Below are positions 1-64,000 of a stretch of DNA of 64,000 nt, in pieces. This DNA comes from Tomocerus qinae (lineage: Eukaryota > Arthropoda > Collembola > Entomobryomorpha > Tomoceridae): positions 12,537,001 through 12,601,000 of the forward strand of contig CM034550.1 in assembly GCA_020055645.1 (NCBI GenBank), in the 5' to 3' direction. Positions within the stretch are counted from its first letter, which is position 1. Every line of letters starts with the position of its first letter. The translations under genes were made by a program, and so were the position numbers. Below the pieces are notes generated by a model that worked only from the letters and a program-made list of their open reading frames with translations, made no database searches and was not told the origin of the DNA.

Positions 1-14
1 TCAATTTGTTTCAG

Positions 15-1319
<1,305 letters not shown>

Positions 1320-1407
1320 GTTATTAATTTGTCGTGCAATTAGCCAATTATTGCTTTTAGATTGTGTATATGATAGAAATATTTTTGTATTTTATAGGAC
1401 ACTTAAA

Positions 1408-1413
1408 AATAAA
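1408..1413 (+). terminator. polyadenylation signal of the kinase gene
   Basis: AATAAA lies 89 bp after the kinase stop codon. The rest of 1320-1796 is AT-rich 3' flank in which I see no gene. Confidence 0.55.
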
Positions 1414-1796
1414 CGTGATGAGAAGTTATTTAGGACATAAATAATAATATTAGTAATAAATATATTAAGGGTTTGTATGAAATTAAGTTAGTGACCTATT
1501 GACATTGCCATTGGAGTTTTTTGTGAATCTAATGAGATTGGCTATTGTGATGTACTTATATAAAATTTTTTAAATGTGATCAGTGATATACAATGAAGTG
1601 TTGTACAACAAAAAAGTTTTATCAAACTTTTTATTTATCAGCCAAGATTTACTTGTAAAACGCACATCCGTTTAGTCTTCTGCATATTTTACAGTAATTT
1701 TGGATAAAATGATTTTTAAACAATTTTTCTTTTCTTTAACAGTAAACAGTAAACTGCTGAATAAAACCAGCCACAATGTTGAATATAGATTAGATA

Positions 1797-2364
1797 CTAA
1801 TTTTGTGATCCCCACTTAAATATATTCTTAGAGAAAAGAAGCCAACAAATTCCTGAAGTATACTTTAGTACAATAATTCCCGAAATAAACATTACATCAA
1901 TAGGATAATAGAAAGTAACCACAGTCAAAAAGGTAGGATTGCTATCCAATACGTTTTTTATCTGTGGAAAATTTGTTGGTGGGTCTTTAGATAAATTAAT
2001 GTTGTGCATCAGGTTGATGACAAAGAACATCCCGACTCCAAGTACAAACGAGATAGAGGCAACGAAAAGCCGGATCTATGATTAACAATTCATTCTATTT
2101 CATGAGTTCACTCACTATATTCCTCTGTATTAAATGTAATTATGAATTATCAAACATGTAAATAAATAATTATAGATATTTTAGTACCCCATGTGCAAAA
2201 AGTTGTGAATGCTCAAGAAAAACTCTATCAGGTTTGACTAACAACCGTCCGGCTGTAAAGACAGCACTCAAAAAGCCAACCCATTTAGGGAGACAATAGT
2301 TCACGATCATTCGACAAGCTACAAGAACCAGTGAATGGACCAGGATTTCATGACATTGGAAACG
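1797..2364 (-). CDS. small membrane protein, last two exons (unrecognised)
   Basis: Two phase-0 exons read on the minus strand: 2364-2188 (59 codons, acceptor after TTCCTTCAG, donor GTACTA) and 2075-1797 (92 codons plus TAG). The joined product is hydrophobic, with likely membrane segments at HSLVLVACRMIVNYCL, LFVASISFVLGVGMFF, VVTFYYPIDVMFISGIIV and the C-terminal GICWLLF. An ATG GCC GGC AAT GAC reads at 9516-9502. If the retrotransposon between 2509 and 9501 is mentally removed, this frame continues into 2503-2485, giving a plausible first exon and a protein near 160 aa. The donor of that first exon is not clear (GTGGTT or GTTCGT). I do not recognise the family. The consistent phase and hydrophobic pattern argue for a real gene, now probably disrupted. 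Confidence 0.55.
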
Positions 2365-2503
2365 CTGAAGGAAAAATGTATCCTTTCATTAGATCATTAC
2401 AATGCAATATGCTTCCGCGATTCATAACAATATAAAATGTTAATCACAAAATCAAACTAAATTATGTGAAACAAATCAGACGAACCACGATCTGTAATGC
2501 ATG

Positions 2504-2508
2504 GTCAT
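2504..2508. repeat. target-site duplication GTCAT, left copy
   Basis: GTCAT directly precedes the TG of the left LTR and recurs at 9502-9506 directly after the CA end of the right LTR. A 5-bp duplication fits BEL/Pao integration. Confidence 0.9.
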
Positions 2509-3000
2509 TGTATGGTTGCTTCCTCGATAGCTCAGGGGATAAATGCAAGTGTCCAAATGCAACTAACGGATATCTATGAAGGACCACCTGAGAATCTGCT
2601 CAGGACTAATAATGATAACTGACTTAGTGTAGGTGATAGACTTTCTACCTACCTAGATGACTTCTATGAATAAATTGACTGCACAGAACGAGTAAATTGT
2701 AAAAAAGCTCTATTTCTAACTAAATACAATTAATTCAATGTTTGATTTATAAATGCCCAAAATTTCAACTATTTTCGAAGCACTTATTATTTCTTCAAAC
2801 GAACTGCACGCCTTGGCTTCTCGTTCCGCGTCTTACTGTCTGTACTGTTCGGCTTCCAAACTTCGACTCTGTCTCTCTTCTCGCCACACAGGCCTGTCTT
2901 GACTTCTTCGAGGATAATCTCGTTTGCTCTGATACCAATAGCGCCTGCGTCGTCAATTCTCTCTTCAACTAAGTTAGATGGCTCTTGCTCAGCGCGTACA
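2509..3000 (-). repeat. LTR of BEL/Pao element (3' LTR in element sense)
   Basis: This 492-bp repeat matches 9010-9501 at every position I compared. It begins TGTATGG and ends GCGTACA on the plus strand. The last 71 codons of pol run into this LTR and stop at 2787. Confidence 0.92.
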
Positions 3001-5663
3001 TTCCCACCCCCGTAAAGGAGTTCCGTCTTCTTTACCAAATCTGGTCCGCAATCAAGAACCGCTAACTTTGTTACTGGTCTTCGGTAAGTTGCTGTAGAAG
3101 TTCGGACATCAGCAACTCGGATAACGCCGTCCTTTCCAGGGAAAACGTCTTCCACAATTCCTCTCAGCCACAAATTTCTCTTATGGTTTTCGTCCACGAT
3201 CAAAACAAGATCTCCTTTCTTGATCGGAATGGTTTTCTGCTGCCACTTAGATCTTCGCACAAGAGTAGGCAGGTACTCCATCAGCCATCTCTTCCAGAAG
3301 TGGTCAGCCAGGATTTGAGAAAGTCTCCAAAGCTTTCTCGCGCACAAGTCATCCTTCGAAAAATTCCCAGGTAGATTTAGTCCACTGGAACTTCCGAGTA
3401 GAAAATGGTTCGGAGTTAGGGCTTCTTCTGCTTCTACATCATCCGAAACGTAAGTTAGAGGTCGGGAGTTAACAGAGTGCTCCGCCTCTGCCAACAACGT
3501 TTGCAGCACTTCTTCTTTTGGTGCTACCTCCTTAAGCGTAAACATCAGGGCCGTCTTCACAGACTTGACAAGTCTTTCCCAGGCCCCACACATATGTGGC
3601 GAACCGGGCGGATTAAAGTGCCACTGCGTACCCTTCAACGACATCTCTTTGCAAATCTCATCTTGATTTAGCTCTTCAAGGGCTTTCTTCAATTCAGTAG
3701 CGGCTCCACGAAAATTCGTCCCGTTATCTGAATATAAATTCTTCGGGGCTCCACGTCTTGCTATGAAGCGTCGCAGTGCCATGATAGCCGCATCAGTTGT
3801 CAATGATCCAGCTAGCTCTAAATGGACAGCTCGGGTCGTTTGACACACGAACAAAGCTCCATATCTTTTTTCTCGACTTCTTTTAACTGTCACCTCGATC
3901 GGCCCAAAATAATCGAGGGCCACTTCCACAAATGGCCGGGCCTGTGGTCGAGTTCTGCTTTCTGGTAGCTGTCCCATTTCTGGATTTCTTGGTTTTGCTT
4001 TCTGGATCTTGCAGTATTGACAGTTCCTAATAACTTGATTGACTGCTCCCCGCATACCAATAATCCAGAATTGCTGTCGTAATTCGTTGATGACTTTCTC
4101 TGTGCCATGATGGCCTGCTTTTCGGTGAAGGTCCATTATGATCATCTTTGTAATTGGATGCTTGGGATCCAATATCACTGGATACTTCGTGTATTCTTTT
4201 AATTCTTGGGCTCGGGATAATCTTCCTCCTAGTCGAGCCACACCAAACTCATCAATGAATGGTGACAGTGGAAACAGTCGGCACTTTCTATCCAATTGCA
4301 CTCCACTTTTCAAAATCTTTATTTCTTCACTAAAGGAATCCTCTTGAACCTGTCGCCACAAAAGATTGTTCGCCTTTTCGAGTTCTTCCATGGTTGGTTC
4401 ACAAGAAACCCTTTTAGACTTCTGTTGAGGACGTCTAGTGAATCTTACAACTCTTGCTGTAGACCGGATCAAATTATGAATATTTGAAAACTTACTGACA
4501 TCCGGCAAAGCATCAGATAAGTTAGCTTTCTTCGGTTGAATGATGTAAGTTGATTCAGGTTTCAGTTCAACTTCAACCTCCTTATTGCGTTTCTTAATAT
4601 TTTCTTGTGGCCATTCTTCTGGGGGTAACTTCAAGAATGCCGGTCCAGTCAGCCAACGGGAGGAAGTTGAAAGATCACACTTCCCATCTCGGGTGGCATC
4701 ATCTGCTACATTTTCACTTGTGGGGATCCATCTCCATTCAGCTACGTTTGTCAATTCTTCGATTTCTCCCAGTCTGTGGGCCACAAAAGTCTGAAACGTG
4801 CGCGCATCAGAACGAATCCAAGAAAGCACCACAGAAGAATCGCACCAGAATTGAGTCGACTCGATGAATAATTCATGTTCATTTTTTATTGTTGTCGCCA
4901 TCCGTGCTGCTAACAAGGCTCCTTGCAATTCCAGGCGTGGAATGGTCATTGGCCGCAGCGGGGCTACTCTTGCTTTTCCCAAAACGAAAGCAACTTCTAC
5001 TTCGCCTCTAATTTCTGTTCTCATAAAGGCGACAGCAGCAAATGCCTTTTCACTGGCATCGGAAAAAACATGGAGGGTTCTTCTTTCCGCAAATTCCATC
5101 TTTAACGCATAACATCTTGGAATTCGGATTTCTCTCACCGATTTCAGCTCCTCCAGCCAGTCCTTCCAATTTTCTTGTAAGTCTAGGGCTATTTCTTCGT
5201 CCCAGTCAGATTTTCGCAACCATATCTGTTGCAATAACATCTTGGCTTTAACTGTAAACGGTGACAGAAAACCAAGGGGATCAAAGACAGACATCGTTAA
5301 CTTCAAGACATCCCTCTTTGTAGGAACTTTCCCTCCAGTCACAATTGCCGGGTCTTGCTTATTAAACTTGCACAAAAATTTAAACTGGTCACTTCCCGGT
5401 TCCCAATGTAGGCCAAGAACACGTTCGGTGGCACCTCCAGTTTCCAGATTGAGATTAATCGCTTGCTTTATTTCTCCAGGGCCAGGTGGATTAATCTTTT
5501 CCAAAACTTCGGCGGAGCTGCATGTCCATCCACGAATAACGAAACCTCCTCGCTTGTGAACTTCGATTACTTCTTGTATTAGCTTCAATGCAGACTCCTC
5601 ATCATGGCAACTATCTAAGTAGTCATCAACGTAATGTCTACTTACTATTGCTTTTTGGTAGCT
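2787..5663 (-). pseudogene. BEL/Pao pol C-terminal part: RT end, RNase H, integrase
   Basis: This frame contains the RT active site YVDDYLDS (about 5650-5609), an RNase H domain (HVFSDASEKAF, FWCDSSVVLSWI and IPTSENVADDATR), an integrase HHCC zinc finger (HRKAGHH ... CQYCK) and the DDE core (VALDYFGPI, YSDNGTNF and CGAWERLV). It ends inside the 3' LTR. Upstream, 5664-5921 is the same frame but is cut by a TGA at 5664-5666. The frame joining it to the gag half is shifted by one base near 5880. These domains make and integrate the cDNA of the element. Confidence 0.9.
3001..3013 (-). other. polypurine tract of the BEL/Pao element
   Basis: The minus strand reads ACGGGGGTGGGAA directly before the 3' LTR. 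It is also coding: the same bases give the GGGN part of the pol frame. Confidence 0.65.
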
Positions 5664-5857
5664 TCAGAATTCACTTTCGAATTCTCTGGCATTTTTATTT
5701 TTTGCCTCTTGAGCCAGCGTTGGGGAACAGGCTGCTCCGAAAAACATCACTTGAATTTCGTAGACGTCTGGCGTTCTGTCTCGATCTTTTCCTCTCCAAA
5801 GGAACCTCTGAGAACTTTTGTCTTCTTTTCTAATTTGCACTCGGTGGAACATATCAG

Positions 5858-8800
5858 CTATGTCTCCACTAAATCCGATTTTCTCTGGCGAAATTTGAAT
5901 AGAACTGCAACGATTGAGCACAGAAGATCAGGACCAGTCATCAATGCATCATTAAGGCTCATCCCACAGCTTCTATCAGCAGCGTCGAACACAAGTCTCA
6001 ACTTTCCAGGCTTGTTGGGATTTGCAACCATGAAGTGAGGAATATAGAAAGTCCTCGGGCTAGTTTCTGCTGCTTCCTCCGGGGTCAACTTTTTTACATA
6101 GCCCTTTTCTTCGTATTCTTGAATTCTGTTACAATAAGTATCAGCAAACTCATTGCTCTTGTCCATCTTCCTTTCAATGCCATAGAGGCGGCGAAGGGCG
6201 GCGGGTTTACTATCTGGAAACTTGACATTCTCATCCCTCCAGAGCAAGCATGTCTCCCACTTTTCGCCGACTCTCTTCATGTGTTCATCCATTAGCAGCT
6301 GGGTTTTTTTATCATCTCGGGATCGGGGCTTTTCTTGATAAACCTTCACACCGAACGCTTCCGTAGAAAAAGACTCTTTCACTAATTGGTGCAACTCGGC
6401 GTCTTTATCTTTTTGACTCCAAATATGGTAAGTAATTTCAGGTTTTACCCTACCACGGCTGTCATCTGTAGCTCCATGAATACTCCATCCTAATTTGCAT
6501 CTTGAGGCTACTGGAGCGTTAGGCGGACCCTCGACGATTTCTCGTACAATTCCCAAATGCCAATCTCTCATTCCGATTAACATTGTCGGTTGCTCAGTTG
6601 ATCTTGGCATTGGAAATTTAGCTAAATGTTTCCATTTCTTTAATTTTCTGACATTCACGTGACGTGGAGATATTCCAGGACGATCCATTGTTCTCACGTC
6701 ATGCAACTCAAATTTTTCATCCGTTAAACGTCCTTGTATTTTGAGACTGACTCGGGTAGATTTAGTATGTTTCTGTGTGACATCACTAATCCACTTCATT
6801 GAAAGGGGTTCTTCGGGTCCTTCGATTCCCAACTTGTTTGCTGCTACGGCACTTTCTAGAATACTTACTGTAGAAGCTTCATCCAGCAGGGCATAGGTGT
6901 CGAGCTTTCCTTTAGGGCCAAAAATCGTAATTGGTAGAACTCGGAGAAGTACATCATCTTCAAAGTGGGTGTTTAATACAGAATTCACTTGATCCTTCTT
7001 CTCTTCGGATTTTGGCTGAGAAACTTCCACAGTTTCATTTTCAGCAGCCAGTGGCCTTGGTTTGTGAAGTAGAAAGTGGTGGCGATCACGGCAATTATTT
7101 TTTCCACAACTGCCACTCTTAGGGCACGTTTCTATTTTGCAGTTAAGTCCCAAACAACGGTAGCACACCCTCTTTTCTCTTGCCCATGTTAATCTGTCAT
7201 CCACACTCTTCTTAATTAAAATTCGACATTTTTCGGTGATATGGTTTCTTCGGCCACAACATGCACATGGGTCATTAGAAGATTTGTTTGACATTTCTTC
7301 ACTTTCTGTAGAAATAGAACAAACCTTTTCACTCTTATTTCCTTTTTCTTTAAACTTGTTGCCCTTTTTCTTTTCAGCTTCCGCAGCACAGGGGCTTGAA
7401 CCAAGTCCAGAAAAGTCCATTTTTTGGAATGCTTCTCCAACGATTTCCAACCACTCCATAAAAACTTTCAATGACGCTCCCTTGTGGCCAGAACTAATGC
7501 GATGGATATTCCAGGTTGTCCTACTTTGCAATGGCAGCTTAGTCTCCAATTCCTTCAACAGCTGAGGATTGTTGACGTATTCTGGCATCGATAGATTTTC
7601 TGCGGTGACAACAAGATTTTGCACTGCAGTCACAAAGTCGACCATCGTATCAGGTTTATCCTCCCTTGGGGATGCTACTGCTTTTGCTTTTTGAACTAAT
7701 TTCATAATAAGTAGTTCAGAGTCGCCAAACCTTTTCTTTAGGACTTCCATAATCCTAGGCACATTCTGTGGGTGTGCCAACAGAGCTTGAACGGCATCTT
7801 CTGCCTTCCCTTTGAGGCTTTTCTGAAGTCGGTAGAGGTTCTCTGCTTGACTAAAACCGCACAATGCTGTCGAACTATTAAATTGAGCGATGAAGGCTGG
7901 CCATTTTTCTATTTCACCATTAAAAATAGGTAAGTCTTTTGCCATGGACTGTCTGGCTACAAACTTACGCATCTGGTCACCTTCACCTCCAATTTTTATT
8001 TCCGGTGTTGGATTGATAACTTTATTGACATCTGGGTCTGCTTGTTGAATTTCGGCTTCTGGAATTGAAGTGTTCACTTTCACTTCAGGCTGCTGCTGTG
8101 CATTGACCCAATCAGCAACTCGTTGATCCTTTCCTTTGACCGACTTTTCAATTATGCACTCCCCATCTTCATCACTAAGCTTCTGTGAGCTGTCGTCATC
8201 TCCAGGCTCACCATCCACTCCCAGCTCATTGTCGATTTTTGATTTGTAGATAGCGAGTTGTTTCTTCAAAATTATCTTCTGATTTTCAAACTTTCTCTTT
8301 TGAAGTTTTTGCTCTACTTCAACTTCGAGCAACTCCGCTTCTTCCGCTGCCTGTCGGCGGACCTTTTCAGCTTGTTCATTAGCTTCTCTTTGGCGCCGTT
8401 CATTTTCAATTCGAGCTTTTCGAATTTCGGTTCTCAACTTTTCTTCTTCCTCTTCTTCCTGAATTGTCATCAGGTTTTTAAGGGCCTCCAAGTCAGCTTC
8501 CTTTTTACGCCGACGGGCTTCACTGGTGTTGCTGACCTCACTCGCACGAGATTTACTGCTGACATCAGACTTGACACTTTCATTAGACTTTTTATTGTTT
8601 GATAGTCTACTTACATAAGACCGGTGACTTTTTGCTTCATCCGATAGCTTACTATGTCCTGAATGGTATGACCTTTTAGAGCTTGAGTCGTCAAAGTCTC
8701 CGTGATGAGGGTCCTCCACATTTTCGAGGTCCTCTTTCCTTTGGGGTTTTACTGCGGCTTGAGAGGTTGACTGAAGTCCTTTGTCCTTCCTTCTAGGTAT

Positions 8801-8944
8801 AGGCCACTCCACTGCTCCCATTCGATCCGGCTTTTTTCCCACATTTCCACGTTCGCTTTTCCTGGCTCCACCGCTCTTTCCATTTGGCACAATATCCATT
8901 TTGATAGCAATTATCTGATAAATCTTCAATCGGTCGAATGTCAC
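5858..8944 (-). pseudogene. BEL/Pao gag-protease and N-terminal reverse transcriptase, frame broken
   Basis: A 1028-codon frame; the likely start is an ATG at 8899, 15 codons in. The N-terminal 300 residues are basic and Glu/Lys-rich with a coiled-coil-like stretch (EEEEEEKLRTEI). From about residue 338 comes the DUF1759-type gag core (DLPIFNGEIEKWPAF). Cys/His knuckles follow near residue 560 (CACCGRRNHITEKC, then CYRCLGLNC). The protease motif is at about 685 and reads LLDEASTVS, with the catalytic Asp present but Glu-Ala where many retroviral-type enzymes have Ser/Thr-Gly. The reverse transcriptase starts near residue 890 (KLRLVFDAA). The frame ends at a stop shortly after GPDLLCSIVAVLF because of a one-base shift in an A-run at 5876-5886. 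Confidence 0.9.
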
Positions 8945-8990
8945 AAAGTTTCACTTTTCACTATTTGACTGTATTTCCGTAGTGCGTTCG

Positions 8991-9008
8991 ATCTGGGCTC
9001 GAAGACCA
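8991..9008 (-). other. primer-binding-site candidate of the BEL/Pao element
   Basis: Next to the 5' LTR the minus strand reads T then TGGTCTTCGAGCCCAGAT. It begins with TGG, the complement of a tRNA CCA end. The primer tRNA was not identified. Confidence 0.5.
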
Positions 9009-9009
9009 A

Positions 9010-9501
9010 TGTATGGTTGCTTCCTCGATAGCTCAGGGGATAAATGCAAGTGTCCAAATGCAACTAACGGATATCTATGAAGGACCACCTGAGAATCTGC
9101 TCAGGACTAATAATGATAACTGACTTAGTGTAGGTGATAGACTTTCTACCTACCTAGATGACTTCTATGAATAAATTGACTGCACAGAACGAGTAAATTG
9201 TAAAAAAGCTCTATTTCTAACTAAATACAATTAATTCAATGTTTGATTTATAAATGCCCAAAATTTCAACTATTTTCGAAGCACTTATTATTTCTTCAAA
9301 CGAACTGCACGCCTTGGCTTCTCGTTCCGCGTCTTACTGTCTGTACTGTTCGGCTTCCAAACTTCGACTCTGTCTCTCTTCTCGCCACACAGGCCTGTCT
9401 TGACTTCTTCGAGGATAATCTCGTTTGCTCTGATACCAATAGCGCCTGCGTCGTCAATTCTCTCTTCAACTAAGTTAGATGGCTCTTGCTCAGCGCGTAC
9501 A
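9010..9501 (-). repeat. LTR of BEL/Pao element (5' LTR in element sense)
   Basis: Second 492-bp copy, followed by the GTCAT duplication at 9502-9506. The open frame at 9288-9506 is only the LTR copy of the pol tail and is not a gene. Confidence 0.92.
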
Positions 9502-9506
9502 GTCAT

Positions 9507-9822
9507 TGCCGGCCATTTTGTTAGAATACTTAACAGTTTTGAAAGTATTGCAACCCCAAAATGATTCCAGAAATAATTTAACCTTTTTGCTTCCTGTCCT
9601 GAACGCTGAAGATAATGAATATTTAGAATCTTGATTCGAATATCTTTTTCTCATCCGAATTCATTGTCACATCATTTCTGATTATTAGTTCGCGCGGGAT
9701 CACTGCAAAGCATCTCTTTTGTATCAGTTTCCATAGAAAAATACATAAAAAGAGAATATTATCTTGAATCTTGACAATCCTCCTTGATGGAGGAAGGGGA
9801 GTCAAGTCAAGTGTGTCTGCAC
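9507..9822. other. spacer upstream of gene A
   Basis: Between the Pao element and the conserved 5' block of gene A. It holds the ATG at 9516-9514 (minus) that may start the disrupted small membrane-protein gene. No other gene is visible. Confidence 0.5.
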
Positions 9823-10031
9823 TTTTTGCAAAAGAAACTTCTCTCCCTCAAGTCCTAGCCTATAGCTCGGTAAGCTTGAGACCGTTTGAAACCGTAGTCG
9901 ACAGTCGACGCATGTGGCTAGCTATTTTACTAGGCAAAAAGGTCAAAGTTCAAGAACAACTTACTAACAATGTAAATAAGGGGTACCGAGTAGAAAGGAC
10001 TGGAAATCCTGAGAAAAGTGACAGCAGAGCG
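9823..10031 (+). promoter_or_regulatory. conserved 5' block of gene A
   Basis: The region starts with TTTTGCAAAAG(A/G)AACT and ends with CCTGAGAAAAGTGAC at 10008-10022, 126 bp before the ATG. The same two motifs in the same order stand before genes B, C and D (162, 136 and 149 bp before their ATGs). Between the motifs A is more diverged than B, C and D. It is a candidate promoter or 5' UTR. No TATA box is obvious. Confidence 0.5.
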
Positions 10032-10147
10032 GGCTCGGATCGAGAGTAGAAGACCGATTTTAATTAGATAAATGTTTTTGTTAGTCGAAGTCGAAAGAAC
10101 TGAATGTTAAAAAAAGAAACTATATAGATAATATAATCTCGTTGAAG

Positions 10148-13100
10148 ATGGAAAATTTTGACAAAGATCAATTACAAGAAGCCATAAAAAACGAAGATGT
10201 TGTAGTTCAGGGACGACGAAATAGGAGTTCTCACTCCATGACACAAAATGCAAGGGTTCAGGAAACCAGTCAAGCCAATGGAATCGAAAGCGGAATTCCT
10301 CATATGGTAACAACCACGATTCGGCACGGTATTCGAGTGATCGGAACTAAACGGAATCCCAATAAGTCCACTAATAGTGTGAAAGCTATTTCGACAATCG
10401 ACAGAATTTATGAAACAAGTGTGTACAAAAAATACAAAGAAGATCTATTAAAATATTCGCATGAAAGACAAAAATTAAAAACTAGCACAAAGACTGAAAA
10501 CAATGCATTTCCTGACCTTGGTAAAAAATTAATTGGAAACAAGAACAGTAAAAAACCAACTGTTTTCCAGCATCGCTTGAAACTTAGAACAGATACAACA
10601 CACTCAAAAGATAAATCAAGGAGTTCGAGTGAAGAAATAGAAAATTCTTCTGGGAAAAGTTCAGAAAGTAGGTCCGAGTATGTTCAACCTGAAAGTGAGA
10701 TAAATATTAGAAAAGCCAAGAAGTTAGGGTTGCAAAATAAGAAGAAAATCAGTAATACAAATACCAAACGGCATACCACAAAAGTGAAACTAAGAATAGA
10801 TGGCAGAAATAATGCAGACACCATAAAATATCCTTTTTCGAGTAAAAAAGTTTCTTTTCCAGCGGTAAGAACATTGTATTCATCAAAAATACAAAGGCAT
10901 AATGTGTCAATGCGTCCACCAAATGTCCACAAATCACGTTCTCAAACAATACAAGTTTCCGAAAATAGAAAGAATCCGTCCAACAATAATAATAACATCA
11001 ATAACAATATTTCAGTCAAATCTTCCAAGTTCAAAAGCTTTATTAATATCGCCAATGGATGGAGAGAAAAAGTCTACGAAGTGCAATTTGCAGAACTGCC
11101 CCAAAAAATTGGTACTACTATTTAATAACTATTAATTAATAACATAAACATTATTTATATAACTTATATGAAATTACTATTTTCAGTATCATAGATAATA
11201 CATAGAATTAATGACCTACTCCTACTATAGGTAAAGGGGGCGAAGTAAGACACAGTACAGAATCTGAAGAAAGTGAACCTACGGACGATATAAAAGTTTC
11301 GAGAAGAAAAATTCATTCCCAAAAGTGGGAAAAGCATAGTCTGACGCTACAACGTCTGCAACAGGATCTTCCAGGTATGGAATAAAATTTAGTTTTGCTT
11401 ATTTTAGGAAATCGGAACTATTTCTTCCACAGATGTCATGTTAGTTATGATTTCTTATGAATTATGATAATTCATACTCTAAAATAGAGTCAGCTCATGG
11501 TATCAACGTTGCACGTGAAAGTGATGCCTCTTCTGATTCTGGTTTTTGGAGAAAACCTTTTAAGAAAACTAGCTCAGTTGTTCCTACTGATACTACCTCA
11601 CATATGAATACATCTACTTCGGAAAAGAAACTTGTACATCCAACAAACGGTGTGTGATGAATTTTATTTTATGATGATTTTGTGATTCTGGCAAGTAATG
11701 ATAATGAAACAATAATTGAAGCGCTATTTATTCAAAATTTAAATTTCCATGTGCAGAAAGTAAAACCGGAAGAAGGCGGCACCCACAATCTGCTAAAAAT
11801 GTAATTTCGTATTCGGAGACAGATCAGTCATCTGTAGTCGAAGATTCTAAACCATCTGGATTTACAAAAACAGGTAGTAAGAAACAACAAACAGATTGTT
11901 TTTGTCACACTAACCATAGTGTATCTATGTCACATTGAAAACATTTTAGTTTACGTAGTAATAAAAAACCGAAGTACAGCGACAGAAAATTCGCCTGAAG
12001 TAGTAGATGATATAACTGAAATTAAAAGTGCTGACATAAAACATAAGCGTCTTTCTTCGAACGCACATGATAAATCAAGTAAACGCTCAAAGGGTATGTA
12101 AATATACAATAATTTCCTAATATACATAATCAAATTCTATTGATGGTAAAACATTAATTTTTGATTGAAAATAAAACCACAAAAAAAGATGGAAGAAGGC
12201 TAATGGAAGAAAGTTCGATTAAGCAATCTCTTGGTGATGTTTCTGAAACACCAGCACTCAGTCAATCAAGTATAAATGGTAGTTAACATTTTTTTACATA
12301 ATAATGTACTGTTGACTCACAGGTTTCGTATACTTTTTCAAATTCTGACCACACTCAAAAACGATTCTGATTGGTCGAAATGTTTTTCGATTAGCCAATG
12401 AAATTGCAGAGATTCATAATCAAATTCTATATGCTCCCTAGTAACTACCCCAAGGGGTAACATTTCATGTCACAATGCTCTCAATGGTGAATAGCTGTGC
12501 AATTATGGTACGATAATGCAAACTAAAGGTTTTACATTATCGAAAACTCATTTTACGTTGAAATCTTATTCGTAGACAGAGTGACAGAGAACCGAGTATA
12601 GGAAGAGTATAATTTAAAGCAACAAAGTGCTTTATTATACTTTAAACAGTGAACACTGAATATATCAATCCTTATATTATTACGGGCGGGCAAGTACTTA
12701 CTGGCGTGAATGGTGTAACAATAAATCACATTACATACAATTACAGGCTATTTATGCAGGTGTAGTGTACTCGAACTACATAGATAGTGTAATTGTTTAC
12801 ATTTTAGAATTGTAGAAAATAGCATTTCTTCACTAAATTAATATTGATACATACACAAAACCAACTTTTACATAATTAGCTGCGTAAAATACTAATGCAA
12901 TGCTAAGCTTATTAATATGGAAGTTTACATCTTGAAAATAGCAAGTTAGTGGACCAACTTTCGAACTGAAAATTTATAAATAGACTGCAACAAGGAGAAA
13001 TGATTGAGACAGCTACGATTAATACAATTATAACAAAGGATTTTAGCTTTTAGCCTGTAATTGTATGTAATGTGATTTATTGTTATACCATTCACGCCAG

Positions 13101-16100
13101 TAAATACTTGCCCGCCCGTAATAATATTTAAGGATTGATATATTCAGTGTTCACTGTTTAAAGTATAATAAAGCACTTTGTTGCTTTAAATTATACTTCC
13201 GATACTCGGTTCTCTGTCACTCTGTCTACGAATAAGATTTCAACGTAAAATGAGTTTCCGATAATGTAAAACTCTTAGTTTGCATTATCTTACCATAATT
13301 GCACAGCTATTCACCATTGAGAGCATTGTTACATGAAATGTTACCCCTTGGGGTAGTTACTAGGGAGCATATAGAATTTGATTATGAATCTCTGCAATTT
13401 CATTGGCTAATCGAAAAACATTTCGACCAATCAGAATCGTTTTTGAGTGTGGTCAGAATTTGAAAAAGTATACGAAAACTCTGAGGCAACAGTAGATGCA
13501 AATAAACTACATATCCAGCATTTCAAATAAAAGTTTCTAGATTTAATTCCTCTGATTTCCAACAGTGAACGAAACCAAAGAGTGGATTGCTACCCAAGAA
13601 GGCAGTTCCAGCGGTTCTTCAAATATGAATACCAAACATGCAAATGACCCAAATCAAAGAGAAGACGAGTGGTTGGCATACACAGGCAGTGAGTCTTTGA
13701 ACGACATAGAAATAATATTGGAAAGCGACACTGAACACAGAACGCAAGGAAATAAAATATTGTAAATATCTAAACCTATCCATTTTTACGATCTTTTAAA
13801 AAAAATTCCTGATATTGAGATGAAAATGAGGCTATGGCAATACATGTAATTTACACCCCAAATAGTTGACCCCAAATGTTTGAAAATGTCAATTGAATCG
13901 GGAAAGTACATGGAAATATTGATTAATACTGTAGTAGCTGTAAAGTTATAGTTTATTGAGGATTATAATTTTGTGATATTTTCTCTAGGCCAAAAAATGA
14001 TTTAGAAGAGGAATGTTATACTTTAATGGAAGCTGTCCATCCATTATTCACAATCATGAAAGTTTCGGGACGGATGCCACTGACAACTTATATTGAGGAT
14101 AAATGCCTGAAATTTTCGTTTGTCAAAAGATCATTACGTTTTATAGTTTTTTGTGGTACAACTTTTTTAATCGGGCTAATGGCTGTCCTTCTATTATATG
14201 GGTTGGTTATGGTGTTTGGTTTTCAAGAACCGTTCCATTATTATGAGTAAGTAAATATTATACTATTTTGTGAAAAGAATAAATAGTAAACGTAATTACT
14301 TATTACTAAATTCATTTAAATCTGTAGAGAAATCCAGAAACTTGAAGTAGACAAGTATTGGATGACTGCAATGGTCACCCTTCTTCATATGGTCTACATT
14401 GTTGCTTGGAGTTTAGCAATTATTTTTGGCAAGGGTGTGTATCTAGCCGAATTTCTTACTCGATGGAATTTGGCTCTAATAACCACCAAGTATTCTACAG
14501 TATCAGAGAAAGTACGAAAATACATCTTGGTGGAACTTGGACTGAACTTGGTTTACTCGTTGGCAGTGATCATTTTATTTATCGGGGATTGGGTACCTGC
14601 TGTAAGAGGTACAGGTGGGTTGATTGCAATGTCCATTCTCGACCCTTTCATTTTCCGTCCTCGGCTGCACCGAAATTTCTTTTATTTTCAAATATTTGGT
14701 ATGCTTCTTCATGTGTACGTGGTTTTCTGTTCGAGGATTATCACAGTTCTTGTTCTCGTCTACTGCAAAATCCTTGAAAATTTTACTAAACGGTGGAATC
14801 TGCGATTAGCATACAGACTGCAAATATGTAACAATAACAATTTTTTATTGTAGACCGACCAATTTCCTGGTCTGGTCACAGAAAATGATGTGTTGTAAAA
14901 ATAGGTATAAGTTAGTTTTTGATATGCTTTACAGTTGGAAAGCAGGTGGGTGACGAGTTTTTCCATTACTACAAAGCCATTCCGTGTATGAAGCTATTTG
15001 CAGAAAATTTAATAGTGTCCAGTTTTCTTCGACACACTGGAAAAGTATTTTTTGATGCTCTGGTGCCTTACTTCATTTTTAAATCGATGGAATTAGTCAT
15101 TTGCTTGTATCACTGCGCTTCTTTCGTCGCGAACGGATTGATTAAATTTAATAAAACTTTCGTCGAAAATGTGAGTTCAGAAGCTGTCCCTGTTCATGTA
15201 AGTTTCCATTATGGTTTTCAGAACTTTTTTTTACCCTCATGATGGGCTTAAATTGACTTAATTATTTCAGTAGCAAGTGAATTAAATTTTAATGTTCTTT
15301 TAGTATACTGATTCTAATGAAATGGTCATCGGTTCTGCTTACTTCTATTTATTTTTGAGCGTTTTTGGCTGTATTGTGACAACTGAATTGATTCGTAATA
15401 GTGGATGGGCGGTAAGATGGTTTCTTATACAAAAATATTGTGAATAATCTTCAGAAAATGCCTTTACCTATATAATTTAATAAGAAAACAAAAATTTTAT
15501 CTCAGGTTGTTTGTGGCTACGGATTTGTGAGAAAATATGGTCTATCCTCTTGTAAATCTTCAACGGAAAGAAGATTTGTATGATCTGATTCATTGAATCT
15601 GTTTTCATTTTTTAGTTATACGTATAAGTAAATTGTCTTAATGTGGGGAAAACATTTTAAAGGGAGAGTTCCACTTCGTTTGGTGAAAGTAAGAGAAAGT
15701 GCATTTTTAAATGTTCATTCGTGACCTTGTAAATTTTTATTTTTCTTGTATTTTAAACGATGGGGTGTCTTTGAGCGAAATATTATTGGTAATGAATCCA
15801 AGTCTAAGGTCACTTTAGGGAATGTAATCAGTAAAATCTACATTAAAAGCTAAAATAATATCTTCAAAATAGGACATTTTTTCCTTAAAGCATATTTCGT
15901 AATGGTTTTAAAATTAAATACAAACAGCAAACGAAGTGAAAATGTTTTCCGACTACGATATCATAACAATAGTTCTCTTATATCTTAAATGTACGCAAAA
16001 TGTATTTTATTAATGGAAAATGTTTTTGTTTAAGATCCTGAGTTTACAGAACATGTTTGCCCCAAGAAACGATTTTTATATCTATCCAGGAATAGATGGA

Positions 16101-18934
16101 AGTTTTGTAGTTAAGGTAAGCATTTTTTACGTGAAAGAAATCTCATCAAAATCTAATGCAATTCCCCAAACGTAAAAAATTTATTGCTCCAAAAAAGGCA
16201 TGTGTGAGTTTGAATGAATTTGTCTGTTTGGTGCTTGGGCGTGGCCCAATTGAGAGAATCAGATATTACAAGGAGTAAAGTAGGGCTAGCACGTTGGGTT
16301 AAGAGATGGATATTCAAATAAATTTTATTTAAATTTTGCAGTTTTGGGCAGTTGTATTTACATACTGGATTTATCTGCTTCAGTTTCATCCTGATCGCTT
16401 GCAAAAGAATTTGGTTCATGTGTGCAATCCTCAAGGAGTTTGTGTTGAATTAAGGATTATCAGGTAAATGTCAAAACTTCAAAACACAAGCATAGATTTA
16501 TTTTATCATATTGGTGTTGGTAATAATAGTACAATATAAAATGGAACTGGTGCGTTTACTATTCTCAAATGCTTTTGTAATGTGAACTATGTTTATAAAT
16601 GTAAATAGTAAGTAGGAATTTATTATTGATGATATTGTTGAGTGGCATAGTGGAGTTTAATTTCCCTTTATTTTTTTGATTACATTCGTGATTGAGCAGT
16701 TGGTCCCCTCCAACTACAATTCAAATCCTTGAGGATATTAAGCTAACTCCCAATATAACAAAACTAACTACAACAACAACAACTACAAAACCAAATACAA
16801 CGATTACAACAACGACTACAACAATACCAACAACGACTATAACAATACCAACAACGACTACAACAATACCAACAACGACTACAACAATACCAACAACGAC
16901 TACAACAATACCAACAACGACTACAACAATACCAACAACGACTACAACAATACCAACGACTACAACAATACCAACAACGACTACAACAATACCAACAACA
17001 ATTGGGGTCCAACCACCTGTGGATATACCTTGCAATATTCGTAAGGACTTTAGAGAAATGACTTCATATAAGGACATAGAAGGGGGATTTGATGTAATAC
17101 CACTTGAAGCATACGAGGGATGTCGTCAGAATGGAACCGTTTTCCGTATACCTCTGCTATTTGACGATAGAATGCGACCAATTCCTCCTTTCCAAAACCC
17201 TAGTTACCAGAATGTTGATTGCTCAAGAAGTGGTAGGATTTATTATGGTCCTTACTCTTACATAAGACCAGGATTATATACCAAAATCAGAAGTTGTGAT
17301 GGAGAAGAGGTACCCATTCCTGAAATGATGATACGAGATGATTGTGGAAATTTACCACGTGAGTAAAGTTTCTAAATTACTACTAACTTCCACGGTTTAT
17401 TAATTTTAGAATTTAGAAACTCCAAATTTACTTTACTTACCATAGTTCGATTCACTATCGTTATTTTTGCGTATGCAAAACCAAAGGGAGGTAGTCGGTA
17501 GTCCCCACTCCCCACCGATACAATCATGAAATAGAAAATTAAAAATGTCCTTTTCTTGAAGAAACTATATTCTTAAAAGTATTTAGTACAACAACCCAAA
17601 TTGTTATTGCTTCTTTTACTTTTTACAGTAAAGACACTTAAATATTCGGAGCGATTTGACCTTCAACCTCCAACTCTGCATTACCAAATCGTGACGACTA
17701 GCGATAACGAACAATACATTGCCTGCTGCTACGAATATCATGGCCTTACTACTGATTGGGATTTAGGTGGTGTAATAGTAAATAAGCAAACTCTGCAATG
17801 TAATATTCCAAAGGTGGAAGATATAAAAAAGAGATGCAATATACATAGAGCCAACAGCATAGTGCATCAAAGGAAAAACCTACCCTATGCAACGTATTTA
17901 TTCAACAATAAATACAAAATTGTTGGTCGACCAAGAAAGATATTGGATGATTGTATCTGCAATCACTATCCCGTAACAAATGTTAAGGCTACAGCAGCTT
18001 GTGATGAATTAGCCACAACATTTCTTCCAAGAAATAATGGCGGAACAGTAGGTGTAAAAGCTGATTTTGCTGTATGTACAAACAAGGACCGCAAAAGATT
18101 TTACTACCCCTTGTTTTATAATGACTATGGGATGTATGTCCTACCATTTAAAGATGATCCTCCACACATTACTTGCGAACCACTAACTGATCGTGGTACA
18201 AGTTCAGCAGGTTTAGTTGACACATCAGTGGTGTATTTAGAAGGTGTCATTTCTTACGGCAACGCATCTCATGACAATCTTTACAGTTACCGCGGAGTGA
18301 AAATATCAGATAGTGGAAAAGGTATAATATTAAGTCCACATTTTATTATTATCAATAATGACTTCTAACGCATTAAGACATAATTGTAACATACATTTCA
18401 AACCTCGAAATTAATCCATGAAAATTATGACTCGCAGACCCAATTGAGACTGACTATTGTGGCAACCTTAAAGTGAAATTGGAATATTCTCGTTTTGGAG
18501 TGACAACCCCACTCAAATTAGTTGAGTTAAGTACCACTGTAACTGGATACCCAAATAAGTTAATGTGCTGCTTTGATTACAAGCCTTTAGCTAATGAAAG
18601 GGGAGAAACTGGAAGACCGTATGAAGTGAATGCTGAAATTGCCAACAAATATTGCAATATACCAACTAAGGACAAGTTTGCAACCCAATGTGCTAAAAGA
18701 TTACAGAGAACATACAGGAATGTGGAGCTAGCTTTATACTCCAAATTTCCTAACTTCCCAGATTCCGGTCCTATTACTGATAATGAGTGGATAGACTGTA
18801 TATGTACTACAAAGAAAATGTTTGACCGAATGCTCGGGGTGAACAAGAACTTTATGATTGATCGTTGTACGCGTCTTATGAAAACGGCAGGTCCAACGTA
18901 TTCATCTTCTGTATGGGATCCTCCTACTGATTAA
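10148..18934 (+). CDS. gene A: large 7-TM protein with disordered tail, Thr stalk and Cys-rich ectodomain
   Basis: Seventeen exons, all in consistent phase: 10148-11111, 11231-11374, 11488-11649, 11757-11873, 11950-12093, 12189-12278, 13566-13761, 13989-14246, 14328-14827, 14935-15197, 15304-15411, 15506-15577, 16035-16115, 16342-16463, 16700-17358, 17629-18321, 18438-18934. They total 5070 nt (about 1689 aa). The ATG used is MENFDKDQ; a TTG six bases upstream is not needed. Exons 1-7 encode a basic, Ser/Asn/Lys-rich, probably cytosolic tail with a conserved SKKVSFPAVRTLYS block. Exons 8-14 hold seven hydrophobic segments. Exon 15 gives a Thr/Pro repeat stalk and a Cys module. Exons 16 and 17 each carry a CC(Y/F)-x-Y...CNIP...CIC module. 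Exon 3 is shorter than in B and C, and exon 6 is cut short by a foldback insertion. Function unknown; topology with N inside and C outside is inferred. Confidence 0.75.
12309..13492. mobile_element. foldback DNA element with long inverted arms, TA duplication
   Basis: Arms of about 445 bp (12309-12752 and 13045-13492) are near-perfect inverted copies. They begin CTGTTGACTCACAG and, on the other side, CTGTTGCCTCAGAG, then TTTCGTATACTTTTTC. TA flanks both ends (12307-12308, 13493-13494). About 290 bp of single-copy DNA lies between the arms and no transposase frame is present. It lies within what is still exon 6 in genes B and C. Confidence 0.8.
16764..17001 (+). repeat. Thr-rich coding minisatellite in exon 15 of gene A
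   Basis: Tandem 21-bp units of the form ACCAACAACGACTACAACAAT encode TTTTTIP-type heptads, a mucin-like stalk of about 75 residues between membrane segment 7 and the first Cys module. The reverse frames are open only as a side effect. Confidence 0.85.
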
Positions 18935-19590
18935 CATTAAGATGTCGATTTCAGCGAGTTTAAGGCGGCGGGAGCGGATGTCTTCACCTGTTATCAAAGG
19001 GAGAGGGAACACCCGCCTATGCATAGGTCCCGTTCTTAAGTTTAATGTTATTATTGTCATCTACGGCAATTAAAAAAAATTACCAAAGTATAAACTAAGT
19101 CGATTTCTAGTATAGGTATACCCTTACTTATAGGCTCCAAGTACACTGTGATAATATTATTATGGTTTTAAATATACATTATTTGGCTAATTTAATCAGC
19201 TTAATAAAACTAGCTTGTGAAAATGTCGCTAACTCGTTACTAATACTATACGTAAAATCTATTCATTGACATCAACTTGCTCTACTTGCGAAGCGAAGTA
19301 CTGTATACTTTGTATTATTTACCTTAAGCACTAATAGAAAGACTATATGCTCCTATTATGGCAGTCATCTTTATTTAAGTATTTTGGACGTCTTGAGGAG
19401 CCCTCAGCATTAGCAAACGAGGTTCATAATACGGATCTAGGTCAAATCTAATCCAATCTATGAAATGAACTAAATAGATCGATTTACATTACATGTACGG
19501 TATTTACTATGTAATTCAATTTTTTTAATCATTTGGTTGCAAAAATCTCGTTTTATCATTATTTTGTTAGGATATGGTATCCCTCTCATT
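18935..19590. other. 3' flank of gene A
   Basis: AT-rich. Contains the block TTTAATCAGCTTAATAAAACTAGCT with AATAAA at 19203-19208, which also follows gene B and the pseudogene. No other gene seen. Confidence 0.5.
19203..19208 (+). terminator. polyadenylation signal of gene A
   Basis: AATAAA about 270 bp after the stop, inside a block conserved downstream of gene B (31181-31186) and of the pseudogene (61452-61457). Confidence 0.6.
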
Positions 19591-19740
19591 CAGGCACGTA
19601 TCGTTTGTTCAAGGGGGGGGGGAAGGAAAAATTATGAAAAAATTTTGCAATTTTAGGCCATTTTCGAGAAAAAAATTCTCTTTTTTTCAGATTTAGGGGA
19701 GGCGCTCCCCCCCCACCGCCCCCTACTAAATACGTGTTTG
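19591..19740. mobile_element. 150-bp hAT-like MITE with 8-bp duplication
   Basis: Ends CAGGCACGTAT and, inverted, CAAACACGTAT. Flanked on both sides by CTCTCATT (19583-19590 and 19741-19748). CA-starting short inverted repeats with an 8-bp duplication are the hAT pattern. It contains a G-run and an opposing C-run near its ends. No coding capacity. Confidence 0.75.
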
Positions 19741-19748
19741 CTCTCATT

Positions 19749-20414
19749 AATATGCACTTAGAGGAAAGTATTTGAAATCACAGTCGAGAGCTTTTCCAGA
19801 AATTCCATTTTGTGCACCTATTTTATCCACTTTAAAATGTAAATATATCCCTACACGTTTATAAATACTTTGCGTAATTGTTATTATAATTTCTGGTAGT
19901 GTCGTTTCGGTTTCATCAGTGAAGGAGATAGTAAAATATTGGAATTTTTTTGATTCCAACTCGGCAAAACTCCATTGGGAAATGGCTAACCCTGACTGCA
20001 AAACATTTTACATGAAATTCGGTTATATTAATTCATTACATTGAGTAGCTGTTTTACAGGAATGCCCAATCTGTCCGTCCGTAAGCCAACTCAAGATAAG
20101 AACAGTTTGAGATAATCAGTTTAAGCTTCCTGTACGTAATCTAAGAGTAAAAATTTGTATTGAGAGTGAAAATGGACAAAAACGGACACTTTATCCCTGA
20201 CTGTGAGCGTGGTACAAAAACCGAAAGTACCTTTAACTCATTACAACATAGAACACCATGAGATAGTTCGTTCCAAAGGGAAACCTTTGGAACAAAAAAA
20301 AAAAAAAAAAAAAACTCCAAATCTCTTGCGACCTGGTTGCTGCGGAAATCGGCCATTGCCCCGCCCCCAAAGTAGGAGGAGCTTACGGCAAGGCAGCTAT
20401 AACAACACAATATA
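19749..20414. other. spacer between genes A and B, left part
   Basis: 19749-20010 is a relative of the DNA at 58660-58676 plus 59816-60005, so it belongs to the duplicated 3' flank. There is a short hairpin (GTTCCAAAGGGAAACCTTTGGAAC) followed by a run of about 20 A. No gene. Confidence 0.45.
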
Positions 20415-21475
20415 CTGATCCTGTCACTCCATGGGGACTATTTTCAAATCGAGGGGGACATGAAAATCGCTTCTCATTGGTGGATGAAATTTTTTATTGA
20501 CCAATCAGAACGCAGCATTTCATTTCAAAATTTTATATGATTTTCAAAAAGCATTCCCAGGGGAAATATTTATTGCAACATTTGACAGCTTTAATACAAT
20601 AAGGGGGTTAGATATTTTCATAGAATAAATACCTTAGTAACCATAATAAGTTATGTGTATTAAAGTAAAGCTGTCTTGACTTCTGAGATATTATACACTT
20701 TAGCATGTAATTTTATAATCACCATCCTAAGCTATATACTTACCACATTGCGTACTTAACTCTACGGATGTAACAAGACTAGTAGACTAAGCTAGAAGAC
20801 ATACCAGAGTATTTTTAGGGAGACTCAAGGAGCATGGACGTTGCCATATAGTATAGTAGGCATTTATCAGGAGAGCCGAGTAGGGAATTTTACCATAAGC
20901 GAATTTTAAGATTTATAAGGGACGTTTTTTGGAAAACGTCCCCTACCCGTCTTTATCAAGCTGCTATAAACATTGATGTCTCACTTGCTATCCTCTAATA
21001 ATTTAATACGTTTCCAACAGCATAGCAACCAGATATTCACACAGAATTAGGAATAAAATGTACCTTATAGATCTTCAAAATCCATTACGGGCAATTCTCT
21101 ACTTGGCTCTCCTTATTGACCGTCCAAGCTCCTTGGGGAGACTAATCATTATGCAGTGACTTGCAGTATTGATGATTTATAGTAACAAAATCTACCCTAA
21201 ACCCTATGTAGTGTGTCTACTGTCTATTTTGAGTGTCAACGTAATAATAGTTGAGTCAACAGTTACTCCTTACAGCAAGTAATTAAGATAAATCTCAGAA
21301 GTCAATAAATTTTACAATAAATATTTCCCCTGGGAATGCTTTTTGAAAATCATATAAAATTTTGAAATGAAATGCTGCGTTCTGATTGGTCAATAAAAAA
21401 TTTCATCCACCAATGAGAAGCGATTTTCATGTCCCCCTCGATTTGAAAATAGTCCCCATGGAGTGACAGGATCAG
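20415..21475. mobile_element. foldback element, family CTGATCCTGTCACTCC, complete copy
   Basis: Inverted arms of roughly 190 bp begin CTGATCCTGTCACTCCATGG and mirror each other at 20415 and 21475, flanked by TA on both sides (20413-20414, 21476-21477). The interior carries further partial inverted similarity (GCATGTAATTTTATAATCAC region) but no open frame. A second copy of the family at 33453-39170 is split by an LTR element. Confidence 0.8.
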
Positions 21476-21477
21476 TA

Positions 21478-22284
21478 AGGTACTCTCTTGCCGTAATATT
21501 TCAGATAAAAATTAACTTTTTTCATTCTTGGGAATAAAATCGCCATTTTATTCCCAATACTCGTACTTCAGTAAGGTGCCCCGGATAGGGGACCATAGTT
21601 ACGGTAGTATAACGGTAACGCACTGCGATTATCGAGAAAAAAAGTGAAGTTTTATTTGAAATATTATGGCAAAAGGCTACCTGGTTAGGTTATAAGTGCC
21701 TTGAGCTTACGGGTTCTCATAGACTAAAACATGTCTTTGTACAATAAGACTGCTATTGCTATTGAGATATAGCTGCAACTGCCAATTTACCAAACTTCTT
21801 CCTTATTGGTTTAGAATTAGCGTTACCCTTGGCTACTGGTTGTTACCCTTGGCTATTGGTAGTGAGTAATAACACGTGGGTATAATATAAACTGCACCAT
21901 GGGGATAATACGTTTATAGCATTCTTAGAGTAAGCGAAGCGACAACCCATCAAAAATTACATCTTCTTTGACGGGTTCTCAGCCAATAGAATGCCACGCC
22001 CCTGAAGCGGAGCTAAAGTGTGGAAATTAGCCAGTGGGCGAGGCCCGTTACACTGGAAATTAAAATTTTTTCGATACCTCTAATGTGGGCTAACGTGGGC
22101 AAAGTGATTGTGGTTGGAGTTGGACTCAAGGAGCTTATTGGACTGTTCATTAGGGGATTAGGGAAAGTCTCAAATATTAGTTCCCATGGAGGTATGCAAA
22201 TAGTTGTGAGCCAAGCTGTGAGCATTGTTTTGGACATTGTTGCTTGACAAGGGTCAGTATCAAGTCAAATGCTGTGTCCACGCA
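21478..22284. other. spacer before gene B
   Basis: About 800 bp. Short open frames on both strands near 22013-22247 overlap each other and have no family resemblance or splice context. I see no supported gene. Confidence 0.4.
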
Positions 22285-22470
22285 TTTTGCAAAAGAAACT
22301 GTTCTTCCCGCAGGTGATAACTTTTCTGGATTCCTCCTCCGACTCTCCGATTAAAAACTTTGAAAGCCGTTTCCTTTACCATTGTGGCGTTTGATGGTTT
22401 GGTTTTGAATGATCTTCGCTATGATGTAAGGGGTGCGGGGTGAAGAGTCTGCCTGAGAAAAGTGACCGCA
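22285..22470 (+). promoter_or_regulatory. conserved 5' block of gene B
   Basis: Carries TTTTGCAAAAGAAACT, then AAACTTTGAAAGC, GTTTGATGGTTTGGTTTTGAA and CCTGAGAAAAGTGAC (22452-22466). The last motif is 162 bp before the ATG. It aligns with the blocks before C and D through its whole length. Confidence 0.55.
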
Positions 22471-22627
22471 ATAAAAGTAGGCTGATATAATGACTTAATT
22501 ATATCTTTTATGAAGTAATAACAGAATTCAGAAGATCTTACTTGTGAAAAAACCGTTTACGGTAGTCGAAAGAACTGGATATTGAATATAGTGTAGATTA
22601 TCATTCATCAGTATAATCTCGTTGAAG

Positions 22628-25600
22628 ATGGAAAATTTTGACAAAGATCAATTACAAGAAGCAATAAAAAACGAAGATGTTGTAGTTCAAGGACGACGAA
22701 ATAGGAGTTCTCGCTCCATGACACAAAATGAAAGGGTTCAGGAAACCAGTCAAGCCAATGGAATCGAAAGTGGAATTCCTCGTATGGTAACAACCACGAT
22801 ACGCCACGGCATTCGAGTGATTGGAACAAAAAGGAATCCTAATAAGCCCAATAAAAGTGTGAAAGCTATTTCGACAATCGACAGAATTTATGAAACAAAT
22901 GTTTACAAAAAATACAAGGAAGATCTACAAAAATATTCGCATGAAAAACAACAATCAAAAACTAACATAAAGACTGAAAACAATGCATTTCTCGATCTTA
23001 GTAAAAAATTAATTGGAAACAACAGTAAAAAACCAACTGTTTTCCAGCATCACTTGAAACTCCGTACAGACTACACACAAGGTTCAAAATATCCAACAAT
23101 TTCAAAAGATAAAACGAAGAATTCAAGTAAAAATGTTAATAACTCTTCGGGAAAAAGTTCGGAAAGTTGGTCCGAGTATGTTCAATCTGAAAGTGAGAGA
23201 AATATTAGAGAACCCAAGAGGCAAGGATCGCAATATAAGAAAATCAGCAATATAAATACCAAACCGCAGAGCGCAAAAGTGAAATTAAGAAAAAGTGACA
23301 GAAATAACGCAGCTTCTAAAAAATACCATTTTCCCAGTAAAAAGGTTTCTTTTCCAGCAGTAAGAACATTGTATTCTACAAAAATACAAAGGCATAATGT
23401 GTCAATGCGTCCACCAAATGTCCATAAATCACGTTCTGAAACGGTAAAAGTTGTCGAAAATCGAAAGAATCCATCCAACAATAATAACAACATCAACAAC
23501 AATATTTCAGTCAAATCTTCCAAGTGCAAAAGCTTTATTGATATCGCCAATGGATGGAGAGAGCAAATCTACGAAGTTCAATTTGCAGAACTGCCTCAGA
23601 AAATTGGTATTATTTAGCAAACCATATATACATATAATATTTAAGGGATTATTTTCGGTATCATCCTAGAATAATTTACATTCAATTGATAACAATAACT
23701 ACCTTACTAAAAATTATTTCCAATTCTCTCTAATTCCAATTAAATCTAATTATTATTTCCAAACGTAAAGATGGCAAAAAACGACACAGTTCATCAGAAT
23801 CTGAAGATGTAAGATCAACTTTGAACTCACAGATGGAACAGTCTCAGTTTCATAATATTGATGATTCCGAAAGTGAATCCACGTTCGATGTAAAAGTTAT
23901 GAAAAGAAAAATCTCTTTAAAAACTAGGAAAACTCACGATGGAACAACTACTTTTGCGATAGGTATTCAATTTAATTTTTACTTATTTTAAGAAATCGGA
24001 ACTGTTTCTTTCAAAGAAGTCAGGTAATTAATTATGATTTCTACGAAAAAGGGGACAAAATCGAAGGAAGACAAAACTCAGAACCGAAAGAAAGTGCAAA
24101 CTCCAAAATGGAGTCAACTCATGGTGCCGAAGTTGCTGCATCGCAAGAAATTGAAAGTGAATCCTCCTTTGTTCCTAGTTTTTGGAGAAGACCTTTTGTA
24201 AAAACTGGCTCTGCTGTGGCTACTGATACTGCCTTACAAATTGATACATCTGGTCTGTCGAAGAAACTTCTACATCCGACAAAGGGTGTGTGATGAATTT
24301 TGTTTTATAGTGTTTGTGATATTTTGACTGAATGCTTGCAAGCAATAATTACAGACAAATAGTTTTCAAAGTTTTAATTTTGAATTACATGTGCAGAAAA
24401 TAAACCCGAAAGAAGGCGGACACCGCACAATGATAAAAATTTAATTTCCTATTCGGGGACAGATAAATCGACTGTAGTCGAAGACTCTAAAGTATCTGTA
24501 GCTGTAAAAGAAGATCCTAAGCAGCAACACACAGGTGAATTATTGTTTTTGTAACACTAACCATATACCTCTGTAACATTGAAAATAAAATTTTAGTTCA
24601 CGCAGTAGTAAAAGAACACACAAGTAGAAGTAATCAGATCAAACCAGAAGAAAGTTCATACGCATCGACAGAAAAACCTAGCGAAGTAGTTAGTACTATT
24701 ACAGAATCTGAAATTGATAGTGTTGACATTAAACCAAAGCCAATTGGAAAACACACTCGTCTTTCTTCGAATGAACATGATGAAACAAACAGTAAACATG
24801 CAGAGGGTATGTAGTATGTAATAGTAATTAATTATTCATTAAGATTATAGTATCGTATAATATAGTATATAATTTTATAAATTAAAAACATTATAATTGG
24901 TTGTACATGAAATCACAAGGTGGAAGAAGGAAAACAGGGAACGAGAGTGAAAAAAATTTGATTAAGCAGTCTCTATTTATTGATGTTTCTGAAACACCAT
25001 TACTTAGTGAAGCAAGTGTAGATGGTAGTTCAATAGCATATTTTGATGGTAATATTATGGCTCCGATTCAACTACATCCACCAATCAATGGTAATTGTCA
25101 CATTTTAAAAATGTATAATTACTAAGGCATCTTCGCAATTTAATCTAAGCCAAACCCAAATGAAAGTTTGATTTTTCTTATGATTCTCATATTCCCAACA
25201 GCGAACAAAACTAAAGAAACGAAGACCCCCCAAGAAGAAAGTTCCAACTCTTCTTCAGATCTCGATTTGTATAACGAACTGATTAATGAAGGAAATCAAA
25301 GGGAAGACGAGTGGTTGGGATACACCGGAAGCGAGTCCTTCGAAGACGTAGAAGTAATAATAGAAACTGACCCTGATAATAAATCCCAAGGAAATAAAAT
25401 ATTGTAAACACCTACCCATTTTTATGATTTTGATATTCTTTGCTTTGCATTCTGCAGATTTTATTTTTTAACCCTTTTTCGCAACTTTTTCGCGAAAATA
25501 AGACTATGTAAATATTTAAATAAAATAGGATGTAATTTGTACCCCAAATATTTAACTCCAAATAGTTAACCTCAAATACTTGATTTATCAGATATAAACT

Positions 25601-28600
25601 ATCTGGTTGACCCTGCCGGGTTGAGTTGGTTGAGTCGGGTTTAATTAAATTAAATTTTTAGTTTACTTAATTAAACGAAGTAATTATTTATTTAATGTTA
25701 TTGATCTCTAGGCCGAAACAGGATTTAGAACAGGAATGCTATGAGTTAATGCAAGCTGTTCATCCATTATTCGAATGCATGAAAGTTTCGGGACGAATGC
25801 CACTGACAACTTATATTGAAGACAAATGCCTGAAATTTTCGCTTTCCAAGAAATCATTAGAGTTTAAAGTCTTTTGTGCCACAACTCTTTTAATCGGAAT
25901 AATGGCTATACTTCTATTAGTTGGAATCATTGAGGTGTTCGCTTTGAAGAAACCGTACCTTTACTATGAGTAAGTAAATATAATATTATTTTTGTAAAAA
26001 ATAGCGAAAACTTTGGAAAAAAAATAAATAGAAAATGTGACTTATTAAAATTCATTTAAATCTGTAGAGAAATCCAGAAACTGGAAGTAGACAAATATTG
26101 GATGATAACAATGGTCACCCTTCTTCATATGGTCTACATTGTTGCTTGGAGTTTTGCAATTATTTTTGGCAAGGGTGTGTATCTAGCCGAATTTCTTACT
26201 CGATGGAATTTGGCTCTAATAACCACTAAGTATTCTACAGTATCTGAGAAAGTAAGGAAATACATCTTGGTGGAACTTGGACTGAACCTCGTTTACTCGT
26301 TACTAGTGATCATTTTCTTTATCGGGGATTGGGTACCTGCTGTAAGAGGTACAGGTGGGTTGATTGCAATGTCCATTTTCGACCCTTTCTTTTACCGTAT
26401 TCGGTTGCACAGAAATTTCTTATGTCTTCAAACATTTGGCATGCTTCTTCATCTGTACGTGGTTTTCTGTTCGAGGATCATCACAGTTCTAGTTCTCGTC
26501 TACTGCAGAATCCTTGAAAATTATACTACACGATGGAATCTGCGATTAGCATACAGACTACAAACATGTAACGAGACTATAATAATTATTTTAATTGTAG
26601 ACCGACCAATTTCCTAGTCTTTACAGGCAATGCACACAAATGTAATGACGTATTGTAAAAAATAATGATATTATAATATTATGTGAAAGTTATATAATAA
26701 TTCTTGATATGCATTAAAGGTGGAAAGCGAGTTGGTGACCGGGTTTTGCATTACTACAAAGCCATTCCGTGTATGAAGTTATTTGCAGAAAATTTAATAG
26801 TGTCCGGTTTTCTTCGACACACTGGAAAAGTATTTTGGGATGCTCTGCTGCCTTACTTCATTTTGAAATCAATGGAATTAGTCATTTGCATGTATCACTG
26901 TGCTTCTTTTTTCACGAACGGATTGATCCAATTTAATAAAACATACGTCGACAATGTGGACTCAGATTCTATCCCAGTTACTGTAAGTGTCCATATTTGG
27001 GTTTAGAAATTTTTGTTACAATGGGCTTATTAAATGATTAGTTCATTATTAATTATTTCAGTATACCGATTCTAGTGCGATGATCGTCGGTTCTGCATAC
27101 TTCTTTGTGTTTGTCAGCGTTTTTAGCTGTATTGTGACAACTGAGTTGATCCGTAATTGTGGATGGGCGGTATTGTGAAATATAATTCATTGCACATGAA
27201 ATGAACTGCCAGAAAATATAATGGGTTTACCTATAGCTATAATTTCATAATTTTCATAAGCTTAAAACGTAATTTTACCGCAGGTTGTTTGTGGCTATGG
27301 ATTTGTAAGAAAGTATGGGCTATCCTCTTGTAAAACCTCAACGGAAAGAAGATTTGTATGATCCAATTTACTTGAATCTGTTTTTATTTTCTAGTTTAGT
27401 TTTTTTAGTATACTTAAATTTTAAGTAAAAATTGTAATGAAAACTTTTTAAAGAAAGAGTTCCACTTAGTTTGGTGAAAGTACTTCTTAAAAAGAGAAAG
27501 TTGTTTTTTAGACATTTAATTATGACCTTGAAACCTTTTTCTTGAATTGTTTCCCTCTGCGTGCGGGATGTCAACGAGATTTTTATGACTTGATTTCTTC
27601 TCAAAGTTTAAAATCAACACCTTCTTTCAAATGTTTTTCCGACCTTTAATTAAGATAACATTCTTTAGCTATAATTTCTGGTAGGTACACTAATCAATGT
27701 ATTTTATTAATGGGAATTGTGTATATGTTTTTTTCTAAGATCTTGAGCTTACAGAATATGTTTGCTCCAAGAAATGATTTTTATGTCTCTCCTGGAATAG
27801 ATGGAAATTTTGTACTTCAGGTAAGCATTTAAATATGTACTTGAAAAATATGTCAACAAAGCGTATAGTTTTATTTTTGAAGTTATAATTCACAAAACTT
27901 AAACAATTTCTTCAAAAAGTGGCTTTATTATCGAATCATATACCGTACCTATGGAATAGAATAGTTGTTATATTAACATGGTACACCCAAAAGCTTTTAC
28001 CAAGCTCAAAATTTATTCCTGTGGCTAATTTTGTGAAATAAATGATTTTGTCTATGGTGTTCGGTGCTTGGCTGTGACCCATCTCAGATAGATTATGACA
28101 AGTAAAGTACAGGGCTAAAAAGTTGGGTTTGGAAGATAAATATTTAAACAAGTTTCTTTTAATTTTTACAGTTTTGGGCATTTGTATTTACATACTGGGT
28201 TTATCTGGTTCAGTTTTCTCCCGGTCGGTTGCAAACGAACATAGTTAATGTCTGCAATCCTGAAGGAGTTTGTGTTGAACTAAGGATAGCCAGGTAAATG
28301 TCACAACGCAAATATAGATTATATAATTTATATCATTCATTGGTAGTAATATAATTCAAATGACACAGGTCACTGATGCGATTACTATTCAATGCTTTCC
28401 AAAGATTGAATATGGCCTAATATTATAGAGTATTTATTAATGATTATGGAGTGGTAGGTTTATTGGATTTTAATTTCTCATAATTTTTTTGATTACTTTG
28501 TGATTGAACAGTTGGTCCCCCCCAACTACAATTCAAATCCTTAATGATCTTAAAATAAAGCCGAATACAACAACGCCAACTACAACGACTACAACGCCAA

Positions 28601-30897
28601 GTACAATGAATACATCATTACCAATTGTGGACCAACCACAACTTGTGCATGTACCCTGTCGTTCATCTGCTTTGTGGGCGTGGGACTACGATCCTGGGAA
28701 TTATCTAATATATAAAGTATACGAGGAATGTCGTCAGGCAGGGCAGTATGTTTTCCGTATACCTGTGCTTTTTGACAATAGAATGCGACCAATTCCTCCT
28801 TTCCAAAACTCTAAATACGAGAATGTTCCATGCTCAAGTAGTGCTAGTATTGATTATGGTCCTTACTCTTACATAAAACCAGAATCATATGTCAGAATCA
28901 GAAGTTGTGATGGAGAAGAGGTATCCATTGCATCCCTTCGCCAAATGAAACGAGATGATTGTGGAAATTTACCAAGTGAGTAAACTAATAATGTATTCCA
29001 AACAAAAACAATTTCAATGGTTTATTAATTTAAGAATCTAGATTTATTAATGGCTTCCTAGATTCCACCCGTACCCACGGAAGTATATATTCCTCCTTCC
29101 CCACTTTCCCCCTTACCATACCAAGATTATTTTTAATTTTTAAAAAGTATTTTAAATTTAGAATACTACATGAAAATGATTTAATTGGTCAGAGCTTGGC
29201 TTAGAGCCTGCACTGGAAGTGGATATTTTTGTCTCATATTGAATGAAAACTTTTCCATTGATCCCAAAGCTATATCAGCCATGAGTTGTAGTAGACTCGC
29301 AGGTGAATTTACTCTCACAACCCAAAAGTACTCAACATAGGTAGATTCACTATCGTCTTATCTGTGCGCATTTAGTAATAAAAACAAAGGATAAATGAAA
29401 CTTTCCCCCATCCCCATCAGGGTTAATTTATTGTATGTATAATGTATGTAGTGTTTATAGTTTGTTTAGAATTAGCACCGGACGCGTTAAAATTGCAGCG
29501 GTAACATCCCACCTATACTTTACTTTTTACTGTTTTTTCAGTAAAAACACCCGGTCTTACTTATACGCAAGAATACGGATTTGAACCTCCAACTCTCCAT
29601 TACCAAATCGTAACGACTAGTCTAAACGAACAATACATTGCCTGTTGCTACGAATATCATGGCCTTACTACTGTTTGGGATATAAGTGGAATAATACATC
29701 CACAAACTCTGCAATGTAACATACCAAGGGCGGAAGATATAGAAAAGAGATGCAAGATACATATCCCTGGCAGCATTGTGCATCGAAGGAAAACTCAAAT
29801 ATTCACTGAAAAGTATTCAAACTATTTATTCAACGAAAACTACAAAATTGTTGGTCAACCAAGAAAGATACTGGATGATTGTATCTGTAATCACTATCCC
29901 GCAACAAACGTTACAGCTGCAGTAGAGGCTAAAAGAGCTTGTGATAATTTGGACGATACATTTCATCAAAGAAATCCGGGAGTATCAAACGGAATAAAGG
30001 ATTCTATTGCTGAGTGTCAAAACACAAGTACAAAGTCAAACGGCCAACCTTTTTACTACCCCTTGTTATATAATGACTATGGAAAGTATGTCCTACCATT
30101 TAAAGATGATGGGGACTTTAATTGCTACCCATTCAGTGGCCATACTCATCCACGCTTAATTGACACTTCAGTAGGGTATTTAGAAGGTGTCACTTCTTAC
30201 GGCAAAGCACCTCATGACAATCTTTACAATTACGGCGGAGAGAAAATATCAGCCCATGGAAGAGGTAGATTAAATCCACATTTTTATTATTATCAATAAT
30301 GTGACTCTTCTATAATGTATGTAACATATATTTCAAATCTCGTAAACTAACCTTTGAAAATTATGACTCGCAGTTCCAATTGAGACAGACTATTGTGGCA
30401 ACCTTGAAATGAAAAATGCATCTACTTCTTTTAATGTGATATCGTCCGTTAACTTAGTTATGTTAAAGGAAGATGTAACTGGATACTCAGATAAGTTAAT
30501 GTGCTGCTTTGATTATAAGTCGTTTGCTGTTGACGGAAGTGATCGATACAGACCAAGATCATCGGATATGGTTGAACTTGCCGACAAATATTGCAATGTA
30601 CCAACTACGGCCAAGTTTGCAACCCAATGTGCTGCTAAATTAATGAGAAAATACAGGCCAGTGGAAGAAGCTTTTCTCGCTATATTTTCTAACTTTACAA
30701 GTTTCGGTGCAATAACTGATGATGAGAGAAAGGATTGGACAGAATGTATATGCATCACAAAGGGAGGGTATGGGAAAGTGGAAAATACAGAGTACAACAG
30801 GAATGAGAGAGGGGAGATGCGTCGTCGTTGCTCGCGTCTTATGAAAACGGCTGGACCACCCTTCTCATTTATGAAATGGAAACCTCCTGTCGATTAA
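22628..30897 (+). CDS. gene B: paralogue of A, large 7-TM protein with Cys-rich ectodomain
   Basis: Seventeen exons: 22628-23606, 23771-23962, 24052-24285, 24397-24534, 24597-24806, 24920-25090, 25202-25403, 25712-25969, 26068-26567, 26720-26982, 27062-27169, 27284-27355, 27740-27820, 28172-28293, 28512-28975, 29542-30264, 30374-30897. They total 5241 nt (about 1746 aa), and every junction keeps phase. This copy looks least damaged and is the best reference for the family. The tail ends in an acidic motif REDEWLGYTGSESFED just before membrane segment 1. Hydrophobic segments: one in exon 8, three in exon 9, one each in exons 10, 11 and 14. The Thr/Pro stalk is short (about 25 residues). The ectodomain has modules ending RDDCGNLPS, then YIACCYEYHGL...CNIP...DDCICNH, then LMCCFDYKS...YCNVP...ECICITK. 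Function unknown. Confidence 0.8.
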
Positions 30898-31180
30898 CAT
30901 TAAGATGTCGATTTCTCTGTCTTTTCTTTTACCAGCCACCCGTTATCAGAGGAAACCGACTGATATAACTAAGGTGCCATTAGTTGACGATCCCATTCTC
31001 GTTAGTAGCTGAATACAATGAATTTAGAAATGAAGTTTACGAATCATCTGCACAAATTTTCATAAAAGTATCCTAGTATTAATATGCCCAAACTTATAGG
31101 CTTCAAGTAAGTACACTGAGATGATATGGTTTTAATATGTTATATATATGTTTGTATTATTTGGCTTATTTAATCAGCTT

Positions 31181-31186
31181 AATAAA
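31181..31186 (+). terminator. polyadenylation signal of gene B
   Basis: AATAAA in the conserved block TTTAATCAGCTTAATAAAACTAG, about 285 bp after the stop. Confidence 0.6.
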
Positions 31187-31864
31187 ACTAGCTAACGATT
31201 AATGTCTTTACCTTGTTACTGCGTAAATCTGTTCAATTGAAATAATCTTGGTATACTTCCGAAAGTACTAATACTATTTAATTTTTTTATCATTTCGCTG
31301 ATTAAATCTCGTTTTGTCGCTGCATATTTTTTACCTGACATTCTGTTAGACCAAGATGGTATTTCAATAACATGCATTTCAAATCACATCCCTAAGCTGA
31401 ACTTTTCCAGAAATTCTGTTTTGTGTATTGTGTCCCTATATATTACCCCATCACCTTTTCTTTGACCTGCATGCATTTTCGATTCATGTCCAGTGTGCGA
31501 AACAACATCCACTACCCCCTCTACAAATATGAGAGTTTTCGTTCACACTGTACAGTTCCCATTCAAACTCGTAGACAAAAGAAATTTTCCGAGTGGAGGA
31601 AGGCTGACATTATAGGTGATAGTGGCCAGTGGTAGAAACTGGCACGAACGGAATAGGCCGACAGAAACAGTCCAAAATGGAAGATAATGTCCACACACTT
31701 CCAATTTCAGCATTTGTGTCGTTCTTTTGACATCAAGGCGTGTCAAAGGGCAAGGTCGACTGGCTCGACACTCAACACTCAACAGGGCAAGGTCGACACT
31801 CAACGCCCCCTATAATAATACCAAGGGCTGTCTCCGCTATATATGATATAAATTATAAAAGTCC
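31187..31864. other. 3' flank of gene B
   Basis: AT-rich up to about 31480, then ordinary sequence with short direct repeats around GGGCAAGGTCGACT (31740-31805). No gene supported. Confidence 0.4.
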
Positions 31865-33258
31865 GATTCCGGAGAAATTGGGAAAAATTCCGGAGAAATT
31901 GGGAAAAATTCCGGAGAAATTCGGAAAAATTCCGGAGAAATTCGGAAAAGTTCCGGAGAAATTGGGAAAAATTCCGGAGAAATTGGGAAAATTTCTGGAG
32001 AAATTCGGAAAAATTCCGGAGAAATTGGGAAAAATTCCGGAAAAATTCCGGAGAAATTCGGAAAAATTCCGGAGAAATTGGGAAAATTTCCGGAGAAATT
32101 CGGAAAATTTCCGGAGAAATTGGGAAAAATTCCGGAGAAATTCGGAAAATTTCCGGAGAAATTCGGAAAATTTCCGGAGAAATTGGGAAAAATTCCGGAG
32201 AAATTCGGAAAAATTCCGGAGAAATTCGGAAAATTTCCGGAGAAATTGGGAAAAATTCCGGAGAAATTCGGAAAATTTCCGGAGAAATTGGGAAAAATTC
32301 CGGGGAAATTGGGAAAATTTACGGAGAAATTGGGAAGAATTCCGGAGAAATTCGGAAAATTTCCGGAGAAATTGGGAAAAATTCCGGAGAAATTGGGAAA
32401 AATTCCGGAGAAATTCGGAAAAATTCCGGAGAAATTCGGTAAATTTCCGGAGAAATTGGGAAAAATTCCGGAGAAATTGGGAAAAATTTCGGAGAAATTG
32501 GGAAAATTTCCGGAGAAATTGGGAAAAATTCCGGAGAAATTCGGAAAATTTCCGGAGAAATTGGGAAAAATTCCGGAGAAATTCGGAAAAATTCCGGAGA
32601 AATTGGGAAAATTTCCGGAGAAATTGGGAAAAACTTCGGAGAAATTCGGAAAAATTCCGGAGAAATTCGGAAAATTTCCGGAGAAATTGGAAAAAATTCC
32701 GGAGAAATTCGGAAAATTTCCGGAGAAATTGGGAAAAATTCCGGGGAAATTGGGAAAATTTACGGAGAAATTGGGAAAATTTCCGGAGAAATTGGGAAAA
32801 ATTCCGGAGAAATTCGGAAAATTTCCGGAGAAATTGGGAAAAATTCCGGAGAAAAAATTCCGGAGAAATTGGGAAAAATTCTGGAGAAATTGGGAAAAAT
32901 TCCGGAGAAATTGGGAAAAATTCCGGAAAAATTGGGAAAAATTCCGGAGAAATTCGGAAAATTTCCGGAGAAATTGGGAAAAATTCCGGGGAAATTGGGA
33001 AAATTTACGGAGAAATTGGGAAAATTTCCGGAGAAATTGGGAAAATTTCCGGAGAAATTGGCAAAAATTCCGGAGAAATTCGGAAAATTTCCGGAGAAAT
33101 TGGGAAAAATTCCGGAGAAATTGGGAAAAATTCCGGAGAAATTGGGAAAAATTCCGGAGAAATTCGGAAAATTTCCGGAGAAATTGGGAAAAATTCCGGA
33201 GAAATTGGGAAAAATTCCGGAAAAATTGGGAAAAATTCCGGAGAAATTCGGAAAAATT
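31865..33258. repeat. 1.4-kb minisatellite, 21-bp unit
   Basis: About 66 tandem units of the form CCGGAGAAATTGGGAAAAATT, with common variants (CGGAAAA for GGGAAAA; GGGGAAATT; TTACGG). The unit is a multiple of three and lacks stop codons in all three forward frames and one reverse frame. This explains the long spurious open frames (up to 509 codons, heptads such as PEKLGKI, FRRNWEK and SGEIGKN). No start context, splice context or non-repeat protein is attached, so it is not called coding. Variants recur in blocks, which suggests higher-order duplication. Confidence 0.92.
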
Positions 33259-33640
33259 TTCAGTGTTAACCGTATGATTATTCATAAAATATTTTTCAGT
33301 TAATTCTATCACAATGGCACCACCGTATCCGAAACTTTAGGGACAAGCTCTTTAATAATTCCTCGCCTTCGTATATTTTACAAGCTAGTATAAATTCGAT
33401 AAGCACATCAATGCACTTATCTAATAGATTCTGCATCTTTAAATTCTTTGTACAGATCCTGTCACCCCGTGGTGACTATTTTCAAATCGAGGGGGACATA
33501 AAAATCGCTTCTCATTGGTGGATGAGATTTTTTATTGACCAATCAGAACGCAGCATTTCATTTCAAAATTTTATATGATTTTCATAAAGCATTCCCAAGG
33601 GAAATATTTATTGCAACATTTGACTTCTGGGATATTGTAC

Positions 33641-34323
33641 TGGAGAGGGCTAATAAGGCTGTGCTATGAGTCATTTATGGTTTCCTTACTTTACCATGCT
33701 CCTAGGAATGATGTGGTGAACGTGCAAGCCGCAACTTGGTGTGTAGACACTTTTATTTATGTACATATAAATAATTACACTTACACACATATTCTAGGTA
33801 TAACTACTAACAATAAAACAGGTAAGTAAGGGTTCAGGTGAGTACACAGGTAACTTAATTAGGGCACTAATTAAGTCTGGAGAACAGCACCGAAAATTGC
33901 GTGCTTCTCCGTCAGGATTCGGAAGTGTACTACTTGCTAGCCTTTAAATTTGGGTGCTAGGCAAGTAGAGTTGTGTCACATGACACATGCATTAATACAT
34001 AGGTAGGTATGGGCAATACAACTACATGCTATGCTATTCTAAATACAAGTAGGTAGGTAGGTTTAGACTACACACTAGACACTATTGTACAATACATTTC
34101 ATTTCATACATTGCATATTTCATCTTATACTAGGGAAGCCCGCACTAAGGGGTTTACACAATTAGCCTAGTACGTCCATGCTACCATCCATGCATACGGT
34201 CTACACTTGAAGAGGAGGTTTCGAGCTAACGCCAAAGCGACCGTCCGTTCCATCGCTTCCATGGTGCTCATGGAAGGAGGTGGCAGGAGGCCTTTGGGAG
34301 TAACTCTGACTCTCTTAAGGTAC

Positions 34324-34378
<55 letters not shown>

Positions 34379-34429
34379 ACTGTCCCTCTCTAGTCCTTAT
34401 ACTAGAGGAGAGTCTATGAGGCGTCTCCA
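33641..34429 (-). repeat. LTR of the non-autonomous element (left)
   Basis: 789 bp, near identical to 37616-38404. The 84-codon frame inside it is a feature of the LTR, not a gene. Confidence 0.9.
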
Positions 34430-34440
34430 TTCTCCCCACG
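34430..34440 (-). other. polypurine tract of the non-autonomous LTR element
   Basis: The minus strand reads CGTGGGGAGAA directly before the 3' LTR. Confidence 0.55.
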
Positions 34441-34545
34441 TTGAAATGTACTATTTCAAACTAGATAGATACAACACAATACAAATACATTCAATTTATG
34501 ATATCTAGTCTAGGGGGATACATACTTACATAATATTGCATAATA

Positions 34546-35058
34546 TTACATACACATACAGACACATGGAGAAACATACATAAACACATTATGCTTGACA
34601 CTTGTAGCACTATTGCACTTGTAGCGTGTTTTCCACATGCGTAGAATCTTCGTTCTGAAGAGTTGCAGGTTTCCAAAGTTGCATTGAGGAGCAGGATGCG
34701 TGAATATGGCTGTCCAGTCCTCCATCATAAGTGGTGCGGCTGAGGCACCAATACACAATTCATGTCCATTGCACTGTAAAATAGACTTACGTGCAACTGG
34801 TGTAGTAGCGAGAGTCCCGTAGTTCCACTGTGGAGACGTTGAGAGCTTCTGCTGTACCTGTAGTTCCAATGCAGTTGACGTAGCTGTGTAGTGCAGGAGT
34901 AGTGATGCGACGATCGGCGAGTGCGATGTCCATCCATTCCGTTCGTCCCGCGAAGAGATGCGGGTGAGCGCTGAAGAGCGTTGAGTGTCTGTGCAGCTAG
35001 GCTGTGTGTGCACAGACGTAGTAGGCCGGTCCGGCCGTAGTAACGAGGAGCAGCTCAC
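34546..35058 (-). CDS. possible second frame of the non-autonomous LTR element
   Basis: A 170-codon frame downstream of the 697-codon frame, in another phase. Composition is Ser/Thr/His-rich like the larger frame, but no domain is recognisable. It may be chance or an old extension lost by frameshift. Confidence 0.25.
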   Translation of the reverse strand: MSCSSLLRPDRPTTSVHTQPSCTDTQRSSALTRISSRDERNGWTSHSPIVASLLLHYTATSTALELQVQQKLSTSPQWNYGTLATTPVARKSILQCNGHELCIGASAAPLMMEDWTAIFTHPAPQCNFGNLQLFRTKILRMWKTRYKCNSATSVKHNVFMYVSPCVCMCM

Positions 35059-35178
35059 TTGCGACGTGAAGTCCGTAGTGATGCTCTCGTTCGATTCATC
35101 AATCCATGAAGCTGCTGCATGTACATTCAGTTGTTGCAGTTGGATGGGGATGGCGAGCGGAGAAAGTGGCGTAGGCAG

Positions 35179-37272
35179 TCAGACAGTTCCCGTAGAGTCC
35201 ATCCATCCGTAGCTTTGTCGTAGAGGGTTTGCGTAGGCTGCGTGCATGCAGCGCAACAGTGCTTGACAAGTTGTAGCACAAAAGTTCAGTTCATTCAATA
35301 TGCTATGCACGGACGGTGCATAGCATTTCACTTGCACGCGCACTGTGACTGTAGAGTCACTAAACAAAGTGGCGTGAGTGGATTCCATCATAGGGATGGG
35401 CTCATGTAGCTTGTGCGAAGCTACGTACCGTAAAGGTGTAGGGTTCACCAATTCAACTTCGTAGAGAAGTCCGTAAGCACTTTCTTCGTAGCAGGGAAGC
35501 AGAAGTTTGTCCGTGGGATTCATTCCATGCGAGTTGAGTGCGTACGTAGTAGCACTACCACTGTACACAAGTTGCCGTTCTGGCGTAAGTCGTCGAATGT
35601 CTTGCTTGCAGACCATTGCAAGCAGATTTCGTGCACTTAAATTCGGTGCGAGTGACTTGTACCTAAGTCGAGTAGCACTTTCTATATCTTCCACGTAGCT
35701 GCATATCTGTCGCGTAGCGAGTGAAAGGAGATGCGTAAATTGATTCGTGCAAGGATTTGCTTGCAGAGGCCCGACGAGATACTTCCTTGCGGCTGAAGGA
35801 TTTCTGTCGGGTGGCTTCTTTTCCTTGTCCAGGACTAGTTGCTGGACGGGTGCAGAGTTTGGTGCTGTAGGAGCACCAAGAGTTGAGATGAAACTCGTGT
35901 AGGCGTATGGAGGACGCACTAACGAGGTTTCATTCACACTTTGTTTATTAACAATGCAGTGGTACGCTTGTACCTTGTGTGCGTTGTTGTCTACATGGGC
36001 ACATGTAGGACGTAGTAACGAGGTTCGCTGTTCGTGTATTGTAATGCTCATACAGAGGGGCATGTACACTTTGTACGAGGCGATGCTGGCTGCAGTAGCC
36101 GAGTAGTCGAACGCACATTCACTTAGTTGCACTGTAGAGTGCACAGAGTTGTCTTGTGGCAGAAGACAAATCCAATCAATTTCACTGTAGTGCACGGCAC
36201 GGTGCACAGAACAGTCTTGCATATGAAGACTGATACAATCACTTTTATCAATGGGCGAGATCCTAGACGTAGAATCTGCCGAAGCGTCTGACACTGTGCG
36301 TGGCTGCACGGAGGGCGTAGACGGCTTGAGTGCTGCGAGCTGCAGCGAGTCGGACAAAGGTTCATTTGTCGAAGCGTGCGTCGGCACGGACATATGCTGA
36401 TGAGAAATGAGTGTAAGACATTTACTCACCAAAAGTTCATTTCCAAATTGAAGCGTAGATTCCAGCTTCTGCTTACTTGGATGTGGAGAGTTGTCTTGCG
36501 GCTGAAGACGAACAATTACACTTTCACTTGGCATGACTCTGGACACAGAGTATGCCGGTGCGTCTGAAGCTACGCGTCGTACACTGACGGTAGTAAACGA
36601 CTTAAACTCAGATAGATGTGGAGACTCGTGCAGAGTTCCACTTAACAGTTCGTGCTTCGGCACGGGTGCATGTAGAATGCTAGAGGCTGTGAGGGTTTTA
36701 CTCACCAAAAGGGATGTTCCATCGGATATTTCTGCGGATTGTCTTGACTCCTTCGAATGTTCCGACTGGATGTTCCTAGGCTTTTCTTTCGTGTTCACTC
36801 TTGTGGACGCACTGTGGGATGTTTCTATGGACGTTCCGTCTGGAGACTCCGGTGAATGTTCCGCTTGGCTGCTCCTAAGAGATGATGAGTGAGTGGATGC
36901 TCCGATGGATGACCCGAGTGGATGTTGCGTAGGATGTTCGCGTTCGCTGGCGATGTTCCCGTACATGTTCCGTGTGGATTCTCCTTCCATGGACGTTCCT
37001 TTACTTTGTTCAATAGCGATAGCTAGCTTGTCTAGTCTATCATGTAGGACGGTGTAGTGAGGTTCTTCTGCCTCATACTCTTCGTCCGTTGTAGCGAGGT
37101 TGCTACTCAGCTGCAGTAGGCTACTGCATGTGTCCCGCAGGACGTCTACTTCTTCCAATAGGTGGCGCTGGTCGGTTGACAGGCCATGCGTAGCTCCGTA
37201 CGCAATAAAAAGATTCTCTATCCTAGCAATGCTTGTGTGAAGCGTAAGCCTATCCTGTCTAACGGCATCCAT
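35179..37272 (-). CDS. 697-aa protein of the non-autonomous LTR element, gag-like N-terminus
   Basis: The frame starts 343 bp inside the 5' LTR on the minus strand (MDAVRQDRLTLHTSIARIEN). The first 110 residues are helical and acidic (LLEEVDVLRDTC, YTVLHDRLDKLAIAI), a layout like the N-terminal helical part of BEL/Pao gag proteins. Residues about 110-460 are Ser/Thr/His-rich and low in structure, with imperfect internal repeats. The last 230 residues (KKPPDRNPSAARKYLVGPL onward) look folded but match nothing I know. No Cys/His knuckle is present. A role in packaging the element RNA is inferred from position only. Confidence 0.65.
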   Translation of the reverse strand: MDAVRQDRLTLHTSIARIENLFIAYGATHGLSTDQRHLLEEVDVLRDTCSSLLQLSSNLATTDEEYEAEEPHYTVLHDRLDKLAIAIEQSKGTSMEGESTRNMYGNIASEREHPTQHPLGSSIGASTHSSSLRSSQAEHSPESPDGTSIETSHSASTRVNTKEKPRNIQSEHSKESRQSAEISDGTSLLVSKTLTASSILHAPVPKHELLSGTLHESPHLSEFKSFTTVSVRRVASDAPAYSVSRVMPSESVIVRLQPQDNSPHPSKQKLESTLQFGNELLVSKCLTLISHQHMSVPTHASTNEPLSDSLQLAALKPSTPSVQPRTVSDASADSTSRISPIDKSDCISLHMQDCSVHRAVHYSEIDWICLLPQDNSVHSTVQLSECAFDYSATAASIASYKVYMPLCMSITIHEQRTSLLRPTCAHVDNNAHKVQAYHCIVNKQSVNETSLVRPPYAYTSFISTLGAPTAPNSAPVQQLVLDKEKKPPDRNPSAARKYLVGPLQANPCTNQFTHLLSLATRQICSYVEDIESATRLRYKSLAPNLSARNLLAMVCKQDIRRLTPERQLVYSGSATTYALNSHGMNPTDKLLLPCYEESAYGLLYEVELVNPTPLRYVASHKLHEPIPMMESTHATLFSDSTVTVRVQVKCYAPSVHSILNELNFCATTCQALLRCMHAAYANPLRQSYGWMDSTGTV

Positions 37273-37595
37273 TGCTTGCTACTGAGTGATGGAGGGAGAC
37301 AAGGATATCTTTTACTTACTGGGGTGATGTGCGATGAGACGTGGTGTCTTCTGCAGGGATCCAATCTTCATGTCTTGCAAGTCGACTCCAGGAGTGACTT
37401 GAGACGCGGAGTGATGAGACTGAAGCGTCGGCTTCAGTTCAAGCACAAAGAAACAATTCAAAATGGACGTTCAGTCCACTTACTTCTGTCGATGATGATC
37501 GATGAAGCGATGACGTCATAGGCACAGTATCAGTTTCCCGTTGTGGAGTTCATGGCAGCACTAATTAACTGATGAATTAATGGTGATTACCGTTA

Positions 37596-37613
37596 TCCGA
37601 GCGCGAAGGACCA
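37596..37613 (-). other. primer-binding-site candidate of the non-autonomous LTR element
   Basis: The minus strand reads TGGTCCTTCGCGCTCGGA two bases after the 5' LTR. It resembles the start of the Pao candidate (TGGTCTTCG). Confidence 0.5.
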
Positions 37614-37615
37614 AA

Positions 37616-38298
37616 TGGAGAGGGCTAATAAGGCTGTGCTATGAGTCATTTTTGGTTTCCTTACTTTACCATGCTCCTAGGAATGATGTGGTGAACGTGC
37701 AAGCCGCAACTTGGTGTGTAGACACTTTTATTTATGTACATATAAATAATTACACTTACACACATATTCTAGGTATAACTACTAACAATAAAACAGGTAA
37801 GTAAGGGTTCAGGTGAGTACACAGGTAACTTAATTAGGGCACTAATTAAGTCTGGAGAACAGCACCGAAAATTGCGTGCTTCTCCGTCAGGATTCGGAAG
37901 TGTACTACTTGCTAGCCTTTAAATTTGGGTGCTAGGCAAGTAGAGTTGTGTCACATGACACATGCATTAATACATAGGTAGGTATGGGCAATACAACTAC
38001 ATGCTATGCTATTCTAAATACAAGTAGGTAGGTAGGTTTAGACTACACACTAGACACTATTGTACAATACATTTCATTTCATACATTGCATATTTCATCT
38101 TATACTAGGGAAGCCCGCACTAAGGGGTTTACACAATTAGCCTAGTACGTCCATGCTACCATCCATGCATACGGTCTACACTTGAAGAGGAGGTTTCGAG
38201 CTAACGCCAAAGCGACCGTCCGTTCCATCGCTTCCATGGTGCTCATGGAAGGAGGTGGCAGGAGGCCTTTGGGAGTAACTCTGACTCTCTTAAGGTAC

Positions 38299-38353
<55 letters not shown>

Positions 38354-38404
38354 ACTGTCCCTCTCTAGTCCTTATACTAGAGGAGAGTCTATGAGGCGTC
38401 TCCA
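37616..38404 (-). repeat. LTR of the non-autonomous element (right)
   Basis: 789 bp, followed by the TGTAC duplication. In element sense this is the 5' LTR. Confidence 0.9.
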
Positions 38405-39348
38405 TGTACACTTTATAGCATGTAATGTTATTATCACCATCCTAAGCTATATACTTACTACATTGAGTACTTAACTCTATGAATAGTACAAGTAAAAGCT
38501 AGGTATGTTATTGAATTAACTTTCGAAATATGAAAACATCATAATAGACTATCTTATCTATCTAGACTATCATCATAATAGATTATCTTAATTATTTGCT
38601 GTAAGGAGTAACTGTTGACTCAAGTATTATTATGTTATTATTACGCAAAATAGACAGTGGACATACTACGGCTTAGTGTAGATTTTGTTGCTATAAATCA
38701 TAGTATCTATAGTTGCTCCTTACAGAAATTAAAATTAATCTAGTCTAGTACTTTAATTACCGATAATGCTTGCCGATAATGTATTATGTTAAAAACTTGT
38801 CCATAAAACACTAGCATAATATAGTATTTCATAGATAGTAGTAAGTAACGATAATGTATACTAAAATACTCTCTGGTATGTCTACTAGCTTAGGCTAATG
38901 TCTTGTTACAGTTATCTATGTGTAAGTACGCAATGTATTAAATATAGCTTAGGATGGTGATAATAACATTACATGCTATAAAGTGTACAATATCCCAAGT
39001 CAAATGTTGCAATAAATATTTCCCTTGGGAATACTTTATGAAAATCATATAAAATTTTGAAATGAAATGCTGCGTTCTGATTGGTCAATAAAAAATTTCA
39101 TCCACCAATGAGAAGCGAATTTCATGTCCCCCTCGATTTGAAAATAGTCACCATGGGGTGACAGGATCTGTAGATTGACCACTGATTTATTTTGAGCTTG
39201 ACCTTTCTGACTGAGTCATCCAACAAACCCAATCCGTCACGACGTTTTCTGTCTTTGCTGGGACATTTTTAAAATTTATTTGGTGATAATTAAAAGTTAA
39301 TTGGACAGATTATGATTTTTTACCACCAAATTCTAATTTTATCTTTGA

Positions 39349-39546
39349 CTGGGAACTAACTATAGTTCCCAGTCCGTAGTAAGGATGAAGCCCGTGATGG
39401 GAATTAAAGTACCCAACCCATAGTAACGAAAATACTATTCTGGGAAGTATAGTTCCCAGGCCGTCATAACGACATGACCTTTCCTGGGAACTATACTGCC
39501 CAGTCCGTTTTATAGCAATCAATTTTGCTGGGAACTAAAGTACCCG
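39349..39546. repeat. hairpin-containing tandem repeat upstream of gene C
   Basis: Four imperfect units of about 50 bp. Each centres on a palindrome such as CTGGGAACTATAGTTCCCAG, followed by TCCGT-like and TAACGA-like sequence. No coding frame of note. Confidence 0.6.
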
Positions 39547-39589
39547 AGCCAGGCTAAAGGGTTAAGCTATTTACTCAAATACTCACGCA

Positions 39590-39740
39590 CACTAATATAT
39601 TTCAGTAAACTAATCACATAGGTACTTATGCGCACAAAATCATTTCAGTAAACTAATTAAATAGATACTTATGCGCACCGCACAAAATCACTTCAGTAAA
39701 CTAATTACTCAAATACCTAAGTGCACTCAAATGCTACTGC
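39590..39740. repeat. short tandem repeat, about 50-bp unit, three copies
   Basis: Units of the form TTCAGTAAACTAATTAxATAGxTACTTATGCGCAC repeat three times with small changes. Confidence 0.55.
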
Positions 39741-40526
39741 TTAGTCGAAACGAAAACCCTACTTACTTCACACATTTTGAGCACGTAAATTCAATTTATT
39801 AGAGATTCGTATGCTTTTACAGACCTAAATATCTTTCCTAACATTACATTTAAATGCATTTAAGAAAGTCCTTGCTGTTGTGAATACAACCGTATTTCAA
39901 AAATTGGCCATTTAAATGCATTTCCGAAGACATCATAAATCTATTATGAAAAAATAAAGCATACCGTCCGTAATTGTATGCTAACATTACCCATTTAGTG
40001 TACATGTTATGTTATATTTAATTGTGGCTGGAATACTTCCACAATTGGCTTTTATGGCCAAACAGTTTAAATCATTTATATCATGATTGTCCTAACTTCA
40101 GCCGTATTCATTGTATCGAACAATTAAAAAGACAATAGAATGTGTGTGGTGTGGTATTTTGCAACGATCCAGTGCAATTGTTCTTGGGATGAAGTTAGAG
40201 CATTCGTGGTTATACCAGTGAGTGGAGTTGTCTATAGATTGAATAATAGTAATAATATTAACTCTTTTGCATTACGATTACACATTGAGTTGCCTTTAAA
40301 TTATTTGATGATTGATAACAAGAAGTGGATATCTAGAAATTCGGACAAATAACTGATAAGTGCCTACTACACTACTTCCGTTCATCAGTTGCGTTGCGAT
40401 TGACTGTTCATCAGGAAAAGTTTTCTAGTTCCCATGGGGGTGCACCGCAGCAGGGTGCAACTGCAAATATTTGAGCATTTAGGAAAGTCTCATTGTCGCA
40501 GTTTCATTCAACTATCAAGTAAAGTA
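39741..40526. other. spacer before gene C
   Basis: AT-rich, with short paired stretches (CATTTAAATGCATTT twice at 39847-39930). A 70-codon frame at 40140-40352 has no family resemblance. No gene called. Confidence 0.4.
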
Positions 40527-40700
40527 ATTTTGCAAAAGGAACTTCTCTTCTCGAGGGGATTCTTCGAAGGCTCTGGCTCAGACTACAAACTTTGAAAGCT
40601 TTCTCTTTTGCCATTGTTGCCGTTTGATGGTTTGGTTTTGAAAGCAGTGTCGGATGAAGAGGACGGGAAAACACTGCCTGAGAAAAGTGACCACAGAACG
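40527..40700 (+). promoter_or_regulatory. conserved 5' block of gene C
   Basis: TTTTGCAAAAGGAACTTCTC, AAACTTTGAAAGC, GTTTGATGGTTTGG and CCTGAGAAAAGTGAC (40677-40691), 136 bp before the ATG. Nearly identical to the block before gene D. Confidence 0.55.
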
Positions 40701-40826
40701 TACTGATGATGTGATGATTATGATGATTTAAAATCATAAAATGAAGTATAAAAGAAGCATGTGAAAAGTGAAAGAATGAAAGAAAGAACTGAATATTAAG
40801 TTAAACTAGATATTAACTATTTGAAG

Positions 40827-43800
40827 ATGGAAAATTTTGACAAAAATCAATTACAAGAAGCCATAAAAAACGAAGATATTGTAGTCCGGGGACGACGAAA
40901 TAGGAGATCTCGCTCCATAACACAAAATGAAAGGGTTCAGCAAACCAATTCAAGTCAAGTCAATGGAATCGAAAGTGGAATTCCTCGTATGGTAACAACC
41001 ACGATACGCCACGGCATTCGAGTGATTGGAACAAAACGGAATCCCAATAAGCCCAATAATAGTGTGAAAGCTATTTCGACAATCGACAGAATTTATGAAA
41101 CAAATGTGTACAAAAAATACAAGGAAGATCTGCAAAAATATTCTCATGAAAAACAAAAATCAAAAACTAGCACAAAGACTGAAAACAATGCATTTCTGGA
41201 CATTCTGGACCTTGGTAAACAATTAATTGGAAACAACAGAAAAGAAGCAACTGTTTTCCAGCATCACTACACACAAGGTTCGAAATATCCAACAATTTCA
41301 AAAGATAGAACGACGAATTCAAGTAAAAATGTAAATAACTCTTCGGGAAAAAGTTCGGAAAGTTGGTCCGAGTATGTTCAATCTGAAAGTGAGAGAAATA
41401 TTAGAGAACCCAAGAAGCTAGGGTCGCAATATAAGAAGAAAATCAGCAACATTAATACCAAACGACAGAGCACAAAAAGGAAATTAAGAAAAAGTGACAG
41501 AAATAACCCAGATACTAAAAAATATCGTTTTTCCAGTAAAAAGGTTTCTTTTCCAGCAGTAAGAACATTGTATTCTACAAAAATACAAAGGCATAATGTG
41601 TCAATGCGTCCACCAAATGTCCACAAATCACGTTCTCAAACAATACAAGTTTCCGAAAATAGAAAGAATCCGTCCAACAATAATAACATCAACAACAATA
41701 TTTCAGTCAAATCTTCCAAGTGCAAAAGCTTTATTGATATCGCCAATGGATGGAGAGAGCAAATCTACGAAGTGCAAATAGCAGAAGTGCCTCAGAAAAT
41801 TGGTAACTACTATTTAACTACTAAAGTATCAGGGCCACATAGGGGTTGGGGCCCTGGCTCCTCTCCCCGGAATCGTAGAAATGAAAGAAAATGTTGTTTA
41901 AAAATCCAAAAGTTTTTCGAAATTGGTGTTTAATTTCACTTAAAATTCGACTTTGAATTTGAAATTTGCCACCCCTGAAATATTTTCTAGCAGAGGCCCT
42001 GGCTATTACTATTTTCAGTATTTCAAGTAGGTATTATAGAATAATAAATTGCTAATAATAACTATCATTTTCAAAGGGAAAGGTGGTGAAAATAAACACA
42101 GACCAGAATCTGAAGATGTAAGATCAACTTTGAACACACAGCTCGAACAATCTCATAAAATAGATGACTCCGACAGTGAATCCTCGGTTAATATAAAAGC
42201 TATTAAAAAAATTCCTTCGAAACATTGGAAAAAGAACAATCTAGCGTCACAACATTTGCAGCCGGAACTCCCAGGTATGCAATTTAATTTTACTAAATGA
42301 AACTATTTCTTCCAAAGAAGTCATAAGTCAAAGAAGTCATTATAGTTATGATTTCTAAAAGGTGACAAAATCGAAGCAAGACAAAACACAGAATCGAAAG
42401 AAAGTGTATCTTCTAAATCTAAAATGGAGTCATCTCATGGTATCGAGGTTGACGCATCACCTGATATTAACAGTGAATCCTCTGACTCTGTTTTCAGTTT
42501 TTGGAGAAAACCTTTAGTAAAATCTAGCTCTTCTATTGTTGTTAATGCCCCACAAATTGATACATCTGGTTTGGCGAAGAAACTTCTACATCCGGCAAAA
42601 AAGGGCATGTGATGAATTTAAAATAATGTTTGAAGGATTCCGTGAATATTGCCATATTTTGAGATATTGAATGCTAACAATCAGTAATTGTAGATAAATT
42701 ATTTTTCAAAATTTTATTTTGATTTCCACGTTTAGGCAATAAAGCCGGAAGAAGGCAAACAATGCTACCAGCTAATAACATAATTTCATTTTCGGAGTCA
42801 GAGGAGACAGATGAACTGCCTGTAGTCGAAGATTCTAAAGCATCTTTAATTACAAAAATAGGTCCTAAAGACCAAAAAACAGGTGATTTAAATTTATTGT
42901 TTTTATGACAAGAACAAGAACCATAATATTTATACTAGGTAACATTGATAATAACATTAGCTGGCAAACTTTTAATTTTGATTTCCATTTAAAGGCAATA
43001 AAGCCGGAAAAAGACAAACAGTGCTACTACCGCCTGCTATTAACATAGTTTCGGATTCGGAAACAGATCAGTTGCCTGTAGTCGGAGATGCTAAAGCATC
43101 TCTAATTGCAAAAATAGGTCCTAAAGACCAAAAAACAGGTGATTTAAATTTATTGTTTTTATGACAAGAACCATAATATTTATACCTGGTAACATTGATA
43201 ATGACATTAGCTTGCAAACTTTTAATTTCGATTTCCATGTAAAGGAAATAAAGCCGGGAAAAGGCAAACAGTGCTACTACCGCCTGCTATTAATATAGTT
43301 TCGGATTCGGAGACAGATCAGTTGCCTGTAGTCGAAGATTCCAAAGCATCTCTAATTGCAAAAATAGGTACTAAAGACCATAAAACAGGGGATTTAAATT
43401 TTTTTTAATGACAAGAACCATAATATTTATACTTGGTAACATTGATAATGACATTAGTTTGCAAACTTTTAATTTTGATTTCCATGTAAAGGCAATAAAG
43501 CCGGAAGAAGACAAACAGTGCTACCACCTGCTATTAACATAGTTTCGGATTCGGAGACAGATCAGTTTCCTGCAGTCGAAGATTCCAAAGCATCTCTAAT
43601 TGCAAAAATAGGTTCTAAAGACCAAAAAACAGGTGATTTAAATTTATAGTTTTTCTAACTCGAACTAGTACCTAGTAACATTGATAATGACATTAGCTGG
43701 CAAACTTTTAACTTTGATTTCCATCTAAAGGCAATAAAGCCGGAAAAAGACAAACAGTGCCACCGCCTGCTATTAACATAGTTTCGGAATCGGAGACAGA

Positions 43801-46800
43801 TCAGTTGCCTGTAGTCGAAGATTCCAAGGCATCTCTAATTGCAAAAATAGGTCCTAAAGACCAAAAAACAGGTGATTTAAATTTATTGTTTTTATGACAA
43901 GAACCATAATATTTATACTTGGTAACATTGATAATGACAGTAGCTGGCAAACTTTTAATTTTGATTTCCATGTAAAGGCAATAAAGCCGGAAGAAGACAA
44001 ACAGGGCTACCACCTGCTATTAACATAGTTTCGGATTCGGAGACAGATCAGTTTCCTGCAGTCGAAGATTCCAAACCATCTCTAATTGCAAAAATAGGTA
44101 CTAAAGACCAAAAAACAGATGATTTAAAATTTTTTTAATGACAAGAACCATAATATTTATACTTGGTACTTGGTAACATTGGTAATGACATTAGCTGGCA
44201 AACGTTTAATCTTGATTTCCATGTAAAGGCAATAAAGCCGGAAAAAGACAAACAGTGCTACCGCCTGCTATTAACACAGTTTCGGATTCGGAGACAGATC
44301 AGTTTCCTGCAGTCGAAGATTCCAAAGCATCTTTAATTGCAAAAATAGGTCCTAAAGACCACAAAACAGGTGATTTAAATTTATAGTTTTTTTCTAACTC
44401 GAACCATGTACCTAGTAACATTAATAATGACATTAGCTGGCAAACTTTTAATTTTGATTTCCATTTAAAGACAATAAAGCCGGAAAAAGACAAACAGTGC
44501 TACAGCCTGCTATTAACATAGTTTCGGAATCGGAGACAGATCAGTTGCCTGTAGTCGAAGATTCCAAAGCATCACTAATTGCAAAAATAGGTACTAAAGA
44601 CCAAAAAACAGGTGATTTAAATTTATTGTCTTTATGACAAGAACCATAATATTTATACTTGGTAACATTGATAATGACAGTAGCTGGCAAACTTTTAATT
44701 TTGATTTCCATGTAAAGGCAATAAAGCCGGAGGAAGACAAACAGTGCTACCGCCTGCTATTAACACAGTTTCGGATTCGGAGACAGATCAGTTTCCTGCA
44801 GTCGAAGATTCCAAAGCATCTTTAATTGCAAAAATAGGTCCTAAAGACCACAAAACAGGTGATTTAAATTTATAGTTTTTTTCTAACTCGAACCATGTAC
44901 CTAGTAACATTGATAATGACATTAGCTGGCAAACTTTTAATTTTGATTTCCATTTAAAGACAATAAAGCCGGAAAAAGACAAACAGTGCCACCGCCTGCT
45001 ATTAACATAGTTTCGGAATCGGAGACTGATCAGTTGCCTGTAGTCGAAGATTCCAAGGCATCTCTAATTGCAAAAATAGGTACTAAAGACCAAAAAACAG
45101 GTGATTTAAATTTATTGTCTTTATGACAAGAACCATAATATTTATACTTGGTAACATTGATAATGACAGTAGCTGGCAAACTTTTAATTTTGATTTCCAT
45201 GTAAAGGCAATAAAGCCGGAAAAAGACAAACAGTGCCACCGCCTGCTATTAACATAGTTTCGGAATCGGAGACTGATCACTTGCCTGTAGTCGCAGATTC
45301 CAAAGCATCTCTAATTGCAAAAATAGGTACTAAAGACCATAAAACAGGTGATTTAAATTTTTTTTAATGACAAGAACCATAATATTTATACTTGGTAACA
45401 TTGATAATGACAGTAGCTGGCAAACTTTTAATTTTGATTTCCATGTAAAGGCAATAAAGCCGGAAAAAGACAAACAGTGCCACCGCCTGCTATTAACATA
45501 GTTTCGGAATCGGAGACAGATCAGTTGCCTGTAGTCGCAGATTCCAAAGCATCTCTAATTGCAAAAATAGGTACTAAAGACCACAAAACAGGTGATTGGT
45601 GATTTAAATTTATAGTTTTTTTCTAACTCGAACCATGTACCTAGTAAGATTGATAATGACATTAGCTGGCAAACTTTCAATTTTGATTTCCATTTAAAGA
45701 CAATAAAGCCGGAAAAAGACAAACAGTGCTACCGCCTGCTATTAACACAGTTTCGGATTCGGAGATAGATCAGTTTCCTGCAGTCGAAGATTCCAAAGCA
45801 TCTCTAATTGCAAAAATAGGTCCTAAAGACCAAAAAACAGGTGATTTAAATTTATAGTTTTTCTAACTCGAACTAGTACCTAGTAACATTTATAATGACA
45901 TTAGCTGGCAAACTTTTAATTTTGATTTCCATTTAAAGACAATAAAGCCGGAAAAAGACAAACAGTGCTACCTGCTGCTATCAACATAATTTCATTTTCG
46001 GAGTCAGAGGAGACAGATGAACTGCCTGTAGTCGAAGATCCTAAAGCATCCTTAATTGCAAAAAATGGTCCTAAAGACCAAAAACCAGGTGATTTAAATT
46101 TATTATTTTTGTAACAAGAACCATAATATTTATACCTGGTAACATTGATAATGACATTAGCAGAGTACAAAATACCATTTGATTGAATTATTTATTTATT
46201 CTCGGCGAGCCTTGACCCATAGTATACGAATTTTACAATGTCATAATTACATAGATATCATAGAAATAAGGATTTTGCCACATGCCGACCAACTGACCTC
46301 TTCAGGGTTTAAACCCCTTACTTCCCGCATACCTCCAATTGTTATGCACCCGGTGAGTCAGGACTTAACCACACTATCGGTTAAGCTATTACACTCCGCA
46401 CACATGGACCTAAAATACCCCATTTCTTTTCACAATATCTCACATAACTAGAATTGTGTCAAATTGCATTTTACATTTAAAGTAATAGAAATTAAATACG
46501 GGGTATTAAAAAATTGGGATTATTTTAATGGAATTTGTCATTACAATAATGTAAATTTCCTTTAATAACTTTGTCTTTGAAACAATAGAACATGTCTTTA
46601 AATTTAATATTCAGTCAGTAAATGATTAATGTAATTTTTCAGTAAAACAATCAAACTTATCAGTTTTCGTCAAATGAAATTTGTCGGTATTGTCGGTATA
46701 TAATATATTAACAAGGCTTGGTCTGAAAATTAAAATTTCAAAGTTTTGTGCACATTGTGGTCCAACAACTTTTATGAAAAAATTGCGTGTTATGTTTTTT

Positions 46801-49800
46801 TGATTTTTAAATCAAGTTTGAAAACCACCAAAAACCGATGATTTTTGGCCTCGCATACGCCGACGGCAGTTATGAGACATACCCATTAACATTACTTATT
46901 AGCCTACAATTATAATACAGGTCGTTATAATACTATCTACATTAAACTTTTAGAATAATTGGCGTATCCATAGGCCTGTTAGGGTCTATGGATACCCCAA
47001 TTTTAATTTTTAGGCCACATTGTGCACAAAACTTTAAATTTTTAATTTTTAAACCACAAAGTAAATCATGAAAAGAATACATTGAACCATTGAAATCAAT
47101 GAATGAAAACCACTATTGAGTTTTTGGTCAGAACTAGCGTTTTCATCGCTAGTTTTAATAAAAACGTTAAAAAAAATTTTTCCGAACATTTTCGAAATTG
47201 TTTTCAAAATTTTAAAATAATTTTGAAAACCTGAAAAAGGGGGCCATGTGAGGAAATCGTTTGCGAGAAGAATGGCGCCGGTTTCATGAAAATCGGTCAA
47301 GTAGTTTAAAAAGGAATCATAGATGAACAACATAAGTCGGAAAAACTTAAAAACGACGAGTTTTCAAAAAAATCCTGATATTGGTTTTTTCATATCACTA
47401 AGTAGATTAGAATCAGAAAGTAATAACTTTGGCTGTGACATTTTGTTCCCAGCCTGCGTGGTCTCTTATGTATTTACTCTCAGTCATGGAAACTGTCATT
47501 ATTTTCTGTCAGTTTCCTTAAATATTGTACCTTATTTTACTACCAACTTTCATTTATTTACTGCCATTTTGCTTTAATTTTTAAAGACAATTTCATTCAA
47601 AGATAATGACAACATTTTAAAAATAATGACGTCTACTTTTTACTGACAAATTACATTAAAATAAAGACGGGTTAATTGGCAGTTAAGTAATAGAAGCAAT
47701 TAAATACAATCTCGCATTATCTTATTACATTTCTAAACTATTAATAAATTTTATCCTATTCAGAGCAGCTTTGACGTAATTTAACAAAATTGTTGTGATC
47801 CAAGTTTTTGCTGTAAAATAATCGATACATGCTGTGAACATCTTTTAGGTTCAGACTTTCAATTTCCCTTCTGTCGTGAATACGGCATTCAGTCAAAAGA
47901 TGCCAAAAATTATTTGGCCTTTGCAAATTACACAAGTCACATAATGAACTATCTTTAAATAAAAATATCTTACTTTTATAGAATAACATGTCACAATTAA
48001 CTCTTAGCTGACTTAGTAGCCTACCATCCCAGAAAGATAATTTGTGAGATTGTGGGCTATTATAAATAACTACATCGAATAACCGAATAACTGATAGTAG
48101 TTATAATTATCATATTTTAATAGCGTTTCTAAATCCTCTTCTCTACTTCGTAGAACCAATCTATTATAAATATCTGTACAAGGTGAGCCAGAACAATGTA
48201 CACAAAGTCTAGGCCTTATAGGTCCTGAACGGAGGCTGCTACGGAAATGAGACGACCACCATTGGAAAGAGGGATAACCTAAATTAAAATGGGCTATACG
48301 AATAATTTTATTGAGCTGCATTTAGCAAATTAAAAATGAAGAAGTCGAAGGCCAAAATTCAGTGTTAAATTCCCTTTAACTATTAAATTTGTTCGTCGTC
48401 TTTCGTTGATTTTTTGCAACACCTTCCACACGATTTGCAAGCCGAATTGAATATAATAACTTTGAATTTTGGCCTTCGACTTTTTGATTTTTAAATTGCA
48501 AAATGCAGCTCAATAAAAATATTCTTATAGCCCATTTCATTTTTAGGTTATTCCACTTTCCAATGGTGGTCGCCTCATTTCCGTAGCAGCCTCCGTTTAG
48601 GAGCTATAAGGCCCAGACTTTGTGTACATAGTTCTCGCACACGGTGTATATTCAGTAAGAATAGTCAAGCCTGTGTCATTCTCCCACTGATACTCCATAC
48701 CTATTTTATTTTGTAAATTTTTTGCACTGGTTTACCCAGTTGTAATTATGTTTACGTCCTTATTTGCTAACCTTTTGAGGGACATAAAGCATAACTTAGC
48801 CTACCTGTTAGTGTCCTTGGCATATACTTTTAATAAAAAACTAAATCTCTTTGCAATCAAGACCCACAATTTACTTCGGTTCGTTTCTAACCTTGCAACA
48901 CATTTCGGTACAGTCGCTTTTACACCCAGAACTTTGCGTATAAATTTCGTTTAACAGAGTTCAATCTTATCCAGGTATTACAAAATACCATTTACTACTT
49001 ACCACTGGAAAGTGGTTTTTAATGGTATTTAACGTTAAATACCACCAGCTAAAAACTAGTGGTACGTGGTATAAATTGGTAAAAATGGTAAAAAAATAGT
49101 TTCATTTAAATTTCGTGTTTAAATTTTGAATAAAATTGGGTGCCAAAGGATGAAATAGCTTAGCAGCTGATGATTGTTGTCACAAATTGATAAATGTCCA
49201 TTCAATCAGAGTTGGATTCAACCGATGGGGACACTAATCACCCTTATTTGCCGATTGAGAAAGTAATTGAAATTAAATTGGCTCATTCATATCAATTTTA
49301 AATTGCCGATACCAAATGCAATCTTGGTTTTAGTAACATTTTTTTGTAACTTTTGGGGAACAACCAAATGAATAGGATTACTTTGATTAACTAAAAGACT
49401 AATTGGAAATATTTCAGAGAAATAAAGTTATAAAACCTATATTTTAGTACGTCTTGTGTGTCTATACTAAATACTAATCTGTCTAATAAATCGCTGAAAT
49501 TTACCATTTTTACCATTAAATGCATTTTTAACATTAAATGCATTTTTACCATTAAGTGTAATTTTTACTACTGTGATGGTAAAAACGCCTAAATAGTGGT
49601 TAATTAGCTTGCAAACTTTTAATTTTGATTTCCATGTAAAGGCATTAAAGCCGGAAAGAGGCAAACAGTGCTTCCTTCTGCTATTAACATAGTTTCATAT
49701 TCGGAGACAGATCAATTGCCTGTGGTGGAAGATTCCAAAGCATCTTTAATTGCAAAAAAAGGTTGATTTAAATTTATAGTTTTTCTAACTCGAACCATGT

Positions 49801-52800
49801 ACCTAGTAACATTGATAATGACATTAGCTTGCAAACTTTTAATTTCGATTTCCATGTAAAGGAAATAAAGCCGGGAAAAGGCAAACAGTGCTACTACCGC
49901 CTGCTATTAACATAGTTTCGGATTCGGAGACAGATCAGTTGCCTGTAGTCGAAGATGCCAAAGCATCTCTAATTGCAAAAATAGGTCCTAAAGACCAAAA
50001 AATAGGTGATTTAAATTTATTGTCTTTATGACAAGAACCATAATATTTATACTTGGTAACATTGATAATGACAGTAGCTGGCAAACTTTTAATTTTGATT
50101 TCCATGTAAAGGCAATAAAGCCGGAAAAAGGCAAACAGTGCTACCTCCTGCTATTAACATAGTTTCAGATTCGGAGTCAGAGGAGACAGATGAACTACCT
50201 GTAGTCGAAGATTCTAAAGCATCTTTAATTACAAAAATAGGTCCTAAAGACCAAAAAACAGGTGATTTAATTTTATTGTTTTTGTAACAAGAACCATAAT
50301 ATTTATACCTTGTGACATTGATAATGACATTAGCTTGCAAACTTTTAATTTTGATTTCCATGTAAAGGCAATAAAGCCGGAAAAAGGCAAACAGTGCTGT
50401 CTCCTGCTATTAACATAGTTTCAGATTCGGAGACAGAGGAGAAAGGTCAATTGCCTGCAGTCGAAGATTCTAAAGGATTTTTAATTGCAAAAAAAGGTTG
50501 ATTTAAATTTGTAGTTTTTGTAACACGGACCATGTACCTGGTAACATTGATAATGTCATTAGCTTGCAAACTTTTAATTTCGATTTCCATTTAAAGGCAA
50601 TAAAGCAGGAAAAAGGCAAACAGTGCTACCTGCTGCTATTAACATAATTTCGAATTCGGAGACAGATCAATCGTCTTCAGCCGAAGACTCTAAAGCATCT
50701 GTAGTTACAAAAAAAGGTCCTAAGGAACAACGAATAGGTGAATTGGTGCTTTTGTAAACTAACTACTATATACCTGTCACCTGTGACATTGAAAATGACA
50801 TTTAAGTTTACGTGTAGTAAAAGAAGACAAAATGAAAAGGAATAAGATCAAACCTGAAGAAAGTTCATACGCATTGACAGAAAAATCTAGTGAAGTAGTT
50901 ACTGCTATCACAGAGTCTAAAATAGAAAGCGTTGACATGAAACCAAAAATAAAGCCAATTGGAAAAAAAATTCATCTTTCTTCGAATGAAACTAATAAAC
51001 CAAATAGAAAACGTGTAAAGGGTATGTAATAATATACTAATTTCATTTCAAGATTATGTATCATAACATGATTTTATGCAGTAAAAATTTTATGATTGAT
51101 TGTACATGAAACGTCTTAAAAGCTGGAAGGCGAACAGGAGACAACAGTGAAAAAGGTTTGATTATGCAAGTATTTGATGTTTCTAATACACCAATACTCA
51201 GTCAATCAAGCGTAAATAGTAGTTCAACAACACATTTTGATGGGAATATTATGACTCCAAATCAACTACATCCAACAGTCAGTGGTAATTGTCACATTTT
51301 ATGGAAGCTTATACGTGGAGATACTTATTGAGGCATCTTCGCAATTTTATTATCACAAAACAGAACCCAAATGAAAGTTTCTAGATTTAATTCTTATGAT
51401 TCCCAACAGCGAGCAAAACTAACGAAATTAAGTTGACCCAAGACAACAGTTCCAGCAGTTCTTCAGATCCCGATTTTAAAGAACATGCTGAAGAAGAAGA
51501 GCAAAGAGAAGACGAGTGGTTGGTATACACCGGAAGCGAGTCATTGGAAGACATGGAAATAGTTTTAGAAAATGACACTAATGATAAGCCTCAAGGAAAT
51601 ACAATATTGTAAGTACTGCACCTAATACCTATTTTGATCAACTTTTGTCATATTTTGCTTGCATTGTGCAGATTTCATTTTGACTATTCGTCCACTCAAA
51701 ATCAAACTAATTGACCCCTTCGATATTTTTCGTTTTTGCAACTTTTTCGCGAAAATGGGCCTATGAAAATATTTAGATGTAATTTATACCCCAAATAGCT
51801 GGCCAATAAAAATTATTCGTCGCATAAACTACGTGGTTAAACCTGTCCAGTTAAATTGGTTTATTTACGGGATATGGAAAAACTGGTTAATACTTAGTTG
51901 AGTGGCCCTGACAAGTTATAGTTTATTAAGGACAATAATTTCGTGAAATATGTAATTATTTATTTAATTTATTTAATATTATTGTTCTCCAGTCGGAAAA
52001 AGGTTGTAGAACAGGAATGCTATGAGTTGATGCAAGCTGTCTATCCATTATTCGCATGCATGAAAGTGTCGGGACGAATGCCACTGACAACTTACATTGA
52101 AGATAAATGCGTTAAATTTTCACTTTCCAAGAAATCATTAGAGTTTAAAGTCTTTTGTGTCACAACTTTTTTAATCGGACTAATGGCTATCCTTCTATTA
52201 GTTGGAATGCTTGTGGTGTTTAGTCTTCATGCACCGTACCCTTTCTATGAGTAAGTAAATATAATATCATTTTTGTAAAAAATAGTGAAAACCTTGGAAA
52301 AAAATGAATAGGAAACGTACGTGGCTTATTGAAATTCATTTAAAACTGTAGACAGATCCAGAAACTGGAAGTAGACAAGTATTGGGTGATGACAATGGTC
52401 ACATTTCTTCATATGGCCTACATTGTAGCTTGGAGTTTAGCAATTATTTTTGGCAAAGGTGTGTATCTAGCCGAATTTCTTACTCGATGGAATTTGGCTC
52501 TAATAACCACCAAGTATTATACAGTATCAGAGAAAGTACGAAAATACATCTTGGTGGAACTTGGACTGAACCTCGTTTACTCGTTGCTAGTGATCATTTT
52601 ATTTATCGGGGATTGGCTACCTGCCGTAAGAGGTACAAGTGGGTTGATTGCAATGTCCATTTTCGACCCTTTCATTTTCCGTACTCGACTGCACCGAAAT
52701 TTCTTTTATCTTCAAATATTTGGCATGCTTCTTCATCTGTACGTGGTTTTCTGTTCGAGGATCATCACAGTTCTTGTTCTCGTCTACTGCAGAATCCTTG

Positions 52801-55800
52801 AAAATTATACTACACGATGGAATCTGCGATTAGCATACAGATTGCAAATATGTAATTAATAAACAATGAGATTTGTTTTGTTGTATTGTAGCCCCACCAT
52901 TTTGGTGGTCTGTTAGTCTTTACTAACAATGTGATAATAATTTTATTTCGGATAACCTTTACAGTTGGAAAGCAGGTGAATGAACAGTTTTCCCAATACT
53001 TCAAAATCATTCCGTGTATGAAGTTATTTGCAGAAAATTTAATAGTGTCCAGTTTTCTTCGACACACTGGAAAAGTATTTAGGGATGCTCTGATGCCTTA
53101 CTTCATTTTGAAATCGATGGAATTGGTCATTTGCATGTATCACTGCGCTTCTTTTTTCACGAAAGAATCTATCAAATTTAATGAAACTTACGTCGACAAT
53201 GTGGACTCAGATTCTATCCCTGTTACTGTAAGTGTCCATATTTAGGTTTTAGAACTTTTGTTCCACTTATGAAAGACTTAAGTTGACTTATAATTGAGGT
53301 AATTTGATTAAATTTTATTATTGTTTTAGTATACCGATCCTAAGGAAATGATCGTCACTTCGGCTTACTTCTATATGTTTTTGAGCGTTTTTAGCTGTAT
53401 TGTGACAACTGAGTTGATTCGTAATTGTGGATGGGCGGTATGATAAAATATAATTCATCAAATGAATTTCCAGAAAGTATAATGGGTTTACATTTTACAT
53501 ATATGGCCTATAACTACAATTTCATAACCTTAAAATACGTAATTTTACCGCAGGTTGTTTGTGGCTATGGATTTGTAAGAAAGTATGGACTAGCCTCTTG
53601 TAAAACCTCAACGGAAAGAAGATTTGTATGATTTGATTCCATTGATTTCAATTAATTTTTCTGCTTTTGTTTGTTTTTCATTAATATATCGTAGATAAGC
53701 ACGTATACAGGACTGAGTTTCGGGGGACGGGTTTATGTTTCATATAGATATTTTCGTTATATATGTTGTTTCGAAATGTTTTGGCATTTTTTGACAAAAA
53801 TGAGTCAAAAATGGCGAAATTTTTGCTATTTTGGAAAAAAAATCTTTTTCTTGGATTTCGGGGACGCTTTAGCCAGTAACACTCCGCTCCCAATACGTCC
53901 TTGCCTTGTTTGGTGAATGCATTTCATAAAACAAAGGAATATTTTTTTTTAATTACTACACCCTATCGTGACCTTGTACCTCCATTGTATCCCCTGGAGG
54001 GCTGGACTTCTATGGGATTTTTCAAAAGATCATTGGCAGTGGGTCTAAGTCCAAGGTCACCTTAGGGAATATTAGTAAGTTTTAAAATTAACTCCTTACC
54101 TTCAGCAAACGAAGTTAGGGCACTTCGCATGAAAATTTATTTCCGACCTAGCATAACAAAAGCAAATCTATAGCTATTATTTCTTGTATTACACAAAATG
54201 TATTTTTATTAATGGGAAATGTTTTTCTATAAGATCCTGAGTTTACAGAATATGTTTGCTCCAAGAAACGATTTTTATATTGCTCCAGGAATAAATGGAC
54301 GTTTTGTACTTAAGGTAAGCATTTTTTACTTATATCTCAATAAAACGTGATGGTCTTATTTTAAGATATAATTCACAAATTCCAAGATTTATTTAATTTT
54401 TTGCAGTTTTGGGCAGTTGTATTTACATACTGGATTTATATGGTTCAGTTTTCTCCTGATCGCTTGCAAAAGACCACAATTCATGCATGCAGTCCTCAAG
54501 GAGTTTGTGTTGAATTAAGAATATCCAGGTAAATGTCGAAACGGAAGTATAAATTTATTTTATCATTGGCAGTGGAATTAAAATTGCACTGGTCACTGTT
54601 ACGATTATTATTTACATACTTTCGAATATGGACTATTATTATAATGTTGAATAGTAAGTGGAGTTTATTAATGATAATGGAGTAGTATATTGGAATTTAA
54701 TTTTTCTTTATTTTTTTGATTTCATCCGTGATTGAAAAGTTGGTCTCCTCCAAATGAAATTCAAATCCTTGATAATATTAAGCTAACCCCCAGTATAACA
54801 AAACCAACTACAACGACTACAAAACCTACTACAACAACAACTACAACAACAACAACTACAACGCCAACTACTACAACAACTACAACGCCAACTACAACAA
54901 CAACTACAACGCCAACTACAACAACTACAACGCCAACTACAACAACAACTACAACGCCAACTACAACAACACCAACAACACTTGCACCACTACCTATACC
55001 ATGCCCTGAGGGTGGGGACATTAGAAATTTAAATTCATATAATGACGAATATGGGGCAATAGTTGTACCACTTGAAGCATATCAGGAGTGTCCAGGTCGG
55101 ACAGAATCAGAAAAATTCCATATACCTCTGCTTTTTGACTACAGTATGAGACCAATTCCTCCTTTCCAAACCCCTTTATTTGACGTTGTTCAATGTAATG
55201 ATCGCACTGAATATGGCCCTTACACCAATATACGACCGGAATATATCAGAATCAGAAATTGTCGTGGAGAAGAGGTATCCCTAGAGGAAAGAGATGATTG
55301 TGGAAATTTACCAAGTGAGTAAATTACTGTATTCTAAACAACATCTTTATCCAACAGGTTTAAGAGTCCGGTTCCCAATATAGCCCCAAAAAAGGTTCGA
55401 GTTTTGAAAACTAAATTAGGTTGCTAATAACGTTAGACGAAACACAAAGCCCTCCGAACTTTTTTTAGCTCGTCTGAGGACGCGAGCGTAAAGAATCCCA
55501 GTCCTTCCGTCCGTAACTCTTAAACACAATGACAAATTCGAGCAAACTTGCCAAAACAATTTTTAATGTTTTTACAGTAAAAACTCTCCAACAAAATGGC
55601 GGATTTGAACCTCCAACTCTGCATCACCAAATCTTGACCACTGGTGGAAACAAATACATTGCTTGCTGCTACGAATATCATGGCCTTGTTACTACTAGGT
55701 GGGATGCAGATGGCCAGATATTAAATCCACATACCCGACGATGTAATATACCAAGGGCGGAAGATATAGAAAAGAGGTGCGATATACATAAAGCCAACAG

Positions 55801-56863
55801 CATTGTGCATCGAAGGACAAATAACATGTACTCTAGACTTTACTTACTCGACCAAAGATACAAAATTGTTGGTCGACCAAGAAAGATACTGGATGATTGT
55901 ATCTGTAATCACAATCCCACAATACGCGTACCAGCTTGTGATCAATTAAGCACAAAATTAAAACCAAGAAATCAAGGCGGAACAGGAGGTGAAAAAGCTG
56001 AGATTGCTCAGTGTGTAAACGAGGGCAACACAAGATTTTACTACCCCTTGTTATATAATGACTATGGGTTGTATATCCAACCATTTAAATATGGCACCGT
56101 TTCTTGCTCTCCATTTGGTGGTACTATTAGTATACATTTAATTGACCTATCATTAGGGTATTTAGAAAGAGTCACTTCTTACGGCAATGCACCCCATGAC
56201 CATCTTTACAATTACGCCGGAGAGAAAATATCAGCTAGTGGAAGAGGTAGACTAAATCCACATTTTTATTATTATCAATAATGACTTCTAAGGCATTAAT
56301 ACATATAATTGTATCCTACACTTCAAACCTCGTAAATTAATCCATGAAAATTATGACTCGCAGACCTAATTGAGACTGACTATTGTGGCAACCTTAAAAT
56401 GAAAAGGGAATCTACTAGTTTTGGAGTGACATCCCCAATCAAATTAGTTATGTTAAAGAGCGATATAACTGGATACCCAGATAATGTGTTAATGTGCTGC
56501 TTTGACTATAAGTCCCTCGCTGATAGCGGAGGAAATCGTTTCAGACCGGAAGAAGTGAAAGATGAACTTGTCGACGAATATTGCAATGTACCAATGAAGG
56601 CCAAATTTGCAAGCCAGTGTGATACTAAATTAAGGAGAAGATACAGGGATGTGGAGGACGCTTTTCTCTCCAATTTTCCTAACTTCCCAGACTCCGATCC
56701 TATAACTGATGACGAGAGACAGGACTGGACAGAATGTATATGTACCACAAAGGTGAAGTTTGAGCAACAGCCAGTGGAGTCCAGGGAGGAGTTGCGTCAA
56801 ATTTGCTCGGACCGTATGTTGGCGGCCGGTTTTTCTCAACATTGGGAACCTCCTGCCCATTAA
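40827..56863 (+). CDS. gene C: paralogue with exon 4 amplified to 19 copies
   Basis: Exons: 40827-41802; 42077-42274; 42362-42604 (GC donor); 19 exon-4 copies, listed under the two arrays; exon 5 at 50807-51021; 51123-51284; 51410-51608; 51993-52250; 52352-52851; 52965-53227; 53330-53437; 53554-53625; 54234-54314; 54407-54528; 54740-55314; 55578-56246; 56364-56863. The exon-4 copies add 2679 nt (893 aa). Without exon 5 the model totals 7605 nt (about 2534 aa). Exon 5 is 215 nt instead of a multiple of three and would shift the frame to a stop, so it is either skipped (both ends are phase 1) or the gene is impaired. Copies 3 and 6 have lost the GT donor. The membrane and ectodomain exons are intact and very close to A and B. 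The stalk is about 65 residues of Thr/Pro. Function unknown. Confidence 0.7.
42722..46161 (+). repeat. exon array of gene C, first block (14 units)
   Basis: Units of 239-259 bp, each an exon of 141-150 nt plus an intron of about 100 nt. Exons: 42736-42882, 42995-43138, 43245-43388, 43492-43632, 43731-43871, 43978-44118, 44229-44369, 44471-44611, 44718-44858, 44960-45100, 45207-45347, 45451-45591, 45700-45840, 45939-46088. A typical exon reads GNKAGKRQTVLPPAINIVS, then DSETDQLPVVEDSKASLIAK, then IGTKDQKT. All are open, multiples of three and phase 1 at both ends. Acceptors are AAAG|GC or AAAG|AC and donors ACAG|GTGATT, except copies 3 (GG) and 6 (AT). Confidence 0.9.
46183..46415 (-). mobile_element. 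possible tRNA-derived SINE
   Basis: The minus strand shows an A-box-like TAGCTTAACCG (46388-46378) and a B-box-like GGTTTAAACCC (46315-46305) about 60-70 bp apart. A tail GAATAAATAAATAATTCAAT follows at the left end. This is the layout of a tRNA-derived SINE. No cloverleaf or second copy is visible in the window. Confidence 0.4.
46728..47050. repeat. inverted-repeat fragment inside the composite insertion
   Basis: AAAATTTCAAAGTTTTGTGC at 46732 is mirrored by TGTGCACAAAACTTTAAATT near 47031. A nested hairpin (GTATCCATAG/CTATGGATAC) lies at 46963-46994. Probably the remains of a short DNA element. 47054-47755 holds nothing I can name. Confidence 0.4.
47756..48110 (-). pseudogene. 3' end of a non-LTR retrotransposon (LINE) polymerase
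   Basis: The minus strand reads SFWDGRLLSQLRVNC, then CDLCNLQRPNNFWHLLTEC and a further 45 residues to a stop. A C-x2-C...H-x4-C motif close to the C-terminus after an RT-thumb-like segment is typical of Jockey/CR1/RTE-type LINE ORF2 ends. The piece is 5'-truncated; another frame (RLVLRSREEDLETLL, 48160-48075) may be its upstream part after a frameshift. Confidence 0.45.
48179..48646. mobile_element. 468-bp foldback element with TA duplication
   Basis: Inverted arms of about 180 bp begin CAAGGTGAGCCAGAAC and, mirrored, CACCGTGTGCGAGAAC, flanked by TA (48177-48178, 48647-48648). The arms share the internal core GGAGGCTGCTACGGAAATGAG with the element at 58679-59813. Confidence 0.75.
49603..50790 (+). 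repeat. exon array of gene C, second block (5 units)
   Basis: Exons 49642-49761, 49862-50005, 50112-50261, 50368-50496 and 50597-50737 (120, 144, 150, 129 and 141 nt). All are open and phase 1 at both ends. Copies 15 and 18 are shortened at the 3' side with a donor AAAAG|GTTGAT instead of ACAG|GTGATT. The last unit is the most diverged and closest to the single exon 4 of gene B. Confidence 0.9.
53697..53903. mobile_element. possible hAT-like MITE in intron 12 of gene C
   Basis: The ends AAGCACGTATAC and, inverted, CAAGGACGTATTG resemble those of the element at 19591-19740, and the interior also has opposed G- and C-rich ends. The stretch is absent from the matching intron of A and B. No clean target duplication was found. 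Confidence 0.4.
54795..54985 (+). repeat. Thr-rich coding repeat in exon 15 of gene C
   Basis: ACAACAACTACAACGCCAACT-type units encode runs of Thr broken by single Pro, a stalk of about 65 residues. The unit differs from that of A (no Ile), so the two stalks expanded separately. Confidence 0.8.
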
Positions 56864-58678
56864 CATTAAGATGTCGATTTTATCGGGTTTAAGGAGGAGG
56901 CAGTAGCCATTGTCTTCTCTGCACCAGCCACCCGTTATCAGAGGGAACCGTCCGTGCCGTTATTTGACGGTCCCATTCTCACTAGTAGTTGAATATAATG
57001 AATTTAGAAATATTATGTTTACGCGTCATCTGTGACAATTTTCAAAAATGTATTAACAATATAATATACAGTAGTCCTATTGTTTTCATTGTTTACCGTA
57101 ATTTCACTAGTGTAATGTGTTAATAACACAGAAAATACATAAGATTGAATAATAGCTACTACTCTTTTCTAAGAAGAATAATTTATTAATACTAGTGAAC
57201 CCTGTTGAATACTATACTATAGGCTACCCTTCTTCACAGTAATAAAAACAATTTCGAAAACATACTAATAGGTTATTTTGTTAACTTTGTAAATACAAAG
57301 TATATTTAAATTAAAATACTTTAACCTCTATAGTGGTGGATAAATCAGCTGCAGCCCCAACTTCCTGATAAAAAGGAATTTCCTAAACCAAAATATTAAC
57401 TGTGTACATGGTAGCTTCAAATGCAGGGAAAAATGAAAGACTCCATTTTTGAAACAAAATCCCACAAACAAAGTCACCAAAAAGCTCCCTTTTAAATCAG
57501 AAAAATAAGATTCCCCCTGGGATTTTGGAAAACCGTACAAATTCTATGAGTGCAACTTATGAATAAATTTAATATTTTTTAAGTAAAGTTAGTTACCCAG
57601 CACTATTATTTAATTCTACAAAAAGGTGAGCCAAAAGAATCAAGAGACAAGAGGGTAGTAAAAAAGTAAACCCAGTTCTACTAAAAAATATTGCAAAGAC
57701 TTAACATATAACATGAGAAAACAAGTTCAACTATTGAGGGTTTAAATTGTATGTAATTTTCATTTTCGTGAGTTCTGTTGCTCGAAAATGTTGTAAAAAT
57801 TCGAATAGTATAACTATTCGAGTTTGGCGAAATCAACTAAGTTGTTCGCGGCTGTAATTAAATAAATTTAGAGAATTGAATTTGATTTTTAAAAACAATT
57901 TAGCAGATACAGATTAAAGTTAAAAAATTTAGGTCCCTGTCAAAATTTGTATCCATTTTGTTTAGAAATGGATGTTATTTTTAGTGTATTCATTTATTTA
58001 AAAAAAATGAAATGAAACGTGAATATGTATTAGATTTGTTGACATAGCATAACCAATTTGTATTAGACGTTTTCAAATGCTATTTAATAAGCCACATTAT
58101 GATCATTACGAAATGTCCCCTTTCGCTAATCATTTCCATCTAATCACGACTCACCACCATTCAACCTTCTTATGTTAATTTCAATTAGATTGTGTTGATA
58201 TCATAATAATATGAAACGACTCATTTCAGTTGTTTACAGGAATTCGTCTTGCGCATTTTGATTTTTTGCTTCTAAGGTACATGCATATATTACGTGTACA
58301 GTTGATGGGAGGAGGAGGTACTCAAAAGTGTTGGAGGCAGCATTTGCATTGCACATGGGGAGTGGGTTTTGCGTTACGCAATGTATGCAGGTTCCGTAGG
58401 CTGTCCTACTAGACAGTTAGATAGATAGATTGGTAAGATTTTTTCCTTCTGTTTATTATATAGAGATTCTGGCAAAAACAATATTTCTACCTTAGCATTA
58501 AGTTTTAAGTACTAATAGAAAGACTAATATGTCATCAATTTATGTTGCATGTTCAGTATTCCCAATGAACAATGATTTTTTTTCATTTTTCACCGTTTCA
58601 GTGAAAAATCTCGTTTCATTGTTACGTTTTTTATCTGACATTCTGTTAGGATATGGTATTTATGCGCTTAGAAATGTA
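56864..58678. other. 3' flank of gene C
   Basis: The first 140 bp match the flank of A and B (ATTAAGATGTCGATTT, then CCACCCGTTATCAGAGG). The rest is AT-rich. Short frames at 57328-57540 and 58230-58412 are not supported. From about 58490 the DNA resembles the flank of gene A near 19320. Confidence 0.45.
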
Positions 58679-59813
58679 CAGGCTGTCTGATAAATACTTG
58701 AAAGTGTTCTAAGCCCTGTAACTCCTGAACAGAGGCTGCTATGAAAATGAGATAACCACCATAGGAAAGACAATCGTATTTTCAACAAAATGGGCTATAA
58801 TAATAATTTTTAAAAACCTTCGTTACACACATTAAAAATGGGAAAGTCAAAGGCCAATTTCCCTTGTTAAAAATCTCAAATAAACACAAAATTACTTATT
58901 TAATTCGCTTCCGTCTTCTGTGATTTTGGTAACGATTTTTCAACCGAATTGCGATTGAATAAAATGCAGATTGAAGCCATTAAAAACCTGTTGAAATGAC
59001 ATTCTTGGGTTTCAAAGACCACCATTTTTACTAAGTTGTTGAGTAAAAGTTTGTTAAAGTCACTTGACAAAGCAACAATAACTGCACAAATTTTAACAAA
59101 GCTGTAAAAACTACTAAAAGTGCTGGGCCGTTCCAGTCGTTCCTCTAGACACTAGTCCATCGTTTAGGATTCTGATTTACAGTTAAAATTATTTGTCTTG
59201 AAGGGCAGCTCTCAGACCAAGTGTTCTTTTTTCAGAAAATTCTGCATCTCTTAAATGTTGCATTAGTTCATTACCTTTAAATAATGATCATTGGAACCCA
59301 ATCGGGCTAGCTCAGAAAAATCCAAAAGGAAATTCATTCTGCATCAGCTACAGACTGATGTAAACAATTTATTAAAGACCTGAGACGTTTGGTTTCCTTC
59401 GGACGATAAAATGTCTTTAATTTCGTTCTTTCAATATGCCAATGTGGTGTTTAAAGTCTTAATTTTTTCTAAACGTCTAATGTCTAAACCAAGAGGGGTA
59501 AAATAGTTTTATAACTATTTTCGTACTCTTTTGAATGTTATCTATCACTTTTCATTATCATCGAAAGCTTAAGTTACTATTCCTAAAAGTGTCACCGTTC
59601 CAATTATGTCAAGTATACACACAATTATAGGCTATTTTGATATTTTTTTGTCGAAATGCTGACCCTGTAATAAGAGTCACCAAAATTATTATTATAACCC
59701 ATTTTGTTGAAAATACGATTGTCTTTTCAATGGTGGTTATCTCATTTTCATAGCAGCCTCTGTTCAGGAGTTATAGGACTTAGAACACTTTCATGTAATT
59801 ATCAGACACCCGG
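58679..59813. mobile_element. 1.1-kb DNA element with ~130-bp inverted ends, TA duplication
   Basis: Ends CAGGCTGTCTGATAA and, mirrored, CCGGGTGTCTGATAA, followed by TACTTGAAAGTGTTCTAAG-like sequence and the GAGGCTGCTATGAAAATGAG core. TA flanks both ends. The unfilled site is seen in the flank of gene A (near 19765), where a single TA joins the two sides. No transposase frame, so it is non-autonomous. Confidence 0.8.
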
Positions 59814-60005
59814 TATTTAAAATCACAGCCCAGCTTTTTCAGAAATTCAAGTTTGTGTGTCTACTTTATCCACAATGTAAATACATGCGTCCACTTTTAC
59901 AAATACTTTGCATAACTATTATTTAGTGCTAATTATTGTAACTGTGTGTTTTTTTGTAAATCGTTTCGTTAATGAGATAGTAAAACATTTGCATTTTAAC
60001 CCTGA

Positions 60006-61160
60006 TGTGGACGATACATTTCATCAATGAAATCCAGAAGGATCACACGGAATAAGGGATTCCATTGCTGAGTGTTAAAACACAAGTACAAAGTCAAACG
60101 GCAAACTTTTTTACTACCCCTTATTATATAATGACTGTATGGAAAGTATGTCCTACCATTTAAATATGATGGGGACTTTAATTGCTACCAAATGGGTGGC
60201 CATACTCATCCAAGCTTAATTGACACTTCAGTAGGGTATTTAGAAAGAGTCACTTCTTACGGCAACGCACCTCATGACAATCTTTACAATTACGGCGGAG
60301 AGAAAATATCAGCCCATGGAAGAGGTAGATTAAATCCACATTTTTATTATTATCAATAATGTGACTCTTCTATAATGTTTGAAGCATAATATATTTCAAA
60401 TCTCGTAAACTAACCTTTGAAAATTATGACTAGCAGATTTAATGGTTGAGTTTCTTATTATAAGTCTCTGGTGGATGGGCGACCTCACTAAGGAATAATC
60501 ATCGTTATTGCGCTCGATAGATGCCCCACCACGGCACTGAAGGTAACGTGCATGTATAGTCAAATGCAGTGGTGGGACATCTATCGAGCACAATAACGAT
60601 GAATTATTCCTTAGTGAGGTCGCCCATCCAACAGAGACTTATAATAAGAAACTCAACCAAAACGTTAAAATGAAAAATGCATCTACTTCTTTTAATGTGA
60701 TATCATCTGTCAACTTAGTTATGTTAAAGGAAGATGTAACTGGATACTCAGATAAGTTAATGTGCTGCTTTGACTATAATTCCTTACCTAATGCAATGAC
60801 ACAAATAAATATAGACCAAAATCATCGGATATGGTTGAACTTGCCGACAAATATTGCAATGTACCAACTACGGCCAAGTTTGCAACCCAATGTGCTACTA
60901 AATTAATGAGAAAATACAGGCCAGTGGAAGAAGCTTTTCTCGCCATATTTTCTAACTTTACAAATTTTGGTGCAATAATTGATGACGGGAGAAAGGACTG
61001 GACAGAATGTATATGTATCACAAAGGGAGGGTATAGGGAAGTGGAAAATACAGAGTACAACAGGAACGAGAGAGGGGAGATGCGTCGTCGTTGCTCGCGT
61101 CTTATGAAAATGGCTGGACCACCCTTCTCATTTATGAAATGGAAACCTCCTGTCGATTAA
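60006..61160 (+). pseudogene. decayed 3' end of a gene-B-like paralogue
   Basis: 60006-60324 matches the second half of exon 16 of gene B (GACGATACATTTCATCAA...) but has a TGA for a Gln/Arg position, a TAA after GAGTGT and an inserted base near 60135. The start of exon 17 is replaced by a foldback insertion. 60670-61160 continues exon 17, with a frameshift between DYNSL and MVELADKYC, to the same stop and the same 3' flank. There is no upstream part of the gene. Sequence closeness to B in both exon and flank points to a segmental copy, not a retrocopy, because intron DNA is present. Confidence 0.85.
60443..60659. mobile_element. 217-bp foldback element in the pseudogene
   Basis: Arms of about 90 bp starting TGGTTGAGTTTCTTATTATAA are mirrored at 60659. 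It sits where exon 17 should begin, and about 30 bp of the exon start are missing. TTAA occurs on both sides, but the duplication is not certain. Confidence 0.7.
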
Positions 61161-61451
61161 CATTAAGATGTCGATTTCTCTGTCTTTTCTTTTACCAGCC
61201 ACCCGTCATCAGAGGAAACCAACTGATATAACTAAGGTGCCAATTAGTTGACCATCCCATTCTCGATAGTAGCTGAATATAATGAATTTAGAAATTAAAT
61301 TTACGTATCATCTGCGACAATTTTCAAAAAAGTATTAAGCATTCGAATTCCTAGTATTAATATGCCCACACTTATAGGCTTCAAATAAGTACACTATGAT
61401 GATTGGTTTTTTATATAATATGTTTGTATTATTTGGCTTATTTAATCAGCT

Positions 61452-61457
61452 TAATAA
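61452..61457 (+). terminator. polyadenylation signal of the pseudogene flank
   Basis: AATAAA in the block shared with genes A and B. Similarity to the gene B flank ends shortly after, near 61500. Confidence 0.5.
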
Positions 61458-61499
61458 AACTAGCTAACGAATGTCTACCTCGTTACTGCGTAAATCTGT

Positions 61500-61936
61500 T
61501 TAAGAGCCCAGTTCCTTTTTTGGAAATCTCTGATGACTATCAAAATACATGTAAAAATTGTTTTACAACTCTTGGAATTCTGTCTAAAGTTCTTACCCGA
61601 TTTTCTTGTGTGGCACATTTTTGGAATCCTGGATATATTGTACACCCCCTCATTGTACAAAATATACTATATGTTTACTCATTAATATATCTTATTGCGA
61701 TTATAATTTTGTAAACGACAAAATCTGCTAGAAAATTTAAATATCGCTGCTCATTGTCATCTCATTATCGCAGTTTCAATTCAGGTGGACAACTATACAA
61801 ACTGAACCATAGCAATCCAAAAGTATTTAAATTCGCAAATTAAAAAATCTCTATGGATACTGATCACTAAGCCCCTGGAATACTATGTTCATCATGGACA
61901 AAAAGATACAAGTGAAAAAATTGTATGACATTTTTT
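61500..61936. other. spacer before gene D
   Basis: No similarity to the other flanks and no supported gene. A 103-codon frame overlapping it is AT-driven. Confidence 0.35.
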
Positions 61937-62247
61937 GAAAAGTCCCTAAGGATCTGAACTTACTGGACTGGACCTAGGAGGGAAGAAGTGTAAATACCCA
62001 AAAAATTTACAGGAACTTTTTAAAGTGAACTCCTGTCGAAAATTTCATAATTTCCATATTTGTATTGAAGATATCGCCATTTCAAAATTACAAAAAACTC
62101 ATATTTTAGTGTTTGTCACTTTGAAACCGCGATTTCTTCATTACAAAGATAGAAAATATGAAATTTTCACAGGACTTATCTTTAAAAAGTTTCTGTGAAT
62201 TTTTTGGGTATTTACACTTCTTCGTATAGGTCCTTAGGGACTTTGCT
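61937..62247. repeat. inverted repeat with short loop
   Basis: Arms of about 150 bp: AGTCCCTAAGGA...GAAGAAGTGTAAATACCC near 61941-62000 is mirrored at 62206-62243. Probably another foldback element; no clear target duplication. Confidence 0.6.
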
Positions 62248-62344
62248 AAAAAGTAAAATTACATTGAATTTGATAGTCAAAAAACGGCCTGTTGTGTCAT
62301 AGCTACGCGTAAGTGTCCCTCTTAAATAACTATCAAGTCAAGTA

Positions 62345-62515
62345 ATTTTGCAAAAGGAACTTCTCTTCTCGAGGTGATTCTTCGAAGGCTCAGACTACAA
62401 ACTTTGAAAGCTTTCTCTTTTGCCATTGTTGCCGTTTGATGGTTTGGTTTTGAAAGCAGTGTCGGATGAAGAGGACGGGAAAACACTGCCTGAGAAAAGT
62501 GACTACAGAGCGCAC
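62345..62515 (+). promoter_or_regulatory. conserved 5' block of gene D
   Basis: Same ordered motifs as before gene C, ending with CCTGAGAAAAGTGAC at 62489-62503, 149 bp before the ATG. Similarity to the gene C flank starts abruptly near 62330 (AACTATCAAGT). Confidence 0.55.
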
Positions 62516-62651
62516 TGATGATTATGATGACTTAATAATATCATGAAGTATAATAGTTTTACTTAGTAACGTATAAGGACGCCATGTGAAAAGTGAAAGA
62601 CTGAAAGAAAGAACTGAATATTAAGTTGAACTAGATATAAACTGCTTGAAG

Positions 62652-64000
62652 ATGGAAAATTTCGACAAAAATCAATTACAAGAAGCCATAAAAAACGAAG
62701 ATATTGTAGTCCGGGGACGACGAAATAGGAGATCTCGCTCCATGACACAAAATGAAAGGGTTCAGCAAACCAATTCAAGTCAAGCCAATGGAATCGAAAG
62801 GGGAATTCCTCGTATGGTAACAACCACGATACGCCACGGCATTCGAGTGATTGGAACAAAACGGAATCCCAATAAGCCCAATAATAGTGTGAAAGCTATT
62901 TCGACAATCGACAGAATTTATGAAACAAATGTGTACAAAAAATACAAGGAAGATCTACAAAAATATTCTCATGAAAAACAAAAATCAAAAACTAGCACAA
63001 AGACTGAAAACAATGTATTTCTGGACCTTGGTAAACAATTAATTGGAAACAACAGAAAAGAAGCAACTGTTTTCCAGCATCACTACACACAAGGTTCGAA
63101 ATATCCAACAATTTCAAAAGATAGAACGACGAATTCAAGTAAAAATGTTAATGACTCGGGAAAAAGTTCGGAAAGTTGGTCCGAGTATGTTCAATCTGAA
63201 AGTGAGAGAAATATTAGCGAACCCAAGAAGCTAGGGTCGCAATATAAGAAGAAAATCAGCAACATTAATACCAAACGACAGAGCACAAAAAGGAAATTAA
63301 GAAAAAGTGACAGAAATAACCCAGATACTAAAAAATATCGTTTTTCCAGTAAAAAGGTTTCTTTTCCAGCAGTAAGAACATTGTATTCTACAAAAATACA
63401 AAGGCATAATGTGTCAATGCGTCCACCAAATGTCCATAAATCATGTTCTGAAACGGTAAAAGTTTTGGAAAATCAAAAGAATCCATCCAACAATAATAAC
63501 ATCAACAACAATATTTCAGTCAAATCTTCCAAGTGCAAAAGCTTTATTGACATCGCCAATGGATGGAGAGAGCAAATCTACGAAGTGCAAATTGCAGAAG
63601 TGCCTCAGAAATTTGGTAACTACTATTTAGCAACTAAAGTACCAGGCCCACATAGGGGGGAAGGGGGCCCTGACTCCTCTCCCGGGAATCGTAAAATTGA
63701 AAGAAAATTTTGTTTTAAAATCCAAAAGTTTTTCGAAATTGGTGTTTAATTTCACTTAAAGTTTGTCGACCACCCCTGAAATATTTTCTGGCAGAGGCCC
63801 TGACTATTACAAGTTGTAGAATAACTATTTTCAATGTTTCAAGTGGATATTATAGAATAATAAATTGCTAATATTAACTATCATTTCCAAAGGGAAAGGT
63901 GTTGAAAAAAAACCCAGACCAGAATCTGAAGAGGTAAGATCAACTTTGAACTCACAGCTCGGACAGTCTCATAAAATAGATGATTCCGAAAGTGAATCCT
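62652..64000 (+). CDS. gene D: fourth paralogue, start only
   Basis: Exon 1 (62652-63615, 964 nt, donor GTAACT, phase 1) and the start of exon 2 (63893 to the window end). The protein begins MENFDKNQLQEAIKNEDIV and is nearly the same as C over exon 1, including the RSKKVSF-type block as SSKKVSFPAVRTLYS. The shared AGTTTTTCGAAATTGGTGTTTAA stretch in intron 1 also occurs only in C, so C and D are the youngest pair. Whether D carries an exon-4 array cannot be seen here. Confidence 0.75.

Follow-up and report, generated by a model that had tools for sequence, protein, structure and literature searches.

In human LPA the repeat unit is large and codes for an extracellular kringle domain, and the units of human NBPF/Olduvai carry introns. 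Chemoreceptor-type channels usually have a short inner tail. The LPA kringle IV type 2 repeat unit includes exons together with their flanking introns (PMC4378929), and NBPF/Olduvai has intragenic tandem coding repeat units of ∼1.6 kb (PMC9584774). For arthropod gustatory receptors (GR, Pfam 7tm_7), a rule stated in PMC2680840 was used for comparison with the springtail gene analysed here, gene C. GrlHolozoa, trypanosome GRL1 and PHTF are 7TMIC-like proteins with long N-terminal additions, some containing WD40 or MORN repeats (PMC9998090). Among the literature matches listed for such receptors or for tandem exon amplification, none resembles gene C in the text available.

Gene C of Tomocerus qinae lies in a 64-kb window (the whole stretch of DNA analysed). 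Its parts, and the single corresponding exons of paralogs A and B, are as follows.

40827..56863, + strand, coding span of gene C, 35-exon model, 2588 residues, no internal stop
40827..41802, + strand, exon 1, N-terminal tail, 95% identity with paralog D
42077..42274, + strand, exon 2, tail, phase 1-1 (exon model)
42362..42604, + strand, exon 3, tail, phase 1-1, GC donor common to D
42736..42882, + strand, unit 1, 147 nt, pure first type (exon model and diagnostic columns)
42995..43138, + strand, unit 2, 144 nt, chimera (exon model and diagnostic columns)
43245..43367, + strand, unit 3, 123 nt via fallback donor, usual donor lost, chimera
43492..43632, + strand, unit 4, 141 nt, chimera
43731..43871, + strand, unit 5, 141 nt, chimera
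43978..44097, + strand, unit 6, 120 nt via fallback donor, usual donor lost, chimera
44229..44369, + strand, unit 7, 141 nt, chimera
44471..44611, + strand, unit 8, 141 nt, chimera
44718..44858, + strand, unit 9, 141 nt, chimera
44960..45100, + strand, unit 10, 141 nt, chimera
45207..45347, + strand, unit 11, 141 nt, chimera
45451..45591, + strand, unit 12, 141 nt, chimera, 7-nt duplication at donor
45700..45840, + strand, unit 13, 141 nt, chimera
45939..46088, + strand, unit 14, 150 nt, chimera, earlier switch point
∼46167..49607, no strand assigned, intronic insertion of ∼3441 bases (3.4 kb) following unit 14, each end carrying ATTAGC, internal foldback
49642..49761, + strand, unit 15, 120 nt, chimera, 20-nt deletion, very weak donor
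49862..50005, + strand, unit 16, 144 nt, chimera
50112..50261, + strand, unit 17, 150 nt, chimera, earlier switch point
50368..50496, + strand, unit 18, 129 nt, chimera, 20-nt deletion, very weak donor
50597..50737, + strand, unit 19, 141 nt, pure last type
50818..51608, + strand, tail exons 3' of the array: 50818-51021, 51123-51284, 51410-51608 (exon model)
51993..54528, + strand, seven exons of the membrane part, of which the 3'-most (54407-54528) starts in phase 0, six codons upstream of TYWIYMVQF
54740..56863, + strand, three exons coding for a threonine-rich stretch and the cysteine-rich C-terminal part
11757..11873, + strand, single unit exon of paralog A, only the upstream donor retained
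24397..24534, + strand, single unit exon of paralog B, downstream donor

A preliminary description had reported 19 tandem units in gene C, and we located 19 unit starts, from 42736 to 50597. The reported lengths of 120–150 nt, in multiples of three with phase 1 borders and no stops, also hold in the exon model, provided that units 3 and 6 use the fallback donor. The units stand head to tail as exon-intron pairs within one gene and keep the frame, as in intragenic tandem exon amplification. The 3.44-kb insertion between units 14 and 15 splits the array into a block of 14 and a block of 5. Tandem Repeats Finder gave 14.0 copies of period 247 (42707-46161) and, in the second block, 2.8 copies of period 256 (49800-50498). 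The array codes for 879 residues, rather than the ∼890 first estimated. With every unit spliced in, the tail on the cytosolic side could reach ∼1540 residues, 879 of them from the array, which would roughly double its length.

Within this one genome, the unit count is 19 in C, 2 in D and 1 each in A, B and G; no unit exon was detected in E and F. The single exons of A and B had been seen before, yet D, the paralog nearest to C and located just beyond the window, has two, one per parental type. Nearby, at about 60000-61160, lies a broken 3' gene copy. When units were typed at 64 diagnostic columns, all 17 internal units of C proved chimeric, with a last-type front, a first-type back and a switch inside the exon. 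The switch position is identical in 15 of the 17 and earlier in units 14 and 17. Summed over the internal units, 961 of 1000 informative sites fit one best-placed switch per unit, a count from which another 88 sites, showing a third state or a gap, are left out. Internal units are ∼84–97.5% alike; the closest pair differs at 2.5% of compared sites, and none are identical. Since every internal unit is chimeric with a switch within the exon, its most likely origin is an unequal crossover within the exon in an ancestor that had two units. All 17 have the form expected of unequal recombination, a pattern that crossing-over and conversion would produce alike. Amplification stands as first described, but it probably started from a gene with two units, such as D, and not from one. 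Similarly, the amplified segment does include the intron, but it appears to be an intron together with the half-exon on either side of it, a better description than an exon plus its intron. Higher-order repeats of two or three units were considered and set aside: trimers could be made out by eye, but no offset was significant across units 2–13 (best P = 0.054, at offset 5; P = 0.10 at offset 3).

We regard as fairly likely an explanation in which a 7TMIC-type gene with a two-unit ancestor acquired, by unequal exchange, a repeat tail that is mostly translated. The cytosolic N-terminal tail would have been assembled from phase 1-1 exons. In a two-unit, D-like ancestor, mispaired units would have crossed over inside the exon, giving a three-unit gene whose middle exon joined the front of the last unit to the back of the first, and further rounds of unequal exchange could have generated the 17 chimeric internal units. 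With frame-neutral 1-1 borders, the array would be free to grow and any unit could be skipped. This account starts from the observed array, chimeras, paralog counts and open frame; it would have most units translated, so that a ∼47-residue repeat could occur up to 19 times in the tail.

Units 3 and 6 have lost the usual donor GT (CAG/GG, CAG/AT) and keep their length and frame only via an in-frame GT 21 nt upstream. A second in-frame GT at this distance is present in most units; its better version, GTACTA, occurs in units 3 and 6 and also in units 8, 10, 11 and 12, which retain both donors. A 20-nt deletion common to units 15 and 18 leaves them with very weak donors (2/19), below all 82 reference donors; the usual donor is lost in another 2/19 (units 3 and 6). 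Unit acceptors rank between the 8th and 25th percentiles of 79 reference acceptors. Because the splice sites are weak, the number of included units is probably variable. Splicing might go further and pick subsets, yielding many tail lengths or, as in Dscam, one unit at a time; we hold this to be somewhat unlikely, its many-lengths half overlapping with the explanation favoured above. Exons 2 and 3, all units and two exons after the units are phase 1-1, such that any subset stays in frame, which is congenial to subset choice, as are the weak donors and the upstream GT of most units. Exclusion is not enforced, however: several joined units remain in frame, and with all units phase 1-1 there is none of the frame-enforced single-unit choice of a Dscam-like mutually exclusive cluster. 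Choosing one of 19 would also gain little variety, given the similarity of the internal units.

Comparison of parental units gives a clear signature of coding constraint. The parental-type units of C differ from each other at 24/138 exon and 38/95 intron positions (P = 0.00016), and the two units of D at 31/135 and 36/96 (P = 0.019). Indels wholly within the exon are multiples of three in 5/5 cases, versus 3/8 in the downstream intron; these counts omit two indels touching the donor (20 and 7 nt). Within the array, after amplification, the evidence for constraint is only suggestive. Unit exons show 28 synonymous, 47 nonsynonymous and 0 stop changes (omega-like ratio 0.61, one-sided P = 0.027), the ratio being 0.53–0.61 across internal units and all units, and variation is highest at third codon positions. 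Once units 14, 15, 17 and 18 are left out, the internal ratio becomes 0.69 (P = 0.21), and unit-specific changes are equally frequent in exons (32/141) and introns (20/96); post-amplification constraint is therefore unproven. Mean differences within the array are 0.103 for exons, 0.085 for the upstream intron and 0.175 for the downstream intron, and hence exons are not clearly more alike. Equal rates of unit-specific change would be expected if recombination had multiplied the units neutrally, with the copies tolerated because they are phase 1-1, most of them skipped or variable, and the long tail unselected. The 4/19 donors lost or very weak, the below-median acceptors and the absence of the usual acceptor AG from D's second unit are in line with such neutrality, which we nonetheless deem rather unlikely in view of 19 unit exons free of stops and frame-breaking indels and of the omega-like ratios. 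The presence of GTACTA in both donor-loss units also argues against it, a weak point in that units 8, 10, 11 and 12 have it too. Repeats are hard to assemble, and the broken gene copy nearby might invite the view that gene C is a pseudogene or an assembly artefact, but this seems very improbable: the frame is open across 35 exons, and pooled dN/dS between C and D is <1 in both the tail (0.44) and the membrane part (0.56). For single exons E6, E10, E16 and E17 dN/dS is >1, with one synonymous change each in E6 and E10. Assembly stutter is likewise unlikely, as no two units are identical and the array lies within one 24.26-Mb contig.

A motif in the last membrane segment and the splice site before it suggest that gene C encodes a springtail protein of the gustatory-receptor-like (7TMIC) kind. 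Among genes A to G (H and I fall outside the count), the motif TYhhhhhQF in the last membrane segment is exact in 5/7 (A, B, C, D and G), and E and F read VFLIFL(I/L)QF at its position. A phase-0 acceptor lies exactly six codons before this TM7 motif in 7/7; an in-phase acceptor occupies the same place in 5/11 receptor loci of the same genome (L022, L023, L024, L025 and L041) and is absent in 6/11. Against the seven membrane segments and inner N-terminus expected of the superfamily, simple hydropathy passes five regions, and two more are discernible by eye only (exons 52965-53227 and 54407-54528). Scored on a small receptor-end profile of 10 rows, the last exon of C reaches 6.8 bits (A, 8.7; B, 10.7; G, 6.4; D, 4.1; E, 0.9), other membrane pieces of C reach up to 3.9 bits, and 2/2000 shuffles (1772 reported) attain C's score. 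Searches of Pfam (7tm_7), PDB sequences and protein databases returned no receptor match to gene C, which is missing from the 53 7tm_7 matches listed for this genome; profile-profile comparison with this genome's own receptors gave 2.3%. Relatives of the membrane part numbered 0 among 4266 and 6950 protein-database candidates, by a method that finds only relatives of similar length with short exact words in common. A cytosolic location of the tail would fit the proposed family.

Lys, Ser, Thr and acidic residues are abundant in the ∼47-residue repeat, which has a shared core N-x-[IV]-S-x-S-E in gene C; in paralog B the core ends S-G. A Pfam scan of three of the 19 units found no domain, and Pfam domains are absent from the scanned pieces of the gene C tail. 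Single-exon structure models are of low confidence (mean pLDDT 31.7 and 52.1). A shared origin for all tail exons was considered: comparing the unit with exon 6 gave 12% probability, and the other comparisons gave <1%. The repeat most likely serves as a series of short motifs for docking or phosphorylation and not as a folded domain. At the other end of the product, the last 610 residues contain 24 Cys.

The locus presents a coding repeat array caught at birth and growth, with a two-unit sister adjoining, pure parental units at the ends and 17 recombinants between. If the units are used, a chemoreceptor-type channel would have acquired a long, multivalent inner tail within a short period. The putative receptor family also has a large portion beyond its last membrane segment. 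A bolder proposal, speculative and on the whole unlikely, is that of a new springtail architecture: a GR-type channel whose C-terminal part is cysteine-rich and extracellular and whose inner tail is built from exons. In one paralog, unit count and splicing would tune how many motifs the tail contains, so that intra-exonic recombination would directly set docking-site number.

Unlike LPA kringle IV type 2, the gene C unit is ∼0.25 kb and contributes one short exon to the inner tail of a putative receptor. NBPF/Olduvai resembles C in having tandem coding units within one gene, although the protein is unrelated and its higher-order triplets contrast with the non-significant higher-order period of C. 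In this genome's receptor loci with the motif, the frame ends 5–40 residues past it, whereas gene C continues for ∼600 more; its predicted ∼1540-residue tail ahead of the membrane part likewise sets it apart from these loci. In GrlHolozoa, GRL1 and PHTF, the additions are folded repeat domains or of unknown structure, unlike the gene C tail, which combines scanned pieces lacking Pfam domains with exon-by-exon amplification in one paralog.

The receptor-like gene C (40827..56863, + strand) carries 19 copies of a small tail exon, units 1 to 19, the first starting at 42736 and the last at 50597. In a 35-exon gene model with a 2588-residue frame free of internal stops, the units are 120-150 nt long, are all multiples of three and are entered in phase 1, which agrees with the preliminary description of 19 stop-free units. 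Together they encode 879 residues of a tail of ∼1540 residues that precedes the membrane part (51993..54528); with one unit in place of the 19, the tail would measure ∼700. The large gain proposed earlier thus stands if all units are spliced in, although the computed figure is 879 rather than about 890 residues. An intronic insertion of ∼3441 bases, with ATTAGC on either flank and a foldback within, splits the array into 14 units before and five after.

A search of the genome assembly (334 Mb, 115 contigs) with the best conserved membrane exon found at least nine family places:

A, B, C and D: a tandem row at the window locus on contig C5, where the window covers 12537001-12601000
G: on contig C1, from the membrane-exon search
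E and F: C5:15.51-15.52 Mb, 68% in the membrane-exon search
H: C5:10.99 Mb, 42% in the membrane-exon search
I: C5:3.08 Mb, 30% in the membrane-exon search

The closest paralog of C is D, just past the window (exon 1 identity 95%, versus 86% for B and 79% for A). D has two units, and A, B and G have a single unit each, as had been noted for A and B. In E and F, where the exon 7 match begins ∼390 and ∼300 bases, respectively, after the exon 1 match stops, no unit was detected. These counts cover A to G, H and I having too few tail matches. Between C and D (window 60000-61160) lies a broken duplicate of the 3′ part of a B-like gene, split by a long inverted repeat around 60440-60660. A lone 27-residue match (59%) to a unit's 3′ half occurs at C3:31 kb (L011:5180-5260); other gene parts were not found around it in a 10-kb stretch at E 0.001.

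We aligned the 19 units of C with the two of D. At 64 diagnostic columns, C unit 1 shares its state with D unit 1 (first-type), and C unit 19 shares the other state with D unit 2 (last-type). All 17 internal units of C are chimeric, last-type on the 5′ side and first-type on the 3′ side. Once 88 sites showing a gap or a third state are excluded, 1000 sites are informative, and a single best-fit switch per unit explains 961 of them, without exception in units 2, 5, 8 and 10. The switch point is identical within the exon in 15 of the 17 and lies earlier in the exon in units 14 and 17; because the units are mutual copies, the common point represents one event, not fifteen. The order first unit, chimera, last unit is the expected trace of unequal crossing-over between units 1 and 2 of a two-unit gene. 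In such an ancestor, unit 1 would have mispaired with unit 2, and unequal crossing-over inside the exon would have produced a chimeric middle unit. Exchange at this position fuses two coding halves with the frame preserved. The switch pattern implies that the copied segment is an intron with its two flanking half-exons, of which C has 18 copies. The amplified unit does include its intron, then, but not in the form of exon plus intron first described. Gene conversion could also have contributed, inseparably from crossing-over in C. No significant higher-order period was found among the array units. Pairwise differences among internal units range from 2.5% to about 16%, and C and D have a pooled synonymous divergence of 0.07-0.12, depending on the region, a comparison suggesting that the array grew at roughly the time of the C-D split or later.

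Differences between the parental-type units of C (1 versus 19) are less frequent in the exon (24/138) than in the intron (38/95; P = 0.00016), as are those between D units 1 and 2 (31/135 versus 36/96; P = 0.019). Indels are multiples of three in 5/5 cases inside the exon and 3/8 in the downstream intron, omitting two that touch the donor (20 nt, units 15 and 18; 7 nt, unit 12). Long-term constraint on the unit exon is supported by these sequence comparisons. Among all C units, 28 synonymous, 47 nonsynonymous and 0 stop changes were observed, versus 19.9, 52.5 and 2.6 expected (omega-like ratio 0.61, one-sided P = 0.027; absence of stops, P = 0.071), and codon position 3 is the most variable (0.135 versus 0.088 and 0.086). 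For internal units only, the ratio is 0.53 (P = 0.013), but without units 14, 15, 17 and 18 it becomes 0.69 (P = 0.21). Also counter to constraint, the exon difference across the array (0.103) falls between those of the upstream (0.085) and downstream (0.175) intron parts, and unit-specific changes are equally common in exon (32/141) and intron (20/96). Together, these counts are only suggestive of constraint since amplification.

Splice matrices were built on the non-unit exons of seven family genes (82 donors, 79 acceptors), a reference set that includes C's own other exons and GC donors. Donors score at about the 25th percentile in 14 units and at the 12th in unit 16; those of units 15 and 18 score under all references. 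The usual donor GT is gone from units 3 and 6, where an in-frame site 21 nt upstream remains (3rd percentile). Such a donor switch has occurred before, since the single unit of A has lost its downstream donor and kept the upstream one. Unit acceptors lie between the 8th and 25th percentiles. D unit 2 has lost the usual acceptor AG, and another AG follows in frame 9 nt downstream. The donor of exon 3 is GC in both C and D. Exons 2 and 3, all units and the two exons after the array are phase 1-1 in C, so skipping any of them would preserve the frame.

The last membrane segment of gene C reads FWAVVF-TYWIYMVQF. A phase-0 acceptor lies exactly six codons before this TM7 motif in all seven genes A to G, and the motif is exact in five of them. 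An intron ahead of the TM7 exon is described for receptor genes in the portion of PMC9998090 available to us, and 5 of 11 receptor loci compared from the T. qinae genome have an acceptor at the same place. With 111 of 247 candidates scored, the genome has at least 53 Pfam 7tm_7 matches, at least 44 of them above the cut-off; none among the matches listed falls in gene C's family, and sequence profiles gave no link between this family and known or genome receptors. A small receptor-end profile gave 6.8 bits for C, 10.7 for B, 4.1 for D and 0.9 for E, and up to 3.9 bits on other membrane pieces of C; C's score was reached by 2 of 2000 shuffles (1772 reported). We consider it highly probable that gene C's family belongs to the receptor superfamily as a divergent branch. 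In gustatory-type receptors the N-terminus faces the cytosol and the C-terminus the outside, and by this topology the amplified tail would be cytosolic and the Thr-/Cys-rich end outside. Springtails have receptors (PMC5644144, PMC6080948), and the accessible parts of these papers describe nothing like gene C.

After the TM7 motif the protein continues for ∼600 residues (54740-56863; also in the paralogs), which include 24 cysteines and a stretch rich in threonine. Thr-coding minisatellites at 16767-17001 (A) and 54798-54981 (C) are unlike each other in both unit and length. The outer part evolves fastest, with a pooled C-D dN/dS of 1.12, versus 0.56 in the membrane part and 0.44 in the tail without units.

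Lys, Ser, Asp, Thr and Glu are abundant in the array. A core, N-x-[IV]-S-x-S-E, is common to the units; it is retained in A and G, has an S-G variant in B, and would at a guess be a SUMO- or kinase-type motif. Pfam gave no domain in exon 1 or units 1, 5 and 19 of C. The likeliest putative role of the array is multivalent docking or phosphorylation.

Elsewhere in the window, a 21/42-base satellite of ∼66 copies (31866-33258) has several frames open on either strand, and long retroelement-like reading frames (2787-8950, − strand) are, by eye, presumably of BEL/Pao type. Mitochondrial oxidase I sequences lie at C1:36670928-36672268, at C1:139.1-139.8 Mb and on contig C81; those inside C1, including copy L051, may be nuclear copies or mis-joined mitochondrial DNA. 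L051 reads in the invertebrate mitochondrial code. Among the best 120 of 8000 matches scored, its identity is 96% to Tomocerus caputiviolaceus and then 93% to Aphaenomurus interpositus; further named matches are springtails or wider-label clusters, which places the source organism among springtails, close to Tomocerus.

Repeat units that contain introns are found in NBPF. The portions of the literature available to us describe NBPF as a tandem coding repeat (PMC9584774) and LPA KIV-2 as one with introns (PMC4378929), and the gene C array resembles both as an intron-carrying tandem coding repeat. What is new in gene C, compared with these repeats, is the short single-exon unit, the location in a receptor tail and the visible chimeric origin.
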